A stretch of 64,000 bases of DNA from the NCBI RefSeq assembly GCF_900106535.1, contig NZ_FNOH01000002.1, forward strand, positions 1-64,000, in the 5' to 3' direction. Source of the DNA: Myxococcus xanthus (GTDB lineage Bacteria > Myxococcota > Myxococcia > Myxococcales > Myxococcaceae). Every line of letters begins with the position of its first letter. The stretch's first letter is position 1. The position numbers and the translations under genes were made by a program. The notes beneath the pieces were generated by a model, which searched no databases, was not told the origin of the DNA, and saw only the letters and a list, made by a program, of their open reading frames with translations. Shown here one piece after another: positions 1 to 64,000 of the stretch.

Positions 1-1
1 A

Positions 2-82
2 CTCAACACCCGCCCCCGCCAGACGCTCGACTGGCGCACCCCCGCCGAGGTATTCGCTCAAAGCGTTGCGATGACCGGCTGA
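2..82 (+). mobile_element. IS30-family transposase, C-terminal end only
   Basis: The first 27 codons of the window, up to the TGA at 80-82, encode the tail of an IS30-type transposase: a LNTRPRQTLDWRTPAEVF motif followed by a short end. In this DDE family the signature lies just before the stop. The catalytic residues and the start are outside the window, so it cannot be said whether the element is intact. I see no convincing terminal inverted repeat between 83 and the neighbouring gene end at 349. Confidence 0.75.
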
Positions 83-241
83 AACCGCCGCCGCTTCGAA
101 ACGCAATGCGTGGCACCTCCGCGCCCGCCGAACGGGGACGGGGCGAGGAGGCACGACAGCACGCCCGATGCGCGGCGTGGGGGCACCGGGCAGGCCACGG
201 CCTCCCTACCCGTCTGCTGTCAGCGTGGGGAAACGGCGCCC

Positions 242-315
242 CCCCGCGGGAAAGGCCCTGGGCCATCACGCGCGGTGTGGAGGGGCACCGGGCGCCCAAG
301 GCGTTTCCCGCGGGG
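242..315. repeat. 12-bp inverted repeat downstream of hmuV
   Basis: CCCCGCGGGAAA (242-253) is repeated exactly inverted as TTTCCCGCGGGG (304-315), with 50 bases between. It lies in the non-coding stretch between the transposase stop and the hmuV stop. It could act as a terminator-like structure for the haem operon or be a remnant of the insertion-sequence end. No U-tract follows. The rest of 83-348 shows no gene I would defend. Confidence 0.4.
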
Positions 316-348
316 AGCTGAATCCAGCGGGCACGGCTCCATCCGTGC

Positions 349-1152
349 TCAGGGAGTCAGCGGCGCGCGGCCCTCCGGGATGACCAGGGGACCGGGCGAG
401 CCCGGCCATTCGACGACCTGCACGCGCAGACCGAAGACGCGGGCCACCAACTCCTGGGAAAGCACCTGCGCCGGTGCGCCCAGTTCAACCACCCGGCCCT
501 CGGCGAGCACGGCCATCCGGTGCGCGTAACGCGCGGCCAGATTGAGGTCATGCAGCACCGCCAGCACCGCGCCACCCGCCTGGGCGAAGCGCGCCGCCGC
601 CTCCAGCACGAGGTGCTGGTGGGCCAGGTCCAGACTCGCCGTCGGCTCGTCCAGCAGCAGGTAACGGTGTCCGGATGCCAACGGTTCGGAGAGCTGAGCC
701 AGCACCCGCGACAGCTGCACACGCTGCCGCTCGCCCCCCGACAGCGTGAGATACGAACGTGAAGCCAGGTGCCGCGTGTCGGTGGCATCGAGCGCCGCCA
801 CCGCCGCCGCCAGGTCCGCGCTGCCCTCAGCGCGGCTCGAATGGGGACTCCGTCCCAGCAGCGCCACCTCCAGCGCCGTGAAGCCGAAGCCCAGCGACGA
901 CTCCTGGGGAAGCACGCCCAGCCGCATGGCCCGCTCCCGCGGCTTCCACTGCAACAAGGGAGTGCCGTCCAGAAGCACCTCGCCCGTCGAGCACCGCAGC
1001 TCGCCCGACATGGCGGACAGCAGCGTGGACTTGCCCGCGCCGTTGGGCCCCACGACGGCCAGCACCTCACCGGGCTCCAGCGTCAAATCCATGGGTCCCA
1101 GCGTCCGCCCACGGCCACGCCACACCTCGATGCCACGAACCTCCAGGCTCAT
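349..1152 (-). CDS. hmuV: haemin ABC transporter ATP-binding protein HmuV
   Basis: A 267-residue cytoplasmic ATPase that powers haem import through the inner-membrane permease HmuU. Walker A GPNGAGKST is at residues 35-43, the ABC signature LSGGE at 137-141 and Walker B LLLDEP at 165-170. Length and order fit the HmuV/FhuC/BtuD branch of iron-chelate importers. Its ATG overlaps the hmuU stop in an ATGA tetranucleotide (1149-1152), so the two are probably translationally coupled. It is the last gene of the Fur-controlled haem operon. A vitamin B12 or siderophore ATPase would look similar, but HmuS and HmuY in the same operon point to haem. Confidence 0.93.
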   Translation of the reverse strand: MSLEVRGIEVWRGRGRTLGPMDLTLEPGEVLAVVGPNGAGKSTLLSAMSGELRCSTGEVLLDGTPLLQWKPRERAMRLGVLPQESSLGFGFTALEVALLGRSPHSSRAEGSADLAAAVAALDATDTRHLASRSYLTLSGGERQRVQLSRVLAQLSEPLASGHRYLLLDEPTASLDLAHQHLVLEAAARFAQAGGAVLAVLHDLNLAARYAHRMAVLAEGRVVELGAPAQVLSQELVARVFGLRVQVVEWPGSPGPLVIPEGRAPLTP

Positions 1153-2237
1153 GCGGCCCCCTTGCGCGACAGCAGCCCGATGAAGACGGGAACGCCCAGC
1201 ACGGACGTGAGCGCGCCCACTGGCAACTCGGCGGGAATGGCCGCCGTGCGAGCCAGCAGGTCCGCGCCCACCAGCAGCGAGGCCCCCAGCAAGGCGGACG
1301 CACTGAGCAGCCGCCGGTGGTCAGGTCCCAGCGCCAACCGCAGCAGCGCGGGCACCAGCAAGCCCACGAAGGCGATGACGCCGGTGACGGACACCGCGGC
1401 CCCCACCCCCAGGGCCGCGGCGAGGATGAGCCGGCGCTTGAGGCGCTCGACATCCACGCCCAGGTGCCACGCCTCGCGCTCCCCCAGCAGCAGAAGGTTG
1501 AGGGTGCGCGCTTCACGCAGCAGCAGGCCCAGGGCGATGAGCAGCGGCGGCGTGGCTGCCCCCACCACGTCCCAGGACGCACCGCCCAGGCTGCCCCAGG
1601 TCCAGAAGGTGATGGAGCGGAGCTGCGCGTCGGTGGCCATCTGCGTGAGCAGACCGATGCCCGCGCCCGCCCCCGCGCTGACAGCCACGCCCGCCAGGAG
1701 GATGCGCGCCGTCTCCGTGCGACCGCCGCCCCCACCCAGCCGGTGCGCGAGCAACGTGGCGCCCAGCGCGCCCAGGAAGGCCGCGCCCGGCACCGCGAGC
1801 ATCCGCAGCGAGCCCAGGTGGGCGCTGAGGGCCACATCCATGACGATGGCCGCCACCGCCCCCAGCGCCGCGCCGCTGGAGGTGCCCAGCAGGCCGGGCT
1901 CCACCAGCGGGTTGCGGAACAACGCCTGCAGCGCGGCACCACAGGTGGCCAGTACGGCGCCCACCATGATGCCGAGCGTCACGCGCGGCAGGCGGATGGA
2001 CAGCAGCACCGCCTGCTGCACGGACTCCAGCTTGTGGCCGATGTCCAGGCCCACCCGTTCCAGCAGACTGCCCGCCAGTGCCAGCAGAGGCACCGGCACC
2101 GCGCCCACGGCGAGCGACAGGAGCACCACGCCCAGCAGCAGCGCCGTCAGCAACAGCCACGGACGCGGGGCTGCTGGCTGGATGGGCTCCTGGGTGCGGT
2201 AGGTGGCGGAGACGGGCGCAATCTCCGACGCACTCAT
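1149..2237 (-). CDS. hmuU: haemin ABC transporter permease HmuU (FecCD family)
   Basis: A 362-residue polytopic inner-membrane permease of the BtuC/FecCD family. It has long hydrophobic segments throughout and the conserved GxxLQxxxRNPLxxPxxLG region (here around GAALQALFRNPLVEPGLLG). It forms the channel that passes haem to the cytoplasm, energised by HmuV and fed by HmuT. The start ATG overlaps the hmuT stop (2234-2237) and the stop overlaps the hmuV start, giving a coupled T-U-V string. Confidence 0.93.
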   Translation of the reverse strand: MSASEIAPVSATYRTQEPIQPAAPRPWLLLTALLLGVVLLSLAVGAVPVPLLALAGSLLERVGLDIGHKLESVQQAVLLSIRLPRVTLGIMVGAVLATCGAALQALFRNPLVEPGLLGTSSGAALGAVAAIVMDVALSAHLGSLRMLAVPGAAFLGALGATLLAHRLGGGGGRTETARILLAGVAVSAGAGAGIGLLTQMATDAQLRSITFWTWGSLGGASWDVVGAATPPLLIALGLLLREARTLNLLLLGEREAWHLGVDVERLKRRLILAAALGVGAAVSVTGVIAFVGLLVPALLRLALGPDHRRLLSASALLGASLLVGADLLARTAAIPAELPVGALTSVLGVPVFIGLLSRKGAA

Positions 2238-3136
2238 TTGCGGCCCCGAGCCGGGGACGTGTACCCATCCTGCAAGCGGCTCACGGCCTTGCCCAGGTGA
2301 GGCCCCAGCCCCATGAAGTGGACGTCGTCCACGGTGATGAGGCGCCAGCCGCGCACCTGCGACAGGCCGGGCGTGCGCGACAGGCCCTCCTCACCGCCCA
2401 CCGGCTCCAGGGAGCTGGCTGGCATGAGGATGAAGTCCGGCGCCGCTTCGACCACCGCCTCCGCCGTCAGCGGCTTGTGGCCCGCATAGCCGGCGATGGC
2501 ATTCACGCCGCCCGACAGCGTGACGAGCTCGCCCGCCGCCGTCCCGGCGCCCGCCACCATGAGGACGTTGGCCCCGCGCGCGTACAGCGCGAGGACCCGC
2601 GGCGGCTTCGCGTCCTTGCGCGCCGCCGTGCGCTCCTGCGCCTTGCGCAGGTCCGAGTCCAATTGCTTGACCAGGGCCTCACCCTGCTCGGCCTTGCCCA
2701 GGCGCTGCGCGAGCGTCCGGATGCGCTCGCGCGTGGCTTCGACGGTGTGCTTGTTCGGCAGCACCACCACGTCCACGCCCACCGTCTTGAGCTGCTCGAG
2801 CACGCCCGGAGGGCCCGCCTCCTCGGACGCCAGCAACTGCGACGTCCCCAGCGCGACGATGGCCTCCGATGACAGCGCCCGCTGGTAGCCCACCTTCGGC
2901 GACTTCCGGGCGACCTCCAACGCCAGGCTGGTGTCGTCCACGCCCACCACCTGCCCGCCCGCGCCCAGCGCGAAGACGGTTTCGGTGATGGCGGGGCCGA
3001 CGGTGACCAGCTTCGCCGCGTTGACCGGGGCCTTGGCCGCGGCCGCCGCCGGAGGCTTCGCGGGCGCCGGCGCCGCCGCGTGCGCGAGCGAGGCCACCGC
3101 CATGAAGACCCACGACAGCCCGAACGCGCGGCTCAT
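2234..3136 (-). CDS. hmuT: periplasmic haemin-binding protein HmuT
   Basis: A 300-residue periplasmic substrate-binding protein of the BtuF/HmuT type that carries haem from the outer-membrane receptor to HmuU. The chosen ATG at 3136 overlaps the hmuS stop as ATGA and opens a clear Sec signal (MSRAFGLSWVFMAVASLAHA) followed by a Pro/Ala linker. Longer upstream extensions of this frame only shadow hmuS. The mature part has the family layout: an ITETVFALGAGGQVVGVDD region near the N-terminus and a C-terminal lobe. No lipobox is present, so it is probably soluble. Confidence 0.9.
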   Translation of the reverse strand: MSRAFGLSWVFMAVASLAHAAAPAPAKPPAAAAAKAPVNAAKLVTVGPAITETVFALGAGGQVVGVDDTSLALEVARKSPKVGYQRALSSEAIVALGTSQLLASEEAGPPGVLEQLKTVGVDVVVLPNKHTVEATRERIRTLAQRLGKAEQGEALVKQLDSDLRKAQERTAARKDAKPPRVLALYARGANVLMVAGAGTAAGELVTLSGGVNAIAGYAGHKPLTAEAVVEAAPDFILMPASSLEPVGGEEGLSRTPGLSQVRGWRLITVDDVHFMGLGPHLGKAVSRLQDGYTSPARGRK

Positions 3137-4221
3137 CGCGACACCTCGCTCGCGGGCAGCGCCGTGGCCAGCTCTTCGGCCAGCGCGCGCCACTCGGGCG
3201 ACTCGGGCTGCCCCGGCTTCCGCTTGCCGAAGATGAGCGCGATGTTCTCCCCCGCCTCGTTGAACAGCTCCAGGGACGTGACGACGCCGTCCCGCGTGGG
3301 CTTGCGCACGACCCACGCCGAGTGGACGTGGTCCGCGCGGACGTGGAGGTTGAAGCCCGCGTCCAACACGTTCATCCACGGTCCCATCGGCTTCACGTTC
3401 TTCACCGGGCCGGTGTGAATCTGGATGCAGCCGGGGTTGCCCACGAAAATCATGATGGGCAGCTCCGTCGCGGACGCCTTCTCCAGCACCCACGTCAGCG
3501 AGGACGTCGCCACCGGGGTGGTGAGCTCCGGCTCGGCCAGGCGGAGCGCCTGGGTGCGCGCCACACTGAAGCGGTTGAGCAGCATGAAGAACTCATGCGT
3601 GTCCTGGAGCGCGCGCCAGCCGGAGCGCAGCCCCTCCGCGTCAATCTCACTGTCGGGCTTGGGCTCCACCGCGAGCGTGGCCGGGACGATGCTGAGCACC
3701 GGCGACTGGTCCGCGTGGGTGAATTCCTTCACCAGGGTGTCGAACGTCTCCTCGCGCCCTGCCTCCTCCATGTAGAGCTTGTGGACGGCCGTCCCCGACG
3801 CGTCGAAGAACTGGAGGCTGCGGCGGATGCCATCGCCGTGCGGCTCGCGGATGGCGAAGCCGAAGCTCCAGCGCGTGAAGAACAGGCGCAGGTCGATTTC
3901 CTCGTCCAGCACCAGCCCCTGCTTGCCGTGCAGCTCGATGTTGCGCCAGGTGCCACGCTTCTCGTGCACGGCATGCGCGTTGCGCGTGAGCGACATCACC
4001 CGCCCCAGCGACTCGAAACGAGGCAGGAGCGCATCCAGCCGGAGGTCCAGCCGGACGACGCTCTCCCCAAGTCCCGTGGCGAGCAACTGCGCTTCACTCA
4101 CACCCAACTGCTCGGCGGCGTCACGGATACGGGTGCGAGGCTGCTCCTCGCGGAGGGTCTGCCAGCGCTGGCGCAGACGGGAGGACTCGGAAACGACATC
4201 AGAGTTCGCGGTCTGATTCAT
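3133..4221 (-). CDS. hmuS: haemin-degrading factor HmuS/HemS
   Basis: A cytoplasmic haem-binding protein of the HmuS/HemS/ChuS family, thought to bind or degrade haem and release iron. It shows the usual internal duplication: two related halves each contain an IxxHxGxV-like segment (WRNIELHGKQGLVLDEEIDL in the first half, GCIQIHTGPVKNVKPMGPW in the second). I prefer the ATG at 4221 (362 residues), since the GTG at 4230 sits directly on the AGG. Its stop overlaps the hmuT start. It follows the HmuY gene by 27 bases in the same operon. Confidence 0.92.
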   Translation of the reverse strand: MNQTANSDVVSESSRLRQRWQTLREEQPRTRIRDAAEQLGVSEAQLLATGLGESVVRLDLRLDALLPRFESLGRVMSLTRNAHAVHEKRGTWRNIELHGKQGLVLDEEIDLRLFFTRWSFGFAIREPHGDGIRRSLQFFDASGTAVHKLYMEEAGREETFDTLVKEFTHADQSPVLSIVPATLAVEPKPDSEIDAEGLRSGWRALQDTHEFFMLLNRFSVARTQALRLAEPELTTPVATSSLTWVLEKASATELPIMIFVGNPGCIQIHTGPVKNVKPMGPWMNVLDAGFNLHVRADHVHSAWVVRKPTRDGVVTSLELFNEAGENIALIFGKRKPGQPESPEWRALAEELATALPASEVSR

Positions 4222-4248
4222 GTTGGACACCTGGAAGTGGAAGGAGGC

Positions 4249-4908
4249 TCAGTACGAGGACGGCTGCGTCACCGCGCTGCCGCTGGAGGCGGGGCCAGGC
4301 ACCTTCGCCCAGCGGAACGACAACATCCCCGGCGTGCCCGCATCGTCGTAATAGGACTGCATGGCGACCTTGAAGTAGTCACCAGCGTCGGAGCGGACGA
4401 CGTACACATTGCGACGCGCCGTGAGGGCGTGCGTCGTCATGTCATAGACGTACCACCCGTCGCCCTGCTGGAAGGCGCTGTCCGGGTCCTCGCCCCGATC
4501 CGGGCCGTCCTCGGAATCCGCGACGTAGCCGTCCGCAGGAGCCCGCGTCACCGCCGCGAAGTCCGTCTCGAGGAGCACCGCCACCGCCACGTTGCCGGTA
4601 CCACTCACGCCGCCCCGGGTGCGGACGTTGAAGCGGTTGAAGGCCAGGTCCCAGACAGTGTCATCAGAAGCACTCACCTGCGCGCCCTTGTCCAGGTCCA
4701 GGCCAATCCAGTCCGCGCTGCTCGTCGCGTTCACGGTGGTGGTGTACGAGCCGTCATCGTTGGCCACGTGATTCACGTGGGAGCCATCCGTCGGAGGGTT
4801 CTCTGATGGCAGCTCGAGGTCATCGCCGCACGCGGACAGGGAACCGGCCAGCAGCAGGGCGGCGGCGGCGCGGCCCAGGAAGGAGGAATGGGAAGAGAAG
4901 CGGGACAT
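4249..4908 (-). CDS. hmuY: HmuY-family haem-binding lipoprotein
   Basis: A 219-residue secreted lipoprotein. After an N-terminal hydrophobic stretch, a lipobox LSAC is followed by GDDLE. The body has the features of HmuY proteins, the haem-capturing lipoproteins first described in Porphyromonas: a VNATSSADWIGLDLD-like start, WDLAFNRFNVRTRGG, a long middle with GWYVYD, and a C-terminal YFKVAMQSYYDDAG. A strong AAGGAG lies 5 bases upstream of the ATG. It probably collects haem at the outer surface and delivers it to the adjacent TonB-dependent receptor. Which residues ligate haem cannot be told by eye. Confidence 0.85.
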   Translation of the reverse strand: MSRFSSHSSFLGRAAAALLLAGSLSACGDDLELPSENPPTDGSHVNHVANDDGSYTTTVNATSSADWIGLDLDKGAQVSASDDTVWDLAFNRFNVRTRGGVSGTGNVAVAVLLETDFAAVTRAPADGYVADSEDGPDRGEDPDSAFQQGDGWYVYDMTTHALTARRNVYVVRSDAGDYFKVAMQSYYDDAGTPGMLSFRWAKVPGPASSGSAVTQPSSY

Positions 4909-4941
4909 CGGGACTCCTTGAGTGAGAGGTGGAAGGGAGCG

Positions 4942-6957
4942 TCAGAGCCGGGCGGAGATGCCGGCCTGGATGGCGCGAGGGGGAATCGGAAGGTCGGTGG
5001 GGTTGCCCGCGTTCGCGAGGTTGGTGCCCAGCACGAAGAACTGGAGCTCCTCGCGCATGCGCCAACCCAGCCGGGCATCCACGGTGACGTAGGTCTTCGC
5101 GTCGTACGGGTTGGCGACGCCGTCACCGTCCGTGTCCGGGTAGAAGGGACGCGGCCCCACGAGCGCGCCGCGCACCCAGGCCTCCAGGCCCGACGTCCGG
5201 TGACGCCAGGTAGCCTGCGCGGTGAGGCGATGGCGCGCCTGCCCTTCCAGCGCCAGCCCCGTCTCCTCCGAACGACCGTCGGTGAGCGTGTAGCCCAGCT
5301 CCGCGGAGATGCGGCCGGGCAACTGCTGACGCACGCCCATCTCGCCGCCGCGCACGCGCGCACGCGCGATGTTCACGTAGGTGAAGAGCTGCTGCGGACC
5401 GACCACCTCCGTGGAGACGCCAATCATGTCCTGAAGGTTGTGCTGGAAGGCGCTCACCCACAGGAGCGAGGACTCCGCGGGCTTCACCTCCACCGACAGA
5501 TTGAAGCTGCGCGAGCGCTCCGGACGCAGGTCCGGATTGCCGTGCACCCGGTAGCCCACGCTGGGGTTTTCGAAGTCGAGCAGCATCTCCTGGAAGCCCG
5601 GCGCCCGGAACGCCCAGCCGTAGCTGCCGCGCAGCGTGAGCCAGGACGTCGGGTCCATGCGCGCCGCCAGCCGGGGCGTCACCGCCGTACCGAACTGCGT
5701 GTCCGTGTCCACTCGCGCACCCGGCACCAGCGTCAGCTTCAAGCGCGGCACCAGGGTCCAGTTGTCCTGCACGTAGATGGACGCGCGGGCGCGCTGGCCG
5801 GTGCCGTCTTCGCCCAGCCGGTCCGCCTGCAACCATTCGCCGAGCAGCTCCGCGCCCACCACGAAGGCGTGGGTGTCTCCCAGCTTCGCGTCCAGTTGCG
5901 CGCCCAGCCGGCCCTGCTGCTCGCGCGTGTCCTCGATGGTGTCCAACGCGTTGGAGCGGCGCTGGTCCCTCAGGTAGCGCCGGTTGAACCACGCATAGGC
6001 GCCATCCACGCGCAGCGAGGCGTTGTTGGACAGCCTCCACTGTGGAGACAGGCGAACGGAGAGCGAGTCATCCCGGCTGGCGCGGTCGAAGATGGCGCCT
6101 GTCACGCCCACGTCCACGCCCCGCTGCACCCGACGCGCATAGGTGGCGTTGGCCTGCAACGCCGTGCCCTCACTGATGCGCAAGTCACCGCCCGCGGACG
6201 CGTCGATGCCATCCAGGCTGCTGCCCGTGGTGCCGATGCTCGTCGGGTCCAGGAGGTACGCGTCCCGCCGCGCCAGACCGCCGCTCAGACGCAGCCCCCA
6301 GTTCTCGCCCTTCGCCTCGCCGGTGGCGTCCAGCTCCAGCCGCTGCATGGAGCCGTAGGAGGCGCGCAGCTCGGCGCCCAGCGGACGGCGGGCACGGCGG
6401 GTGATGAGGTTCACCACGCCCGCCACCGCGTCACTGCCGTAGAGGACCGACGAGGGGCCCTTCACGACTTCCACCTGTTCGATGTCCTCGGTGGACAGGC
6501 GGGACAGGTCCACGCTTCCGGCCACCCGGCCGGCCACGCGCTCACCGTCCACCAGCACCAGGACGTACTCCGGCGACAGGCCCTGCAACTGCACCGTGGC
6601 GCCCGCGAACGTCTGCACCACCTGGAGCCCAGGGTGCGCGGCAAGCAACTCCGACGCGTCCCGCGCCCCGCTGGCCAGGATGTCCGAGCGGGTAATGACC
6701 TCCGTGGCCACCGCCGAATCCTCGAGCCGCTCCGGCGAACGCGACGCCGTCACCACCGTGCGCGCTTCCGGCAGCGCCTCCGCGTCTAACGCGGGCTCCG
6801 GCCCCGCATCGGCCTGGGCCACCTGCGCATCGGGCGGAGCCTCCGCGGTGGAAGCCTCGCTGGAAGCCACCTCGGTGGCAGGCGCTTCACTGCCACCGCC
6901 CCACGCCGTCCACGGCATGGAACAGGCCACGAAGAGCAAACACCCACGCCACGCCAT
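4942..6957 (-). CDS. hmuR: TonB-dependent haem/haemoprotein receptor
   Basis: A 671-residue outer-membrane receptor. A signal peptide is followed by an acidic Ala/Glu linker. Then comes a TonB-box/plug start (RTVVTASRSPERLEDS, near residue 66) and the plug motif VEVVKGPSSVLYGSDAVAGVVNLIT, whose glycines are typical. The rest is alternating beta-strand ending in a terminal aromatic/Leu strand (AGISARL). GGAGG lies 7 bases before the ATG. Its position at the head of the HmuY-HmuS-HmuTUV genes and behind a Fur box makes haem or haemoprotein the likely ligand. The symbol is by context. Confidence 0.88.
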   Translation of the reverse strand: MAWRGCLLFVACSMPWTAWGGGSEAPATEVASSEASTAEAPPDAQVAQADAGPEPALDAEALPEARTVVTASRSPERLEDSAVATEVITRSDILASGARDASELLAAHPGLQVVQTFAGATVQLQGLSPEYVLVLVDGERVAGRVAGSVDLSRLSTEDIEQVEVVKGPSSVLYGSDAVAGVVNLITRRARRPLGAELRASYGSMQRLELDATGEAKGENWGLRLSGGLARRDAYLLDPTSIGTTGSSLDGIDASAGGDLRISEGTALQANATYARRVQRGVDVGVTGAIFDRASRDDSLSVRLSPQWRLSNNASLRVDGAYAWFNRRYLRDQRRSNALDTIEDTREQQGRLGAQLDAKLGDTHAFVVGAELLGEWLQADRLGEDGTGQRARASIYVQDNWTLVPRLKLTLVPGARVDTDTQFGTAVTPRLAARMDPTSWLTLRGSYGWAFRAPGFQEMLLDFENPSVGYRVHGNPDLRPERSRSFNLSVEVKPAESSLLWVSAFQHNLQDMIGVSTEVVGPQQLFTYVNIARARVRGGEMGVRQQLPGRISAELGYTLTDGRSEETGLALEGQARHRLTAQATWRHRTSGLEAWVRGALVGPRPFYPDTDGDGVANPYDAKTYVTVDARLGWRMREELQFFVLGTNLANAGNPTDLPIPPRAIQAGISARL

Positions 6958-7087
6958 GCTGCGTCCTCCGGCGCAAGGCCGGGGGCCTTTCGCGGAAGGC
7001 CCTGTAGGGCGCTGGGCTCAATGGCCTCGGGCCTCAGGAAAAGACCTCACTGCACCGGGCCTGCGCGGCCCGGGAACGACTCACACG

Positions 7088-7282
7088 TCAGCGGCCTGAG
7101 CCGCTCACCTGCGCACCACCACCACCGCCTCCCGGCGGCGTTCGCTCCAGGGGCACCACCTGCGTCCGGTGGCAGCGGCGGCACTTGAGCTCCACGCCCT
7201 CCGGTACCAACCGCGCCAGCAGGCTGCCGCACATGCAGCGCAGCTCCTCCGCCCCGCCTTCACCGTGGCAACCGTCGCGCAT
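7088..7282 (-). CDS. small Com-like zinc-ribbon protein, first gene of the haem operon
   Basis: A 64-residue protein with two cysteine knuckles, RCMCG and KCRRCHRT, separated by LLARLVPEGVEL. This spacing and wording recall the Mu Com-like small zinc-ribbon family, which binds metal and sometimes RNA. The C-terminus is a poly-Gly, probably disordered tail. AGGAG is 5 bases upstream of the ATG at 7282; a GTG three bases earlier is a poorer start. It is the first gene after the Fur-box promoter, with 130 bases between its stop and the receptor. A role in iron sensing or translational control of the operon is speculation. Confidence 0.7.
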   Translation of the reverse strand: MRDGCHGEGGAEELRCMCGSLLARLVPEGVELKCRRCHRTQVVPLERTPPGGGGGGAQVSGSGR

Positions 7283-7309
7283 CACCGCTCCTGACTCGAA
7301 ACGACGGCG

Positions 7310-7338
7310 ACGATATTGATACTGATTTTCAAAGTCAA
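7310..7338 (-). promoter_or_regulatory. sigma70-type promoter of the haem operon
   Basis: Read on the minus strand, -35 TTGACT (7333-7338), a 17-base spacer and -10 TATCGT (7310-7315) sit upstream of the zinc-ribbon gene. Transcription would begin near 7303, about 20 bases before the ATG at 7282. The spacing is ideal and the Fur site fills the spacer. Confidence 0.65.
7317..7331 (-). promoter_or_regulatory. Fur box
   Basis: TGAAAATCAGTATCA on the minus strand matches the 7-1-7 Fur consensus TGATAATNATTATCA at 12 of 14 informative positions. It is a striking AT-rich palindrome in GC-rich surroundings. It lies between the -35 and -10 elements, so iron-loaded Fur would block RNA polymerase directly. 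It would control all seven haem genes. Confidence 0.8.
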
Positions 7339-7393
7339 ACGATTGGCGAAAAACCCGCCCCTGTGCGAATCCGGGTGTGCGGGAGCGCGCCGC

Positions 7394-8032
7394 TCAGTGA
7401 ACCTTGGAGCGCGCGGAGGTGTCGCGAGCCAGACGCACCTTGGGCGTCACCATGCGAGCGACACCGGAGTAGAGCTGTTCCTCGGTGTAGACCTTCCGCA
7501 CCCGGCGATGGCTGCCGGGGTGGTAGGCGGGACCGGGCCGCTCCAGCCACTGGAGGATGCGTACCTCGCCGGAGTGGGCCATGGCGGCCAGCAGCTCCGG
7601 GGGGCACAGCTTGAGGTAGCGGCGCACCAGCGGCTTGAGCTTGCGAGAGAAGTTGCGCCCCAGCACGGCATGGCGCCGGCCGGAGTGCAGCGTCCCGTCG
7701 AAGCGGCGCGACAGGTGGAAGAGCTCGTGAATCACCGTCTCCACGCGAGCCTGCGCGGTGGACCCCCGGAAGAAGAGCGGCCGGAGCGTGACGCAGTACA
7801 GCATCCGCTTGCCCCCGATGCGGATGATGGGCTTGCGGCGTCCGGTACGGTCCGTGCTCTTCCCACCCCGGAAGCACAGGGGCTTCACGGTGCCCCGGGA
7901 GGCGCGGCGGGCCTCACCGGCCACCACGAGGATGCGGCCCGCCTTCACATGCCCGAACTCCGGCATCTTCGCCGAGATGTCCCGGATGAGAGAGCGGAGC
8001 GTCTTGTTGAAGTTGGGGCGGCGTTGGGCCAC
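7394..8032 (-). CDS. HExxH-containing putative metallopeptidase
   Basis: A 212-residue protein whose centre carries VIHELFHLSRRFDG, an HExxH zinc site, followed about a dozen residues later by SGRRHAVLG, which could supply a third ligand. It is basic and has no signal peptide. The start is uncertain: the ATG at 8089 gives a low-complexity proline-rich leader, so I prefer the GTG at 8032, where RPNFNKTLRSLI begins the folded part. It resembles SprT-like or uncharacterised bacterial metallopeptidase domains only in the motif. Substrate and location are unknown. It is separate from the haem operon promoter. Confidence 0.6.
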   Translation of the reverse strand: MAQRRPNFNKTLRSLIRDISAKMPEFGHVKAGRILVVAGEARRASRGTVKPLCFRGGKSTDRTGRRKPIIRIGGKRMLYCVTLRPLFFRGSTAQARVETVIHELFHLSRRFDGTLHSGRRHAVLGRNFSRKLKPLVRRYLKLCPPELLAAMAHSGEVRILQWLERPGPAYHPGSHRRVRKVYTEEQLYSGVARMVTPKVRLARDTSARSKVH

Positions 8033-8100
8033 GGGTGGTGGACAGTCTAGCGGAAAAGCCCTTGAGAGGACTCCAGGGGGTGGCCACATTGTCTAGCGTC

Positions 8101-8931
8101 ATGCGCTTGCCCTCGCCCATGTTCCGACTGGCAGTGGTGCTTTTCCTCTGTGCGGGGTGTGCTTCCGCCCCCACCCGGCCCTCCAGTCCCGCCGTCCTCA
8201 CCGCCCAACGGACCGTCGTCGCGTCCCAGGGCCTCACCGACGCCACCCTGCGCTTCGAGGCCCAGGTGACCAGCCCCGGGGAGGGGGTGCTGGTGCGCGC
8301 CGACTACGAGCTCGTCGCCGACGGCCAGGTGGTGAAGACGGACACCGCGAAGCTGGACGTGGCGCTGACGCCCGGCGAGCCCACGGACCTCTCCTTCGAG
8401 GAGCGCGCACCCTATGTGAAGAACGCGGACGACCTGGCGCGGCTGAGCGCCCAGGGAGGCACGCTGCTGCTCGCCCTGCGCGGCACTCTCGTCGTGCGCT
8501 CGGGAGACCAGGAGCAGACGATTCCCTTCGCCGCCAGCCGCGCGGCGCGGGTGCCCCGGCTGCCCACGGTGGTGGTGGAGGAGTTGGACGGGGCGCGCTA
8601 CTCGGATGAGGAGGTCCAGCTCAACCTCCGCCTGGGCGTCCGCAACCCCAACCCCTTCCCGCTGCGGCTGGAAGGCCTGACGTGGACGGCGTCGGTGGCC
8701 GGAAAGACGCTGGACAGCGGCACGCTGGCGCAGGCGGACACCGTGGACGCGTCCGCCACGGGCGTGTACCCGGTGGAACTGACGGTGACGAAGGACACCT
8801 GGGGCCCGGAGGTGAAGGCGCTCATCTCCAAGGGGCTGCTGCCCTACGGGGTGACGGGTGAGGTGACGGGCCCGCTGCTGCGCGTGCCGTATTCGCTCAC
8901 GGGCAAGGTGAAGCTGAACGTCTCCCGGTAG
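8101..8931 (+). CDS. LEA14/WHy-like lipoprotein
   Basis: A 276-residue lipoprotein. MRLPSPMFRLAVVLFLCAGC is a lipoprotein signal with lipobox LCAGC, then Ala/Pro/Ser linker. Two beta-rich repeats follow, each with a 'L..L..RNPNPFPLRLEGL' flavour (LRLGVRNPNPFPLRLEGLTW near residue 180), typical of LEA type 2 or WHy domains. It probably sits in the periplasm or inner leaflet of the outer membrane, and its function is unknown. I chose the ATG at 8101 because the signal peptide begins there. aat starts 11 bases downstream. A second WHy-like lipoprotein is encoded at 21835-22317. Confidence 0.75.
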   Translation: MRLPSPMFRLAVVLFLCAGCASAPTRPSSPAVLTAQRTVVASQGLTDATLRFEAQVTSPGEGVLVRADYELVADGQVVKTDTAKLDVALTPGEPTDLSFEERAPYVKNADDLARLSAQGGTLLLALRGTLVVRSGDQEQTIPFAASRAARVPRLPTVVVEELDGARYSDEEVQLNLRLGVRNPNPFPLRLEGLTWTASVAGKTLDSGTLAQADTVDASATGVYPVELTVTKDTWGPEVKALISKGLLPYGVTGEVTGPLLRVPYSLTGKVKLNVSR

Positions 8932-8942
8932 AGTGGCACGCC

Positions 8943-9647
8943 GTGCCCATCTACCTGTTGAGTGACGAGCACCCGGAGCTCTTCCCGCCCCCGGAGCGCG
9001 CCGACAAGAGCGGCGTCGTCGCCGTTGGCGGTGACTTGCGTCCGGAGCGGCTGCTGGCCGCCTACGCCCGCGGCATCTTCCCCTGGTACAGCGAGGGAGA
9101 CCCCATCCTCTGGCACTCGCCGGACCCGCGCTTCGTGCTGTCGCCGGACAAGCTCCACGTGGGCCGCTCGCTGCGCAAGACGATGGCCCGCGGCATCTAC
9201 GAGGTGCGCTACGACACCGCCTTCCGGCGCGTCATCACCGAATGCAGCCAGGTGCCTCGGCCCGGACAGACGGGCACCTGGATTACCGAGGAGATGATGG
9301 AGGCCTACGTCACGCTCCACGAGGCGGGCTTCGCACACTCGGTGGAGGCGTGGGCGGAGGGTGAGCTGAAGGGCGGCCTGTACGGGGTGTCCCTGGGCGC
9401 GGCCTTCTTTGGAGAGAGCATGTTCGCGCTGGCCCCGGACGCCTCGAAGGTGGCCTTCGTCACCGCGGCGGAGCGCTTCCAGGGCTGGGGCTTCCAGCTC
9501 ATCGACTGCCAGGTGGAGACCGAACACCTGGCCCGCTTCGGCGCGGAGAACTGGCCCCGCAGGCGCTTCCTCTCGGCGCTTGCCCGAGCGATGAAGGAGC
9601 CCACCCGGCGCGGGAAGTGGACGGAAGGCGCGGCGGCCGACCCCTGA
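8943..9647 (+). CDS. aat: leucyl/phenylalanyl-tRNA--protein transferase
   Basis: A 234-residue Aat enzyme that adds Leu or Phe from charged tRNA to proteins with N-terminal Arg or Lys, marking them for ClpS/ClpAP degradation. The N-terminus is typical (MPIYLLSDEHPELFPPPERA), followed by GLVAVGGDL-like and ARGIFPWYSEGDPILWHSPDPR segments and the FGESMFA motif. Translation starts at GTG 8943. It follows the lipoprotein gene by 11 bases and may be co-transcribed with it. Confidence 0.95.
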   Translation: MPIYLLSDEHPELFPPPERADKSGVVAVGGDLRPERLLAAYARGIFPWYSEGDPILWHSPDPRFVLSPDKLHVGRSLRKTMARGIYEVRYDTAFRRVITECSQVPRPGQTGTWITEEMMEAYVTLHEAGFAHSVEAWAEGELKGGLYGVSLGAAFFGESMFALAPDASKVAFVTAAERFQGWGFQLIDCQVETEHLARFGAENWPRRRFLSALARAMKEPTRRGKWTEGAAADP

Positions 9648-9698
9648 GCGCCCGGCGCTTTCGAAATGGCGCGAGCCCCTTTGAATATCGGAAGCGGC

Positions 9699-9713
9699 GG
9701 GCCGTCACGGCCC
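9699..9713 (+). terminator. short hairpin after aat
   Basis: GGGCCG and CGGCCC form a 6-bp stem with a 3-base loop (9705-9707), 51 bases after the aat stop and just before the next gene. There is no U-tract, so it may be a weak terminator or leader structure. Confidence 0.3.
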
Positions 9714-9738
9714 TACGCCACCGCCAGAGGAGCCGCCC

Positions 9739-10524
9739 ATGCGATGGAGTTCCGCCCTGTTGCTGCCGCTGTGTCTCGCCACCACCGCCTGCGGCACGTC
9801 CGCGAAGCACCAGGCGCTGCTCGAACGCCGCGACGCCATCCGGCTGGCGGACGTCGAGCGCGAGGAGGGCGCCCGGGAGCGGTACCGCAGCAACTCCGGC
9901 TTCCAAGACACGCGCTGGGGGATGACGAAGGACGAGGCCATGACCGCGCTCCCCTTCCACGCCCGGGTCATCAACGCCTGGGGGGACGTGCACGTCGCCG
10001 ACGTCGTGGCGGGCCGCCGAGCGGACGCCTACTACGTGTTCGCCCAGGGGCAGTTGGCCGAGGTCACCCTCCACTTCCACGCGCCAGGCGCCGTCCGCGA
10101 CAACTTCAACGCGGTGGCGGAGCTGCTCACCATGAAGTACGGCAAGCCCGCGACCAGGGAGGACTCGGCGCGCGACGCGGAGGGCCGCCTGGCGCTGGCG
10201 CAGATGGCCAACAACCTCTCCGAGGCCTCGGCGAACTACCACGCGTGGCGCTCCGGCGTGCAGCCCAGTGGCCCCGCCGTGGACAACTTCGGCCGGCAGA
10301 TGGAGGCCAACGCGAGGACGGACGCCGCCCTCGCGGTTCACGAATACCTGCTGCGGAGCACCTGGACCGAAACCGAAACGGAGCTGCGGCTCACCGGCAG
10401 CCAGGAGCCCGGAGCGCGCAGCCTGACGCTCACGTACACGAGCCAGAGGCTCAAGCCCTACCTATCCAAGGAGCTGGCCGTCCGCGACCAGCAGCGCAAG
10501 GCGGAGCAGTCGCGGGAGCTGTAG
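9739..10524 (+). CDS. lipoprotein of unknown function
   Basis: A 261-residue predicted lipoprotein. The signal MRWSSALLLPLCLATTACGT has a usable lipobox (TTAC). The mature part opens with a charged helical stretch. It then has FQDTRWGMTKDEAM, a pattern seen in proteins that compare an input with 'the gene's own' beta-sandwich core. A final basic/acidic helix ends in QRKAEQSREL. I recognise no catalytic motif. AGAGGAG precedes the ATG. It converges on the immunity cluster and stands alone. Confidence 0.65.
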   Translation: MRWSSALLLPLCLATTACGTSAKHQALLERRDAIRLADVEREEGARERYRSNSGFQDTRWGMTKDEAMTALPFHARVINAWGDVHVADVVAGRRADAYYVFAQGQLAEVTLHFHAPGAVRDNFNAVAELLTMKYGKPATREDSARDAEGRLALAQMANNLSEASANYHAWRSGVQPSGPAVDNFGRQMEANARTDAALAVHEYLLRSTWTETETELRLTGSQEPGARSLTLTYTSQRLKPYLSKELAVRDQQRKAEQSREL

Positions 10525-10569
10525 CCGCTCCACTCTGGAGGCGCCACGGGCGGGGACGCACCGCGGCGC

Positions 10570-11352
10570 TCAAGGACCGAGCGAAACGACCCAGTCCCCG
10601 GCGTACTGGGACGTCATGGGCGTGCGGGCCAGCGGCGGGCAGTATTGGAAGTGCTCATCGAAGCTCGCGATGTCCGCGCGCTCGGAGAGCCTGAGCCAGG
10701 CGAGCCCCTCCAACCAGATGGCTCGCTTGGGCGCGAAGCGTGTCACGGGGGTCGTGAAGAGCTTCGCGCGCTTCTCGATGTCCTCTCCATGCACGAGCAC
10801 CGCGTGCTTGAACGCCTCGGAGAAGGTGTCTGCGTCACCATCGAGCAGGGCTCGGGCACAGGCAACCCGGTCCGTCTCTGTCTCGAGCCCCAGTCCCTCC
10901 AACGCCTCCACCCTCGGGATGACGACGTCCCTGGTACCGGGCGAGACCAGCGCCAGGAAGAGCTGGGCGCGTGCGTGCTCGGAGCGGTACTCCTCGTCCG
11001 GAAGCCACCGCGTCTCGGAGAGCTCCGCGACCTGTCGCGCCAGATTCCAATGTCCCGCCGCGACGGCACCGAGCAGAGGATCCATGTGTCGCGAAGCAGG
11101 GAGCGCCCACTGCTTGAGGCGGCAGTGCGTGAGCAATCGCCTCCAGTTCTCGGCGGCTCGGCACAGGTTCAGGAAGAAGCCCTGCGGGTTGCCATCCACG
11201 AGCAGGGTGGCCACGGCCACGACGTGGAAGTGGACACAGAGCTCATCCACGGTCCGCACGAGGACATCTCGGCTCGCGGTGGGATCGACCTGACGCATCA
11301 ACTGGAGAATCGCCCTCCCGGAGTCCTCCCGCAGTGCCGCAAGCTTTGCCAC
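10570..11352 (-). CDS. Imm49-like immunity protein
   Basis: A 260-residue, largely alpha-helical cytoplasmic protein resembling the Imm49 family: helices around LCVHFHVVAVATLLVDGNPQ, LNLCRAAENWRRLL, then WLEGLAWLRLSERADI and a C-terminal CPPLARTP. Imm49 proteins are found next to polymorphic toxins and neutralise them. It ends the minus-strand type VI effector module, 16 bases after the second Imm11 gene. Its cognate toxin is not obvious here. It could be an orphan immunity gene retained against a rival's effector. The family call is from memory of sequence style only. Confidence 0.55.
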   Translation of the reverse strand: MAKLAALREDSGRAILQLMRQVDPTASRDVLVRTVDELCVHFHVVAVATLLVDGNPQGFFLNLCRAAENWRRLLTHCRLKQWALPASRHMDPLLGAVAAGHWNLARQVAELSETRWLPDEEYRSEHARAQLFLALVSPGTRDVVIPRVEALEGLGLETETDRVACARALLDGDADTFSEAFKHAVLVHGEDIEKRAKLFTTPVTRFAPKRAIWLEGLAWLRLSERADIASFDEHFQYCPPLARTPMTSQYAGDWVVSLGP

Positions 11353-11368
11353 GCTGCCTCCTCCAGGC

Positions 11369-11956
11369 TCAGGCGAACATGTCGTCGAAGCCTTCGGCGG
11401 GATGGGCCCTGAAGCCCGTCAGCCCCGCCTGTTCGAAGGCCTGCTTGGTCCGGTCCGAAATCAGGATGAGCTCCATCATGTTCCGGGCGCGGAAGATATC
11501 GGCCTTGGGGTCGATCTTCCCTTGATTCAAGACAAGGTTGCCGACCCGGGTCACTTCCTTCTTCGTTATTGGGTCAATGTCACAATCTGACTTTTCCAAG
11601 TCAATGACGTCCTGAGAGCCCAACACATTGAGGATTCCGTACCCCTCGGCAACTGGACTCCACTGATGATCACACATGGCAACCGGAAGGAACTCCGCAT
11701 TATCGACTTGCAAGTCCTCCAGCACCTGTTTCACACGTGATGACACCAGCAAGACACCCACGGTGTTTCGCACGAAGTCATAGAGCTTGCGTCGGTCCGG
11801 GAAGTGGTCCGAAAACGACACCTTCCCTCCGGCTGGGAACTGTCGCGCGAGCGGCTCCCCCCGACTGAACTTCCAGTTGGTAGGGCTACCCTCGGGCAGT
11901 GCATCAATGATTGCACCATCCGCCGACTCGGCTTTGAGAACCCAATAGTCCATCAC
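11369..11956 (-). CDS. Imm11-type (MXAN_0049-like) immunity protein, copy 2
   Basis: A 195-residue cytoplasmic protein nearly colinear with the next gene upstream (11966-12550). By eye roughly three quarters of residues are identical, including PTNWKFS, FPAGGKVSFSDHFPDRRKLY, NAEFLPV, MCDHQW and the closing AEGFDDMFA. The Imm11 family is named after M. xanthus MXAN_0049, which protects against the nuclease MXAN_0050. Differences cluster in the middle (residues about 118-140), a likely toxin-contact or specificity region. The spacing to its twin is 9 bases. It probably arose by tandem duplication to widen protection. Confidence 0.8.
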   Translation of the reverse strand: MMDYWVLKAESADGAIIDALPEGSPTNWKFSRGEPLARQFPAGGKVSFSDHFPDRRKLYDFVRNTVGVLLVSSRVKQVLEDLQVDNAEFLPVAMCDHQWSPVAEGYGILNVLGSQDVIDLEKSDCDIDPITKKEVTRVGNLVLNQGKIDPKADIFRARNMMELILISDRTKQAFEQAGLTGFRAHPAEGFDDMFA

Positions 11957-11965
11957 AGAGAACTC

Positions 11966-12550
11966 TCAAGCGAACATGTCGTCGAAGCCTTCAGCGGGAT
12001 GGAGCTTGAAGCCCGTCAAGCCAGCCTGTTCGAAGGCATTCTTGGCCCGGTCCGAGATGAGGATGAGCTCCATCATGTTGCGGGCTCGGAAGATGTCGGC
12101 CTGCGGCTCAATTTTCCCTACCGTCAGCACCAGGTTACTGACATGACTAATTTCACGAGAGAGAGCACTGATGTCATAGGTCGACTTTTCCATATCGATC
12201 GCATCTTGGGAGCCCAGAACATTCAGGATGCCATAACCATCAGCCACCGGACCCCACTGGTGATCACACATGGTAACGGGAAGAAATTCTGCATTTTCGA
12301 CCTTCAAGCTCTCCAAAACATGTCTCACTCGCGACGACGCGAGTACGACACCAATGGTATTTCGCACGAAATCATAGAGTTTACGCCGGTCCGGGAAGTG
12401 GTCCGAGAACGACACCTTCCCCCCTGCAGGGAAACTCCGCGCAAGAGGCTCGCCCGTACTGAACTTCCAATTGGTCGGACTGTCCTTGGGCAAAGCATCA
12501 ATGATAGCCCCATCTGCAGACTCCGCCCGCAACACCCAGTAATTAGCCAT
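11966..12550 (-). CDS. Imm11-type (MXAN_0049-like) immunity protein, copy 1
   Basis: A 194-residue protein starting at ATG 12550 (MANYWVLRAESADG), 8 bases after the nuclease toxin stop. This position makes it the most likely cognate immunity for that toxin. It shares almost its whole length with the downstream copy. Base composition is clearly more AT-rich than the flanking genes (many codons ending in A or T), as is the toxin's 3' half. This suggests the toxin tip and this immunity gene were acquired or exchanged together. Confidence 0.82.
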   Translation of the reverse strand: MANYWVLRAESADGAIIDALPKDSPTNWKFSTGEPLARSFPAGGKVSFSDHFPDRRKLYDFVRNTIGVVLASSRVRHVLESLKVENAEFLPVTMCDHQWGPVADGYGILNVLGSQDAIDMEKSTYDISALSREISHVSNLVLTVGKIEPQADIFRARNMMELILISDRAKNAFEQAGLTGFKLHPAEGFDDMFA

Positions 12551-12558
12551 GATTGCTC

Positions 12559-13425
12559 CTACCAAAGGCTGCCCCACTCATAGTGCGTTCCGCCATCTTT
12601 ATTGGCGTACCTAACGTGCTCTGAACCAGGGCCGACATATCGGACACCAGCGACTTTTGCTTCAACGAGCTTTCCGCTGAGTTTGACAATAAATATCCAG
12701 AACCGATTCTCCAGCTTTTTGAGCTCTTCAAAGATGAGTTCTGGCAAATTTCCGTGCGGTTTCCCACTATCAATCAGCTTCTGTAAATCGTTGGCCACCT
12801 TCCGCATCTCATCCATGACCCGCATCGTGTAGGACTCGTGGTCGCTCGGATGGCAGATGAGGGAATGGACCGGGACGGCCCAGTCCTCGGCGGGAAGATT
12901 GATGATGTTGTGCCCGTGGTTGATGTTGTACTCGGACATCAGCAACAGCCGAATCTGCTTGTACGTGAAGGCCGGCTTGCCGTCCTTCATCATGTAATAG
13001 AAGGCCGAGCCCGGCAGCATGTGGTGAGCTTCCCAGGCGTACGGATACTGCTGGGTGTACGTGGGGTTGAAGTTCTCCTTCGGCCCCCCTGGAAACTCCG
13101 CCCGCTCCTTCACCATGTCCCGGACTTCGCTCAGGTGCACATGGTCGAAGTTGCGGTACACCCCCCGGCCGTCCTGGGCCTTGAGGTAGGTGTAGCCGCG
13201 GCGGGCATAGTTATCGCCCTTGGCCAGCACCCCATTCAACGGCGCGTTGGGGTCCAGATGTCCGTCAGGAGCGGGCTCCGCCTTCTTCTTCGGCTTGCTC
13301 TTCTTCGCCTCCTCCTTGGCCGCGGCCCGGGCAGATTCCTTCCGAGCCAGGTTGCGCTTGTAGATGCCATTGAGCCTGCGGGCCATTTCCGTATTGGGAT
13401 TGTGCCGGGCGTCACCGGTTGTCAT
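12559..13425 (-). CDS. AHH-type nuclease toxin, MXAN_0050-like
   Basis: A 288-residue predicted nuclease effector. Residues 1-55 are basic and helical (RKESARAAAKEEAKKSKPKK). The middle is a linker. The toxin domain has AHH at 133-135 (WEAHHMLPGS), then NINHGHNIINLP (168-178) and CHPSDHESY (191-199), the HNH-like AHH pattern of DNA-degrading polymorphic toxins. AGGAG precedes the ATG at 13425, which overlaps the stop of the ketosynthase-like gene. There is no signal peptide, as expected for a T6SS-delivered cargo. Its homologue pair in M. xanthus mediates kin discrimination. The 3' half is AT-rich. A longer frame upstream only shadows the neighbouring gene. Confidence 0.82.
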   Translation of the reverse strand: MTTGDARHNPNTEMARRLNGIYKRNLARKESARAAAKEEAKKSKPKKKAEPAPDGHLDPNAPLNGVLAKGDNYARRGYTYLKAQDGRGVYRNFDHVHLSEVRDMVKERAEFPGGPKENFNPTYTQQYPYAWEAHHMLPGSAFYYMMKDGKPAFTYKQIRLLLMSEYNINHGHNIINLPAEDWAVPVHSLICHPSDHESYTMRVMDEMRKVANDLQKLIDSGKPHGNLPELIFEELKKLENRFWIFIVKLSGKLVEAKVAGVRYVGPGSEHVRYANKDGGTHYEWGSLW

Positions 13426-14540
13426 GGCAGAGCTCCTCTGGACGGATGCGCAGCAGTGGTTCCTATCAAGACGGCGCCTCGGCCGGAATCGTCCGCGCTG
13501 GCGAAGACAAGGCTCACGGAGGAAGGCGCATCGCCGCGTTGCAGTCCCCTGACCGCGACACAAGCGCTGACCGCGCCCATCGCGGCCCCCACGTCCCCAA
13601 AGCCGATGGAGGGATACCAGGCCGGAAGTCCCCCCAGCGAGGCGTCCAACGCCCGCAGATGCAGCAACACCATCCCCCACTCCCGCGCCTTTCCCTCTTC
13701 TCCGTTGTGGTCGCTCACCAGGAGCGGCCGGGCACGAAGGGCCCCTGCGGCTGCGAGCACCGCCTCGGCACATGCCGCCAGGGCCCGCCCATCCGATGGC
13801 TTGTCAGAGCCTCTCGGGTGCGGCTCTTCTCCGAGCCGCACCGCGTGCAGCATCACCTGGGGCGCGCCCGTCGAACGTTGCGCGGGCCCCTCGGTGGTCA
13901 GCAACAAGGCCGCACCCGCTTCCCCAGGCGTCAAGCCCACGGGCTGCTCCGGCGTCTTCAACCGTCGTCCATCCGCCAGCGCATGGAGCGTCGGCTCTTC
14001 GACCAGGCAGTCCACCCCCATCACCAGGCACGAGCGAAGCCCGCCGTTCTGCAGCGCCGCCTGGGCCGCATGCAGCGCCCTCGCGAAGGCCACGTGCCCA
14101 CCGCCAAAGAAGCGCCTGGGCCCGGGCCATTCCAGGCCCATGTTCCGCAGGCTCGCCTCCAACACACGACGCCCCAGCGCCTCCACTCGCAGCGCCTCCG
14201 TCGCGTCCGGCTCGCCCAGGTCAAGGCCTCGCTCCCACGGGTCCGGCAGCGCCAGATAGACGCCGGTCTCCGGCCCAAGGCCCCGCAGGTCCACGCGAGT
14301 GCCCACATCCTTGAGCACCTCGCACGCCAACGCCACCAGCCGACCGACGCCCGAGAACCCGAACGTCGCCACCGGGAGCGCACAGATTGTCACGGGCCGA
14401 GGTGCCTCATCACCGGCGTGGGCGACGTCCACGTCGGGAGACGGCGAGGAGCGCAGCAGATTGGCCCGGAACGCTGCGCAGGCGGGAATCACCGGCCCCA
14501 GGCATGAGGCCATCCCCAGGGCCTCGACGAACACCTTCAT
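13422..14540 (-). CDS. T6SS-associated ketosynthase/thiolase-fold protein, probably non-catalytic
   Basis: A 372-residue protein with beta-ketoacyl-synthase fold features: an EALGMASCLGP start, ARALHAAQAALQNGGLRSCLVMGVDCLVEE, and GFGDVGAAMGAVSACVA near the C-terminus. The position where active ketosynthases carry the nucleophilic Cys reads FFGGGHVAF, and the usual GH of the last His motif reads GD. It is therefore probably a structural or adaptor protein, not an enzyme. Such proteins recur beside DUF2169/DUF4150 and toxins in type VI effector loci. Start ATG 14540 overlaps the upstream stop; its own stop overlaps the toxin start. This coupling ties it to toxin production. Confidence 0.7.
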   Translation of the reverse strand: MKVFVEALGMASCLGPVIPACAAFRANLLRSSPSPDVDVAHAGDEAPRPVTICALPVATFGFSGVGRLVALACEVLKDVGTRVDLRGLGPETGVYLALPDPWERGLDLGEPDATEALRVEALGRRVLEASLRNMGLEWPGPRRFFGGGHVAFARALHAAQAALQNGGLRSCLVMGVDCLVEEPTLHALADGRRLKTPEQPVGLTPGEAGAALLLTTEGPAQRSTGAPQVMLHAVRLGEEPHPRGSDKPSDGRALAACAEAVLAAAGALRARPLLVSDHNGEEGKAREWGMVLLHLRALDASLGGLPAWYPSIGFGDVGAAMGAVSACVAVRGLQRGDAPSSVSLVFASADDSGRGAVLIGTTAAHPSRGALP

Positions 14541-15862
14541 GCCCCACCCCACGCGCCCAAGCCTCCCTCCAGCGACTGGGCAAAACGCGCTGGCGGCAGG
14601 CGCCTCACGGCGTCCTCTTCCGCGCGCTGGGTCCGTGTCCAAGCGCCCACGCCCAACCCCAGTGCGCCCCGGGTCCGCAGGGCCACAGCCCACCAGAGCG
14701 ACCGGCGGCGATACATCGACCCTTCTCGTAACGCGTCGAGCAACGACTCCTGTCCCAAAGGCCGTCCCCGCACGTAGCGCACCGTCGGCTTGAACCGAGG
14801 GGCGTGCTCGGCCCACCACGCCTCCACACGGGGCACATCCGGCAGCGGGAGGTCTGCTTCCGGCGCGAACTCCACGGCCGCCGCCTCGTCGCCCGACTCC
14901 ACGCCCGGAGCCACCGCGGGAACCTCCATGCCTGTCACCAGCGAGAACGACTCCGCCGCCAGGCGCGCCCATGGCGGCTCGCGCATCGCCTCCAGACAGG
15001 CCCGAGCAGTCTCGACCGTCCCCACCAGGCCGACCACCCTCAAGGTCTCCGTCCCTCGGGCAGCGTCTCCCAGCCCCTCCAACAGCAACTTCTGGGCGTC
15101 CGGCCCACCCGCCACGGCCAGCGCTCGCAAGGCCCTCTGGCGGTGCGGCCCGCCCTCCAGGACCTGACGGCGGCATTCCCACCACGCCAGTCGACTTCCC
15201 GCCAACAGCCCTGCCTCCAGAGCAGCGCCAGAAACCTCGGCGGAGGATGAGCGCAGTCCCAATTCCAGCGTGGATTCGGACAACCGGACGGGCCAAGAGC
15301 GCAGGCAGCGAAACGCGGCGGCCCGCACCTGGGCGGCCTCATGCGTGAGCGACGCCTCCAGCGCCGGCCCAGGGTCCACTCGCCACGCCCCCAAAATCTC
15401 CAGCAGTGTCGCGAGCCCTCCAGGTGGAGGCGATGCGTCGACCATGGGCCGCAGCCATGACTCCAGCCCCCGTCCGCCAGCACAGAGGAGCGCGGCCTGG
15501 ATGCCCGCGCACAGGCCCTCCTCCCCCGCCTGGAGCACCTCGAGGACACTCCGCACAGCCCCATCCAGGGCGTCTTCCTGAAGCAGCAGCCCGAGCGCGG
15601 CGCACTCCACCCGCCCAGGCTCATCCGCTTCGGCCAGGGCGGGAACGAGCAGCCTCGTCGCGGCCTTGCGCCCCGCGAGCACGAGCGCATCCACATGGGC
15701 GAGAAGTCGCGCCTCCACCCCAGCGACGTCATCGACGACATGGTCCGGCGCCACAAGGGCACGCTTCCACTGCCGCCACAGGAATCCCGCCTCGTCGAGG
15801 TGTGACGCCAGCATCTCCCAGGAGATGGGGAGCGAGAGGTGCCGGGGCAACGGGTTCATCAC
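14537..15862 (-). CDS. TIGR02270-type T6SS-associated protein
   Basis: A 441-residue cytoplasmic protein rich in Leu/Ala helices. It shows HEAT-like repetition (AAAFRCLRSWPVRLSESTLE, ALAVAGGPDAQKLLLEGL, VVGLVGTVETARACLEAM) and a C-terminal segment RYVRGRPLGQESLLDALREG before RRRSLWWAVALRTRG. The layout matches the TIGR02270 family, reported with several copies in Myxococcus. It has no catalytic motif and is likely a scaffold or loading adaptor for the effector. It follows the DUF6484 gene by 14 bases and overlaps the ketosynthase-like gene by 4. Confidence 0.7.
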   Translation of the reverse strand: MMNPLPRHLSLPISWEMLASHLDEAGFLWRQWKRALVAPDHVVDDVAGVEARLLAHVDALVLAGRKAATRLLVPALAEADEPGRVECAALGLLLQEDALDGAVRSVLEVLQAGEEGLCAGIQAALLCAGGRGLESWLRPMVDASPPPGGLATLLEILGAWRVDPGPALEASLTHEAAQVRAAAFRCLRSWPVRLSESTLELGLRSSSAEVSGAALEAGLLAGSRLAWWECRRQVLEGGPHRQRALRALAVAGGPDAQKLLLEGLGDAARGTETLRVVGLVGTVETARACLEAMREPPWARLAAESFSLVTGMEVPAVAPGVESGDEAAAVEFAPEADLPLPDVPRVEAWWAEHAPRFKPTVRYVRGRPLGQESLLDALREGSMYRRRSLWWAVALRTRGALGLGVGAWTRTQRAEEDAVRRLPPARFAQSLEGGLGAWGGA

Positions 15863-15876
15863 GTCATGCCCCCTGT

Positions 15877-16413
15877 CTAGTTGATCTGCGTCTTGCCGCC
15901 ACGAAGGCGCAGCACCTGGCCCGCGTCGACGAGCACATGCTCACCCCGAAGCAGAATCTGACCATTGCGACGCAGGACCAGGCTGGACCTGCCGCAGCGA
16001 AGCTCGAGCTCCTCGGTCGCGCCGTCCAGAAGCCCCTCGATGGGGACTCGCTGGCCGTTGGCGACGATGGCGACCTCTCCATCCTGGTGCTCGACATCAG
16101 GTGCTTCGAGCATGGCATCCAGGAGGGGCGTCTCACTGCGCGGCTGGAGCAAACCGAGCACGATGGGGCACGTCGGTGTGCCCCGCTCGAAACAGAGCAC
16201 CGCCTCCTGCCGCGCCTCTATCGCCCGAAGCAGCGTGGCCTCATCCACCGCGACCGCGAGCCGGGCCTCCAGCGGCCCATGGTGGTTGCCCTCGAAGTCC
16301 ACCTGCACCGTGCCCATTCGCCCCCGTCCGACGACCCGGCCGATGAGGTTTCCCAGGATGGGCTCCTCCACCTGAGAAGGTGGGCGCCCGGCGTCATGTT
16401 CGTGTGAGGCCAT
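15877..16413 (-). CDS. DUF6484-type T6SS accessory protein
   Basis: A 178-residue soluble protein with the opening LIGRVVGRGRMGTVQVDFEGN, the middle motif VLCFERGTPTCPIVLGLLQP and a C-terminal beta-rich tail (LVLRRNGQILLRGEHVLV) reminiscent of spike-associated beta structure. DUF6484 proteins occur next to VgrG and PAAR genes. It lies 19 bases after the PAAR-like gene and probably helps dock the effector to the spike. No VgrG is inside the window. Confidence 0.65.
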   Translation of the reverse strand: MASHEHDAGRPPSQVEEPILGNLIGRVVGRGRMGTVQVDFEGNHHGPLEARLAVAVDEATLLRAIEARQEAVLCFERGTPTCPIVLGLLQPRSETPLLDAMLEAPDVEHQDGEVAIVANGQRVPIEGLLDGATEELELRCGRSSLVLRRNGQILLRGEHVLVDAGQVLRLRGGKTQIN

Positions 16414-16432
16414 GGGATTCCGCCCCCTCGCG

Positions 16433-16897
16433 CTACATCTCTTTTTCGCAGACCAGGCAGTTGCACTTGCCCGAGCCCTGGCCGGCCGCCATCACCGGTG
16501 GCTGCATCAGCGGGAACGGAGGCGTGTTCTTGTCGTTGTGCAGCATCAAGTCGAGGGCCCTCGCCACGTTCTTTCCCTCGACCTGGACGTCGAAGGAGAA
16601 GTTGACGAACTCGGCCTTGCCCTGGGTCTTGCCAGAGACCACTCCGCCCCCCGCCGTTCCGGCCTCATCCCCCGTGCTGGTGCTGAAGTTGGAGTCCTTC
16701 ACGCACAAGGGGTTCCCCTCCACCGCCACCGTCTTGCTGCCCTGGGCGGTATCGGCGGAGCGCGCCACGTTCGGGTACGGCAGCGGAATGGGGCCCGCCG
16801 GACTGGGCGTCTTGCAGACATCCGGAAATGCGACGGACACGCCGTTGGAGTCCTTGGTCACCACGGACATCTTGTTGACACCGACCGTATTGGCCAT
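16433..16897 (-). CDS. PAAR-like DUF4150 spike-tip protein
   Basis: A 154-residue protein with the DUF4150 PAAR-like signature: MANTVGVNKMSVVTKDSNG, then FPDVCKTPSP, PIPLPYPNVARSADT, and the paired VEGNPLCVKDSNFSTSTGDE. It ends in a Cys-rich tail CNCLVCEKEM. PAAR-like proteins cap the type VI secretion spike and carry effectors into neighbouring cells. It is the first gene of the minus-strand module and so defines the downstream AHH nuclease as probable cargo. Confidence 0.85.
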   Translation of the reverse strand: MANTVGVNKMSVVTKDSNGVSVAFPDVCKTPSPAGPIPLPYPNVARSADTAQGSKTVAVEGNPLCVKDSNFSTSTGDEAGTAGGGVVSGKTQGKAEFVNFSFDVQVEGKNVARALDLMLHNDKNTPPFPLMQPPVMAAGQGSGKCNCLVCEKEM

Positions 16898-16970
16898 GGC
16901 GCCCCCCTTCCCAGAACACAGGAGAGGGAATCATCCCCCGGTTCGATTCAGGGACTCAACCCCGACGCCC

Positions 16971-17972
16971 CTACTTCTTGCACGGTGACAACGTGCGCTT
17001 CCCGTGCGCCAGCTCCTCCTCCGTGGGGCTGCCGTAGCGCACCGCCTTCGGCGCCACCTTGGGCTTCGCGGCGTCATGGACGTTGAGCACGCCCAAGGTG
17101 CGGCTGAAGACGGTGCGAAGCCCGGTGCTGTCATAGAGCGCGCCGAAGAAGGCCCCGCCGGAGCGCAGCGGAAGCGGCGCCAGCGCCCCCGCCGGCCGGA
17201 GCAGCAGCGCGGTGTGGTCCTCCGTGGCCCACTCGCAGGGGTCCTTCTTCCCGCCACGCTTCATCCACGACACCGCGATGTCGAACACGGCGCTGCCGTC
17301 ATCCCACCGGCTGCTGAAAATCTCCCACTTGCGCTGGCACTCCGGGGCCTCGCACGACGTTCGCTCGGGAAGCACGTCCGACAGCTCCAGGGGCAGTCCG
17401 CGGCCCTCGTCGCTGGTGGAGTTGTCGTCGGCGCGGCGCAGCTTGCAGCCCGTGGGCGCGTCCTTCTGGCGCAGCGCCACCGGCGTACCCGACAGCCGGC
17501 CCGGGGGCAGCACGTCACAGTCCACCTGAAGCTCGGACATGAGGTACGTCTTGCGGTCCGCGTCCGTCCCCATCCGCACCGCCCACCACACCACGGGCAC
17601 CGCGCGGCAGGCCGCCGAGTCCGCCTTGCCGAACACCCACAAGGGCACGGACGGGTCCGGCGCGCCCAGCTTCCGGACGTCCACATCCTCCGGCACCAGC
17701 TTCACGCCGGAGCGGTCGCGCTCGGACTCCACGAAGAAGCGGTCCTTCGACTCCGGGATGATGGCCTGGTGCGCCAGCCAGCCCGAGCCCGGCAGTCCCA
17801 CCAGGTTGCGCGCAGTGAAGGGCACCACGTCCGGGCGCTTCGGACAGCCGCGCTCGGGCTCGGAGGCCGGAAAAGTATCCACGTCATCGAACTGCGCGGA
17901 CGCCACCAGGGGCATCAGCAGCGCCAGGCTCGACACCCACGCCTGCGCGGTCAACCGGACTGCCAAACGCAT
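16971..17972 (-). CDS. secreted protein of unknown function
   Basis: A 333-residue protein with a Sec signal (MRLAVRLTAQAWVSSLALLM, cleavage after VASAQ). The exported domain contains six or more cysteines, including CPKRPD, SAACRAVP, VDCDVLPP, GCKLRR, SCEAPECQRKW and a terminal CKK, which suggests disulphide bonding outside the cytoplasm. I do not recognise the family. It lies 73 bases upstream of the PAAR-like gene on the same strand. It could be part of that transcript, but nothing in the protein ties it to secretion. Confidence 0.65.
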   Translation of the reverse strand: MRLAVRLTAQAWVSSLALLMPLVASAQFDDVDTFPASEPERGCPKRPDVVPFTARNLVGLPGSGWLAHQAIIPESKDRFFVESERDRSGVKLVPEDVDVRKLGAPDPSVPLWVFGKADSAACRAVPVVWWAVRMGTDADRKTYLMSELQVDCDVLPPGRLSGTPVALRQKDAPTGCKLRRADDNSTSDEGRGLPLELSDVLPERTSCEAPECQRKWEIFSSRWDDGSAVFDIAVSWMKRGGKKDPCEWATEDHTALLLRPAGALAPLPLRSGGAFFGALYDSTGLRTVFSRTLGVLNVHDAAKPKVAPKAVRYGSPTEEELAHGKRTLSPCKK

Positions 17973-18075
17973 CGGGCTCCTCCACGAAGAAGCGGCCGCG
18001 GCCGGCTGAAGCGCGCGGGCGAAAGAGGGAGCCTCCCGTCATACCGCAAGCCCGCGACACGCCAAGCCAAAGCCC

Positions 18076-18855
18076 TCAGCGCGTGCGTGACTTCTTCGGC
18101 GGCGGCAGCACCTCCACCGGAATCTCACGCGGCGCCTGCACCGCGGGCGGGACCGCGTCCGGCACACCGGCGTCGGTGGGCTCGGGCGGCTTCACTTCCT
18201 GAATCTGGTCGTCCAGCGGCACCCGGCCCACGGAGCGGTGGAACAACTCCCACAACGCCTTGCGGTGCACCTCCGGCGAGCCCGCGCCCGACACCACCAC
18301 GCCCGCACCGCTGTAACGAGCCTCCAGCCCCAGCGGCTTCAACCCCTCCCCCAGTGAAGTGAGCTGCTCCTGGAGGACGGGGAGCTCGAAGGTCAACTCC
18401 AGCTCCCGAGCCACGAAGGAGTCCGTCTTCAGCAGCTCCAGCAGCGCCAACCTGCACGCGGAGTCCTTCACCGAAGCACTGAGGGAGCGCTCCGCGCCGC
18501 TCGTCGCGTTCAGGTCCGGACAGGCCTTGCGGGCGGCGGCCAGCCGGGGCGCGGGGTCCTCCGGCGGCGGTGAGCCCACCGTGAGACGCCACACGGCGAA
18601 GCGGCCCCCCGCGTACAGCAGGAGCAGCGTCCGTCCCGCCTTCTGACCGGTGAGCAACAGTTCATTGCTCCCGGGAAGCAGCTCCGCGTCCGCCACGGAG
18701 GCGTCCGCCACCTGGACCCAGTCCACGGTGTCGAGCTTGTGGAAGCGTTCCTTCCCGGGCTCCAGGGGGACGACCAGGTCCACCGGCCACGCACGTGCGA
18801 GCGTCGGGACGAGAAGGGCCAGGAGTGCTCCAACAACGTACATGCGAGCGGACAT
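18076..18855 (-). CDS. secretin N-domain-like (pilus/T2SS) exported protein
   Basis: A 259-residue exported protein. ATG 18855 opens MSARMYVVGALLALLVPTLA, a signal peptide ending in ARA. The mature N-terminus (VVPLEPGKERFHKLDTVDWV to RFAVWRLTV) matches the small beta domain that precedes secretins in pilus and type II/III systems (pil_N type). The rest contains a BON/TonB-short-like alpha-beta stretch and a Pro-rich tail. No secretin ring domain follows, so it may bind peptidoglycan or partner with a secretin elsewhere. It is divergent from the CNNM gene; 54 bases separate the starts. Confidence 0.65.
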   Translation of the reverse strand: MSARMYVVGALLALLVPTLARAWPVDLVVPLEPGKERFHKLDTVDWVQVADASVADAELLPGSNELLLTGQKAGRTLLLLYAGGRFAVWRLTVGSPPPEDPAPRLAAARKACPDLNATSGAERSLSASVKDSACRLALLELLKTDSFVARELELTFELPVLQEQLTSLGEGLKPLGLEARYSGAGVVVSGAGSPEVHRKALWELFHRSVGRVPLDDQIQEVKPPEPTDAGVPDAVPPAVQAPREIPVEVLPPPKKSRTR

Positions 18856-18909
18856 CAGAGCTCCAGCGCAGTGGTATGGACCCTTAGCACGGGATAAGAA
18901 CAGGGCTCT

Positions 18910-20277
18910 ATGCCTACCTGGACCCTCTGGGTCGCCTGCCTGGCGCTGAGTTTCATCAGGGCCCTTGTCGCCGCTTCGGAGTCCGCGCTCTACGGCGTGT
19001 CCGACTTGCGAGCACAGGAACTGGCGAACACGCAGCCGGGCCGGGCGACTCGCCGGGTCCTCCGCCACAAGACGGACCGCGAGCCCGTGGCCACGGCGCT
19101 GCGCCTGGGCATGGTGCTCAGCGGCTTCCAGGCCGCGGCCATTGGCGCCTTCGTCCCGCCGCGCATGCTGGACTTCAGCCGCTACGGCGAATCCGCGTGG
19201 CTGCCGGTGGCCACCGTCGCCGCGGGCGCGCTGCTGGTGGGCGTGCTGGCCACGCTCATGGAAGTCACCATGCGCGGGCTGGCCAACGGCAGCCCGGAGC
19301 GCTGGGCCCTGCGGCTGTCGGGCTTCACCTCGCTGCTGGTGACGGTGCTCTACCCGCCCATGCGCATGGCCATGGTGGTGCTCAACCTGATGGCGCGCAC
19401 CTTCGGCCGGACGCTGCGCTTCGAGCCGCCGCCCCCTCCGCTGGAGGAGTTGGAGAAGCTGCTGGCCGCCCAGGCCGCGAAGAACGAGGTCGACAAGAGC
19501 GCCCCGCAGCTCATCCGCTCCATCTTCGAGCTGTCCGACAAGCGCTGCCGCGACGTCATGGTGCCGCGCACGGAAGTGGTGACGGTGGACGTCACCATCA
19601 CCCCGGACGAGCTGCTGCGCCTGCTGGCGGAGGAGAACCACTCCCGCATCCCCGTGTACCGGGACGACGTGGACCACGTCATCGGCGTGTTGCACGCGCG
19701 CGACATCATCCCCCTGCTCCAGCACCCCGAGCTCATCGTCCTGCAGGACATCATCCGCCCGGCGCACTTCGTACCGTGGATGAAGCCCATTGGCGACCTG
19801 CTCCGGGACATGCAGAAGCAGAAGATCCACATGGCCATCGTCGTCGACGAGTACGGCGGCTTCATGGGTGTGGTGACGCTGGAGGACATCCTCCGCGAAA
19901 TCGTCGGCGACATCGGCGACGAGTTCGAGGTGGAGGAGAAGCAGGTGGAGAAGCTGGCGGACGGCAGCTTCCTGGTGGACGCCGCGCTGGAGGTGGACGC
20001 CTTCACGCAGACGTTCGGCTTCCCCCTGCCCGAAGGCGACTTCGACACGCTGGGCGGCTTCCTCTCCTCCATGGCGGGCCACCTGCCCGACGTGGGCGAG
20101 CGCTTCGCCTACAGCGGCTGGCAGTTCGTCGTGGCGTCCAAGGAAGGCCCCCGCATCGACCGCGTGCGGATGTCGCGCGTGAAGTCTGGCCTCACCAAGG
20201 ACGGCAAGGCCGCGGAGTCCCGCGACGGGCTGGGGCGCGAGCACGGCCGCGAGGAACAGGCCTCCGCGAAGAGCTGA
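18910..20277 (+). CDS. CNNM/HlyC-CorC family transporter with CBS pair
   Basis: A 455-residue inner-membrane protein. An N-terminal DUF21/CNNM region of about four hydrophobic segments (residues 1-155) precedes an acidic helix. Then come two CBS domains (about 205-330: RDVMVPRTEVVTVD, HSRIPVYRDDVDHVIGVLHARD, KIHMAIVVDEYGGFMGVVTLED) and a C-terminal CorC_HlyC domain (GSFLVDAALEVDAF, DTLGGFLSSM). The family is linked to Mg2+/Co2+ efflux or homeostasis. Older haemolysin names are misleading. A terminator follows at 20281. Confidence 0.88.
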   Translation: MPTWTLWVACLALSFIRALVAASESALYGVSDLRAQELANTQPGRATRRVLRHKTDREPVATALRLGMVLSGFQAAAIGAFVPPRMLDFSRYGESAWLPVATVAAGALLVGVLATLMEVTMRGLANGSPERWALRLSGFTSLLVTVLYPPMRMAMVVLNLMARTFGRTLRFEPPPPPLEELEKLLAAQAAKNEVDKSAPQLIRSIFELSDKRCRDVMVPRTEVVTVDVTITPDELLRLLAEENHSRIPVYRDDVDHVIGVLHARDIIPLLQHPELIVLQDIIRPAHFVPWMKPIGDLLRDMQKQKIHMAIVVDEYGGFMGVVTLEDILREIVGDIGDEFEVEEKQVEKLADGSFLVDAALEVDAFTQTFGFPLPEGDFDTLGGFLSSMAGHLPDVGERFAYSGWQFVVASKEGPRIDRVRMSRVKSGLTKDGKAAESRDGLGREHGREEQASAKS

Positions 20278-20280
20278 GGC

Positions 20281-20306
20281 CCGGAGCGGCACCGGCCCCG
20301 CTCCGG
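20281..20306. terminator. bidirectional hairpin terminator
   Basis: CCGGAGCGG (20281-20289) and CCGCTCCGG (20298-20306) form a perfect 9-bp stem with an 8-base loop between two convergent genes. GC-rich follow-on pairing (GGGGCCGGCCCC) extends it. No clear U-tract is present, which is normal in such GC-rich DNA. Confidence 0.6.
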
Positions 20307-20323
20307 GGCCGGCCCCTCCCCCA

Positions 20324-21187
20324 CTACTGGGACCAGTAGCACTCCAGCGTCTCTCGCGCGGACTTGCCAATCAGCTCGCAGTTCTCGAAGCGGGCGCGCT
20401 CGCTGCCTCCGAGCTGCTGCCCGTAGCGGTCCGCGAAGCGCCGGAAGTAGGCATCCGGAAGCGCCTTGGAATCGAGCCGGAAGTCCGCCGGTGGGGCGCG
20501 CTCGAGCTCCAACCGGAAGGCAATGCCCCGCCCGGCGACGAGCCGGCGGACGCTGGCCTCGTCGGTGATGGCCTGCTCCACCAGCTCGTTGAGCGGCTGC
20601 CCCAGCGACACGGCGCCGTCCTCTCCGGTGCGCCCGGTGCGCCGCGCGGCGCCCAGGGAGACGCTCCAGTGCAGCGGGCCCTTGAGCGAGAAGGTCCGCT
20701 CATCACAGCGCTGGGAGCGCTCCTCTTCGACCTCGCCGGTGACGACCTCCTCCTGGCTGACGTCCTCGTCGGTGAGCGCCGTCACCAACGGGTAGATGGA
20801 GGCGAGCGCCAGCACCACGCCGAGCGTCATGGTGATGTCGACGTCGTCATCGGACGAGCCGTCGGACATCGCCATCAAGACGCCGCCACCTCCGAGCATC
20901 GCGAGCCCGCCGAGCAACGAGCCCATGGGCGGGCTGGTCGTCGTGTCGATGCGCTTCTTGCTGAACTCGGTGGAAATCTCGGTGCAGGTGGTGCGCTTCA
21001 CCGCGACGCGGCCCACGTAGGACGCATCCACGACGCTCTCCAGCGTGTCGCGGTGGGTCTCTCCCAGGGACGCCTCTCGCAGGCGCTCGCCGCGCACGTA
21101 CTCGGACGTCGTGCTGCAACCCGCCTGGGAGAAGAGCAACGCCGCCAGCCCCGCGGCCCCGAACCTAGAAGAGCCGGTTGCGCGCAT
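20324..21187 (-). CDS. lipoprotein with two membrane-proximal hydrophobic segments, unknown function
   Basis: The ATG at 21187 (MRATGSSRFGAAGLAALLFS) gives a 287-residue protein with lipobox QAGC followed by STTSEYVRGERL. A hydrophobic pair (GSLLGGLAMLGGGGVLMAM and LGVVLALASIYPLVTAL) lies in the middle. The distal part is beta-rich (FSLKGPLHWSVSLG, AVSLGQPLNELVEQA) and ends with a Cys-containing ECYWSQ. The start overlaps the upstream gene's end by 23 bases, so the two are probably one operon. Function unknown. Confidence 0.6.
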   Translation of the reverse strand: MRATGSSRFGAAGLAALLFSQAGCSTTSEYVRGERLREASLGETHRDTLESVVDASYVGRVAVKRTTCTEISTEFSKKRIDTTTSPPMGSLLGGLAMLGGGGVLMAMSDGSSDDDVDITMTLGVVLALASIYPLVTALTDEDVSQEEVVTGEVEEERSQRCDERTFSLKGPLHWSVSLGAARRTGRTGEDGAVSLGQPLNELVEQAITDEASVRRLVAGRGIAFRLELERAPPADFRLDSKALPDAYFRRFADRYGQQLGGSERARFENCELIGKSARETLECYWSQ

Positions 21188-21737
21188 CTTCCATCGCCCC
21201 ACAAAGCCGCGAGTAGTGTTCGAGCGCCCGCTCCAGCCGCAGGCTCTTGTCGACGTCCGTCTGCCGCCCGGGGACGAAGTCCCGCACCGACGTCACGGAG
21301 AGGTCCACATAGGGCAGGCTCTGGAACTTGCCGGTGGGCTCCGCGCAGTAGCGGTTCTCCGCGCTGCACTTGCGGAACATGGAGTACGTCCCGGTGTGCT
21401 TCTCCTTCACACGAAGCCGGAGCGTCGCATCGTTTCCGCCGTTGAGCCGGATGACCTCGATGGGCAGCAGCAAGCCGCGCAGGTCGACGATCTCCGTCCG
21501 CTCACGGGGCTTGTCCAACACCATGATGCGGCAGTCCTTCACCGTGACGTGCACCTCCGAGTCGTTCCACGCCTCGATGTGCTCGCGCAGCCACGCCTCC
21601 GTCTGCGCCTTCGTTGGGTCGACCTTGCGCGAAGGAGCCGGAGGCTCAGGGGGAGGCGACTTCTCCGCGGCCAGCACGCTGGTGGAGCCCAGCACCGCCA
21701 AGGAGATGGGAAACACACATTGTCGGAAAAGCGACAT
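21165..21737 (-). CDS. exported protein of unknown function
   Basis: A 190-residue protein with signal peptide MSLFRQCVFPISLAVLGSTS ending VLAAEKS, then a Pro-rich linker and a single domain. That domain has WLREHIEAWNDSEVHVTVKDC, two further Cys (RKCSAENRYCAEP) and a C-terminal helix EHYSRLCGAMEDARNRLF. I prefer ATG 21737 over 21746 because the positively charged n-region begins there. It is co-directional and overlapping with the lipoprotein gene that follows. No family recognised. Confidence 0.6.
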   Translation of the reverse strand: MSLFRQCVFPISLAVLGSTSVLAAEKSPPPEPPAPSRKVDPTKAQTEAWLREHIEAWNDSEVHVTVKDCRIMVLDKPRERTEIVDLRGLLLPIEVIRLNGGNDATLRLRVKEKHTGTYSMFRKCSAENRYCAEPTGKFQSLPYVDLSVTSVRDFVPGRQTDVDKSLRLERALEHYSRLCGAMEDARNRLF

Positions 21738-21834
21738 GGCCAGCACGCTGGCACGTCACACTGGCCGCCGGCAACGGACAACTACCATGACACCACATGG
21801 GTGGCGCCGACCCCACGCGTGAGCGGCGGCGGCC

Positions 21835-22317
21835 TCAGTCCCCGTCCAGCGGCGGCACCCAGGCCAGCGGGAGCACGCGTTCGGACCTGAAGGGCGCGCG
21901 CCGCTCGGTGCCGCCGAAGCGCAGCACCACCCCGCCCTCCACCTGCACCCGCCGGGGCACGGGCTCCGGCCCGCCCGTGGCGCGCGCGCTGGCCAGCGGG
22001 AAGAGCACGCGCAGCGGGGCACTCCCATCCGCCGCCAGGGGCGCCGCCACCTGCTGGGTGCCCACCGCCACGCGGCGCCCGTCCACCCGCAACGTGAAGT
22101 CCACCGCGGCCAGCGTGGCCGCGTCTGAAGCGGGGTTCGTCACCGCCAGGTCCAGGTCCAGGACGCCGGTGCCGTCCTGCCGGAAGTCCACCTGGAAGCC
22201 CACCACGCGCACCGCGTCTTCATAGGCCCGCGGCCGGAAGGGCACCGAGCCCAGACACCCGGACACGGCGAGCCCGCCTCCCAGCAGCCCCAGGATGACG
22301 GCGCGGCGTGAGCGCAT
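21835..22317 (-). CDS. WHy/LEA14-like small lipoprotein
   Basis: A 160-residue lipoprotein. MRSRRAVILGLLGGGLAVSG is a Tat-like twin-Arg/hydrophobic signal with lipobox VSGC. The mature part is one beta-sandwich with the WHy pattern (FQVDFRQDGTGVLDLDLAVT, NPASDAATLAAVDFTLRVDG). It starts 1 base after the kinase stop on the same strand, so the two are likely co-expressed. It is smaller than the related lipoprotein at 8101-8931. Function unknown. Confidence 0.7.
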   Translation of the reverse strand: MRSRRAVILGLLGGGLAVSGCLGSVPFRPRAYEDAVRVVGFQVDFRQDGTGVLDLDLAVTNPASDAATLAAVDFTLRVDGRRVAVGTQQVAAPLAADGSAPLRVLFPLASARATGGPEPVPRRVQVEGGVVLRFGGTERRAPFRSERVLPLAWVPPLDGD

Positions 22318-22318
22318 C

Positions 22319-23233
22319 TCAGCCCCCCAGCAGCGGCTGGAGCGCCTCCACCGTCAGCGGCCAGCCCGCGCGCCGGGACAGGGACTCCAGCGCCTTGATG
22401 AACTCCGCCGCCGTCTGGAAGCGCCGCGCCCGGTCCGCGAACAGCGCCTTGCGCGCCACCTGCACCGCGTAGTCCGGCAGCTCCGGAGAGGACGTCAGCA
22501 GCGGCACCCGTGCGTCGCGCACCTTGTGCATCAGCTCCGCCTCGTGCTCGCCGACGAAGAGGCGGCGGCCGGACCACAGCTCCCAGAGGATGATGCCCAC
22601 CGCGTACAGGTCCGTGCGCGCGTCCACCGGCAGGCCCAGCACCTGCTCCGGGCTCATGTAGGGCAGCGTGCCGCGCAGCGCGCCGGAGTCGCCGCGCATC
22701 AGCCCCTCCACCTCCGCCACGCCGAAGTCGGTGAGCTTCACGTCGCCGTTGATGCCCAGCAGCAGGTTGGCCGGATTCACGTCACGGTGGACGATGGTGG
22801 CGCCGTTCTCCCCCACCTTGGCCCGGTGGATGTAGTCCAGCGCCTTGAGCAGACACCAGGCGATGTAGCAGGCGGACTCGGGCGGCATGGCCGCACCGGC
22901 CTTCACCAGCAGCTCCTGCATGTAGCCCAGCGTCCGGCCGCTCACGAGCTCCTGCACCATCAGGTAGTCCGGCCCCGCCTTGAACAGGCGGTAGGTGCGG
23001 ACGATGTTCGGATGGCGCAGGCGGACCGTCAGCTTCGCCTCGTCGACGAAGGCCTTGACGTAGGCAGTGTCGCTGCGAAACGACGGGTGCAGCCGCTTGA
23101 TGACAATTTCGTCCGGTTCACCCGGTGAGCGCTGCGTGGTGACCCGGGCTCGCGCCTGGTACACCTCCGCCATGCCGCCCACCGCCAACCGGCCGACCAC
23201 CTCGTAACCACCCAGGTCCGGAGCATCCGCCAC
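22319..23233 (-). CDS. Ser/Thr protein kinase, kinase domain only
   Basis: A 304-residue eukaryotic-like kinase without a transmembrane helix or sensor domain. The Gly loop is GRLAVGGMAEVY (14-25) and the ATP lysine K46 is in VIKRLHP. The catalytic loop HRDVNPANLLL starts at 149, with Asn where many kinases have Lys, common in myxobacterial Pkn proteins. DFG is at 169-171, and SPE of the activation-segment end is in LPYMSPEQVLG. All core residues are present, so it should be active. It forms a unit with the WHy lipoprotein gene downstream. Confidence 0.9.
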   Translation of the reverse strand: MADAPDLGGYEVVGRLAVGGMAEVYQARARVTTQRSPGEPDEIVIKRLHPSFRSDTAYVKAFVDEAKLTVRLRHPNIVRTYRLFKAGPDYLMVQELVSGRTLGYMQELLVKAGAAMPPESACYIAWCLLKALDYIHRAKVGENGATIVHRDVNPANLLLGINGDVKLTDFGVAEVEGLMRGDSGALRGTLPYMSPEQVLGLPVDARTDLYAVGIILWELWSGRRLFVGEHEAELMHKVRDARVPLLTSSPELPDYAVQVARKALFADRARRFQTAAEFIKALESLSRRAGWPLTVEALQPLLGG

Positions 23234-23268
23234 GGCACAACATTACTGCGAATTTCCGTCCGCACCCA

Positions 23269-24702
23269 CTATTCCGCCACCAGGTCGTGGAAGAGCGCTT
23301 CGTAGCGACGGCCGGATGCCCCCCAGGAGAAGTCCTTCTCCATGCCCCGGCGGCGGAACTCATCCAGGCGCGACGGGTCCGCATAGAGGGCCAGGGCGCG
23401 GCGGATGGCCGCCAGCAGGGCGGACTTGTGGAAGGCCTCGAAGAGGATGCCGTTTCCGTCCAGCCCTCCCTCCACCGTGTCCACCAACCCGCCGGTGGCC
23501 CGGACGATGGGCACCGTGCCGTAGCGCAGCGAATACATCTGGTTCAGGCCGCACGGCTCGTAGCGACTGGGCATGAGGAAGAAGTCCGCCCCCGCCTCCA
23601 CCAGGTGGGAGAGCCCGGGGTCGAAGCCGATGTGCACGCCCACCTGCTTCGGGTAACGGGACTGCAACGCGAGCAGCCCTTCCTCCAGAGGCCCTTCGCC
23701 ACTGCCCACGCCGACGACGCGGATGTCCGCGTGGAGCGCGGCCGGCAGGGCCTCCAGCAGCAGGTCCATGCCCTTCTGCCACGCCAGCCGGCTGACGAAG
23801 CCGAACACCGGCGCGGGGCCGTCCTCCAGCCCGAAGCGGGCCAGTAGCTCGCGCTTGCACACGGCCTTGCCGGACAGGTCCTTCAGTCCGTAGCGGGCCG
23901 GGAGGAAGGCGTCGTCCTCCGGGTTCCACTCGTGCGTGTCCACGCCGTTGAGGATGCCGTGGAGCCGGTGCGCGCGGTGGCGCAGCAGGCCGTCCAGCCC
24001 GTAGCCCTGCTCCGGCGTCTGGATTTCCCGTGCGTAGGTGGGGGACACGGTGGTGAGCGCGTCGGAGAAGACGAGCCCCGCCTTCAGGAAGTTCACCGTG
24101 TCGTGGAACTCCAGCCCGTCATGGGCGGTGAACAAGTCCCAGGGCAGCGCCAGGTCCCCCATCACGTCCTTGGGGAACTGCCCCTGGTAGGCCAGGTTGT
24201 GGATGGTGAAGACGCTCTTCGCGTGCGCCAGCGGCCCCGTCTGGAAGCCGCGCCGCAGCGCCACCGGCACCAGCCCCGTCTGCCAGTCGTTGGCGTGGAT
24301 GATGTCCGGGATGAAGCGCAGCCGCTGCGCCGCCTGGAGCGCGCCCACGCTGAGATAGGCGAAGCGCCGGTGATTGTCGGCGAAGGCGCCCCCCGCGTCT
24401 CCGTAGAGGCCGTGGCGGTTGCCGAAGAGGAACGCGTTCTCCAGGAAGAGCACCTCCAGCCGCTCCGACACGCGGGCGGAGAGGATGGGGCCCGACAGCT
24501 CGCCGAAGGGGAAGCGCAGTAGCAGGGACTGGCCTGTGGGCTCCAGCCGCTCCGCGCCTCGCAGGTCGCGGTAGCGCGGGGTGATGACCTTGACGTCATG
24601 GCCCAGCGAGGCAAGCGCGGCGGGGAGGGCCCCGGCCACGTCCCCCAGGCCCCCCGTCTTGGAGAACGGGGCCACCTCCGAGGAGATGAAGAGGACATTC
24701 AT
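23269..24702 (-). CDS. glgA: glycogen synthase GlgA (ADP-glucose type)
   Basis: A 477-residue GT5 starch/glycogen synthase that extends alpha-1,4-glucan from ADP-glucose. The substrate loop KTGGLGDV is at residues 15-22, HANDWQTGLVP in the N-terminal Rossmann half, and the C-terminal GT-B motif PSRYEPCGLNQMYSLRYGT. Length is normal for the family. The start codon lies inside a 12-bp palindrome (24701-24712), a possible operator. It is divergent from pdxH. Confidence 0.95.
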   Translation of the reverse strand: MNVLFISSEVAPFSKTGGLGDVAGALPAALASLGHDVKVITPRYRDLRGAERLEPTGQSLLLRFPFGELSGPILSARVSERLEVLFLENAFLFGNRHGLYGDAGGAFADNHRRFAYLSVGALQAAQRLRFIPDIIHANDWQTGLVPVALRRGFQTGPLAHAKSVFTIHNLAYQGQFPKDVMGDLALPWDLFTAHDGLEFHDTVNFLKAGLVFSDALTTVSPTYAREIQTPEQGYGLDGLLRHRAHRLHGILNGVDTHEWNPEDDAFLPARYGLKDLSGKAVCKRELLARFGLEDGPAPVFGFVSRLAWQKGMDLLLEALPAALHADIRVVGVGSGEGPLEEGLLALQSRYPKQVGVHIGFDPGLSHLVEAGADFFLMPSRYEPCGLNQMYSLRYGTVPIVRATGGLVDTVEGGLDGNGILFEAFHKSALLAAIRRALALYADPSRLDEFRRRGMEKDFSWGASGRRYEALFHDLVAE

Positions 24703-24712
24703 GTGCGCACAT
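24701..24712. promoter_or_regulatory. 12-bp palindrome over the glgA start
   Basis: ATGTGCGCACAT is a perfect palindrome beginning at the glgA start codon, within the 81-base glgA-pdxH divergent region. It could be an operator or chance; short GC palindromes are frequent here. Confidence 0.25.
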
Positions 24713-24783
24713 TGACGTGTGTGCCGGATGAGTCAACCGCGAAGGTGCACACCTGCCGCGCCCCCTTTATGTTGCACCGCGTG

Positions 24784-25365
24784 ATGATTCCTCCAGACCC
24801 CATCCAGCGCTTCGCGGAGCTCTTCGAGCGAGCGAAGCAGGCCATTGCGGTGGACCCCAACGCCATGGTGGTCGCCACCGTGGGGGATGACGGGCGCCCC
24901 AGCGCGCGCGTCGTCCTGCTCAAGGACTTCGATGCGCGCGGCTTCGTGTTCTACACGAACCACGAAAGCCGGAAGGGCCGCGAGGCCCGCGCGCATCCCT
25001 ACGCGGCGCTCTGCTTCTACTGGCAGCCCTTGAATGAACAGGTGCGCGTGGAAGGCCGCGTGGAGCGCGTCACGGACGCGGAGGCGGACGCGTACTTCCA
25101 GAGCCGCGCCCGCGGCAGCCAGGTGGGCGCGTGGGCCAGCCTGCAGAGCCAGCCGCTGGCGACTCGCGAGGAGCTGGAGGCCCGCGTGGCGGAGGTGGAG
25201 CAGAAGTACGCCGGCCAGCCCGTGCCGCGCCCGCCGCACTGGTCCGGCTTCCGCGTGGTGCCGGACCGCATCGAGTTCTGGCACGCCCAGGAGAGCCGGC
25301 TCCACGACCGGCACGTCTACCTGCGCGAGGACGGCGGCTGGCGCACGCAGATGCTCTACCCATGA
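24784..25365 (+). CDS. pdxH: pyridoxamine 5'-phosphate oxidase
   Basis: A 193-residue FMN-dependent oxidase making pyridoxal 5'-phosphate from PNP or PMP. It shows the family's RPSARVVLLKDFDARGFVFY, TNHESRKGREARAHP, EQVRVEGRVERV and the C-terminal LHDRHVYLREDGGWRTQMLYP order, ending correctly in a LxP motif. The start is ATG 24784; an in-frame ATG at 24769 would add five residues. It is divergent from glgA and convergent with the SDR gene 8 bases away. Confidence 0.95.
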   Translation: MIPPDPIQRFAELFERAKQAIAVDPNAMVVATVGDDGRPSARVVLLKDFDARGFVFYTNHESRKGREARAHPYAALCFYWQPLNEQVRVEGRVERVTDAEADAYFQSRARGSQVGAWASLQSQPLATREELEARVAEVEQKYAGQPVPRPPHWSGFRVVPDRIEFWHAQESRLHDRHVYLREDGGWRTQMLYP

Positions 25366-25373
25366 GGGCACGG

Positions 25374-27558
<2,185 letters not shown>

Positions 27559-27594
27559 GAGCGGGCCTCACCCCGCACGACAACCCGCGCACGC

Positions 27595-27619
27595 GGCGCC
27601 AGCACACATTCGTGGCGCC
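27595..27619 (+). terminator. hairpin after hemG
   Basis: GGCGCCA (27595-27601) pairs with TGGCGCC (27613-27619) around an 11-base loop, 36 bases past the hemG stop. It is followed by about 125 bases that are C/A-rich and very poor in G (27620-27745), the composition of a Rho-utilisation site on the plus-strand transcript. Together they probably end hemG transcription before the biosynthetic cluster. Confidence 0.5.
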
Positions 27620-27749
27620 CTTGCTCCCACCGGCTGACCTGGCATGTCAGCCCAAAGCCTCTCCACACAAACCAACACGCCAACCACAAATCAATACCAA
27701 CCTCCCACCACCTTGACCAGACACCGCCACAAGACAACTCCACACTGCC

Positions 27750-27778
27750 TTGAGAAGGCAAACACCACCCGCTAGGCT
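27750..27778 (+). promoter_or_regulatory. candidate promoter of the biosynthetic cluster's plus-strand arm
   Basis: TTGAGA (27750-27755) and TAGGCT (27773-27778) are spaced by 17 bases and would start transcription near 27785, ahead of the N-oxygenase gene. The -35 is good and the -10 weak. The TTG at 27750 could be mistaken for a start codon, but codon use becomes gene-like only after GTG 27831. Confidence 0.4.
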
Positions 27779-27830
27779 TCAGACGCGAAACGACAGCCCT
27801 CTGCAACTGAAAGCGGATGACGGTGCACTG

Positions 27831-28772
27831 GTGACTCAACCCCTCTCAGGAGACAGCTCCGCCGCGAGGCGATTCCTTACCCGGCTGGGACCCCATTGGG
27901 CACGGCAGGCCGCGGTCAAGAACAAGGAGCCCAGCCTGACGGAGTTGCTGGAGCCCGCGAAGCCTGACTTCGCCGAGCGCCTTCTCCCCTTTCGGGACCA
28001 CCCTACCTACCAGGGCCTCGACGAGGCGATGAAACGAAGGGTCCTGAGCTGCGGCTGGCTCATCTACAACGAGCGGGTTGTCAGGGTGGAGCTGGACGTC
28101 GTCAATCCGGTCTGCAACGACGTGCTCCTGAGCAAGCTGCCAGGAGCCACGAGCCAGGCGGCTCGGGAGTCCATGGCCCAGGCGCTGGTGGACGAGGCCT
28201 ACCATATCCTCCTCGTCGTACGTGCCTGCCGGCTCACGCGCGAGCAGCGCGGACTCGAAGACCTGCGTCTTCCCGTGGTTGGCGTGGTGCGGCGGATGCA
28301 TGCGAGACAGGCCTCCTGCGCGGAAGCATGGCAACGGGACCTGGTCCAGTTGATGACGGGCGTGGCCACGGAGATGTGCATCAGCCGCTATCTCTCGCTG
28401 CTGTCCACTGCCTCGGAAATCCAGGCATTCAACCGCGTCACCACGGCGCTCCACCAACAGGATGAAGCCTCACACGTCGACCTGTTCGGGACCCTGGCAC
28501 GTGACGTGTTCAATGCCCTGGAGCCCGTGCAGCAAGAGTTCGTGCGTGAAATCCTTCCCTTGCCATGGCTCTGGTTCAGCGAAGGAGAAGCGGATGTCTG
28601 GCGTTCGGTGCTGCTGCAACTCGGCATCCCCCGCGCGGATGTGATGATGGACGACTGCATCGCCAACAAGCTCCTGAGCGCCAATGAACGGGCGATGACG
28701 GATGCCCAGAAGTTCTCGGAGGCGCTGGGCATCGACAACATCCATTGGGACCGCGCCGCCGCGTTGCTCTGA
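27831..28772 (+). CDS. AurF-type diiron N-oxygenase
   Basis: A 313-residue cytoplasmic diiron oxygenase related to AurF/CmlI, enzymes that oxidise amines to hydroxylamine, nitroso or nitro groups. With the GTG 27831 start, a full seven-ligand set lines up with AurF spacing: E87, E122 and H125 (DEAYH), E181 (ATEMC), H208, E212 and H215 (HQQDEASH). This also supports the reading frame. Upstream codons lack the genome's GC3 bias, so the TTG at 27750 was rejected. It is 14 bases from the NRPS gene and should act on a carrier-bound or released product, perhaps on an ornithine or aryl amine. Confidence 0.83.
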   Translation: MTQPLSGDSSAARRFLTRLGPHWARQAAVKNKEPSLTELLEPAKPDFAERLLPFRDHPTYQGLDEAMKRRVLSCGWLIYNERVVRVELDVVNPVCNDVLLSKLPGATSQAARESMAQALVDEAYHILLVVRACRLTREQRGLEDLRLPVVGVVRRMHARQASCAEAWQRDLVQLMTGVATEMCISRYLSLLSTASEIQAFNRVTTALHQQDEASHVDLFGTLARDVFNALEPVQQEFVREILPLPWLWFSEGEADVWRSVLLQLGIPRADVMMDDCIANKLLSANERAMTDAQKFSEALGIDNIHWDRAAALL

Positions 28773-28786
28773 GCTTCGTTCGCGCC

Positions 28787-31700
28787 ATGCCCCATTCCAT
28801 CGCCAGCACCGTCCCGGAGGCAGGTCCACCGCTGGACGTCGTCGAACTCTTCGTCCGGCAGGCATCACGCACCCCACATCGGGTCGCGATATCGACGGGA
28901 ACCGTCCAGCTCACCTATCAAGAGCTCGAGCGGCGCGCGCGGTCCCTGCACGCGCGGCTCGGGTTGCTCGGGGCAGTCCCCCAGACGCCGGTGGGCGTCT
29001 TCGCCGAGCGCACTCCCGAGGCGCTGGTAGCGGCGCTCGCCGTGCTCATGGCCGGCTGCGTCTACGTCCCCATCGATCCGGCATACCCCACCGAGCGCAT
29101 CGACTACATGCTCCAGGACAGTGGCGCGCCGCTCGTTCTCGGGCCCCACACGCACCGCGACACCAGGAACCTCGCCGCGCGATTCCTCGCACTCGACGAG
29201 GAGAACGCGCCCCCCACCTCACTTCCAGAAGCCCGCCAGGCGCCACCCCATCCTGAGTCACTCGCCTACATCATCTACACGTCGGGCTCCACGGGACTCC
29301 CCAAGGGGGTGATGGTCGAGCACGGCGGGTTGCTCAACCTCGTCCTGGACCACGTCGCAGCGTTCGATGTCGTCCCCGAGGACCGGGTCCTGCTCGTCAC
29401 GTCGCCGTCCTTCGACGCGTCGATGTTCCAGCTGTTCATCACCTGGGCGACAGGCGCCACCCTGCTCCTCCCCCCGGAGCACGTTGTCGCAGACCCCGAT
29501 GCGATGGTCGGCTGGCTCAACGAACACCGGGCCACGCTCCTGTCCATGCCTCCCGCGTATTTGCATGCACTGGGCCGGCGGCCCATTCCTTCGGTGCGCC
29601 TGGTCAACACCGGAGGTGACGCCCCCATCGAGGAGGATGCCCTCCACTACGCACGGACGTGTCGCTATGTCAGTACGTACGGGCCCACCGAGACGACCAT
29701 CTGCTCGGCCTATCACGAGGTCCACGCAGACGCGTCATTCCCAGAAGGCATCCCCCTGGGGCGTCCTGTCCGAAACGCCTCGATGTTCGTCCTCGATGAG
29801 GCGGGAGGCATCTGCCCACCGGGCCAGCTCGGAGAGCTCTGCATCGCCGGCCAGGGCGTCTCACGTGGCTATCACGCCCGCCCCGAGCTCACGGCGCAGA
29901 AGTTCGTTCCCCACCCGTACCACCCCGGCGCGCGGGCATACCGCACGGGCGACCTCGGCTATCAGCGGTCAGACGGCGTCTTCTTCTTCCGTGGGCGCGT
30001 GGACCGGCAGGTCAAGATTCGGGGTTATCGAGTGGAGCCCGAGGAGGTCGAGTCGCGGCTCCAGGCGCTCGAAGGCGTCGAGCGTGCCGTGGTGCTGCCC
30101 GTGGGCGCCAATGCCAGCTCGCGGAGGCTCGTCGCCCATGTGGTGGGACGTCCAGGGTTGGAGCCCGTGGCGCTCCGGCGCATGCTGGCTCGTGAGACGC
30201 CGGCGTACATGCTCCCCAGCCGGATTCACGTGCTGGATGCGTTTCCCCGGACGCCCAACGGAAAGATTGACCTTGCACGCCTGCAAGTGCTCGAGCCCCG
30301 AAGGTCCGCCTCCCATGGCGAGCCACGAACACCCGAGGAGGAACACCTGTGCGCGCTGCTCGAGGAAATCCTCGGGGTCAGCGTGGAGGCCGACCAGGGC
30401 TTCTTCGAGGTGGGCGGCGACAGCCTGAGCGCGGCCCGGTTCATCGTCGAGGCACGCGCGCGGCACCGCTACATGCTGCCGATACAGGCCTTGCTGCAAG
30501 GGGCCACGCTTCGAGCGCTCGCGCGAGCGCTGGTCACTGCGCCACAGGCACCCGCTCCGGAGGTGGCACGACTGCCAGAGGCGCCTGGATATCCCGCCTC
30601 GGACGCGCAGCGCCGGCTGTGGCTGGTGCACGAGGTAAATGGTGGCTCGGCGGCCTACAACCTCGTCCATGCGTGGTGGGTGGACGGAGAACTGGACGTC
30701 GCCCTGCTCCGCCGCGCCCTCGATCGGCTCATCCAGCGGCACGAAGCCCTGAGGACACGCTTCGACCTCAGGGACGGCGTACTGGTGCAATGCATCGAGC
30801 AGGAAGCTCGCGTCGACTGGCTGGAGCCCCAGGGGACGCCGGCCCCGGAGCTGTTCCTGGAGGCAGAGGCCGCCCACGCATTCTCTCTTCGCACAGGTCC
30901 GTTGGTCCGGGCCGCGGTCCTGGCCGTGGCCCCCCAAAGATGGCTCTTCACCCTCAACATCCACCACATCGTCTGTGATGGCTGGTCGATGGGTGTCATC
31001 ACCCGGGAACTGGAGCACACGTATCGGGCACTGCGCGGCGGCGCCTCGCCTCCCGTCGTCCCGCTCCCCCTCCAGCTCCGCGACTTCACCGCGTGGCAGC
31101 GGCAACGCGTGGAGGGCCCCGCTGGACGCGATGCCGCGCACTACTGGCGCGCCCGACTGGCGGAGGAAGGGGGCTCGCCCCCGCTGGACCTGCCGCTGGA
31201 CCGGCCCCGGCCCGCGCGCCCCACGCAGGCAGGGCGCGTACACCAGGTGCGCGTGCCCCCCGAGCAACTGCGCGCCCTGGAGAACCTGGCCCAGCGCACC
31301 CGGACGACCTTGTTCGTGGCGCTCACCGCCCTGGTCAAGCTGCTGCTGTACCGGGAGACACGGCAGAGTGACATCTCCCTCGGGGCCCCGCTGGCCGAGC
31401 GAGACCACCTGGACCTGGCGGAGCAGGTCGGGTTCTACGTCAACACCATCGTCCTGAGGACCCGGCTCGACGGACGGGAATCCTTCGTTCAACTCCTCGA
31501 GCGCGTCCGGCAGGGCAGCACCATGGCGCAGCACCATGGCCTCCTCCCCTTCGACCGGGTGGTCGAGGCGTCCGGGTTGCCTCGTGAGCCATCCCGCTCC
31601 CCCCTCTTTGACGTGATGATTGCGCTCCAGCAGGAGGAGCATCGCGCCCTGCGCCTGGCGGGGACCACCTGCACCCGCGTGGAGATTCCCCACCACACGA

Positions 31701-34700
31701 GCAAGTTCGACCTCAGCTTCGACTTCGTCCGGACCGGCGAAGCGCTGGTCATGGAGCTCGAATACGCCACGGATCTATTCGACGCGGACCGCATCGAGCG
31801 ACTCGCGCAGCGCCAGCTCCAGCTCCTGGGCGAGGTCCTCTGCAAACCGGATGCACCCCTGGACGCGCTGCAGCCCCTGCCTCCGGCGGAGCAGACCTTC
31901 ATCCTCGAGATGTTCGGGGGGCGCCGCCTTCCCACGCCCGCTCCCGACGGCCTGCTCGCCGGCTTCCGTCACGCCGTCGCGAAGGACGGAGGCCGCCCCG
32001 CGTTGCTCTGCGGCTCCAGGCGGCTCACCTACACGCAGGTCGCGGACGAGGCGCACAGGCTCGCGGAGGAGCTCGGCGCCCGGCTCGCGAAGGCCGGCTG
32101 GCCCGAGCGGCCCGTCGCGGTGATGCTGGAGCGCTCGGAAGCCTTCTTCGTCGTTGTCCTGGGCATCCTCGAGCTGGGCCAGGCATACCTTCCCATCGAC
32201 CCCGGACTCCCGCCGGACCGAATCCGACTGCTCCTGCGTGACAGCAGCTGCGCGGTGTTCGTCACGCGAGCCTCGCTGCTCGCCGGCCCTTGCCCCGAAG
32301 GCATCGAGCTCGTCGACCTGGATACGCAGGGCCCCGTCGCGCCACCCGGGCGGCGAGAGGAGCGGCCTCCGCGAGGAGCCAGTCCGCTGGCCTATTGCAT
32401 CTACACCTCGGGCTCCACGGGGCAGCCCAAGGCCGTCGGTGTGACGCGGGACAACTTGAGCAACGCCGTGGCGGTGTGGCGCCAGGACTACGGGCTCGTT
32501 CGCCCTGTCGTCCTGCAGTTGGCGAACTTCGCCTTCGACGTGTCGGTGGGGGACCTCGGACGCTCCCTGCTCATCGGCGGCACGCTGGTCATCGCCACGG
32601 ACGAGGAACGCGTGAGTCCCGAGCGCATCCTGTCGCTCATCGAACGCCACCGGGTGACGTTCCTCGAGACAACCCCCGTGGTGGCGAATGCCATCCGGGT
32701 GCACCTCGAAGTCATGGACCAGCCGCCCCCTCCGCTGGACCTTCTGGTGGTGGGCTCGGACACCTGGCGGATGGGAGACCTGCGCGCCCTGCGCCGTCGC
32801 CTCCACGCCAGCACGCGGCTGGTCAACAGCTACGGGACGACAGAGACCACGATTGACAGCAGCTTCTTCGAGCTCGACGCCACGGCTTCGGGAAGCCCCA
32901 TGAGCGACGACGCCATGGCCCCCATCGGACGCCCGATGACGCACGTGGAGTTCCTCGTCGTCGACCCCGCGGGCCGGATGCTGGGCATCGGGACACCGGG
33001 CGAGCTGTGCATCGCGGGGCCGTCGGTGTCCCTGGGGTACCTCGGCCGGCCGGACCTCACGGCGGAACGCTTCGTCCCGCACCCGCGCCACCCAGGTGAG
33101 CGCATGTACAGGACAGGAGACCTGGGCGTCCTCCGGGGAGACGGCAACGTCGCCCTGCTCGGACGCGCGGACCAGCAAGTCAAGGTCCGGGGCTACCGGG
33201 TCGAGCTGGGAGAGATAGAGCGCGTGCTCCTCCAGCACCCGGACGTCCACGCGGGGGTCGTCCTGTTGCTGGGCAGCGGAGCCCAAGCCACCCTGGTGGG
33301 CTGCGTCATCGGCGTGCCCGAAGAGGCGCTGGCGGGACTCGAGTCCTGGCTGGCGGCACGGTTGCCACACTACATGGTGCCCACGCAGTGGCTGGCGCAG
33401 GAGTCCTTCCCGGCCAGCGCCAATGGCAAGGTGGACCGGCGCGCGCTCCAGGCGGCTGCTGCGCATGCGCGGCGCGCGCGTCAGGCGCAGGTGATGCCGA
33501 GCACTCCGCTTCAGCAGGTCCTGCTCGAAGGCTGGCGCGAAGTCCTGCCGCAAGTGCGGAGCCTGAGTGTCACGGACTCCTTCTTCAGCCTGGGGGGCGA
33601 CTCCATCCAGGCCATCCAGCTCGTGCTGGCGCTCCGCCGCCGCGGACTGGAGCTCAGCGCCGCGGAGCTGTTCCGCCACCCCACCATCGAGAGCTGCGGC
33701 GCCTACCTCGAGACCAGGCAAGGCCAGCCGGCGCGGGCGCTCGACCTGGCGGCGTCCGAGGTCGACGCGGTGGTGCGCCAGCGGCTGCTGCGCCCGGGAG
33801 ACCAGGAACTCTACCCGGCCACGGCGGTGCAGGTCCTCATGCTCGAGGCCCATGCGCACCACCGCCCCGTGGACGCCGTCTACCTCGGTTACACCGTCTG
33901 GGAGTTCGAAGACGAACGGCTGGAGCTGGCCATCCTGCGCGAGGCCCTGCTGCGCCAGCTCTCGCGCCACGGCGCGCTCCGCACGACCTTCACGCGCGAC
34001 ACCGATGGCCGGTGGTACCAGCGGGTCCGGCCCGTAGCGGCGGTGGAGCTCGCGGAGCTCGACCTGTCGGACCGGCCTCGCTCCGCCCAGGACGCCGACC
34101 TCGACGAGCGCGCCCAGAGGGAGCTGGCGCGGGACATTCTCGCCGACGTCGATGCTCCCGCCTGCCGGATTCTCCTGGTGAGACGCGGACCAGGGGCTTG
34201 CGCGCTGCTCATGACGACGCACCACGCCGTGGATGACGGCTGGGGATTGACGGCCTTCGAGAATGCCCTGCTCCAGGACTACGCGGCGCTGCGCCGCGGC
34301 GTGGCGCTTCCCGTCCCGCCACCGCTTCCAACGGGACGCCAGCTCGTCGCGCTGGAGGCAGAGCGGCTGCGCGACGAGCGCGCACGCGCGTATTGGGCAG
34401 ACATCCTCCAGCGGCTGCCACCTCCGCCCTACGCCACCCGCGCTCCCGTCCCTCCGTCCCGCTCCCGCTTCGAGGGCTTCTCGCTCACCGTCCCCCCAGC
34501 CACGCAAGCGCGGGCGGCGCAGAGGGCGCAAGACGCGGGAAGCTCCCTCAAGGCGCTCTACCTGTCCGCGCTGCTCCACGCACTCGCCGAGGAGGCGCGC
34601 ACCGACACGTCGAGCGCCTGGGTGGTGATGAACGGACGCTCGGAACGCCTCGATGCCGCGTTGGACGCGGTAGGCCTCTTCTGGAGCCTCGTCCCCGTCA

Positions 34701-35071
34701 TCGGAAGCAACGTGGGCACTCCGCGGACACGCCTCAAGGCGATGGATGAACAGCTCCGTCAAGCGGAGCTGCACGGCGCATGGTTCTTCCCGGACCTCTT
34801 TGGGGACTGCCTGGGCGCGGGCTTCCCCGTCTGCTTCAACTTCACGCACTTCTGGAACGAACAGCCCTCCCCTGAGGGGGTCCGCGTGGCCGCGCGGCAC
34901 ATGCACAACGTGTGGCACTTCCCTTTGACTGTCACGCTCTCGCTGAACTCCACATCCGGCACCGCGACGCTCCACGTCATGCATGACGCCACGTCGCTGT
35001 CCCGGCCCCATATCGACGCGCTCCTGGAGCGGGTGCTCCAGGCTCTCGCCGACCGGGAGTCCTCGCCATGA
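28787..35071 (+). CDS. non-ribosomal peptide synthetase, A-T-C-A-T-C
   Basis: A 2094-residue NRPS. Domains by position: A1 about 30-530 (YTSGSTGLPKG near 162), T1 with GGDSL near 543, C1 about 600-1030 (HHIVCDG near 725), A2 about 1060-1560 (YTSGSTGQPKA near 1203), T2 with GGDSI near 1604, terminal C2 about 1670-2094 (HHAVDDGW near 1811). A2's specificity code by eye is DVGEVGSIDK, one change from the ornithine code of gramicidin S synthetase. A1 reads about DAFSNGTICK, Phe-like at its ends but not assigned. There is no initial C domain, epimerase, reductase or thioesterase, so release by C2 or by a trans enzyme is implied. The stop overlaps the kinase start (ATGA). Confidence 0.93.
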   Translation: MPHSIASTVPEAGPPLDVVELFVRQASRTPHRVAISTGTVQLTYQELERRARSLHARLGLLGAVPQTPVGVFAERTPEALVAALAVLMAGCVYVPIDPAYPTERIDYMLQDSGAPLVLGPHTHRDTRNLAARFLALDEENAPPTSLPEARQAPPHPESLAYIIYTSGSTGLPKGVMVEHGGLLNLVLDHVAAFDVVPEDRVLLVTSPSFDASMFQLFITWATGATLLLPPEHVVADPDAMVGWLNEHRATLLSMPPAYLHALGRRPIPSVRLVNTGGDAPIEEDALHYARTCRYVSTYGPTETTICSAYHEVHADASFPEGIPLGRPVRNASMFVLDEAGGICPPGQLGELCIAGQGVSRGYHARPELTAQKFVPHPYHPGARAYRTGDLGYQRSDGVFFFRGRVDRQVKIRGYRVEPEEVESRLQALEGVERAVVLPVGANASSRRLVAHVVGRPGLEPVALRRMLARETPAYMLPSRIHVLDAFPRTPNGKIDLARLQVLEPRRSASHGEPRTPEEEHLCALLEEILGVSVEADQGFFEVGGDSLSAARFIVEARARHRYMLPIQALLQGATLRALARALVTAPQAPAPEVARLPEAPGYPASDAQRRLWLVHEVNGGSAAYNLVHAWWVDGELDVALLRRALDRLIQRHEALRTRFDLRDGVLVQCIEQEARVDWLEPQGTPAPELFLEAEAAHAFSLRTGPLVRAAVLAVAPQRWLFTLNIHHIVCDGWSMGVITRELEHTYRALRGGASPPVVPLPLQLRDFTAWQRQRVEGPAGRDAAHYWRARLAEEGGSPPLDLPLDRPRPARPTQAGRVHQVRVPPEQLRALENLAQRTRTTLFVALTALVKLLLYRETRQSDISLGAPLAERDHLDLAEQVGFYVNTIVLRTRLDGRESFVQLLERVRQGSTMAQHHGLLPFDRVVEASGLPREPSRSPLFDVMIALQQEEHRALRLAGTTCTRVEIPHHTSKFDLSFDFVRTGEALVMELEYATDLFDADRIERLAQRQLQLLGEVLCKPDAPLDALQPLPPAEQTFILEMFGGRRLPTPAPDGLLAGFRHAVAKDGGRPALLCGSRRLTYTQVADEAHRLAEELGARLAKAGWPERPVAVMLERSEAFFVVVLGILELGQAYLPIDPGLPPDRIRLLLRDSSCAVFVTRASLLAGPCPEGIELVDLDTQGPVAPPGRREERPPRGASPLAYCIYTSGSTGQPKAVGVTRDNLSNAVAVWRQDYGLVRPVVLQLANFAFDVSVGDLGRSLLIGGTLVIATDEERVSPERILSLIERHRVTFLETTPVVANAIRVHLEVMDQPPPPLDLLVVGSDTWRMGDLRALRRRLHASTRLVNSYGTTETTIDSSFFELDATASGSPMSDDAMAPIGRPMTHVEFLVVDPAGRMLGIGTPGELCIAGPSVSLGYLGRPDLTAERFVPHPRHPGERMYRTGDLGVLRGDGNVALLGRADQQVKVRGYRVELGEIERVLLQHPDVHAGVVLLLGSGAQATLVGCVIGVPEEALAGLESWLAARLPHYMVPTQWLAQESFPASANGKVDRRALQAAAAHARRARQAQVMPSTPLQQVLLEGWREVLPQVRSLSVTDSFFSLGGDSIQAIQLVLALRRRGLELSAAELFRHPTIESCGAYLETRQGQPARALDLAASEVDAVVRQRLLRPGDQELYPATAVQVLMLEAHAHHRPVDAVYLGYTVWEFEDERLELAILREALLRQLSRHGALRTTFTRDTDGRWYQRVRPVAAVELAELDLSDRPRSAQDADLDERAQRELARDILADVDAPACRILLVRRGPGACALLMTTHHAVDDGWGLTAFENALLQDYAALRRGVALPVPPPLPTGRQLVALEAERLRDERARAYWADILQRLPPPPYATRAPVPPSRSRFEGFSLTVPPATQARAAQRAQDAGSSLKALYLSALLHALAEEARTDTSSAWVVMNGRSERLDAALDAVGLFWSLVPVIGSNVGTPRTRLKAMDEQLRQAELHGAWFFPDLFGDCLGAGFPVCFNFTHFWNEQPSPEGVRVAARHMHNVWHFPLTVTLSLNSTSGTATLHVMHDATSLSRPHIDALLERVLQALADRESSP

Positions 35072-36099
35072 AGGTGATACGCGCCCTCCTCTCCTCGGAT
35101 GCCGTCACGGCCCACATCCGGCAGGCCTATTCCCTGGCGGAACCCATCCAGGCGCAGCTCCTGGCCACCGGGGACAATGACTCCTATTTGATTGAGTCTG
35201 CCGGCTGGCGCGGGGTGTGCCGTGTCTACTCACTCCGGCTCCAACCGGGCTTCAGCCACGATGAGCGCCGGTGCGAGCTGGCCTGGCTCCTCCACCTCGC
35301 CGAGCGAGGCGTCCGCGTGTCCACGCCCGTGCCACGGCGGGATGGCGCGCTGCTCGGCAGGCTCGACGCCCCGGAGGGAATGCGAGACCTCGCCCTGTTC
35401 ACCTGGGCGGAGGGAGAAAGCGCCGCGTTCTCCAACCTGGAGGGGATGGAGCGCTTCGGACAGCGGCTCGCCGAGCTGCACCTGGCCTCGATGCGCTTTC
35501 AGACGCGCCTCCCCCGCATGGCCATTGACCGGAAGCGGCTGGTGGACACGCCCCTGGAGCGAATCACGGGCCTCCTCCAGGAGCTCCGGCTGGAACCGGA
35601 GCTGGCGCGGCTGCAGGCGCTCGCCGAGCCCATCCGGCGCCGGCTGGATTCCTTCCCATCCGATGAGGCGAGCCACGGCTTCATCCATGGAGACTGCAAC
35701 GGTGAGAACCACCACCTCACCCCAGACGGGCAGGTGGTGTTCTTCGACATGGACCTGAGCGGCCCGGGTTGGTTTGCCTACGACCCGGCGGTGTTGCTGT
35801 GGACGATGCGCCGGGCCGGCGTCCCCGCGCCCGACATCGTGGAGAGTGGAGCCCGGTGTATCGCGGGCTACCAGCGGGTCCGCCCCCTTGCGTCCTGGGA
35901 GTTGGAGGCCCTGGATGACCTGGTGCTGGCGCGCCACTTCTGGGTCATGGGCGAGCACATCGTCGACATCCCCAGCCTGGGCGCTCTCAGGGTCGGCCCC
36001 AGCTACTGGCGGCTGGCCATCACCCGAATCCTCGAATGGCAACAAACGCCCCTCGTCCCCTTGATTCGCGAGCGGCTCTCGCGGGAAGGCGCTCCATGA
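35068..36099 (+). CDS. APH/choline-kinase-family phosphotransferase
   Basis: A 343-residue kinase-fold protein. The N-lobe has NDSYLIESAGWRGVCRVYSL. The Brenner motif is HGDCNGEN and the metal site FFDMDLSGPGWFAYD, as in aminoglycoside phosphotransferases and homoserine/choline kinases. It overlaps both neighbours by ATGA, so it is made in step with the NRPS. It may phosphorylate the product for self-protection or activate a hydroxyl for later chemistry. Substrate cannot be told from sequence. Confidence 0.82.
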   Translation: MKVIRALLSSDAVTAHIRQAYSLAEPIQAQLLATGDNDSYLIESAGWRGVCRVYSLRLQPGFSHDERRCELAWLLHLAERGVRVSTPVPRRDGALLGRLDAPEGMRDLALFTWAEGESAAFSNLEGMERFGQRLAELHLASMRFQTRLPRMAIDRKRLVDTPLERITGLLQELRLEPELARLQALAEPIRRRLDSFPSDEASHGFIHGDCNGENHHLTPDGQVVFFDMDLSGPGWFAYDPAVLLWTMRRAGVPAPDIVESGARCIAGYQRVRPLASWELEALDDLVLARHFWVMGEHIVDIPSLGALRVGPSYWRLAITRILEWQQTPLVPLIRERLSREGAP

Positions 36100-37223
36100 A
36101 CGACCCAGTGAATACCGAAGCGACAGCGCACCAGACCGAAGCGTTCCGAAGGGAGGGCTACGTCGTCATCGAGCAGGCATTGAGCGACGACTTCCTTGAC
36201 GTGCTGCGCGCTGACTTCGAGCAGGCGTTGCACGCGAAGGTCGCACGCTTCGACCTGAAGCCCGCGCCCCGGGATGCGCGCTGCGAGGCGAACGACGGCG
36301 TTCTGAATGACTTCCAGCCCGACGGCGGCAACCACGACTTCAACCGCTGGAACATGCACCTGCCATCCCGGCGCCCGTACTTCGAGGCCATGCTGGTTGA
36401 CAACCCTCGAATCACCGGCGTCATCGACCAACTGCTGGGACCGGACTGGGTCTACTACATCATCGCGTCCGACACGCCCTTTCCGAACGCGGGCTTCCAG
36501 ACGGCCCATCAGGACTACACGCGCTTCAGCATCGCCATCAACATCCCGCTCGTCGACGTCACGCCCGACAACGGGCCGATGGAGGTCTGGCCCGGAACGC
36601 ACCAGCCACCGTCGGAGGGACGGCTCGCGCCGTTCACCACCGGGGCACACCGCATCGACGAGCCCACGCTGAAGTCGCTTGTCCGGCGGATTCCGTCACG
36701 CAAGCTGGTGATGCGCCGCGGCGCCGTGCTGATTCGCGACCACCGCATGGTCCACCGAGGCACACCGAACCTGGCGGACGCGCCCCGGTACATGCTCTCG
36801 CTGTACTGCATCGCCGCGGAGCAGGTACCCTACCGGCTCCTGTCCGACGCCGGCGCCACGCTGGCGCTGAGCCTGCGCCGGATGGGGCGGGGAAGCGGCG
36901 CCGCCGTCCGGCATCGCCGCCTCTTCGACCTGGGCGCCGTCCTGGGGCGCGTGGTCGAGGAGTGCAGCCTGAGCGACCGGGACTACCGCCGCACCTTCTC
37001 CGCGGAGCTCTGGGCCAGCCTGGGTCCACGCGCCCGTCACCACCTCCGGTTCGCGCGGGTCCAGGGCGAGGACCGGGTCCGTGGCCAGGGCGACCTGAAG
37101 GGGAGCGGGGCATTCCTCAAGCGCTACGCCCAGTCCATTTCCGAGGCCCTCCAGCGACCCGACGGGCGCCCGCGGCTCCCTGACCACTACGCGGAAGGAC
37201 GGCCTGGAACGGACGCACCTTGA
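36096..37223 (+). CDS. phytanoyl-CoA-dioxygenase-family Fe(II)/2OG oxygenase
   Basis: A 375-residue PhyH-type oxygenase. The iron triad is readable: HQD in QTAHQDYTRFSIAINIPL and the distal His in DHRMVHRGTPN, with the 2-oxoglutarate Arg expected in the next strand (APRYMLSLY). Such enzymes hydroxylate amino acids or peptides in many clusters. A hydroxyl made here could be the acceptor for the carbamoyltransferase encoded just beyond, in the opposite orientation. It starts at ATG 36096, overlapping the kinase stop. It is longer than usual (about 290); the last 100 residues are basic and of unknown role. Confidence 0.85.
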   Translation: MNDPVNTEATAHQTEAFRREGYVVIEQALSDDFLDVLRADFEQALHAKVARFDLKPAPRDARCEANDGVLNDFQPDGGNHDFNRWNMHLPSRRPYFEAMLVDNPRITGVIDQLLGPDWVYYIIASDTPFPNAGFQTAHQDYTRFSIAINIPLVDVTPDNGPMEVWPGTHQPPSEGRLAPFTTGAHRIDEPTLKSLVRRIPSRKLVMRRGAVLIRDHRMVHRGTPNLADAPRYMLSLYCIAAEQVPYRLLSDAGATLALSLRRMGRGSGAAVRHRRLFDLGAVLGRVVEECSLSDRDYRRTFSAELWASLGPRARHHLRFARVQGEDRVRGQGDLKGSGAFLKRYAQSISEALQRPDGRPRLPDHYAEGRPGTDAP

Positions 37224-37253
37224 GGCCCATGCCTCTCCGCCCGTGGGCACACC

Positions 37254-38786
37254 TCAGCCCTGGCGGACAAGCACCTCGTTCCCCATGAAGAGCGCGTCCA
37301 TGTCGACGGCGGCGAAGAAGTCCCGGCACTGCGCCCGGGTCGCGAAGATGGGGCTGCCGCCTGCGTTGAGCGACGTGTTCAGGAGCATCGGCAGGCCCGT
37401 GTGCTGCTGGAACCGCTCCACCAGCCGCCGGGCGGAGGTCGGCGCATCTCGCCCCACCGTCTGGACCCGGCAGGTGCCGTCCTGGTGGACGATGGCGGGA
37501 ATCTCCCGCTGGCGCTCAGGGCGCGTGGGCACCGAACGAAGCATGTAGCGGCTCTCCTCCGCCAGGTCGAACCACTCGGGCGTCCGCTCCAGCAGCACGG
37601 TGGCGCCGTAGGGCCGCCACGTCTCACGGTGCTTGACGCGGAAGTTGAGCCGGTCCTTTCCATCATGCTGCCGCGGGTCCATGAAGATGGAGCGGTTGCC
37701 CAGCGCGCGCGGTCCCACCTCGCCCCGCCCCTGGAACCAGCCCACAATCTTCCCCTGGGCCAGCAACTCCACCGCCTGCGCGATGGTGCTCTCCGTGGGA
37801 GCGTCCTCGCAGTCGTCCTCCTGCCAGTAGGGAAAGCCCTCGGTGGAGAAGCGCGGCAGTCCGAGCTGGATGCGGAGCAGCTCCAGGCACCCCAGCGACA
37901 GCCCCCCGTCATACCCATGGGGAGGAACGACCAGCCGGGGATAGCGGAGGAACAGCTCCTGGTTGATGACGACGTTCTGCGCACAGCCCCCCGCGTACGC
38001 AATGGCCATGTCCGGGCGCGCGAAGCGCGCGAAGTGCGCCTGCGTGTGAGCCGCCAGCAACGCGTGGACGGTCGACAGCCAGTCCCGGAAGCTCGGGTTG
38101 TCGAACTGGAAGAAGTCCGGGGTTTCGATGGGGACCCTGCCGCGCCAGGGGACCTTGTCGGTGAAGTCATACAGGCGCTCTCCAAGCGCCTCGACGTCGA
38201 CCGAACGAACGAAGTCCTGGTCCACCTCGCCATACGCCTGCGCGCCCATGACCTTCCCGGCCAGGTCGCTCTCGTTTCCCGGGGTGGCGCTCAACTTCAT
38301 CAGCTCCCCGATGCGCTCGAGGAGCCGCCCGAAGGAGCGCGTGGCGTTGTGGTGGACGAGCTCCGGGTTCCGCGCTCCCGGGCGGGCGATGACCGTCTTG
38401 CGTGCCTCGTTGTCTCCCCGGCCGTCAATGGCGAAGCCCAGCTCCAGTTCAGCCGTGTCGGCCACGGGCCAGGTGCTCAAGATGTGCGCGTAATGATGGT
38501 CCACGCAGTACGTGGGGGCGCTCCCCAGCTCCGCCACGGGGGAGACCTTCTTCCAGAGTTCGCCCAGCTTGCACGCGCCGAGCCCATTGCGGTCCCCATC
38601 CGAGAAGGCAATCCCATCCAACCGGGTGACGCCCCAGCGCTCGCACATCTCCCGGACGAACGAGAGCGCCGAGCGATGGTGCTTGATGCCCGTGAGCCGC
38701 TCGGACTTCGCATAGCGGACCCGGCCATCCACCGAGAGGGCAACGTTGCTGTCGTGAAGACCAATATAGACGCCAAGTAGGTTCAT
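37254..38786 (-). CDS. NodU/CmcH-family O-carbamoyltransferase
   Basis: A 510-residue carbamoyltransferase using carbamoyl phosphate and ATP via carbamoyl-adenylate. The N-terminal Kae1-like half begins GVYIGLHDSNVALSVDG and has VDHHYAHILS (metal His residues) and LGFAIDGRGDN. The C-terminal half has YAGGCAQNVVIN, GWFQGRGEVGPRALGNRSI and LLNTSLNAGG, the classic NodU/TobZ motifs. Start ATG 38786 overlaps the MBL-gene stop (ATGA). It probably decorates a hydroxyl of the peptide product. It ends 30 bases from the convergent PhyH gene. Confidence 0.92.
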   Translation of the reverse strand: MNLLGVYIGLHDSNVALSVDGRVRYAKSERLTGIKHHRSALSFVREMCERWGVTRLDGIAFSDGDRNGLGACKLGELWKKVSPVAELGSAPTYCVDHHYAHILSTWPVADTAELELGFAIDGRGDNEARKTVIARPGARNPELVHHNATRSFGRLLERIGELMKLSATPGNESDLAGKVMGAQAYGEVDQDFVRSVDVEALGERLYDFTDKVPWRGRVPIETPDFFQFDNPSFRDWLSTVHALLAAHTQAHFARFARPDMAIAYAGGCAQNVVINQELFLRYPRLVVPPHGYDGGLSLGCLELLRIQLGLPRFSTEGFPYWQEDDCEDAPTESTIAQAVELLAQGKIVGWFQGRGEVGPRALGNRSIFMDPRQHDGKDRLNFRVKHRETWRPYGATVLLERTPEWFDLAEESRYMLRSVPTRPERQREIPAIVHQDGTCRVQTVGRDAPTSARRLVERFQQHTGLPMLLNTSLNAGGSPIFATRAQCRDFFAAVDMDALFMGNEVLVRQG

Positions 38787-40179
38787 CGTGCCGTAGCCCC
38801 TGTCGGGAAAACCCCACATCGCTGGAGCAGCGCGCGCGGAGCACGCGCCGAGGAAAGCGGCCTGACACCGGCCCAGCGGGCCACCTCGGCCTCGATGACG
38901 CTCGCCTGGGCCTGGCCTGAGGGAAACCGCAGACGCAGCGGATCCGAGAGAGGCGCCTGCGGCTCGAACGTCAAGAACCGGCGGTAGAAGCCACCCATGA
39001 TGGCGTAGTCCCACGTCCGCGTCCCCGAGGCGATGCCGTGGAGCACCGAGGCCGTCACCAGGGAATGGACCGTGGCCAGCGAGCTGGCGCCCCGCGCCAT
39101 CCGCGGAGGGCTCGCCGTGAAGTCGATACACCAGGACAGCCGCTCGTCCGGGAACACGACCTCGAGCTGCTGGACGACGCCATGTTGCTGGTGAAGGCGC
39201 CAGCACGTCGCGTCGGCTTCCTCCAGGAAGCGTGGCAACTCGACGTCCATCACTCGCTCCACGGAGGCGCGGATGGCCGCCGCTTCATCCGGTGCGCAGG
39301 GCCCATCCACCAGGCGCCCATCGAAGTCCACCGGACGGTAGTCCAGGGACACGCGGGCCTCCGGGAGCCGCCGCACGAAGGAGGCGCCTCCCGCGTCGAG
39401 GCGAAACCCTGCCGCTCCGAACTCCAGCACGTCCCCCGGGTCCATGGGGAACACCGCACAGTCCCCCCGGGCCCGCTTCACGTCCACGCAGAAGCGCGCG
39501 CGGGACACGGGGAACACCACCTGGTTCAGCCACGAGGAGATGCCACAGTAGCGAAACCCATTGGCGCCCGGAACGACTGCCCGCGGCTCGAGCGCCGCCA
39601 CGTGCCCGAGCAGCTCGGCATAGCGCTGGACTGGAAACGCGACCGGCCTGTTCCACTGGAAGTCCACCTCCAGCATCGGCTGCCAGGAGGCCAGAAACAC
39701 GTCGAGCGTCGGAGCGACCTGCCGGACCGCCGCCACGGCCGACGCATCCAGCACGGTATCCACGGCGTTGAAGCAGGTGCCCGTCTCGTCCTGAATCACC
39801 AGGCCGAACTCACGCACCGGCGCCCGCGACGGGGTCGTCACGAAGCGCGTGCCCCCCACGAAGAACTCCGTGAGCGGAGCCAGCGCATGGACCTCCTCGA
39901 AGCCGAGCGCCCGCAACGACTTCTCGAGCAACGGGTCCTGGGGAACGACGACCTGAACCTGGCGGGGCAGGTGCGCGAGGCTCCGGATGTCGAAGTGGTC
40001 GAGATGCCGATGCGAGATGACCAGCACATCGAGAGGAGGGAGCCGTGCGTGCAGCACCTCCCGGGCGGGATGGACGTGGAACAGTCCTTCCTGGTGAGGA
40101 TCCCACAGGACAGGGTCCATCAGGACGCGGCAGTCCGCCGTCTCGATGAGGAGCGATGCGTGCCCGATGAGCGTCAGCC

Positions 40180-40183
<4 letters not shown>
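38783..40183 (-). CDS. metallo-beta-lactamase-fold protein with a large C-terminal domain
   Basis: A 466-residue protein. Residues 1 to about 210 are an MBL fold with HRHLDH (H58, H60, D62, H63) following GHASLLIETADCRVLMDPVL, as in UlaG-like hydrolases. The C-terminal half is unlike ordinary MBL enzymes. It contains RASVERVMDVELPRFLEEA, WCIDFTASPPRMARG and YRRFLTFEPQAP, and I do not recognise it. It is not arranged like the oxygenase CmlA, where the MBL part is C-terminal. Coupled by ATGA overlaps to the exporter and carbamoyltransferase genes. Hydrolysis or oxygenation of an intermediate are both possible. Confidence 0.72.
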
Positions 40184-42483
<2,300 letters not shown>

Positions 42484-42566
42484 CCCCTGTCAAGATGGAG
42501 CAAGGAAGGCGCGTCCCTGCGAAAGCCTCACAGGGACAGCGTCCACACGACCTCGCACAGTCCTGA

Positions 42567-42773
42567 CTAGCCGGAGGACTTCGCGCCCCCTGCCTGCGAG
42601 ACCGCGCCTGCCGACTCCACCTCCTGCTTCTGCGTCCTCTCCAGCTCCTGCTGAGCATCCTCAATGCTCTTCACGGCGGAGACCAATGCCTTGCGAGCGG
42701 CGTTCTGGATGTAGGGACGCGACACGAGCGCCGCGACACCACCGGCGACGAAAAGAACCAGCGGACCCATCAT
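42567..42773 (-). CDS. small single-pass membrane protein (DUF5132-like)
   Basis: A 68-residue protein, or 67 from the second ATG at 42770, which is better spaced from GAGG. It has one hydrophobic helix (GPLVLFVAGGVAALVSRPYI), then an amphipathic charged helix (KALVSAVKSIEDAQQELERT) and a loose tail. The layout is like DUF5132 or PacL-type small partners of metal-transport ATPases. It precedes the exporter by 83 bases, and that exporter carries an HMA-like domain, so a partnership is plausible. It is preceded by a G-poor (plus strand) spacer at 42780-42869. Confidence 0.6.
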   Translation of the reverse strand: MMGPLVLFVAGGVAALVSRPYIQNAARKALVSAVKSIEDAQQELERTQKQEVESAGAVSQAGGAKSSG

Positions 42774-42869
42774 AACCTCACTTTCACGCGAATCAGCAAA
42801 AACCACGAACCTGACAACCCATCCTGTCCAGCAAGACCACACAACAAACACACCACGACAAACCACTGC

Positions 42870-44627
42870 TCACGGGATGACTCTCATCATCCCCTTGAGC
42901 AGAAGTTGATCCAGCAGCCCCCGTTCGGAGAGCGAGCACCCGGCGAGCAGGGGCCCATAGGCATGCGGTTGCGACAAGCGCTCCAGCAGCGCCGAGTTCG
43001 GACGATTCCAGAGGATGCGGACGGTATCCTGATGGTCCCCGTCCTCGAAGTAGAAGCGAAGGCACGGGCTGGGGCGTCCGAAGCGTGGGGCGACCTCGTG
43101 CGCGTGCCGCTCCGGCGACTCCCAGTAGGGGCCGTGGTCGAATGCCTGGGGCCGAGCGTCCAGCTTGTCCTCGGCGGAGTCAGCGATGGGGTGCTCCAAC
43201 GTGACGCTCTGGCGGAACTTCACATTGGGCATCAACTGCACGAGCGCGTCATCCGCGGGCCGCAGGCGCTGCAACTGAGCGAAACTCGTCCGCCAGGCGC
43301 CCGTCTCGCTCAGCGCCTCTACCGCATCGTTCCCCTGGCTGATGACATGCAACAGGTCCTCATCCAGAGAACCATTGACCAGGTAATGGAAGGTTGCGTT
43401 CCGGACCTCGAACGTCGCCCGCTCGCTGCGCTCACGCCAGTAGACGCTGCCGGGGTGGGCCAGGGAAATCTCGTTGTACCACTGGTCGATGGCGAGCGAG
43501 AACACCTGCGCCTGTTTGCGCAGCATCTGGTCATAGTCATGCCAGAGGTCCTCACGATGCTGCTCGGGCATGGCCTCGTCGAAGGCAGCCCGCACGAGCA
43601 CCGCCGCCGCGGCCGTGTGGTGCAGGGCGAAGTGGACGCCCGTGGAGAACAACGGGTCCACAAAGAAGGCAGCGTCGCCCACGCGAATCTCACGATTCTC
43701 CCAGGAGCACATCTGGTGGCTGATTCGCGAGTAGTTGGCCGTTGTCCTGAACTCATCGTAGATGAGCTCGGCGTCCGCCACGAGGTCGCAAAGGAAGGGC
43801 ACCTTCCGGGCGGTCTCCATGAACACGGAGGGGGACATGTAATCGCGCTTGCTCTTCAGGCCCCGGGGGTCGGTGACCAACCCGAGCGAGTGGACGACCT
43901 CCCTCCTGCCGTCCACCTCGAGCGGGATGGGGATGTACCAGAACCACCCGTCCTCGAACGCGAAGCTTCCTATCGGCGATACGCCGGACTCGCGGAAGAT
44001 GTTCCAGTCCCCCGGGAGCGACTGCGCGGGCTTGCCCTTGCGGATGTAGCTCCAGATAGCGATGTTGCGGTAGGACGACAGGAATTCGCGCGGCCCCCCA
44101 AGGGATGTCACCGAGTAGCGGCCCGAGGCATTGACGAACACCTTGCAGCGGGCACTGCCCTTCTCCCCCAGGTCGACCTCCGTGAAGCCGTCGCGGCGGT
44201 AGACCTGCTTGACGGGCGTCCCCTCGAAGACCTCCGCCCCGTTCTCCTCCGCATGACGCAAGAGGATGTCGTCGAGCTCCGCCCGGTTGGCATGGAATGC
44301 CCAGCGGCGGTACCCATCCCGTTCGTAGGCTTTGTGTTCGAAGAAGGTGGACCAGGGGCGCACCGCGTCCCATGAGTAGTACCCACCGCCCTTCTTGATC
44401 CAACAGTCGCTGGACAGCACGCGCCCGAGCGCCCCGCTCTCCTGCAGTGAGGAAACCGCGGAGGGGACAAAGGACTCTCCGATGTGCTCACGAGGAAATC
44501 GCTCAGATTCGAAGATGGCCACCGAGAGGCCGGGGTCCTTCCGCAGACGCGCGGCGAGCGTGGCTCCCGCGGGTCCTCCGCCCATGACAATCACATCATA
44601 CAGCTTGCCTTCCCAGGCTCCGCTCAT
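42870..44627 (-). CDS. flavin-dependent halogenase
   Basis: A 585-residue FADH2-dependent halogenase from ATG 44627, which has GGAG 6 bases upstream (ATG 44639 lacks one). FAD motif GGGPAG is at 16-21, the halogenase signature WFWYIP (WxWxIP) at 228-233, a Lys pair K78/K79 in WIKKGGGYY, and DPLFSTGVHFAL at 323-334. The last matches phenol/aliphatic-type halogenases (CndH, CmlS) better than tryptophan halogenases. The C-terminal 150 residues are longer than in PrnA. A likely substrate is an aromatic or activated acyl group on the NRPS carrier. Confidence 0.85.
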   Translation of the reverse strand: MSGAWEGKLYDVIVMGGGPAGATLAARLRKDPGLSVAIFESERFPREHIGESFVPSAVSSLQESGALGRVLSSDCWIKKGGGYYSWDAVRPWSTFFEHKAYERDGYRRWAFHANRAELDDILLRHAEENGAEVFEGTPVKQVYRRDGFTEVDLGEKGSARCKVFVNASGRYSVTSLGGPREFLSSYRNIAIWSYIRKGKPAQSLPGDWNIFRESGVSPIGSFAFEDGWFWYIPIPLEVDGRREVVHSLGLVTDPRGLKSKRDYMSPSVFMETARKVPFLCDLVADAELIYDEFRTTANYSRISHQMCSWENREIRVGDAAFFVDPLFSTGVHFALHHTAAAAVLVRAAFDEAMPEQHREDLWHDYDQMLRKQAQVFSLAIDQWYNEISLAHPGSVYWRERSERATFEVRNATFHYLVNGSLDEDLLHVISQGNDAVEALSETGAWRTSFAQLQRLRPADDALVQLMPNVKFRQSVTLEHPIADSAEDKLDARPQAFDHGPYWESPERHAHEVAPRFGRPSPCLRFYFEDGDHQDTVRILWNRPNSALLERLSQPHAYGPLLAGCSLSERGLLDQLLLKGMMRVIP

Positions 44628-44690
44628 GAGCAACTCCATGCACCGAACACATCCATTGGATTGAAGAGGGCGCACCGGAAACAAGAGCGC

Positions 44691-45956
44691 TCACGCACAG
44701 GAGCGCCCCTGACCACCGTGCGCCTGCACGATTGACCACACTTCTTCTTCCGTCAGTGTCGACGCCGCGGACTTGGCCCTCCGGAGGATCTCCTCGCAGA
44801 GCTGCTCATTCTCTTGCAGGCCACGCACCATCAGCCAATACCTGACGCCGCTCATCCCGCTCATCGGCCCGAGTTCGAGCTGCTGGCGCCGGCCAAACTC
44901 ACCAGCGGGAACGGATGAATAGATGTGGTCGGCAAGCCAATCATCCCCCCGCTCGAGCGCCTTGATGATGGCGGCCGAATGAACGCCCGTGGCAGTGCGA
45001 AACGCATCCTCCCCCACCAGCGGATAGTTCCGCGGAATCGGAACCCGGCAGACCTGGGCAAGCGTGAGGACGTAGTCCACGAGCCGCGTGAGGTCCTGGT
45101 CAATCCACCCCAGGAGCTTGAGATTGAGCAGCAGCAACTCCACGGGGGCATTGCCCGTGCGCTCGCCGATTCCCAGCCCACAACCATGGACTCGCGTCGC
45201 TCCCGCCTCCAGGGCCACGAGCGCGTTGATCAACGCCAACCCTCGGTCGTTGTGACCATGCCACTCGACCTTCACCGGACTGCCGAGCCGCTCCACCAGG
45301 TCCCGTGTCCACCGCACCAGGGCGCGGGTTCCGGCTGGCGTCGCATGCCCCACGGTGTCGCAGAGCACCAGCCGGGAAGCGCCATGCTCCACCGCGGCGC
45401 GGAAGAGGAGCTCGAGCGTCTCCGGCGTGGAGCGGGTGGTGTCCTCGGTGATGAACGCGACCTCCAGCCCCTGACGCACGGCGAAGTCGATGGCCGCCGT
45501 CGAGGAACGCAGAATGAAGTCCAGGTCCCATGCCTCAGCGCACTGGCGTAGGGGGGACGAGCCAATGAACGTATGCACCACGATGGGCTGCCCCGCCCGC
45601 TGCACCGCCTCGACAATGGGGACGATGTCGCTGTGCAGCGTCCGCGCCGCACAGTTGGGCTCGAGCCGCAGCGCCTCCTCCCGGATGTGGCGCGCCAGCG
45701 TCACGACCTCCTCGAGCGCCCACGGCCCCGCCGCGGGCATACCGAGGCTCACCGCGCTCACCCCGATGTGTTGCATCAACTCGAGCAGGCCGCGCTTCTC
45801 TTCCACCGTGGGGCTGGTGACGGCCGTCGCCTGCATCCCATCCCGGAGCGTCTCATCGTTGATCTCGACTGGGAATGCAGGGCTCGGGGCGGCCCCCCTT
45901 CCATTCCAGTCGTGGATGAACTCGGAATGAGAAACAGTCCTGGCCGGGTCGCGCAT
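44691..45956 (-). CDS. alpha-isopropylmalate/homocitrate-synthase-family chain-elongation enzyme (HphA-like)
   Basis: A 421-residue DRE-TIM metallolyase that would condense acetyl-CoA with a 2-oxo acid. NDETLRDGMQ (33-42) supplies the catalytic Arg/Asp, EWHGHNDRGLALINALVAL the metal-binding HxH, and GCGLGIGERTGNAPVE the family's second motif. It lacks the LeuA C-terminal leucine regulatory domain, so it is probably not feedback-inhibited like LeuA. With the fused isomerase and dehydrogenase next door it forms a full +1-carbon cassette. Substrate (phenylpyruvate, 4-hydroxyphenylpyruvate, 2-oxoglutarate or other) is unknown. Confidence 0.85.
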   Translation of the reverse strand: MRDPARTVSHSEFIHDWNGRGAAPSPAFPVEINDETLRDGMQATAVTSPTVEEKRGLLELMQHIGVSAVSLGMPAAGPWALEEVVTLARHIREEALRLEPNCAARTLHSDIVPIVEAVQRAGQPIVVHTFIGSSPLRQCAEAWDLDFILRSSTAAIDFAVRQGLEVAFITEDTTRSTPETLELLFRAAVEHGASRLVLCDTVGHATPAGTRALVRWTRDLVERLGSPVKVEWHGHNDRGLALINALVALEAGATRVHGCGLGIGERTGNAPVELLLLNLKLLGWIDQDLTRLVDYVLTLAQVCRVPIPRNYPLVGEDAFRTATGVHSAAIIKALERGDDWLADHIYSSVPAGEFGRRQQLELGPMSGMSGVRYWLMVRGLQENEQLCEEILRRAKSAASTLTEEEVWSIVQAHGGQGRSCA

Positions 45957-46143
45957 GGAAATGCCTTGCCCTCAGCGGTTTCGAATGACCTGCGGGTTCG
46001 CGGCAACAAATCCTGGCACCAAGAAAAGACCACCCCCAACCGGAAGACCAGAACCCAATAGACTCACATCGCGACGACATACACATGTCAGACAACTTCA
46101 CACCTTGCCGCGCCCTCGGGATTCCCGGATTCTCTCTGTCAAC

Positions 46144-47214
46144 ATGGCAAGAATTGCGGTCATCCCTGGTGATGGCATTGGAATCGAAGTAACCCGAGAG
46201 GTCATGCGCATCCTGCAAGTGCTCGACGCGGAAATGCGGCTCGGGCTCTCACTGGAGGCGTTTGACTTTGGCGCGGAGCGCTTCCTGAGGACAGGGGTGG
46301 GGCTGCCCCCGGGCCAGATGGATGTCTTCCGCACCGAGTTCGATGCCATCCTCCTGGGCGCGATGGGGGACCCGCGCGTGCCAGACAATGCGCATGCGAG
46401 GGAAATCCTGCTGGGCCTGCGCTTCGGGCTCGACCTCTACGTCAATTTCCGGCCCTGCTCTCCGCTGGCGGAGCGCCTCTCCCCGCTCAAGGGCAAGGGA
46501 CCGCAAGAGATTGACATGACAATCTTCCGCGAGAACACGGAGGGCATCTACGGCGCCATCGGCGGGAGCTTCAAGCGGGGCACACTCGACGAGGTCGCCA
46601 TTGCCGAGGAAATCCATACCCGCAAGGGGGTGGAGCGAATCATCCGCGCCGCGTTCAAGTGGGCCAGCGCCCATGGCAAGCGGCACGTAGCGCTGGGGGA
46701 CAAGTCCAATGCCATTGCCGCCCACGGCCTCTGGCTGCGGACCTTTCGTGAGGTCGCCGCCGAATACCCGCAGATTGAGGCGCGGCACTACTACGTGGAT
46801 GCCTTGGCGCTCCAGATGGTGACACGGCCGGAGTCCCTCCAGGTCATCGTGACGACCAATCTCTTCGGCGACATTCTGACGGACCTGGGCGCGGCCCTGA
46901 GCGGTGGGCTTGGCGTTGCGCCCTCCGCCAACCTCAATCCGGACTCCACGCCGCTCTTCGAACCCGTGCATGGCTCGGCACCCGAGCTCACCGGCAAGGG
47001 GCTGGCCAACCCCGCGGCCATGGTGCTGAGCGCGGCCCTGATGCTCGAGCACCTCGGTCAGGCTGGGGCCGCCCGGCGTCTGAGCACGGCCGTTCAGCAG
47101 ACGGTGGCGGAGGGCCAGTGCACGCGCGACGTGGGGGGAACGCTCTCCACGACGGAGGCGGCCGACGCCATCCTGGACCGGATGCTCCAGGGACTCCGGC
47201 GGACCCGCACGTAG
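46144..47214 (+). CDS. isopropylmalate-dehydrogenase-family enzyme (HphB-like)
   Basis: A 356-residue NAD-dependent beta-decarboxylating dehydrogenase. IPGDGIGIEV opens it. The substrate-Arg helix is LRFGLDLYVNFRP, where leucine enzymes usually have LRKxLxLxANLRP, so the substrate pocket differs. FRENTEGIYG, DALALQMV, TTNLFGDILTDLGAALSGGLG and PVHGSAPELTGKGLANP complete the family pattern. The 187-base divergent region before it separates it from the synthase gene. No strong ribosome-binding site is visible before ATG 46144. Confidence 0.88.
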   Translation: MARIAVIPGDGIGIEVTREVMRILQVLDAEMRLGLSLEAFDFGAERFLRTGVGLPPGQMDVFRTEFDAILLGAMGDPRVPDNAHAREILLGLRFGLDLYVNFRPCSPLAERLSPLKGKGPQEIDMTIFRENTEGIYGAIGGSFKRGTLDEVAIAEEIHTRKGVERIIRAAFKWASAHGKRHVALGDKSNAIAAHGLWLRTFREVAAEYPQIEARHYYVDALALQMVTRPESLQVIVTTNLFGDILTDLGAALSGGLGVAPSANLNPDSTPLFEPVHGSAPELTGKGLANPAAMVLSAALMLEHLGQAGAARRLSTAVQQTVAEGQCTRDVGGTLSTTEAADAILDRMLQGLRRTRT

Positions 47215-47301
47215 GGGCGGATTGCCCTGCCGCGTGAGGCTGGTGAGCGGAACGCCATCCTCTTGAGGGGACGCCAGCGCGTCCCAAGAAAGGCGCTGCA
47301 C

Positions 47302-49272
47302 ATGAACACCCGACCCATGACCCTGACGCAGAAAATCCTGGCCCACCATGCCCGGCGCCTCGATCGCCCCTGGGTCCAGGCGGGAGACGTCCTGCAGCTC
47401 CGGGTGGACTGGACGATGGCGAGCGAGCTGGCCTGGAACGGCATGGACCGCACCTACCAGGCCCTGGGACGCCCGGAGCTCCACGACCGGGAGCGCGTCT
47501 TCCTCGCCGTGGACCACACGGTGGACGCAGTGACCCTTGCCAAGGACGTGCGCGTCCAGCGGCTGGTACAGCGCTCGCGTGACTTCGCCCGCGAACGGAG
47601 GCTGCGCCACTTCTACGATGCCAACGAGACCATCCTTCACACGAAGTTCTATCGAGAGCTGGTCCAGCCAGGACAGTTGGTGCTGGGAGCCGATTCACAC
47701 ACCACCTCCCATGGAGGGATGGGCGCCTTCGCCATCGGACTGGGTGGAGCGGACATCGTTGCCGCGATGGTACTCGGGGAGACATGGCTCGAGGTTCCCG
47801 AGGCCATCACCGTGGAGTACCAGGGCACGCCTGCCTTTGGCATCGGCGGCAAGGACATCATCCTGAAGACCTTGGGGCTCCTTGGAAGGAACACCGCCGC
47901 GCTGGAGCGGACGGTGGAGTACCGCGGAGAAGCCGCGCGCGGCTTCACCACGGACATGCGCTTCACCATCGCGAACATGACGGCGGAGCTCGGCGGGCTG
48001 AATGGCATCTTCGAGCCCGACGCGAGGGTCACCGAGTGGCTCGCCATGCGCCCGTCGAACAAGGACGAGGCCCTGTACTTCCGCGCCGATGAGGATGCGC
48101 CCTACGTACAGCGCTTCAGCATCGCGCTGGAGAAGCTCGGGCCGCAGCTCGCCCGGCCCTACGCTCCGGACAACGTGCTGGAGGTCCAGGACGCGGTAGG
48201 GATGGCGGTGGACGGCTGCTTCATCGGTGCGTGCACCACCACCGAGGAGGAGCTCGTGCTGGCGGCGCTCCTGTTGGAGCAGGCGCTCCGAGGCAAGGCG
48301 GCGCGCCCCGCCTCACCCAAGCGGCTCGTGGTGCCCGGGGACCTCGCCATCCACGAACGAATGCGGCAAGCCGGCCTGTGGCGGCACTACGAGCAGGCGG
48401 GCTTCCGAATCGGCCCGCCAGGCTGCTCCATGTGTCTGGGCGTGGCCTCAGAAAAGGCCCTTCCCGGCGAGGTGTGGCTCACATCACAGAACCGCAACTA
48501 CGAGAACCGGATGGGGCCCGGATCACACGCTTGGCTCGCCTCGGCGGCCACTGTAGCGGCCTCCTCCCTGGAGATGCGCGTGGAGGACCCCCGCGCCGCG
48601 CTGAAGAGGATCGACCCGTCCGTCCTCGAGCGAATCCTCGCCCGCAAGCCAGCGGGCCGCCCCATCGAGTTCCCGTCCTCCGAGCCACGACTGCCCATGA
48701 CGCCCCAGCCACATGACGGCGGCACGCGCGCGGGCACGGCCTCCGGAGGACGCATCGCTGGACGCATTCAGCGCTTCGGGAACCATGTCGACACGGACGC
48801 CATCATCCCGGGCGAGTTCTGCCACCTTGATGAGCCCTCGGAGCTGGCTCGCCATGCATTCAGGTATGTCCGCCCCGAGTTTCTGGAACGCGTGCAGCAG
48901 GGGCGGACGCTCATCGTCGCAGGGGAGGGCTGGGGCACGGGCAGCTCCCGAGAGCAGGCCGTCTGGGCGCTGGCCGGGGCCGGCATCAAGGCCGTCATCG
49001 CCAGCAGCTATGCCTTCATCCACCGGCGCAACCTGGTGAACGAGGCGCTGCCCCACCTCGTCGTGACGAGCCCTGCGTTCCACGCCCTGGTCCAGGAAGA
49101 CGAGGAGCTCGTCGTCGACCTGGAGACGGGCCTGGTGGAGCATGTGGCGAGCGGCCAACGGTTCCAGGCCGAGCGGCCCAGCCCCATCGCCCGCGCGCTC
49201 ATGCAAGAGGGCGGACTCGTTCCCGCCATCCGGCGCCTCGGCGCCCGGGCGCTCCACCTCGGAGCCCCCTGA
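47302..49272 (+). CDS. fused LeuC-LeuD-type isomerase (HphCD-like)
   Basis: A 656-residue aconitase-superfamily protein with both subunits in one chain. The large-subunit part (about 1-450) has DSHTTSHGGMGAFAIGLGG and three cluster cysteines (GACTTTEEE and GPPGCSMCLG). The small-subunit part (about 480-656) has HVDTDAIIPGEFC and the catalytic Ser in GWGTGSSREQAVWAL. A disordered link (about 455-478) joins them. Bacterial LeuC and LeuD are normally separate; the fusion is a feature of the homophenylalanine HphCD enzyme. AAAGG precedes the ATG. Ends the cluster; a hairpin follows. Confidence 0.88.
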   Translation: MNTRPMTLTQKILAHHARRLDRPWVQAGDVLQLRVDWTMASELAWNGMDRTYQALGRPELHDRERVFLAVDHTVDAVTLAKDVRVQRLVQRSRDFARERRLRHFYDANETILHTKFYRELVQPGQLVLGADSHTTSHGGMGAFAIGLGGADIVAAMVLGETWLEVPEAITVEYQGTPAFGIGGKDIILKTLGLLGRNTAALERTVEYRGEAARGFTTDMRFTIANMTAELGGLNGIFEPDARVTEWLAMRPSNKDEALYFRADEDAPYVQRFSIALEKLGPQLARPYAPDNVLEVQDAVGMAVDGCFIGACTTTEEELVLAALLLEQALRGKAARPASPKRLVVPGDLAIHERMRQAGLWRHYEQAGFRIGPPGCSMCLGVASEKALPGEVWLTSQNRNYENRMGPGSHAWLASAATVAASSLEMRVEDPRAALKRIDPSVLERILARKPAGRPIEFPSSEPRLPMTPQPHDGGTRAGTASGGRIAGRIQRFGNHVDTDAIIPGEFCHLDEPSELARHAFRYVRPEFLERVQQGRTLIVAGEGWGTGSSREQAVWALAGAGIKAVIASSYAFIHRRNLVNEALPHLVVTSPAFHALVQEDEELVVDLETGLVEHVASGQRFQAERPSPIARALMQEGGLVPAIRRLGARALHLGAP

Positions 49273-49306
49273 CCCGGCGCCGTCGTCCTCGGCGGGGCGC
49301 GCCGGG
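49273..49306 (+). terminator. hairpin after the fused isomerase gene
   Basis: CCCGGCGC (49273-49280) pairs with GCGCCGGG (49299-49306), an 8-bp stem beginning immediately after the stop codon. There is no U-tract. It is a plausible end of the biosynthetic cluster. The remaining 49307-49442 shows no other structure I trust. Confidence 0.4.
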
Positions 49307-49442
49307 CAAGACCGCGCCTGGAAACAGCGCCCGAAACCGCTCGTTGTCAGGGAACGACCACTCAGGCCGAAGGTCCCAGCAAAGGCCAGGAAGCCACGTC
49401 AGACTGGCAGTGCATGCTTCACGGAGTCAGGAGCCCCCCGCC

Positions 49443-49565
49443 ATGTTCGCCCTCCCCTCCCCCGTCCTCGTCGTCGCCGCCATCGTCCTCTTCCCCGTCG
49501 TCCTCGCCGGCAGCATGCTGCTGGACGCCTTCGAGACGGAGCTGGAGGAGCGCCCGGCGCAGTGA
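49443..49565 (+). CDS. tiny membrane protein
   Basis: A 40-residue peptide: one hydrophobic helix (MFALPSPVLVVAAIVLFPVV and a few more) followed by an acidic tail. AGGAG lies 9 bases before the ATG. It is 31 bases from the histidine-kinase gene and may modulate it, but the protein could also be spurious. Confidence 0.4.
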   Translation: MFALPSPVLVVAAIVLFPVVLAGSMLLDAFETELEERPAQ

Positions 49566-49596
49566 CGCGGCCGGCGGTGTAGGCTCCCGCTGGCGC

Positions 49597-50658
49597 ATGC
49601 TGGAAACAACGGAAGGCTCCATCGTCCGCGCCACCCTGCGGGCCCTCGTGGAGCCCCGACGGCTGCTGCCCATCCTCGTCATCTCCGTCGCGCTGATTAC
49701 CGCGCAGGTGCGCTTCAGCCACGCCCCCCTCTGGGCCGCGTTCGGGCTGGGCCTCTTGATGTGCCTGCTCTTCATCGCGGTGGCCCCAGTCTCCTACCGC
49801 GTCCTCTTCCCGGAGGGCCTGGACCTCAGCCATGGCGGCATCCGGCTCCTGCTCTACGCCACCGTGGGCAGCGGCGTGGTGCTCACCTCCGGCTTCGTGC
49901 TGCCGAAGCTCCTGGGCATGGGCCCCACCTTCCTCACGCAGCCCACCAACCTCGCGGTGTGCGGCGCGCTCTTCCTCGTGGGGGGCTGGGGCCTGGGCCG
50001 TGACATCGGCTTCGAGGAGAGCCTCACCCGCGAGCGCGCCCGCGCCGCCCGCTTCGCGCTGGAGGCCGAGCAGGCCCAGCTCCTCGCGCTGCGCAGCCAC
50101 CTGGACCCGCACTTCCTCTTCAACACGCTCAACGCCATCGCGGAGTGGTGCCGTGAGGACGGCGCCGTCGCGGAGACCGCCGTGCTGCGGCTGTCCACCA
50201 TGCTCCGCTCCGTGCTCGCGGGCGTGCGCAGCGCCACCTGGCCCCTGGCCCAGGAGCTGGAGCTCATCCGCACGCTCTTCGACCTGCACCTGCTCCGCGA
50301 CCCGGACCTCTTCCAACTCACGCTGAACATCCCCGCCGGCATGGAGGAGATTCCCGTCCCGCCGCTCGTGCTGCTCCCCCTGGCGGAGAACGCGGTGAAG
50401 CATGGCCCCGCCGCCGGCCACCGCGGCCCCCTGTCCCTGGACGTCACCGCGCGGGGACACGAGGTGGAGGTCGCCATCGAGAACCCGGGCCCCTCCCGGG
50501 GGCCGCGCGAGGGCAGCGCGGGCCTGCCCACCGTGGAGCGCCGCCTCGCCCTGGCCTACGGCGGCGCCGCCCGCCTCGTGCTCGACGGCGGCGAGGCGCG
50601 CACCCGTGTCACCGTCACCCTGCCCCGCGCGGGCCCCCAACCTGGAGTCCTCACCTGA
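49597..50658 (+). CDS. LytS/YehU-type sensor histidine kinase
   Basis: A 353-residue membrane kinase. Four to five hydrophobic segments lie between residues 20 and 132. Then comes a helix leading to the His_kinase box RSHLDPHFLFNTLNAI, with phospho-acceptor H172. An ATPase part follows with PLAENAVKHG (N box) and a Gly-rich GSAGLPTVERRL. This small HK family pairs with LytTR regulators, as it does here. The stop overlaps the regulator start by 4 bases. No periplasmic sensor is visible, so the membrane part senses. Confidence 0.88.
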   Translation: MLETTEGSIVRATLRALVEPRRLLPILVISVALITAQVRFSHAPLWAAFGLGLLMCLLFIAVAPVSYRVLFPEGLDLSHGGIRLLLYATVGSGVVLTSGFVLPKLLGMGPTFLTQPTNLAVCGALFLVGGWGLGRDIGFEESLTRERARAARFALEAEQAQLLALRSHLDPHFLFNTLNAIAEWCREDGAVAETAVLRLSTMLRSVLAGVRSATWPLAQELELIRTLFDLHLLRDPDLFQLTLNIPAGMEEIPVPPLVLLPLAENAVKHGPAAGHRGPLSLDVTARGHEVEVAIENPGPSRGPREGSAGLPTVERRLALAYGGAARLVLDGGEARTRVTVTLPRAGPQPGVLT

Positions 50659-51434
50659 GCGCCCCACTTCGCGTCCTCATCGCCGATGACGAACTGCTCG
50701 CCCGAAAGCGCCTGACGCGGCTGCTCGCGGCGCTCCCGGACACGGAGGTCTGCGGCGAGGCCTCGGACGCGGATGGCGTCCTTTCCGCCGTGCGCGCGGG
50801 CGGCGTGGACGTGGTGCTGCTGGACATCCACATGCCCGGCCTCAGCGGCCTGGATGCCCTGGCCCTGCTGCCGGAAGGCGGCCCGCGCGTCATCCTCTGC
50901 ACCGCCCACGCCGAGCACGCCGTGCAGGCCTTCGAACATGGCGCGGTGGACTACGTGCTCAAGCCCGTGGAGCCCGCGCGCCTTCAGAAGGCCCTGGAGC
51001 GGGCACGCGCACGCGGTCCGGCCACATCACCCACGAGCACGGTCAGCACCCCACCGAAGCCACCTGGCTCGCCCGTCCGCGGCCTGGGCCGCCTGCCCAT
51101 TCCCACGCGGCAGGGCATCGTCCTGGTGGATCCCGAAGCCATCTCCCACGCGTCGCTGGAGGACGAGCTGGTGACCGTGTTCACCACGCAGGGAGACTTC
51201 CTTACCGACTTCACCCTCAACGAGCTGGTGGAGAAGCTGCCGTCCGAGCACTTCCACCGCGTCCACCGCCGCGCGCTGCTCAACCTCACGCACGTGGCGC
51301 GACTGGAGCCGCTGGACACAGGTGGCTACCTGGCGCGCACGCTGCGAGGCCACGCGGTGGAGGTGAGCCGTCAGTCCGCGCGCGAGCTGCGGCGCATGTT
51401 GGGCCTGCGTCGCGGCGTCGAGGAAGAGGGCTGA
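50655..51434 (+). CDS. LytTR response regulator, apparent CTG start
   Basis: A 259-residue regulator. The receiver domain (1-120) has DD at 11-12, the phosphorylated D57 (LLDIHMP) and Lys in VLKPVEP. A Pro/Thr linker follows, then a LytTR DNA-binding domain from about 155 (TTQGDFLTDFTLNELVEKLP, FHRVHRRALLN). No ATG, GTG or TTG precedes the receiver in this frame. A CTG at 50655 has GGAG 7 bases upstream and overlaps the kinase TGA as CTGA. It is probably the real start, coupled to the kinase. Confidence 0.85.
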   Translation: MSAPLRVLIADDELLARKRLTRLLAALPDTEVCGEASDADGVLSAVRAGGVDVVLLDIHMPGLSGLDALALLPEGGPRVILCTAHAEHAVQAFEHGAVDYVLKPVEPARLQKALERARARGPATSPTSTVSTPPKPPGSPVRGLGRLPIPTRQGIVLVDPEAISHASLEDELVTVFTTQGDFLTDFTLNELVEKLPSEHFHRVHRRALLNLTHVARLEPLDTGGYLARTLRGHAVEVSRQSARELRRMLGLRRGVEEEG

Positions 51435-51445
51435 AGAAAGACAAA

Positions 51446-51475
51446 GGCCCGCGCTCCGGTGCATCCGCGCGGGCC
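51446..51475 (-). terminator. Rho-independent terminator
   Basis: GGCCCGCGC (51446-51454) and GCGCGGGCC (51467-51475) form a perfect 9-bp stem with a 12-base loop between convergent genes. On the minus strand the stem is followed by TTTGTCTTTCTT, a real U-tract, so it is best for the PD40 lipoprotein gene and may also work for the regulator. Confidence 0.7.
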
Positions 51476-51492
51476 CGACTGCGGGTGACGAC

Positions 51493-52308
51493 CTACTTCA
51501 CGCGCACTTCGACGCTGACGACCCGCTCACCCTCGTTCCGCGAGTAGACGACGGTGCCGCGCTCCGTCCAGACCGGCCCGAAGCCCGTGCCCAGGCTGTA
51601 GGCCGTGGCGACGTCGTAGTTCCTGTCGAAGGTGATGACGCGCACCTCGCCGTCCTCGCCCGGCCGCAGGCTGGTCGTCGTGTAGACGATGATGCGCCGG
51701 TCCGCATCCCACTCCACGGTGCCGCCCAGCGCGGGGTTGGGGATGTAGGCCGAGCTGAACTGCGAGGTGCCCGCGTTCGTCAGTTGCTTCAGGTCCTTGC
51801 CGTTCTCCTTCACGAGCCACAGCGAGGGCACGCCCGAGCGCCGCGTGGACTGGAACAGCACGTTGCGCCCATCCGGCGTCCACACGGGCTCGCTGTCATC
51901 GAAGCCCTGCGTCACCCGGACCGACCTACCCGAGTTCGCGTTGAGCACGTACAGCTCCGAGCTCCGCACCACGTCGCCCTCGCGGTATCCATCCGGCAGC
52001 TTCACATACGCCACGCGGCTGCCATCCAGGGACACCTCGGGCGCACCGGTGCGCTCCGCCACCAGGTGCGAATCGCCCTGGTTGTCCATGCGAATGAGCT
52101 GAAGCGAGGTCGTCTGGTACACGATGATGCGCCGGTCGGCGGACTCGGACGACGGCTCCACCAACGACTGGGACGCCACGCCAGGGGACTCGGCGTCCGC
52201 GAGCGCCTCCGCCTCCGCCCCACCACACGCGGCGAGCAGCAGCGAAGAAGCCATCCACATCGCAAGGTTCCTACGGGGACTACGGCAGCGGACGTCAGTC
52301 GGATGCAT
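51493..52308 (-). CDS. PD40/TolB-like beta-propeller lipoprotein
   Basis: A 271-residue lipoprotein: lipobox LAAC in SSLLLAACGG. The mature part is made of TolB-type repeats, with SLDGSRVAYVKLPDG, WTPDGRNVLFQSTRRSGVPS and a repeated RRIIVYxTTSL (twice, about 60 and 205). It is probably an incomplete propeller that binds a partner in the periplasm. The N-terminal MHPTDVRCRSPRRNLAM leader is unusually basic and long; an internal start is possible. No catalytic role is visible. Confidence 0.75.
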   Translation of the reverse strand: MHPTDVRCRSPRRNLAMWMASSLLLAACGGAEAEALADAESPGVASQSLVEPSSESADRRIIVYQTTSLQLIRMDNQGDSHLVAERTGAPEVSLDGSRVAYVKLPDGYREGDVVRSSELYVLNANSGRSVRVTQGFDDSEPVWTPDGRNVLFQSTRRSGVPSLWLVKENGKDLKQLTNAGTSQFSSAYIPNPALGGTVEWDADRRIIVYTTTSLRPGEDGEVRVITFDRNYDVATAYSLGTGFGPVWTERGTVVYSRNEGERVVSVEVRVK

Positions 52309-52457
52309 ACGGTCCTCTGGGTGGAATCCACCTACCAGCGCGGGGTTGACAGGTTTTACAGTCCGCGCTCACGGGTATTCCAGGTCAGAACACCATAACA
52401 ACCCGGACCGTCATAAATGATACCCGCCGACTGGACGCGACACCGCCCCACACCGCG

Positions 52458-53876
52458 TCACGGTAACGCGAAAAGTGCGGGAACCTGGGTCGCGTCCGCG
52501 CCAAGGATGTCTGAGAGGACCCGGGACGCCTGAATGGGGACGGCGATACCAGCGCGCGCGCACCGCGCGGCTTCGTCCAAGGTGAGCGAAGGCGTGGAAC
52601 AGTAGGACTCACGCCAGTGCTCGGCGAGCCGCCGGGAGAAGGCCACGCGCAGGGCCTCCACCTTCGCCTCGAGCCAGGCCTCGGCCAGGGTGAAGTTCGG
52701 CCGCTGGGGCCTCACGTTGCCTTCCTTGAAGGTGACGTCGTGCTCGTGGCCGGACTCGGAGAGCTGGTCCTGCAACGTCACGGTGAAGGGCCCGCGCCGG
52801 GCGTCCAACACCACGGACGAAGCCACCGTGACGTGGTGCGCCTGCGACAGCCGCAGCGCGTGGTACTCGAATTTCCTGGGGACGTCGCGGTACCGCGTGA
52901 CGGGCACGGAGTAGGTGTGCGTGTGCTTGGTGTACTTCGTCACCTTGCGCGTCTTCGTCTTGCCCTTCGAGTCGGTGTACTCCTCCTCCGCCTCGTAGGG
53001 CTCCTCGATGGTCTCCGTGCGGTCCTCGTGGTCCGTGTACGGCACGCTCTCCGTCCACGGCGCGGTCAGCTCCACGGGGTGACTGTCGCGCTGGGTGACG
53101 AAGCGTCCCTCCAGGCTGAACACCGGCCGCGCCGAGCCTCCTGGCGCGAACCAGGGCGAGGACTCGAAGGCCTGGGTGAGCCGGGCCTCCAACTGCGCCT
53201 GTTGTGCCTCGTCCAGGCCCTCCACGGTGCCCGTCCAGGAAGGCGGGCCGAACAGCTCGGGCGCCGTCGCGGGGCGAGGCGCGTACTCCCGCCAGTGGCC
53301 GCAGTAGCGGAACACCAGCTCGCGCCAGTGCGGACTGTCATCCGTGCTGGTGTCCCGCAGGCGCTGGCAGGACGTCTTGCCGCTCTGGAGCACCAGCCAC
53401 TCCATGTCGCGGGAGATGAGGGCCAGCTCGCGGTGCGCCAGCAGCGGCTGCTTGCGCCGCAATGCCTGCTCCGCCGTGAGCGCGTGTCCCTGGCGCGCGG
53501 GGTTGCCGACGAGCCGCTGGAGATGACGGCGTGTGCCATCCACCTCCTCGTGCAGGGAGCTCTCCAAGCCGCCATTCAGCTTCGCGTTCCATGCCGTCCG
53601 GTGGTTCAGGAAGCGCAGGAGCCACGCCTCCGCTTCTTCGTCATCCCCTTCCAGGCGCGCCTCCCGCGCGTTGCTCAGCAACTGCGCCAGCGCGCGCGAG
53701 CGCAGGCCCTCGCGCGCCAGGAGGAGCTCCTGGTCATAGGGGCTCTGCCGGATGAGGTCGTCGTAGATGGCCGCGGCCTCCACGAACATGCCCTTTTGCG
53801 CCAACGAGTCCGCGCGGCCGCGCAGGGTGGTACAGGCACACAGAACCAACAAGGAGACGAGGAGGAGCCGGGCCAT
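52458..53876 (-). CDS. large lipoprotein of unknown function
   Basis: A 472-residue lipoprotein. MARLLLVSLLVLCACTTLRG holds the lipobox. Residues about 25-140 form TPR-like helices (LAQKGMFVEAAAIYDDLIRQ). The middle carries an unusually charged segment rich in Glu, Lys, Thr and Tyr (YEAEEEYTDSKGKTKTRKVT, then KYTKHTHTYSVPV) inside a beta-rich domain. The C-terminus is helical with AARCARAGIAVP. ATG 53876 is preferred to GTG 53882; no ribosome-binding site is clear. Not recognised; probably an envelope scaffold. Confidence 0.65.
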   Translation of the reverse strand: MARLLLVSLLVLCACTTLRGRADSLAQKGMFVEAAAIYDDLIRQSPYDQELLLAREGLRSRALAQLLSNAREARLEGDDEEAEAWLLRFLNHRTAWNAKLNGGLESSLHEEVDGTRRHLQRLVGNPARQGHALTAEQALRRKQPLLAHRELALISRDMEWLVLQSGKTSCQRLRDTSTDDSPHWRELVFRYCGHWREYAPRPATAPELFGPPSWTGTVEGLDEAQQAQLEARLTQAFESSPWFAPGGSARPVFSLEGRFVTQRDSHPVELTAPWTESVPYTDHEDRTETIEEPYEAEEEYTDSKGKTKTRKVTKYTKHTHTYSVPVTRYRDVPRKFEYHALRLSQAHHVTVASSVVLDARRGPFTVTLQDQLSESGHEHDVTFKEGNVRPQRPNFTLAEAWLEAKVEALRVAFSRRLAEHWRESYCSTPSLTLDEAARCARAGIAVPIQASRVLSDILGADATQVPALFALP

Positions 53877-53971
53877 GGTCACGAAAGCGCGAGTCGCGTG
53901 CGTCCGGTGACGGACGTGGCGACGAAATATTCACGGCGCGTCGCGATTTACCGCACACCCCAGGCGACAGG

Positions 53972-55462
53972 CTACTCGACCGGCCATGTATGGACAGGCG
54001 CTCCGGATTCGGAGCGCTGGAGGTAGCGCTCCAACATCGCCGCCAGGGCGTCCCGCCGGGGCATTTGTGACTCCAGCCGCGCCAGCATCTGCCGCTGCCA
54101 TGTCGCGCCCGTCCGTCGCAGCACGACGCGCTGTTCGAGGATGCCCAGCAGCGTGTCCGCCTCCTCCGCGTCCACGCCCGCGCGAACCAGGCCCTCCCGG
54201 GCGTCGGGGAGCAGCCGCTTCACCAGCTCCGTCGCCGCCATCGGCCGCGGACTGGGCGCCGTGGAGGAGGGCCACAGCAGCTCCGCGTCCAGGCCCTGCC
54301 GTGCGGCGCGGATGAAGTTGCCGTACGCGTGGACGAAGGGTAGCGCGGGTAGCAGCGCATCCACGCGCTCGGCCAGCGCCAGCGTGAGACCCAGCAGGAA
54401 GGCGCCGTTGGCCATCATGTCCACCAGCGTGGGCCCGGCGGGCAAGGCGCGGAACTCGATGCGCAGGTGGCCTCCAGCCTTCGGGTCGTAGATGGCGCGG
54501 TTCCAGCTCCACACCGTGCTCTGGTGCAGGCGCAGCTCCTCCAGGTCCGGCACCTCGCCCGCCGCCACGCGCTCGCGGAGGGGCTCATCGCCCGACACCG
54601 GCAACAGCGGTGGATGCAGCGCCACCGCTTCGGCGAACAACTCGTAGGCGCCCTCGCGCACCCAGCCATGGCCGAACGACACGCGCGCGTGGGGCTGAAA
54701 GCCGCCTTCTCCGGGCTCGCCCCGGTCATCCACCGCTTGCCGGAACAGGGCCACGCGCGTCTCGTCCCACAGCTTCCGTCCCAGGAAGAGCGGCGAGTTG
54801 CCCGCCGCCGCCAACACCGGCGCCGTGGCGAGCTGCGCCGCGTTGTACATGCGCGCGAAGTCCCCAGGCGCCACGCGCAGGTGGTACTGGAGCGACGTGT
54901 TCGCGCCCTCCAGCGTCACGTCCTTCCAGGTGAGCGACAGCGCCTCCTCTTCGCCCCGAATCGATACATGGAACGGCGCGGACCGGCGCTGACGGATGGC
55001 GGTGGACATGGCGCGATAGCGCGGCTCGCTCGTGAGCGCGCCGCTGCCCAAATCCGCCTCGCGCAAGGTGGGGAGGATGCCGATGACGGCCACGCGCGCG
55101 CCCAGCATGGACGCGGCCCGGCGCACCGCGGACACCGCGCTCTCCACCTCCTGGCGCAGCGCACTGAAGGACCTGCCGGCCAGCGGGCACGGACGCAGGT
55201 TCACCTCCAGGTTGAAGGCATCCAGCTCCAGCGTCACGCGGGGGTCTTCCGCGCGCGCCAGCACCGCTCGGTTCACCGGCAGTGGGAAACCCAGGCGATC
55301 CACGAGGTACAGCTCCAGCTCCGCGCCCACGGTCGGCGCACCCACGCCGAACCCCGGGCGCGCCAAAAGTGCCCGCAGCGCCTCCAGGCTCTCCGCCAGC
55401 CGCCGGGAGAAACGCTCGTGGTCCTCCGGACGGAATTCCTCCTGATGGATGGCCATCCCCAT
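53972..55462 (-). CDS. GCS2-family carboxylate-amine (glutamate-cysteine-type) ligase
   Basis: A 496-residue ATP-dependent ligase of the GCS2 type. VGAELELYLVD near residue 44 is the ATP/glutamate-binding start. It continues with LELDAFNLEVNLRP, NTSLQYHLRV, AGNSPLFLGRKLWDETR and HLRIEFRALPAGPTLVDMMAN. This family makes gamma-glutamylcysteine or other gamma-glutamyl amides; which one here is not decidable. Longer than YbdK-type enzymes (about 370) by a C-terminal helical extension. Divergent from rlmN. Confidence 0.82.
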   Translation of the reverse strand: MGMAIHQEEFRPEDHERFSRRLAESLEALRALLARPGFGVGAPTVGAELELYLVDRLGFPLPVNRAVLARAEDPRVTLELDAFNLEVNLRPCPLAGRSFSALRQEVESAVSAVRRAASMLGARVAVIGILPTLREADLGSGALTSEPRYRAMSTAIRQRRSAPFHVSIRGEEEALSLTWKDVTLEGANTSLQYHLRVAPGDFARMYNAAQLATAPVLAAAGNSPLFLGRKLWDETRVALFRQAVDDRGEPGEGGFQPHARVSFGHGWVREGAYELFAEAVALHPPLLPVSGDEPLRERVAAGEVPDLEELRLHQSTVWSWNRAIYDPKAGGHLRIEFRALPAGPTLVDMMANGAFLLGLTLALAERVDALLPALPFVHAYGNFIRAARQGLDAELLWPSSTAPSPRPMAATELVKRLLPDAREGLVRAGVDAEEADTLLGILEQRVVLRRTGATWQRQMLARLESQMPRRDALAAMLERYLQRSESGAPVHTWPVE

Positions 55463-55580
55463 GACGGCTCAAGGTAGGTACGGCCGCCTGCTTCCGCCCC
55501 AGCGCCCGGGAACCCGCCTGCCCGGCCACCCGGCGCCTGCCAGACCGCCCCGCAGGGCAGGGTCAATGTCCACGAATGGC

Positions 55581-55612
55581 ACCGGGCACGGGTAGGTACG
55601 CCCGCGCCCGGT
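55581..55612 (+). promoter_or_regulatory. leader hairpin before rlmN
   Basis: ACCGGGC (55581-55587) pairs with GCCCGGT (55606-55612), one A-C mismatch, then CGGG with CCCG, leaving an 8-base loop TAGGTACG. The structure ends 21 bases before the rlmN ATG and could influence its expression. The loop's GGTAGGTACG also occurs at 55473-55482 close to the divergent ligase start. Confidence 0.4.
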
Positions 55613-55633
55613 GTGTTATCTCGGGGCCTGGTC

Positions 55634-56713
<1,080 letters not shown>

Positions 56714-57019
56714 CGCATTCCTGAAGGCCCCAAGCCTGCTGTCCGCCCAGGCCCCGGGTACGAGCGCACTGTCTCGAACGTCGAAGCGCCCGAGCGCCGC
56801 GTGAGGAGAGCTCACGCTCGCATGCCCGCCACACCGCGTGCGCTTCGCGCGAAGCGCACGCGCCATGACGCAAAGGTCCATCCGTCAGGGTCCCGAGTTA
56901 CACCCCGAGCGGTGCGTCGTGTCGGTGGCGGACGCCCATGTCGATTGCGGGTGGTGCCCCTTGCACGCGACACGGCCATGGGCACATTCTTTCCATCGGC
57001 TTCCCCGGGGAGGTGGGCG
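56714..57019 (+). other. 306-base intergenic region with two hairpins
   Basis: Between rlmN and the next gene I see no convincing coding sequence. It holds two strong inverted repeats: GCGTGAG-GAGAG-CTCACGC (56799-56817) and the perfect palindrome at 56835-56862. A putative mRNA start for the next gene must lie in the last 150 bases, but no clear promoter stands out. Confidence 0.5.
56835..56862. repeat. 28-bp perfect palindrome
   Basis: Both 14-base halves (CGCGTGCGCTTCGC / GCGAAGCGCACGCG) are exact reverse complements. As RNA it gives a 12-bp stem with a 4-base loop. It lies 122 bases past the rlmN stop, 18 bases after a 7-bp hairpin. It may be a terminator or a protein-binding site, and no U-tract follows it. 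Confidence 0.6.
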
Positions 57020-57403
57020 ATGCTTTCCATCCAGGAGCACGCAACGGTGGATGAGGCGAGCAGTGAGCTGCTCGACTTCGTTCTCGAGCCGTACAACTGG
57101 CTGTCACTGCCACGAACAGGCATGGACCCGGCAGCATGGCCCGGGCAGAACACGCTCTATCAGCGCCGCGTGGGGTCGCTGCGCATCTGCGCGTCCGTGG
57201 ACGTGGCGGCCACGCTGGACGTTTTCCTGCACATCGCCTTCCGTGCACCGGGCCTCACGCCGGTGAAGGCGGCGGACCATCTGGAGAGCTTCCTCAAGCA
57301 GCGGCTGCCACTGACGCCCAACTCCGAATGGCAGGTGGAGGTGGACGAGCGCCGGTGGATTCACTTCTCGCGGCGCTACGCGGGCCCTCACCTCAAGGCG
57401 TGA
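57020..57403 (+). CDS. small soluble protein of unknown function
   Basis: A 127-residue cytoplasmic protein. ATG 57020 has GGAGG about 7 bases upstream; longer versions of the frame lack coding character. It has LLDFVLEPYNWLSLPRTGMD, then FLHIAFRAPGLTPVKAADH and ends FSRRYAGPHLKA. No recognised motif. Its last 11 bases overlap the convergent cyclase gene. Confidence 0.6.
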   Translation: MLSIQEHATVDEASSELLDFVLEPYNWLSLPRTGMDPAAWPGQNTLYQRRVGSLRICASVDVAATLDVFLHIAFRAPGLTPVKAADHLESFLKQRLPLTPNSEWQVEVDERRWIHFSRRYAGPHLKA

Positions 57404-58988
57404 GCGGCTCCAGCCGGTAGTGGCGCAGCGGCTGCGCCACGTTCTTCACGGGCGTCTCCGTCAGGGGCCCGAAGCGCAGGCCCTGGAAGAAGGGCTCATC
57501 CGAGCCCACCAGCGCGTCATGCACGCGCTCCATCACCAGTGTCTCCCGGAAACCCGCCAGTGACTGGAGGCGGGCCGCCTGGTTCATGCCGCTGGAGAAG
57601 GCCGTGTACTGACGGTTGGGCCCGAAGAGGCCGCAGTTGGCGTGCGCCAGGTTGACGCCCACCGCCACACCCAGGCCCGGCAGCTTCACGCGCTCACACA
57701 GCGCCGCCACTTCCTCGCGCGCGCCCAGCGACGCGGTGAAGGCCTGGATGTCACACGCAGCCCGCACCGCCGCCTGCGCGCGCTCGCGTGGCGTGCCCTT
57801 GAAGAAGGGCGGCCCGAAGAGGCCGATGACACAGTCACCGACCATCTTGTCGAACACGCCGCCGTGCTCCCAGATGCAGCCCACGGCGCGCTGGCTCCAC
57901 TCATCCACGAAGCGGCCGATGTTGCGCGGGCTGTCGAAGCCCTGCTCGCAGATGCGGGTGAAGCCGTTGATGTCCGCGAAGAGGATGCCCACCTCCTGGT
58001 CCTGCGCCCGCAGGTACTGGGCGTAGGCGGGGTCGTGCAACAACGCGTCGATGATGGCGTTGGGGAAGAACTGCGACAGGTGGATGCGCTCGCGGTTGTA
58101 GTCCTGGAGCCGCTGACTCAGCGTGGACGCCAGCACCCGGATGAGGTCCATGGCGTAGGAGGAGAAGCCGCTGTCGTTCCACACGACAATCTTCCCCAGC
58201 GGGCCCTGCGCGGCGGCGCCGGAGATGAGCACGGCCTCGGTGGTGCGGCCGGAGAAGAGCCGCCGCAGCGTGGACTCCTCGCTCAGGAGCAGCCGGGGGC
58301 CGTGCTGACGGATGGCAGCCTCCAACCCCGCATGGGGCTGCTCGCCGCTTTCGAACTCCAGGTGCCCGTTGCGATAGGTGCGGTAGTGCAGCACATGCGG
58401 CTGCACCGCGTCCCGGTACAGCAGCAGGAAGCCTGGCAGGCGCACGCGCTGCGCCAGCGTCAGCACGGCCAGGTCCATGCCCGCTTCGAAGACGGGGTTG
58501 GCCAGATGGCTGTTGCACTGGAGGATGAGCTGGTGCTTCTCCGACGCGGTGTGCACCAGGCACAACACCGTGTCGAGCTGCTCCGCCACGGTGTCCAGCA
58601 CGCGCAGCAGGCGCGCGGAGGAGTCCGGCGCGGTGGCGTCGTTCGCGAAGAGCAGGCCGAACACGCCCACGCGCGTTCCCGCCACGTCCAGGGGCTGGCT
58701 GACCAGGGTGTCCGCCCCCAACCGGCGCACGCCCACGGCACCTTCCAGCAGCGCGCCGGGGTGACGGTCGCTCCAGTCCCCCTCGTTCCACGTCTGCTCC
58801 ACCAGCTCCTCGTCGCGCGTGGTGATGGCCACGGCCTTGGCGCCGGTGAGCGAGAGCACCAACGGGAAGCAGCGCTTGAAGGTCTGCGTCAGCGTCTCAC
58901 GCCCGCGCAGGCTGTCCTCCAAGGCGTCATCCACCGCGCGCTGGAGGGTGCGCAGCGCCTTGTACTCCTCCAGGGTGATGTCGGTCAT
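57393..58988 (-). CDS. class III adenylate/guanylate cyclase with N-terminal sensor region
   Basis: A 531-residue soluble protein. Two GAF-like halves fill residues 1 to about 330 (AKAVAITTRDEELVEQTWNE and then FEAGMDLAVLTLAQR). The cyclase domain follows: metal-binding FADINGFTRI, DKMVGDCVIGLFGPPF, and AHANCGLFGPNRQYTAF. Both catalytic Asp residues are visible. It likely makes cAMP or cGMP in response to a small ligand. Start ATG 58988. Confidence 0.82.
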   Translation of the reverse strand: MTDITLEEYKALRTLQRAVDDALEDSLRGRETLTQTFKRCFPLVLSLTGAKAVAITTRDEELVEQTWNEGDWSDRHPGALLEGAVGVRRLGADTLVSQPLDVAGTRVGVFGLLFANDATAPDSSARLLRVLDTVAEQLDTVLCLVHTASEKHQLILQCNSHLANPVFEAGMDLAVLTLAQRVRLPGFLLLYRDAVQPHVLHYRTYRNGHLEFESGEQPHAGLEAAIRQHGPRLLLSEESTLRRLFSGRTTEAVLISGAAAQGPLGKIVVWNDSGFSSYAMDLIRVLASTLSQRLQDYNRERIHLSQFFPNAIIDALLHDPAYAQYLRAQDQEVGILFADINGFTRICEQGFDSPRNIGRFVDEWSQRAVGCIWEHGGVFDKMVGDCVIGLFGPPFFKGTPRERAQAAVRAACDIQAFTASLGAREEVAALCERVKLPGLGVAVGVNLAHANCGLFGPNRQYTAFSSGMNQAARLQSLAGFRETLVMERVHDALVGSDEPFFQGLRFGPLTETPVKNVAQPLRHYRLEPLTP

Positions 58989-59022
58989 GGGCTGCCCTTC
59001 TATCGCCGCCCGGGCGGTGCTG

Positions 59023-59877
59023 TCACAGCGCGGGCGTCTGTTGCTGGCCGCCGGACACCTGTCCGTCCGCCACGTCGATGAGCCAGTACCCCTCGTGTCC
59101 GGATTCGGTGGAGGAGCCCGCGCCGAAGACATGGGGCCGGTCGGCGGTGGCGGGATGGTGGTAGCGCCGGTGGATGTGGCCGTGCAACACCGCGTAGCGC
59201 GGGCCCGGCAGCAGCTTCAGCAAGGCGTCCGCGTCCCGGAGGCCATGGTGCCAGCGGTCCGGTCGCCCATGGGGATTGAGCGGCGCGTGGTGCACCACCA
59301 CCAGGATGGCGCGCCCCTCCAACCGGGCGTCCTTCAGCAGCGCGGCCAGGCCTCCAAGCTGGGCCTCGCCGATGACGCCGTAGGACAGGCCCGGCGTGCG
59401 CGGCACACGGGCGGACAGCAGTCCCACCACCGCGGCCTCGGTGCCCAGCAGCCGGACGAAGGGAAAGGCGCCCTCACGGCGGTACTCCGGCAGGTCGCTC
59501 TCCAGCAGGTGGCCGAAGTATTTCGCGAAGCGTCCGGTGCGGTGGCTCCCGGGCGTGAAGACGTCGTGATTGCCGGGGATGACGGTGCAGCGACGGGGGT
59601 CCTCCGCCAGCGCGCCCAGGGACTGGCGGGCGCCGCTGAACTCGGCGTCCAGCGCGTACGCCGTCAGGTCGCCGGAGAGGATGAAGTGGTCCACCTGCGC
59701 GGCCTGCGCGTCCCGGGCAATGGCGGCCAGCGCCTGGGGCGCGCGCGCATACCGCCGGGCGCGGCCTCCCACGGTGAGCTCCGCCAGGGCCATCCAACGT
59801 CGCCAGCCCAACCGGTGCAGCGGAAGCGCGAAGTAGTCCTCGGTGATGTGGACGTCGGAGCAGTGGGCGATGCGCAT
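59023..59877 (-). CDS. calcineurin-like metallophosphoesterase
   Basis: A 284-residue phosphoesterase. All five motifs are in order: HCSDVHI (near 6), LSGDLT, PGNHDV, VVHHAPLNP and LHGHIHRRYHH. This set binds two metals. Family members hydrolyse cyclic nucleotides, UDP-diacylglucosamine or phosphoproteins. Here it follows the cyclase gene by 34 bases upstream on the same strand, so cyclic-nucleotide turnover is a fair guess. ATG 59877 is chosen over TTG 59895. Confidence 0.85.
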   Translation of the reverse strand: MRIAHCSDVHITEDYFALPLHRLGWRRWMALAELTVGGRARRYARAPQALAAIARDAQAAQVDHFILSGDLTAYALDAEFSGARQSLGALAEDPRRCTVIPGNHDVFTPGSHRTGRFAKYFGHLLESDLPEYRREGAFPFVRLLGTEAAVVGLLSARVPRTPGLSYGVIGEAQLGGLAALLKDARLEGRAILVVVHHAPLNPHGRPDRWHHGLRDADALLKLLPGPRYAVLHGHIHRRYHHPATADRPHVFGAGSSTESGHEGYWLIDVADGQVSGGQQQTPAL

Positions 59878-60047
59878 CGAGGGGATTTCCGCCAATCACG
59901 ACGAACGTAGCACCCACCTCCGGGGGCGTCGACGAAGCAGGCCACGGGCACTGCGGCGGGCCCCCCGCGTCGGTTATGGTCCCCCGCGACGATGATTCAC
60001 TCCGCGTGCCCGCACGCCCTCCTTCCCCACGGACCTCGGGGGCGCCC

Positions 60048-60995
60048 ATGAGCCAGGTCCGAGGCCGCTTCGCCCCCAGCCCCACCGGGCGCATGCACCT
60101 GGGAAACATCCGCAGCGCGCTGCTCGGCTGGCTCCAGGCGAGGGCGGCCCACGGCCGCTTCCTGCTGCGCATCGAGGACCTGGACCGCGCGCGCTGCAAG
60201 CCGCAGTACGTGGACGACCTGCTGCGCGACATGGAATGGCTGGGGCTGGACTGGGACGAGCAGCCCGTCTTCCAGAGCCAGCGGGACGGCCTCTACCGCG
60301 ACGCCCAGGCCCGGTTGGAACAAGCAGGGCGCGTGTATCCCTGCTTCTGCACACGCGCGGAGATTGCACGGGCCGCCAGCGCGCCTCACGGACTCTCCGA
60401 CGAAGGCCCCCGCTACCCGGGCACCTGCGCGCACCTCACCCGCGAACAGATTTCCGAGCGCGCCCGCACGCGCCCCCCCGCGTACCGCTTCCGCGCGGTC
60501 CCCGGCGAGGTCCGCTTCGTGGACGGCTTGCAGGGCTCGTACTCGCAAGACGTGGACGCGGTGGTGGGCGACTTCGTCGTGCGGCGCAACGACGGCGTGG
60601 CCAGCTACCAGCTCGCGGTGGTGGTGGACGATGCGGCCACGGACATCACCCACGTGCTGCGCGGGGATGACCTGCTCTCCTCCACGCCCCGGCAGCTCCA
60701 GCTCTACGCCGCGCTCAGCCTGCGCGCGCCCGACTTCCTCCACGTCCCGCTGGTGCTGGGCGAAGACGGCAAGCGTCTCGCCAAGCGCGAGGGTGCCTTC
60801 GCGCTCGCGGAGTTGCGTGAGCGTGGCGTGGCTCCCGAGCGGGTGCTGGGCCTGCTCGCCTCATGGAGTGGATGGGGAGACGGTGGCCCCCTGACGCTCG
60901 CCGAACTGGTGCACAGCTTCCGTCCCGAAAGACTGCCGCGCACGCCCATCGTCGCGGGAGAGGCCGCGCTCCGAGAAGCACTCGGCCTGGGGTGA
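60048..60995 (+). CDS. gluQ: glutamyl-Q tRNA(Asp) synthetase
   Basis: A 315-residue truncated GluRS paralogue that attaches glutamate to queuosine in tRNA-Asp. FAPSPTGRMHLGN is the class I HIGH-like site and KRLAKREG the KMSKS-like site. A zinc motif with CFCTRAEI and a later CxH is kept, and the anticodon-binding domain of true GluRS is absent. Length is normal for GluQ. ATG 60048 is the start; an earlier frame extension is non-coding. Confidence 0.93.
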   Translation: MSQVRGRFAPSPTGRMHLGNIRSALLGWLQARAAHGRFLLRIEDLDRARCKPQYVDDLLRDMEWLGLDWDEQPVFQSQRDGLYRDAQARLEQAGRVYPCFCTRAEIARAASAPHGLSDEGPRYPGTCAHLTREQISERARTRPPAYRFRAVPGEVRFVDGLQGSYSQDVDAVVGDFVVRRNDGVASYQLAVVVDDAATDITHVLRGDDLLSSTPRQLQLYAALSLRAPDFLHVPLVLGEDGKRLAKREGAFALAELRERGVAPERVLGLLASWSGWGDGGPLTLAELVHSFRPERLPRTPIVAGEAALREALGLG

Positions 60996-61136
60996 GCCCG
61001 GGCTCCGCCCTCCTCCACGGCGAGACATCCGGGCGCGGCGGAATCGTGCCTCCGCTGCCCCATGGCCATGTTTGCCGCGAACACGAGCGCCTCCTTTCCG
61101 CTCGAGGCGCTCCCAGGCATCAGGAGGGGCAGCACC

Positions 61137-62093
61137 ATGGCAGCCATCGTCGAGAACCAAGCGCCCGGCGTCGTCTCCGCCGTCGCGGGCAACCCCTACA
61201 AGCTGAGCTGGGGCTCCATCTTCGGAGGCGCCTTCGTCGCCCTGGCCCTGTGGCTTCTGCTGAACTCGCTCGGCCTGGCGCTCGGGCTGTCGTCGATAAA
61301 CCCCAATAACCCGGGCAGCGTCCGGGCCGCGAGCATCGGCACCGGCATCTGGAGCGCCATCGCGCCGCTCATCGCCCTCTTCTGCGGCGGCTTCGTCGCC
61401 GCGCGCTCCGCGGGCCGGCTGGACAAGGGCGGCGGTGCGCTGCACGGCGCGGTGATGTGGGGCTTGACGACGCTGGTGGGCACCGCCTTGCTGGGAATGC
61501 TGCTGTCGTCCGTCGTCGGCACCGCGCTGCGCGCGGGCGGCGCGGTGGTGGGGGCCACCGGCTCGGCGGTGGCGGGCGCGGCCTCGGGAGGTGGACAGGC
61601 CGCGCAGGCCTTCGGGTTGGATGCCAATGACGCGCTCGGCCCCATCAACCGGCGCCTCCAAGCGGAGGGCAAGCCGACCATCACCGCCAACCAACTCCAG
61701 GCCGCCACGTCCGAAGTCCTCAGCACCGCCCTGCGCACCGGCAACCTCGACCAGGAGGTGCTCGTCACGTCCATCGCGGACAACACGCGCCTGTCGCGCC
61801 AGGACGCGCAGGAGATCGCGGGCCGGGTGAGCGGCCAGTTCACCGCGTTCCAGGGCAAGGTCGGTCAGGTGGGTGAGCAGGTCCAACAGGGCGCGCTGCA
61901 AGCAGCGGAGCCCACCAGCCGCGTCTTCTGGGGCATCTTCGCGTCACTGCTGCTGGGCCTCATCTCCGCGATGCTTGGCGCCACCGTGGGCGTGAGCCGC
62001 CGCCAGCGCATCGCCGCTGAAGGCGCCGTCATCACCACGCCGCCCACCCGCCCCACGGAGCCCCCCCTGCCCCGCCGCGAGGTGTATCCGTAG
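61137..62093 (+). CDS. multi-pass membrane protein of unknown function
   Basis: A 318-residue protein from ATG 61137 (AGGAGG 9 bases upstream). Three N-terminal hydrophobic segments with GGAFVALALWLLLNSLGLAL and a Gly/Ala-rich pair (about 90-150) precede a soluble, helix-rich middle (about 165-265; residues such as DLDQEVLVTSIADNTRLSRQ are typical). A last hydrophobic helix (FWGIFASLLLGLISAMLGAT) and a Pro-rich tail follow. It resembles TIGR04086/YrzE-like proteins at the ends only. Role unknown. Confidence 0.65.
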   Translation: MAAIVENQAPGVVSAVAGNPYKLSWGSIFGGAFVALALWLLLNSLGLALGLSSINPNNPGSVRAASIGTGIWSAIAPLIALFCGGFVAARSAGRLDKGGGALHGAVMWGLTTLVGTALLGMLLSSVVGTALRAGGAVVGATGSAVAGAASGGGQAAQAFGLDANDALGPINRRLQAEGKPTITANQLQAATSEVLSTALRTGNLDQEVLVTSIADNTRLSRQDAQEIAGRVSGQFTAFQGKVGQVGEQVQQGALQAAEPTSRVFWGIFASLLLGLISAMLGATVGVSRRQRIAAEGAVITTPPTRPTEPPLPRREVYP

Positions 62094-62262
62094 GGGAAGG
62101 CTGGCGCGGTCGTGAGCGCCGTCCCCGAGGGCTCACGGCCGTCGCCTTCCACACACTCCGCTCCGCGCCACGCCCGCACGCGCGCATGCGTTAACATTCT
62201 CCCCGACCGAGGCGGCGAGCCCAGGCACGCGGCGGCGTCGCGCGCCTCTCGGGGGGACATCC

Positions 62263-64000
62263 ATGAACCAGAGCACCACGTACCTGCTGTGTCTCACCGC
62301 GCTGGCCACCGTCTCCAGCGGCTGCTTCCTGCGCACGGGCTACATCCTCGACGCGCTGAACACACCCGGAGACCCGCAGGCGGCGCCGCTGCCCGTGCCC
62401 ATCCAGGAGCGCGCGGCGCGCATCACCCGCACGCACCTGGTGGACGCCTACGCCGACCCCACCGAAGCCGCGCGCTGGATGTCCGCGATGGGCAACGCGC
62501 CCCAGCCCATCCTCGAGCAACTGGACTGCCTGAAGCAGAGCGCGGGCGGCAGCAACAGCGCGTGCTACGAGCGATTCCTCAAGACCGCCATGGAGCCGCC
62601 GCAGTGGGGCCTGCCGTCGCTGCCCACCACGGTGGACCCCGCCGCGCCCTCACCGCGCGAAGTGGACGCCGCGCGCTTCCTGGCCAACACGCTGGGCATC
62701 GCCGCGTCGCTGGTGGCCCTGCGTGATGCCCAGGGGGACCGCGTGCCCATCCAGGTGCTCACCCGCGGCATCCGCGAAGGCGCCGAGTCCGCCGCGCAGT
62801 ACGTCAGCGTCCGCAAGTGGAACCGCACGCTGGGACGCCCATCCAACGCCATTGTCCTGAGCGGCGGCGGCGCCAATGGCGCGTTCAGCGCGGGGGCCAT
62901 CTGGCGCCTGCTCGGCGTGCTGGAGCAGTGCCGCGGCAAACCGGCGCCGGAGGGTTGTGGAGACGCGCGTATCGACCTGGCGGCGGGCAGCAGCACCGGC
63001 GCGCTCATCAGCACGCTGGTGGACCTGTTCCACACGCCGGGCCACGAAGAGGCCGCGCGCCAGCTCCTCGTCAGCAACTACACCTGCTCGGTGGAGTCGG
63101 ACCTGTACTGCGTCAACAACACCTGGATTTGGAAGATTGCCTCCAACCTGCGTGGCCTGGTCCAGTTCGACGGCATCTACGGCAAGCTCCGCGCGGCGGT
63201 GGTCCCCGAGCAGCTCACCAACGGCACGGAGCTGGTGGCCGTCTCCGTGGACTTCGACACCGGTGACGTCTTCGGCATCAGCGACCAGGACCCGGCGAAC
63301 TTCGACCCGAACGCCACCGAACAGCAGCGCGTGGAGGGCATCATCAACGGCGTCGTCGCCTCCATCGTGGAGCCCGTGCTCGCCGACCCGGTGCCGTGGC
63401 TGCCGTCACACACCGGGAGGATGAAGGGCTCCTTCTTCGACGGCGGCGTGCGCTCCGGACTGCCGCTGCTCCAAGCCGTTCAGCGCGGTGCCGAGCGCGT
63501 GCTGGTCATCTCCACCGGCGGCGTGGAGCCGTCACCGGAGAACCCGCCGGACAACGCCGTCAGCGTGCTGATGCGCACCATCGACCTTTTCGTCGCCCAG
63601 CCGCGCGTGGGTGAGGTGCAGCAGGGGGAGATGGCCGCCGTGGGCCGGCGCTTCGCGGAGCACAACGTCTGCGTGGAGCGCCTGGCGAACGTGGCCGACG
63701 CCGCCAGCGTCAACGCCTTCTGCCGCCGCACGGGCATGGGCTTCGTCCCGCGCGAGCCCGCGGCCCTCAAGGCGGCCACCAGCATGTGGCTGGGCTCCGC
63801 CCGCTTCGACCAGGTGGCCTCCAGTTGGCGTTCATCGTGGATGTTCCGTCCGGACTCGCAGCTCCAGATGGCCAGCGGCTACGGCTTCTCGCCGGAAGTC
63901 ATGCGGCCGCTGTTCAAGGAAGGCGTGAAGCACTTCCAGCAGCGTTGCCGTGAAGTGCTGCGCCTCTTCGAGATTCAAGGCACGCTGGCCGCCGCGGAGT
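62263..64000 (+). CDS. patatin-like phospholipase, 3' end beyond window
   Basis: At least 579 codons, open at the window end. An N-terminal membrane signal with a weak lipobox (SSGC21) is followed by about 180 residues of helix. The patatin core then has the oxyanion loop GGGANGAFSAG (near 200), nucleophile elbow GSSTG (near 243) and DGG of the Ser-Asp dyad (FFDGGVRSG, near 393). It should be an envelope lipase or acyl hydrolase. GGGGGG is 8 bases before the ATG. Its 3' end and any C-terminal domain are unseen. Confidence 0.83.
   Translation, partial: MNQSTTYLLCLTALATVSSGCFLRTGYILDALNTPGDPQAAPLPVPIQERAARITRTHLVDAYADPTEAARWMSAMGNAPQPILEQLDCLKQSAGGSNSACYERFLKTAMEPPQWGLPSLPTTVDPAAPSPREVDAARFLANTLGIAASLVALRDAQGDRVPIQVLTRGIREGAESAAQYVSVRKWNRTLGRPSNAIVLSGGGANGAFSAGAIWRLLGVLEQCRGKPAPEGCGDARIDLAAGSSTGALISTLVDLFHTPGHEEAARQLLVSNYTCSVESDLYCVNNTWIWKIASNLRGLVQFDGIYGKLRAAVVPEQLTNGTELVAVSVDFDTGDVFGISDQDPANFDPNATEQQRVEGIINGVVASIVEPVLADPVPWLPSHTGRMKGSFFDGGVRSGLPLLQAVQRGAERVLVISTGGVEPSPENPPDNAVSVLMRTIDLFVAQPRVGEVQQGEMAAVGRRFAEHNVCVERLANVADAASVNAFCRRTGMGFVPREPAALKAATSMWLGSARFDQVASSWRSSWMFRPDSQLQMASGYGFSPEVMRPLFKEGVKHFQQRCREVLRLFEIQGTLAAAE

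Follow-up and report, generated by a model that had tools for sequence, protein, structure and literature searches.

An NRPS gene cluster lies in the window (the whole 64,000-nucleotide stretch of Myxococcus xanthus DNA that was analysed), and three adjoining genes within it encode a 2-alkylmalate-synthase-like condensing enzyme (A), a 3-alkylmalate-dehydrogenase-like enzyme (B) and a fused alkylmalate isomerase (CD), referred to here as the trio (Table 1).

Table 1. Genes of the cluster and its downstream edge, with positions in the window.
Feature	Position	Strand	Basis and remarks
AurF/CmlI-like di-iron N-oxygenase	27750–28772	+	PF11583 (1.7e-37); directly upstream of NRPS; start codon uncertain
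NRPS	28787–35071	+	2 AMP-binding, 2 condensation and 2 carrier domains; order read as A-T-C-A-T-C
APH/homoserine-kinase-like phosphotransferase	35068–36099	+	PF01636; NF003558 below cut-off
PhyH-type oxygenase	36036–37223	+	PF05721; listed start overlaps APH, start probably later
NodU-type carbamoyltransferase	37254–38786	-	PF16861, PF02543
Metallo-beta-lactamase-fold protein	38783–40183	-	PF12706
ABC exporter	40180–42483	-	ATPase and membrane parts fused
FADH2-dependent halogenase	42870–44684	-	PF04820
2-alkylmalate-synthase-like condensing enzyme (A)	44691–45956	-	PF00682; 421 aa
3-alkylmalate-dehydrogenase-like enzyme, LeuB/HphB type (B)	46144–47214	+	PF00180
Fused alkylmalate isomerase (CD)	47302–49272	+	PF00330 then PF00694; LeuC-LeuD order, one frame
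Histidine kinase, possible regulator	49414–50658	+	PF06580; GC3 0.923, flank-like
LytTR response regulator, possible kinase partner	50790–51434	+	PF04397, PF00072

The N-oxygenase, absent from the cluster as described in a first-pass annotation of this DNA, has as its best solved relatives 5hyg (156 bits), which we take to be CmlI, and the p-aminobenzoate N-oxygenase 3chh (127 bits). Specificity codes of the two NRPS A domains, read by eye at what we take to be the GrsA positions, were DAFSVTTICK (A1) and DVGELVSIDK (A2). Neighbours in the run of exporter, metallo-beta-lactamase-fold and carbamoyltransferase genes share 4 bp, and residues 2–122 of the metallo-beta-lactamase-fold protein bear a weak likeness to part of the di-iron monooxygenase 8a90 (E 2.4e-07). 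Nearest to the halogenase among solved structures were the halogenase 3e1t (135 bits) and CmlS 3i3l (126 bits); its earliest start, TTG 44684, would leave 6 bp between it and the synthase gene, as against 51 or 63 bp for the likelier ATG starts at 44639 and 44627. Ten cluster genes (N-oxygenase gene excluded) averaged a GC3 of 0.853 and 25 flanking genes one of 0.903 (Mann-Whitney p 0.0003), which at most hints at DNA of foreign origin or different bias. No aminotransferase was found among the ORFs scanned between 27.5 and 51.5 kb, as the first-pass annotation had reported for the cluster, and the scanned part of the cluster held neither a thiolase nor an E1 gene. An amine-oxidase-family gene at 26062–27558, considered as a source of 2-oxo acid, was rejected as protoporphyrinogen oxidase (1007 bits to 2ivd).

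The synthase, initially labelled HphA, consists of PF00682 only, which agrees with the earlier statement that the dimerisation/regulatory domain of LeuA is absent. Its metal and catalytic residues (TLRDG, HxH, GER) are invariant, with the pocket altered around them: the predicted side-chain pocket, mapped by sequence, comprises A103, A167, I169, V197 and H257, compared with A73, D157, A159, M186 and S242 in Nostoc HphA. So read, the pocket shares with HphA the key alanine (Ala103, equivalent to Ala73), while the other four positions differ (A/I/V/H versus D/A/M/S). Alignment of 88 hits gave 72 rows once identical rows were removed, and leaving out L118 (broken alignment), L041 (a 32% paralogue), L042 (NifV) and 15 LeuA rows defined a family of 54 rows, in which the pocket has Ala in 53, Val or Ile in 54 and His in 50. 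The predicted combination Ala/Ala/Ile/Val/His fits none of the three reference enzymes, which were isopropylmalate synthase, homocitrate synthase and Nostoc HphA.

That the trio is simply a leucine pathway (isopropylmalate synthase, isomerase and dehydrogenase) located here by chance is very improbable, and the reading was rejected: the score, the pocket, the IlvC statistics and the coexistence of separate leu sets elsewhere all tell against it. It draws some appeal from the genome having no further LeuA-, LeuB- and LeuC-like set, since the other family members are HMG-CoA lyase, pyruvate carboxylase, the aconitase AcnA and NAD- and NADP-isocitrate dehydrogenases, and from LeuA, LeuB, LeuC and LeuD being among the nearest broad families. 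However, the synthase scored 157.2 bits with the LeuA model TIGR00973, far below the cut-off of 598.7, and, in a comparison of the 15 LeuA rows with the 54 family rows, the L, E/Q, S, N and E that line the LeuA pocket give way to A/A/I/V/H. IlvC had no match in the genome itself, and three genomes (G036, G118 and G137) carry a separate leu set alongside the synthase. In a survey of 195 Myxococcota genomes, IlvC was present in 16/62 genomes with the synthase and 41/133 without (Fisher p 0.50), whereas LeuA and IlvC co-occurred (46/49, p 2e-30), related genomes being counted as independent in both tests. M. xanthus DK1622 is reported to need leucine, isoleucine and valine as an auxotroph (PMC8538405), and Archangium of swarm consortia to be without ilvD, leuA and leuCD (PMC13293253).

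A homocitrate-type pathway starting from 2-oxoglutarate is more improbable still. The top NCBIfam model for the synthase was nifV_homocitr (183.6 bits) and the top PDB match was homocitrate synthase 6ktq (120.9 bits, followed by isopropylmalate synthase 3rmj at 118.5), with which it has His257 in common in that alignment. Yet the model score falls far short of the cut-off of 462.9, and the pathway was ruled out by the missing arginine for the side-chain carboxylate, a position occupied by Ala, Cys, Thr, Val, Ser or Met in all 54 family rows. Scores and pocket set the trio apart from both pathways.

Two features first proposed as marks of an Hph pathway were weak. The dehydrogenase (364.8 bits with NF002898, below the cut-off of 393), which would begin at ATG 46144 with MARIAVIPGDG and have 356 aa, the listed ORF start at 45955 probably being 189 bp early, does carry LRFGLDLYVNFRP, with LRF at the position of LRK (L124, L126, L127) or LRR (L125) in LeuB proteins of leu operons. 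But LRF was also found in an IPMDH-type enzyme (L123) of a genome without the synthase (G188), and is therefore not diagnostic of Hph enzymes. The isomerase has LeuC and LeuD in one chain and a single frame, as first described; it likely starts at ATG 47302 (656 aa), less so at TTG 47263, and its GACT and PGCSMC motifs hold the cysteines expected of an Fe-S site. Fusion is nevertheless a weak sign of Hph function: an HphCD-like gene was detected in 32 of the 195 genomes, in 27 of the 32 as one match from within the first 20 residues to past residue 600.

The arrangement halogenase-A / B-CD is repeated at 81–86% identity on a contig of an Archangium MAG (L004), and with the exporter included all five genes are collinear at 77–86% identity. 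There the halogenase gene lies 64 bp after the synthase gene, and the contig stops inside the exporter. At E 1e-60 the halogenase was present in 2/96 family genomes, both of which have the trio. Repetition at this level of identity puts the arrangement beyond chance, and recurrence in a second genus supports a tie between the trio and the NRPS cluster. In trees of A, B and CD, M. xanthus and the Archangium MAG were sisters within the Myxococcota rows. The phylogeny called for at the outset was obtained in this form, with the synthase inside a Myxococcota-wide clade in a tree built without cyanobacterial HphA; descent from cyanobacterial Hph genes is not visibly indicated. Four of 20 plasmid matches listed were cyanobacterial, three annotated nifV and one unannotated.

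The synthase lineage, found in 62 of the 195 Myxococcota genomes, extends to genomes of 1.1–3 Mb and to loci without an NRPS nearby. It occurred together with an HphB-like gene in 48 genomes (synthase alone 14, HphB-like alone 4) and with an HphCD-like gene in 31 (31 and 1, respectively); 12/62 synthase genomes had neither partner at the thresholds used. These were the authors' choice (synthase 1e-60, HphCD 1e-100, HphB 1e-70, LeuA 1e-75, IlvC 1e-40), and because at most 9 synthase, 6 HphCD and 13 halogenase best candidates were scored per genome, absences may represent misses. A thiolase adjoined the synthase in 31/49 Myxococcota loci examined, these being 49 of 65 synthase places (window, KN37 and planctomycete left out), of which several end at contig edges and one (L040) repeats L004. 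Two thiolases were classified, with BktB as best model, below its cut-off. Synthases without B and CD, together with the thiolase neighbour, suggest that the ancestral function may not be the homologation of amino acids. The pathway could feed acyl-CoA metabolism through a 2-oxo-acid dehydrogenase and thiolase, the present copy merely adjoining the NRPS cluster or supplying an acyl unit to it. Besides the thiolases, this is suggested by one genus (g8) in which E1 alpha, E1 beta and a HisC-like aminotransferase adjoin the trio in all four trio-bearing of seven genomes, and by relatives in Streptomyces sp. KN37 that adjoin two crotonyl-CoA carboxylase/reductases. We regard it as unlikely in M. 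xanthus, where thiolase and E1 genes are missing from the scanned part of the cluster and where the synthase and halogenase genes follow one another, as they also do in a second genus.

The reading preferred here, at a probability of roughly 0.7, is that the trio forms a complete one-carbon 2-oxo acid elongation module serving the NRPS cluster. The proposal in the first-pass annotation that a 2-oxo acid is lengthened for an NRPS is well supported by gene content and by the gene order tied to the cluster; the Hph or aromatic identity attached to that proposal fared worse, with 1/5 HphA residues in the pocket. By family chemistry, the synthase would join a 2-oxo acid to acetyl-CoA to give a 2-alkylmalate, the fused isomerase would shift its hydroxyl, and the dehydrogenase would oxidise and decarboxylate the product to the next longer 2-oxo acid, which a general aminotransferase encoded outside the cluster would convert to a homo-amino acid for loading by the NRPS. 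The enzymes themselves would go back to a lineage of the Myxococcota whose pocket is distinct and largely hydrophobic, and would have been recruited by the cluster. Against the elongation module stand the cluster's want of an aminotransferase among the scanned ORFs, the four divergent pocket residues, the genomes in which the synthase lacks B and CD or neighbours a thiolase, the Archangium contig, which ends before any NRPS region, and the A-domain codes, which as read by eye name no homo-amino acid.

The substrate is most likely a bulky hydrophobic 2-oxo acid, to judge from the predicted pocket: either an acid resembling phenylpyruvate or 4-hydroxyphenylpyruvate, or an aliphatic C6 acid, for example 4-methyl-2-oxopentanoate. 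Side-chain selectivity of HphA has been located at position 73, which like positions 157 and 186 varies among homologues, and the wild-type enzyme, with Ala, accepts 4-hydroxyphenylpyruvate and hardly the 2-oxo acids of valine or leucine (PMC12961565). The shared alanine, present in the M. xanthus enzyme and 53/54 family rows, therefore keeps an aromatic substrate possible. It may be suggested, tentatively, that the synthase acts on phenylpyruvate or 4-hydroxyphenylpyruvate, so as to give the NRPS homophenylalanine or homotyrosine, possibly chlorinated by the halogenase. The nearest halogenase structure, 3e1t, is presumably the chondrochloren halogenase, acting on a tyrosine-derived unit, and the A1 code looks aromatic-like; the four differing pocket positions, and the occurrence of the lineage in small genomes and away from NRPS genes, speak against this choice. 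Lengthening of 4-methyl-2-oxopentanoate or similar, from prey leucine, to homoleucine or homonorleucine is rather unlikely. The hydrophobic pocket would suit it, as might an A2 code that looks ornithine-like by eye, a loose analogy, but wild-type HphA, with the same Ala, falls ~240-fold short of IPMS with 4-methyl-2-oxovalerate, and the A73L variant gains 14-fold (PMC12961565).

More broadly, the trio may have specialised from an elongation pathway, so far undescribed, that is coupled to a thiolase and spread across the Myxococcota, with the NRPS cluster drawing on it to build a peptide that bears N-oxygenation, chlorine, a carbamoyl group and a homologated residue; this is conceivable, at somewhat less than even odds. 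A BktB-like thiolase, the E1 and aminotransferase genes added in one genus, and a distribution mostly in organisms without IlvC were noted in this connection. Chloromyxamide was considered as a candidate product on account of its odd chlorinated residue. Searches of open PMC literature returned nothing on Myxococcota, 2-isopropylmalate synthase and thiolase together; among the matches listed, there was no treatment of the present lineage under isopropylmalate synthase and myxobacteria, no myxobacterial homotyrosine or homophenylalanine lead, and no counterpart of the cluster under N-oxygenase, halogenase, carbamoyl and NRPS.

To our knowledge, only a small number of modules that lengthen amino acids for natural products have been characterised. 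The first enzyme of such a module largely sets the residue made, and the present lineage, which is large and diverse and predicted to have a pocket that differs from those of IPMS, HCS and HphA, could yield new specificity and help to predict a rare cluster's product. It also raises a wider point, in that a conserved elongation gene set, with a putative role in primary metabolism, occurs mostly in organisms without IlvC.

The trio belongs to the same superfamilies as LeuA, LeuB and LeuCD and keeps their catalytic residues, but differs in having no regulatory domain, another pocket, fused C and D parts and no link to IlvC. Homocitrate synthase, homoaconitase and homoisocitrate dehydrogenase also share its superfamilies, and homocitrate synthase is likewise short and without a regulatory domain, although the arginine for the side-chain carboxylate has no counterpart here. 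A plasmid of Streptomyces sp. KN37 (L006) carries a LeuA-family/aconitase/IPMDH trio with 44%, 28–38% and 44% identity to that of M. xanthus, a synthase pocket of A/V/V/C/H and an NRPS-PKS gene ~5 kb away on the same stretch; its isomerase is fused in the opposite order, D then C, and the cluster is otherwise unlike. HphA, HphB and HphCD of Nostoc punctiforme (homophenylalanine and homotyrosine, for anabaenopeptins) resemble the trio in comprising three genes with a fused CD and an NRPS product, an aminotransferase usually encoded elsewhere and Ala at position 73 (PMC12961565; PMC6562525), although four of five pocket residues differ and the M. xanthus synthase falls in a Myxococcota clade. 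MypK and MypL of mycoplanecin biosynthesis (homoleucine and homonorleucine) likewise pair an IPMS-like synthase with an NRPS cluster to turn 2-oxo acids into homo-amino acids; there, however, MypL joins a LeuD-like part to an aminotransferase, unlike the isomerase here, and LeuB and LeuC are borrowed from primary metabolism (PMC10817943), whereas in M. xanthus B and CD lie within the cluster.

The trio positions given in the first-pass annotation (44691-49272) were confirmed, and a domain scan showed the expected families. The synthase retains the active-site motifs TLRDG, HGHND and GIGERTGN and the isomerase retains GACT and PGCSMC; D34, R38, D39, E171, D172, H233, H235, D237, E265 and R266 are among the residues invariant in an alignment of 54 family and 15 LeuA rows.

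Positions and assignments of the trio genes and of the N-oxygenase gene
Feature	Position	Strand	Description
Synthase	44691-45956	-	PF00682, 421 aa, no second domain; probable start ATG 45956
Dehydrogenase	probable start ATG 46144	+	PF00180
Fused isomerase	probable start ATG 47302	+	PF00330 and PF00694 in a single chain
AurF/CmlI-like N-oxygenase	27750-28772	+	directly 5' of NRPS; closest solved structure 5hyg

Membership of a leucine or a homocitrate set was rejected: the synthase scored only 157 bits against a LeuA cut-off of 598.7, and 184 bits against a NifV cut-off of 462.9. Counting the window genes, the genome (9.26 Mb) holds three PF00682, two PF00330 and three PF00180 matches, and the other relatives classify as HMG-CoA lyase, pyruvate carboxylase, aconitase AcnA, and NAD- and NADP-isocitrate dehydrogenase (the NAD type at 427 bits, slightly below the model cut-off of 432.4). 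Searches of this genome for LeuA and IlvC returned no match for either, consistent with the branched-chain amino acid auxotrophy of M. xanthus DK1622 stated in PMC8538405.

Five side-chain positions are defined for HphA in PMC12961565. Transferred by way of anchor motifs, a mapping on sequence and not on structure, they fall on A103, A167, I169, V197 and H257 of the window synthase. Among the 54 family rows, position 103 is Ala in 53 and Ser in 1; 167 is Ala (31), Cys (8), Thr (8), Val (4), Ser (2) or Met (1); 169 is Val (52) or Ile (2); 197 is Val (31), Cys (18) or Thr (5); and 257 is His (50) or Gln (4). The same positions read L, E/Q, S, N, E in 15 LeuA rows and, according to PMC12961565, A, D, A, M, S in HphA and H, R, T, S, H in homocitrate synthase; the Ala there linked to selectivity in HphA is also present in the window synthase. 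As read from the alignment, the pocket of the window synthase and its family is a fourth pattern, beside those of LeuA, HphA and homocitrate synthase; such a pocket would suit a large hydrophobic side chain, with no one compound singled out.

We put at roughly 0.7 the probability that the module lengthens a hydrophobic 2-oxo acid for the peptide of this cluster, whose NRPS contains A, T and C domains, two of each. Taken by eye at the GrsA positions, the A1 code is DAFSVTTICK, aromatic-like, and the A2 code DVGELVSIDK, ornithine-like. Of the two versions of this reading, an aromatic substrate, which the first-pass annotation had proposed, and an aliphatic one are close in probability, each less likely than not and the aromatic slightly ahead. 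According to PMC10817943, homoleucine in mycoplanecin is taken by an A domain predicted for ornithine, so the A2 code is still compatible with a homo-amino acid. The name Hph is premature for this trio and should wait.

Across 195 Myxococcota genomes, the synthase and an HphB-like gene were found together in 48, the synthase alone in 14 and the HphB-like gene alone in 4; for the HphCD-like isomerase the figures were 31, 31 and 1. LeuA was accompanied by IlvC in 46/49 genomes (p 2e-30), whereas no association of the synthase with IlvC (16/62 vs 41/133, p 0.50) and no positive association with LeuA (11/62 vs 38/133, p 0.11) was found in these 195 genomes, all p values being a guide only, as related genomes are not independent. 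At the thresholds used, 12/62 synthase genomes had neither partner (G049, G105, G110, G111, G112, G113, G163, G164, G175, G177, G184 and G186), which argues against a plain elongation role; some of these genomes are incomplete, and some may hold a solitary enzyme.

The most frequent neighbour of the synthase was a thiolase, in the same stretch in 31/49 fetched Myxococcota loci (L024-L029, L034, L039, L067-L102 and five others) and BktB-like in both copies classified. HphB- and HphCD-like genes, or else a gene for a short membrane protein, were present in some of the listed loci, and seven (L067, L071, L074, L079, L084, L088 and L099) held thiolase, synthase, dehydrogenase and isomerase in a single stretch. 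One genus, g8, had the trio with a HisC-like aminotransferase, E1 alpha and E1 beta in 4/7 genomes; these four (L030/L031, L032/L033, L035/L036 and L037/L038) had O-methyltransferase and glyoxalase-like genes too, and in their trio synthases Gln replaces His at the last pocket position. On a plasmid of Streptomyces sp. KN37 (L006, 19878-24146), a trio shares a stretch with NRPS-PKS, two crotonyl-CoA carboxylase/reductase and isochorismatase-type genes, and its isomerase has the reversed fusion order, D then C.

The synthase lineage was matched in 62/195 Myxococcota genomes and 48/90 genera, the genome of the window included; besides an 81% identical Archangium copy, relatives shared about 47-64% identity, mostly near full length. 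An IQ-TREE analysis with 71 rows paired the synthases of the window and of the Archangium MAG as sisters (100/99) inside a 14-row group (100/99) drawn entirely from the window's own family, itself placed among rows of its own order and distant from LeuA and NifV; quick trees of the dehydrogenase and isomerase were concordant. To judge by this nested placement, the synthase gene seems to have descended within Myxococcota, and local transfer may have played a part. Further afield, a Planctomycetota MAG (L005, 10001-11233) carried a 48% synthase relative with no trio partner match in the surrounding 21 kb. Within the window's own genus, one genome (L034, 7915-10242) has about 100 extra residues between the C and D parts of the fused isomerase.

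The synthase gene is divergent from those of the dehydrogenase and isomerase, and heads a minus-strand series of halogenase, exporter, MBL-fold protein and carbamoyltransferase. The gap from synthase to halogenase is 6 bp if the halogenase begins at its earliest start and 51 or 63 bp with the more probable ATG starts, and 4-bp overlaps join the last three genes. Contig QKJM01000266.1 (Archangium sp. SZUA-606) repeats the order halogenase, synthase, dehydrogenase, isomerase and exporter start at 77-86% identity, and the halogenase was found in 2/96 family genomes, that of the window and the Archangium one. GC3 was lower in 10 cluster genes than in 25 flanking genes (0.853 vs 0.903, p 0.0003). 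Genes for a LytS-like kinase and LytTR regulator (49414-51434), immediately 3' of the isomerase gene, may be resident, since their GC3 resembles that of the flanks. The gene at 26062-27558 matched 2ivd, the protoporphyrinogen oxidase from Myxococcus xanthus, with 1007 bits over 474 residues, which suggests that the host is a Myxococcus close to this species. The plus strand holds N-oxygenase, NRPS, phosphotransferase and PhyH oxygenase genes. Together, the N-oxygenase, CmlS-like halogenase and MBL-fold protein are reminiscent of parts of the chloramphenicol cluster; apart from this likeness, the gene set here is unlike that cluster.
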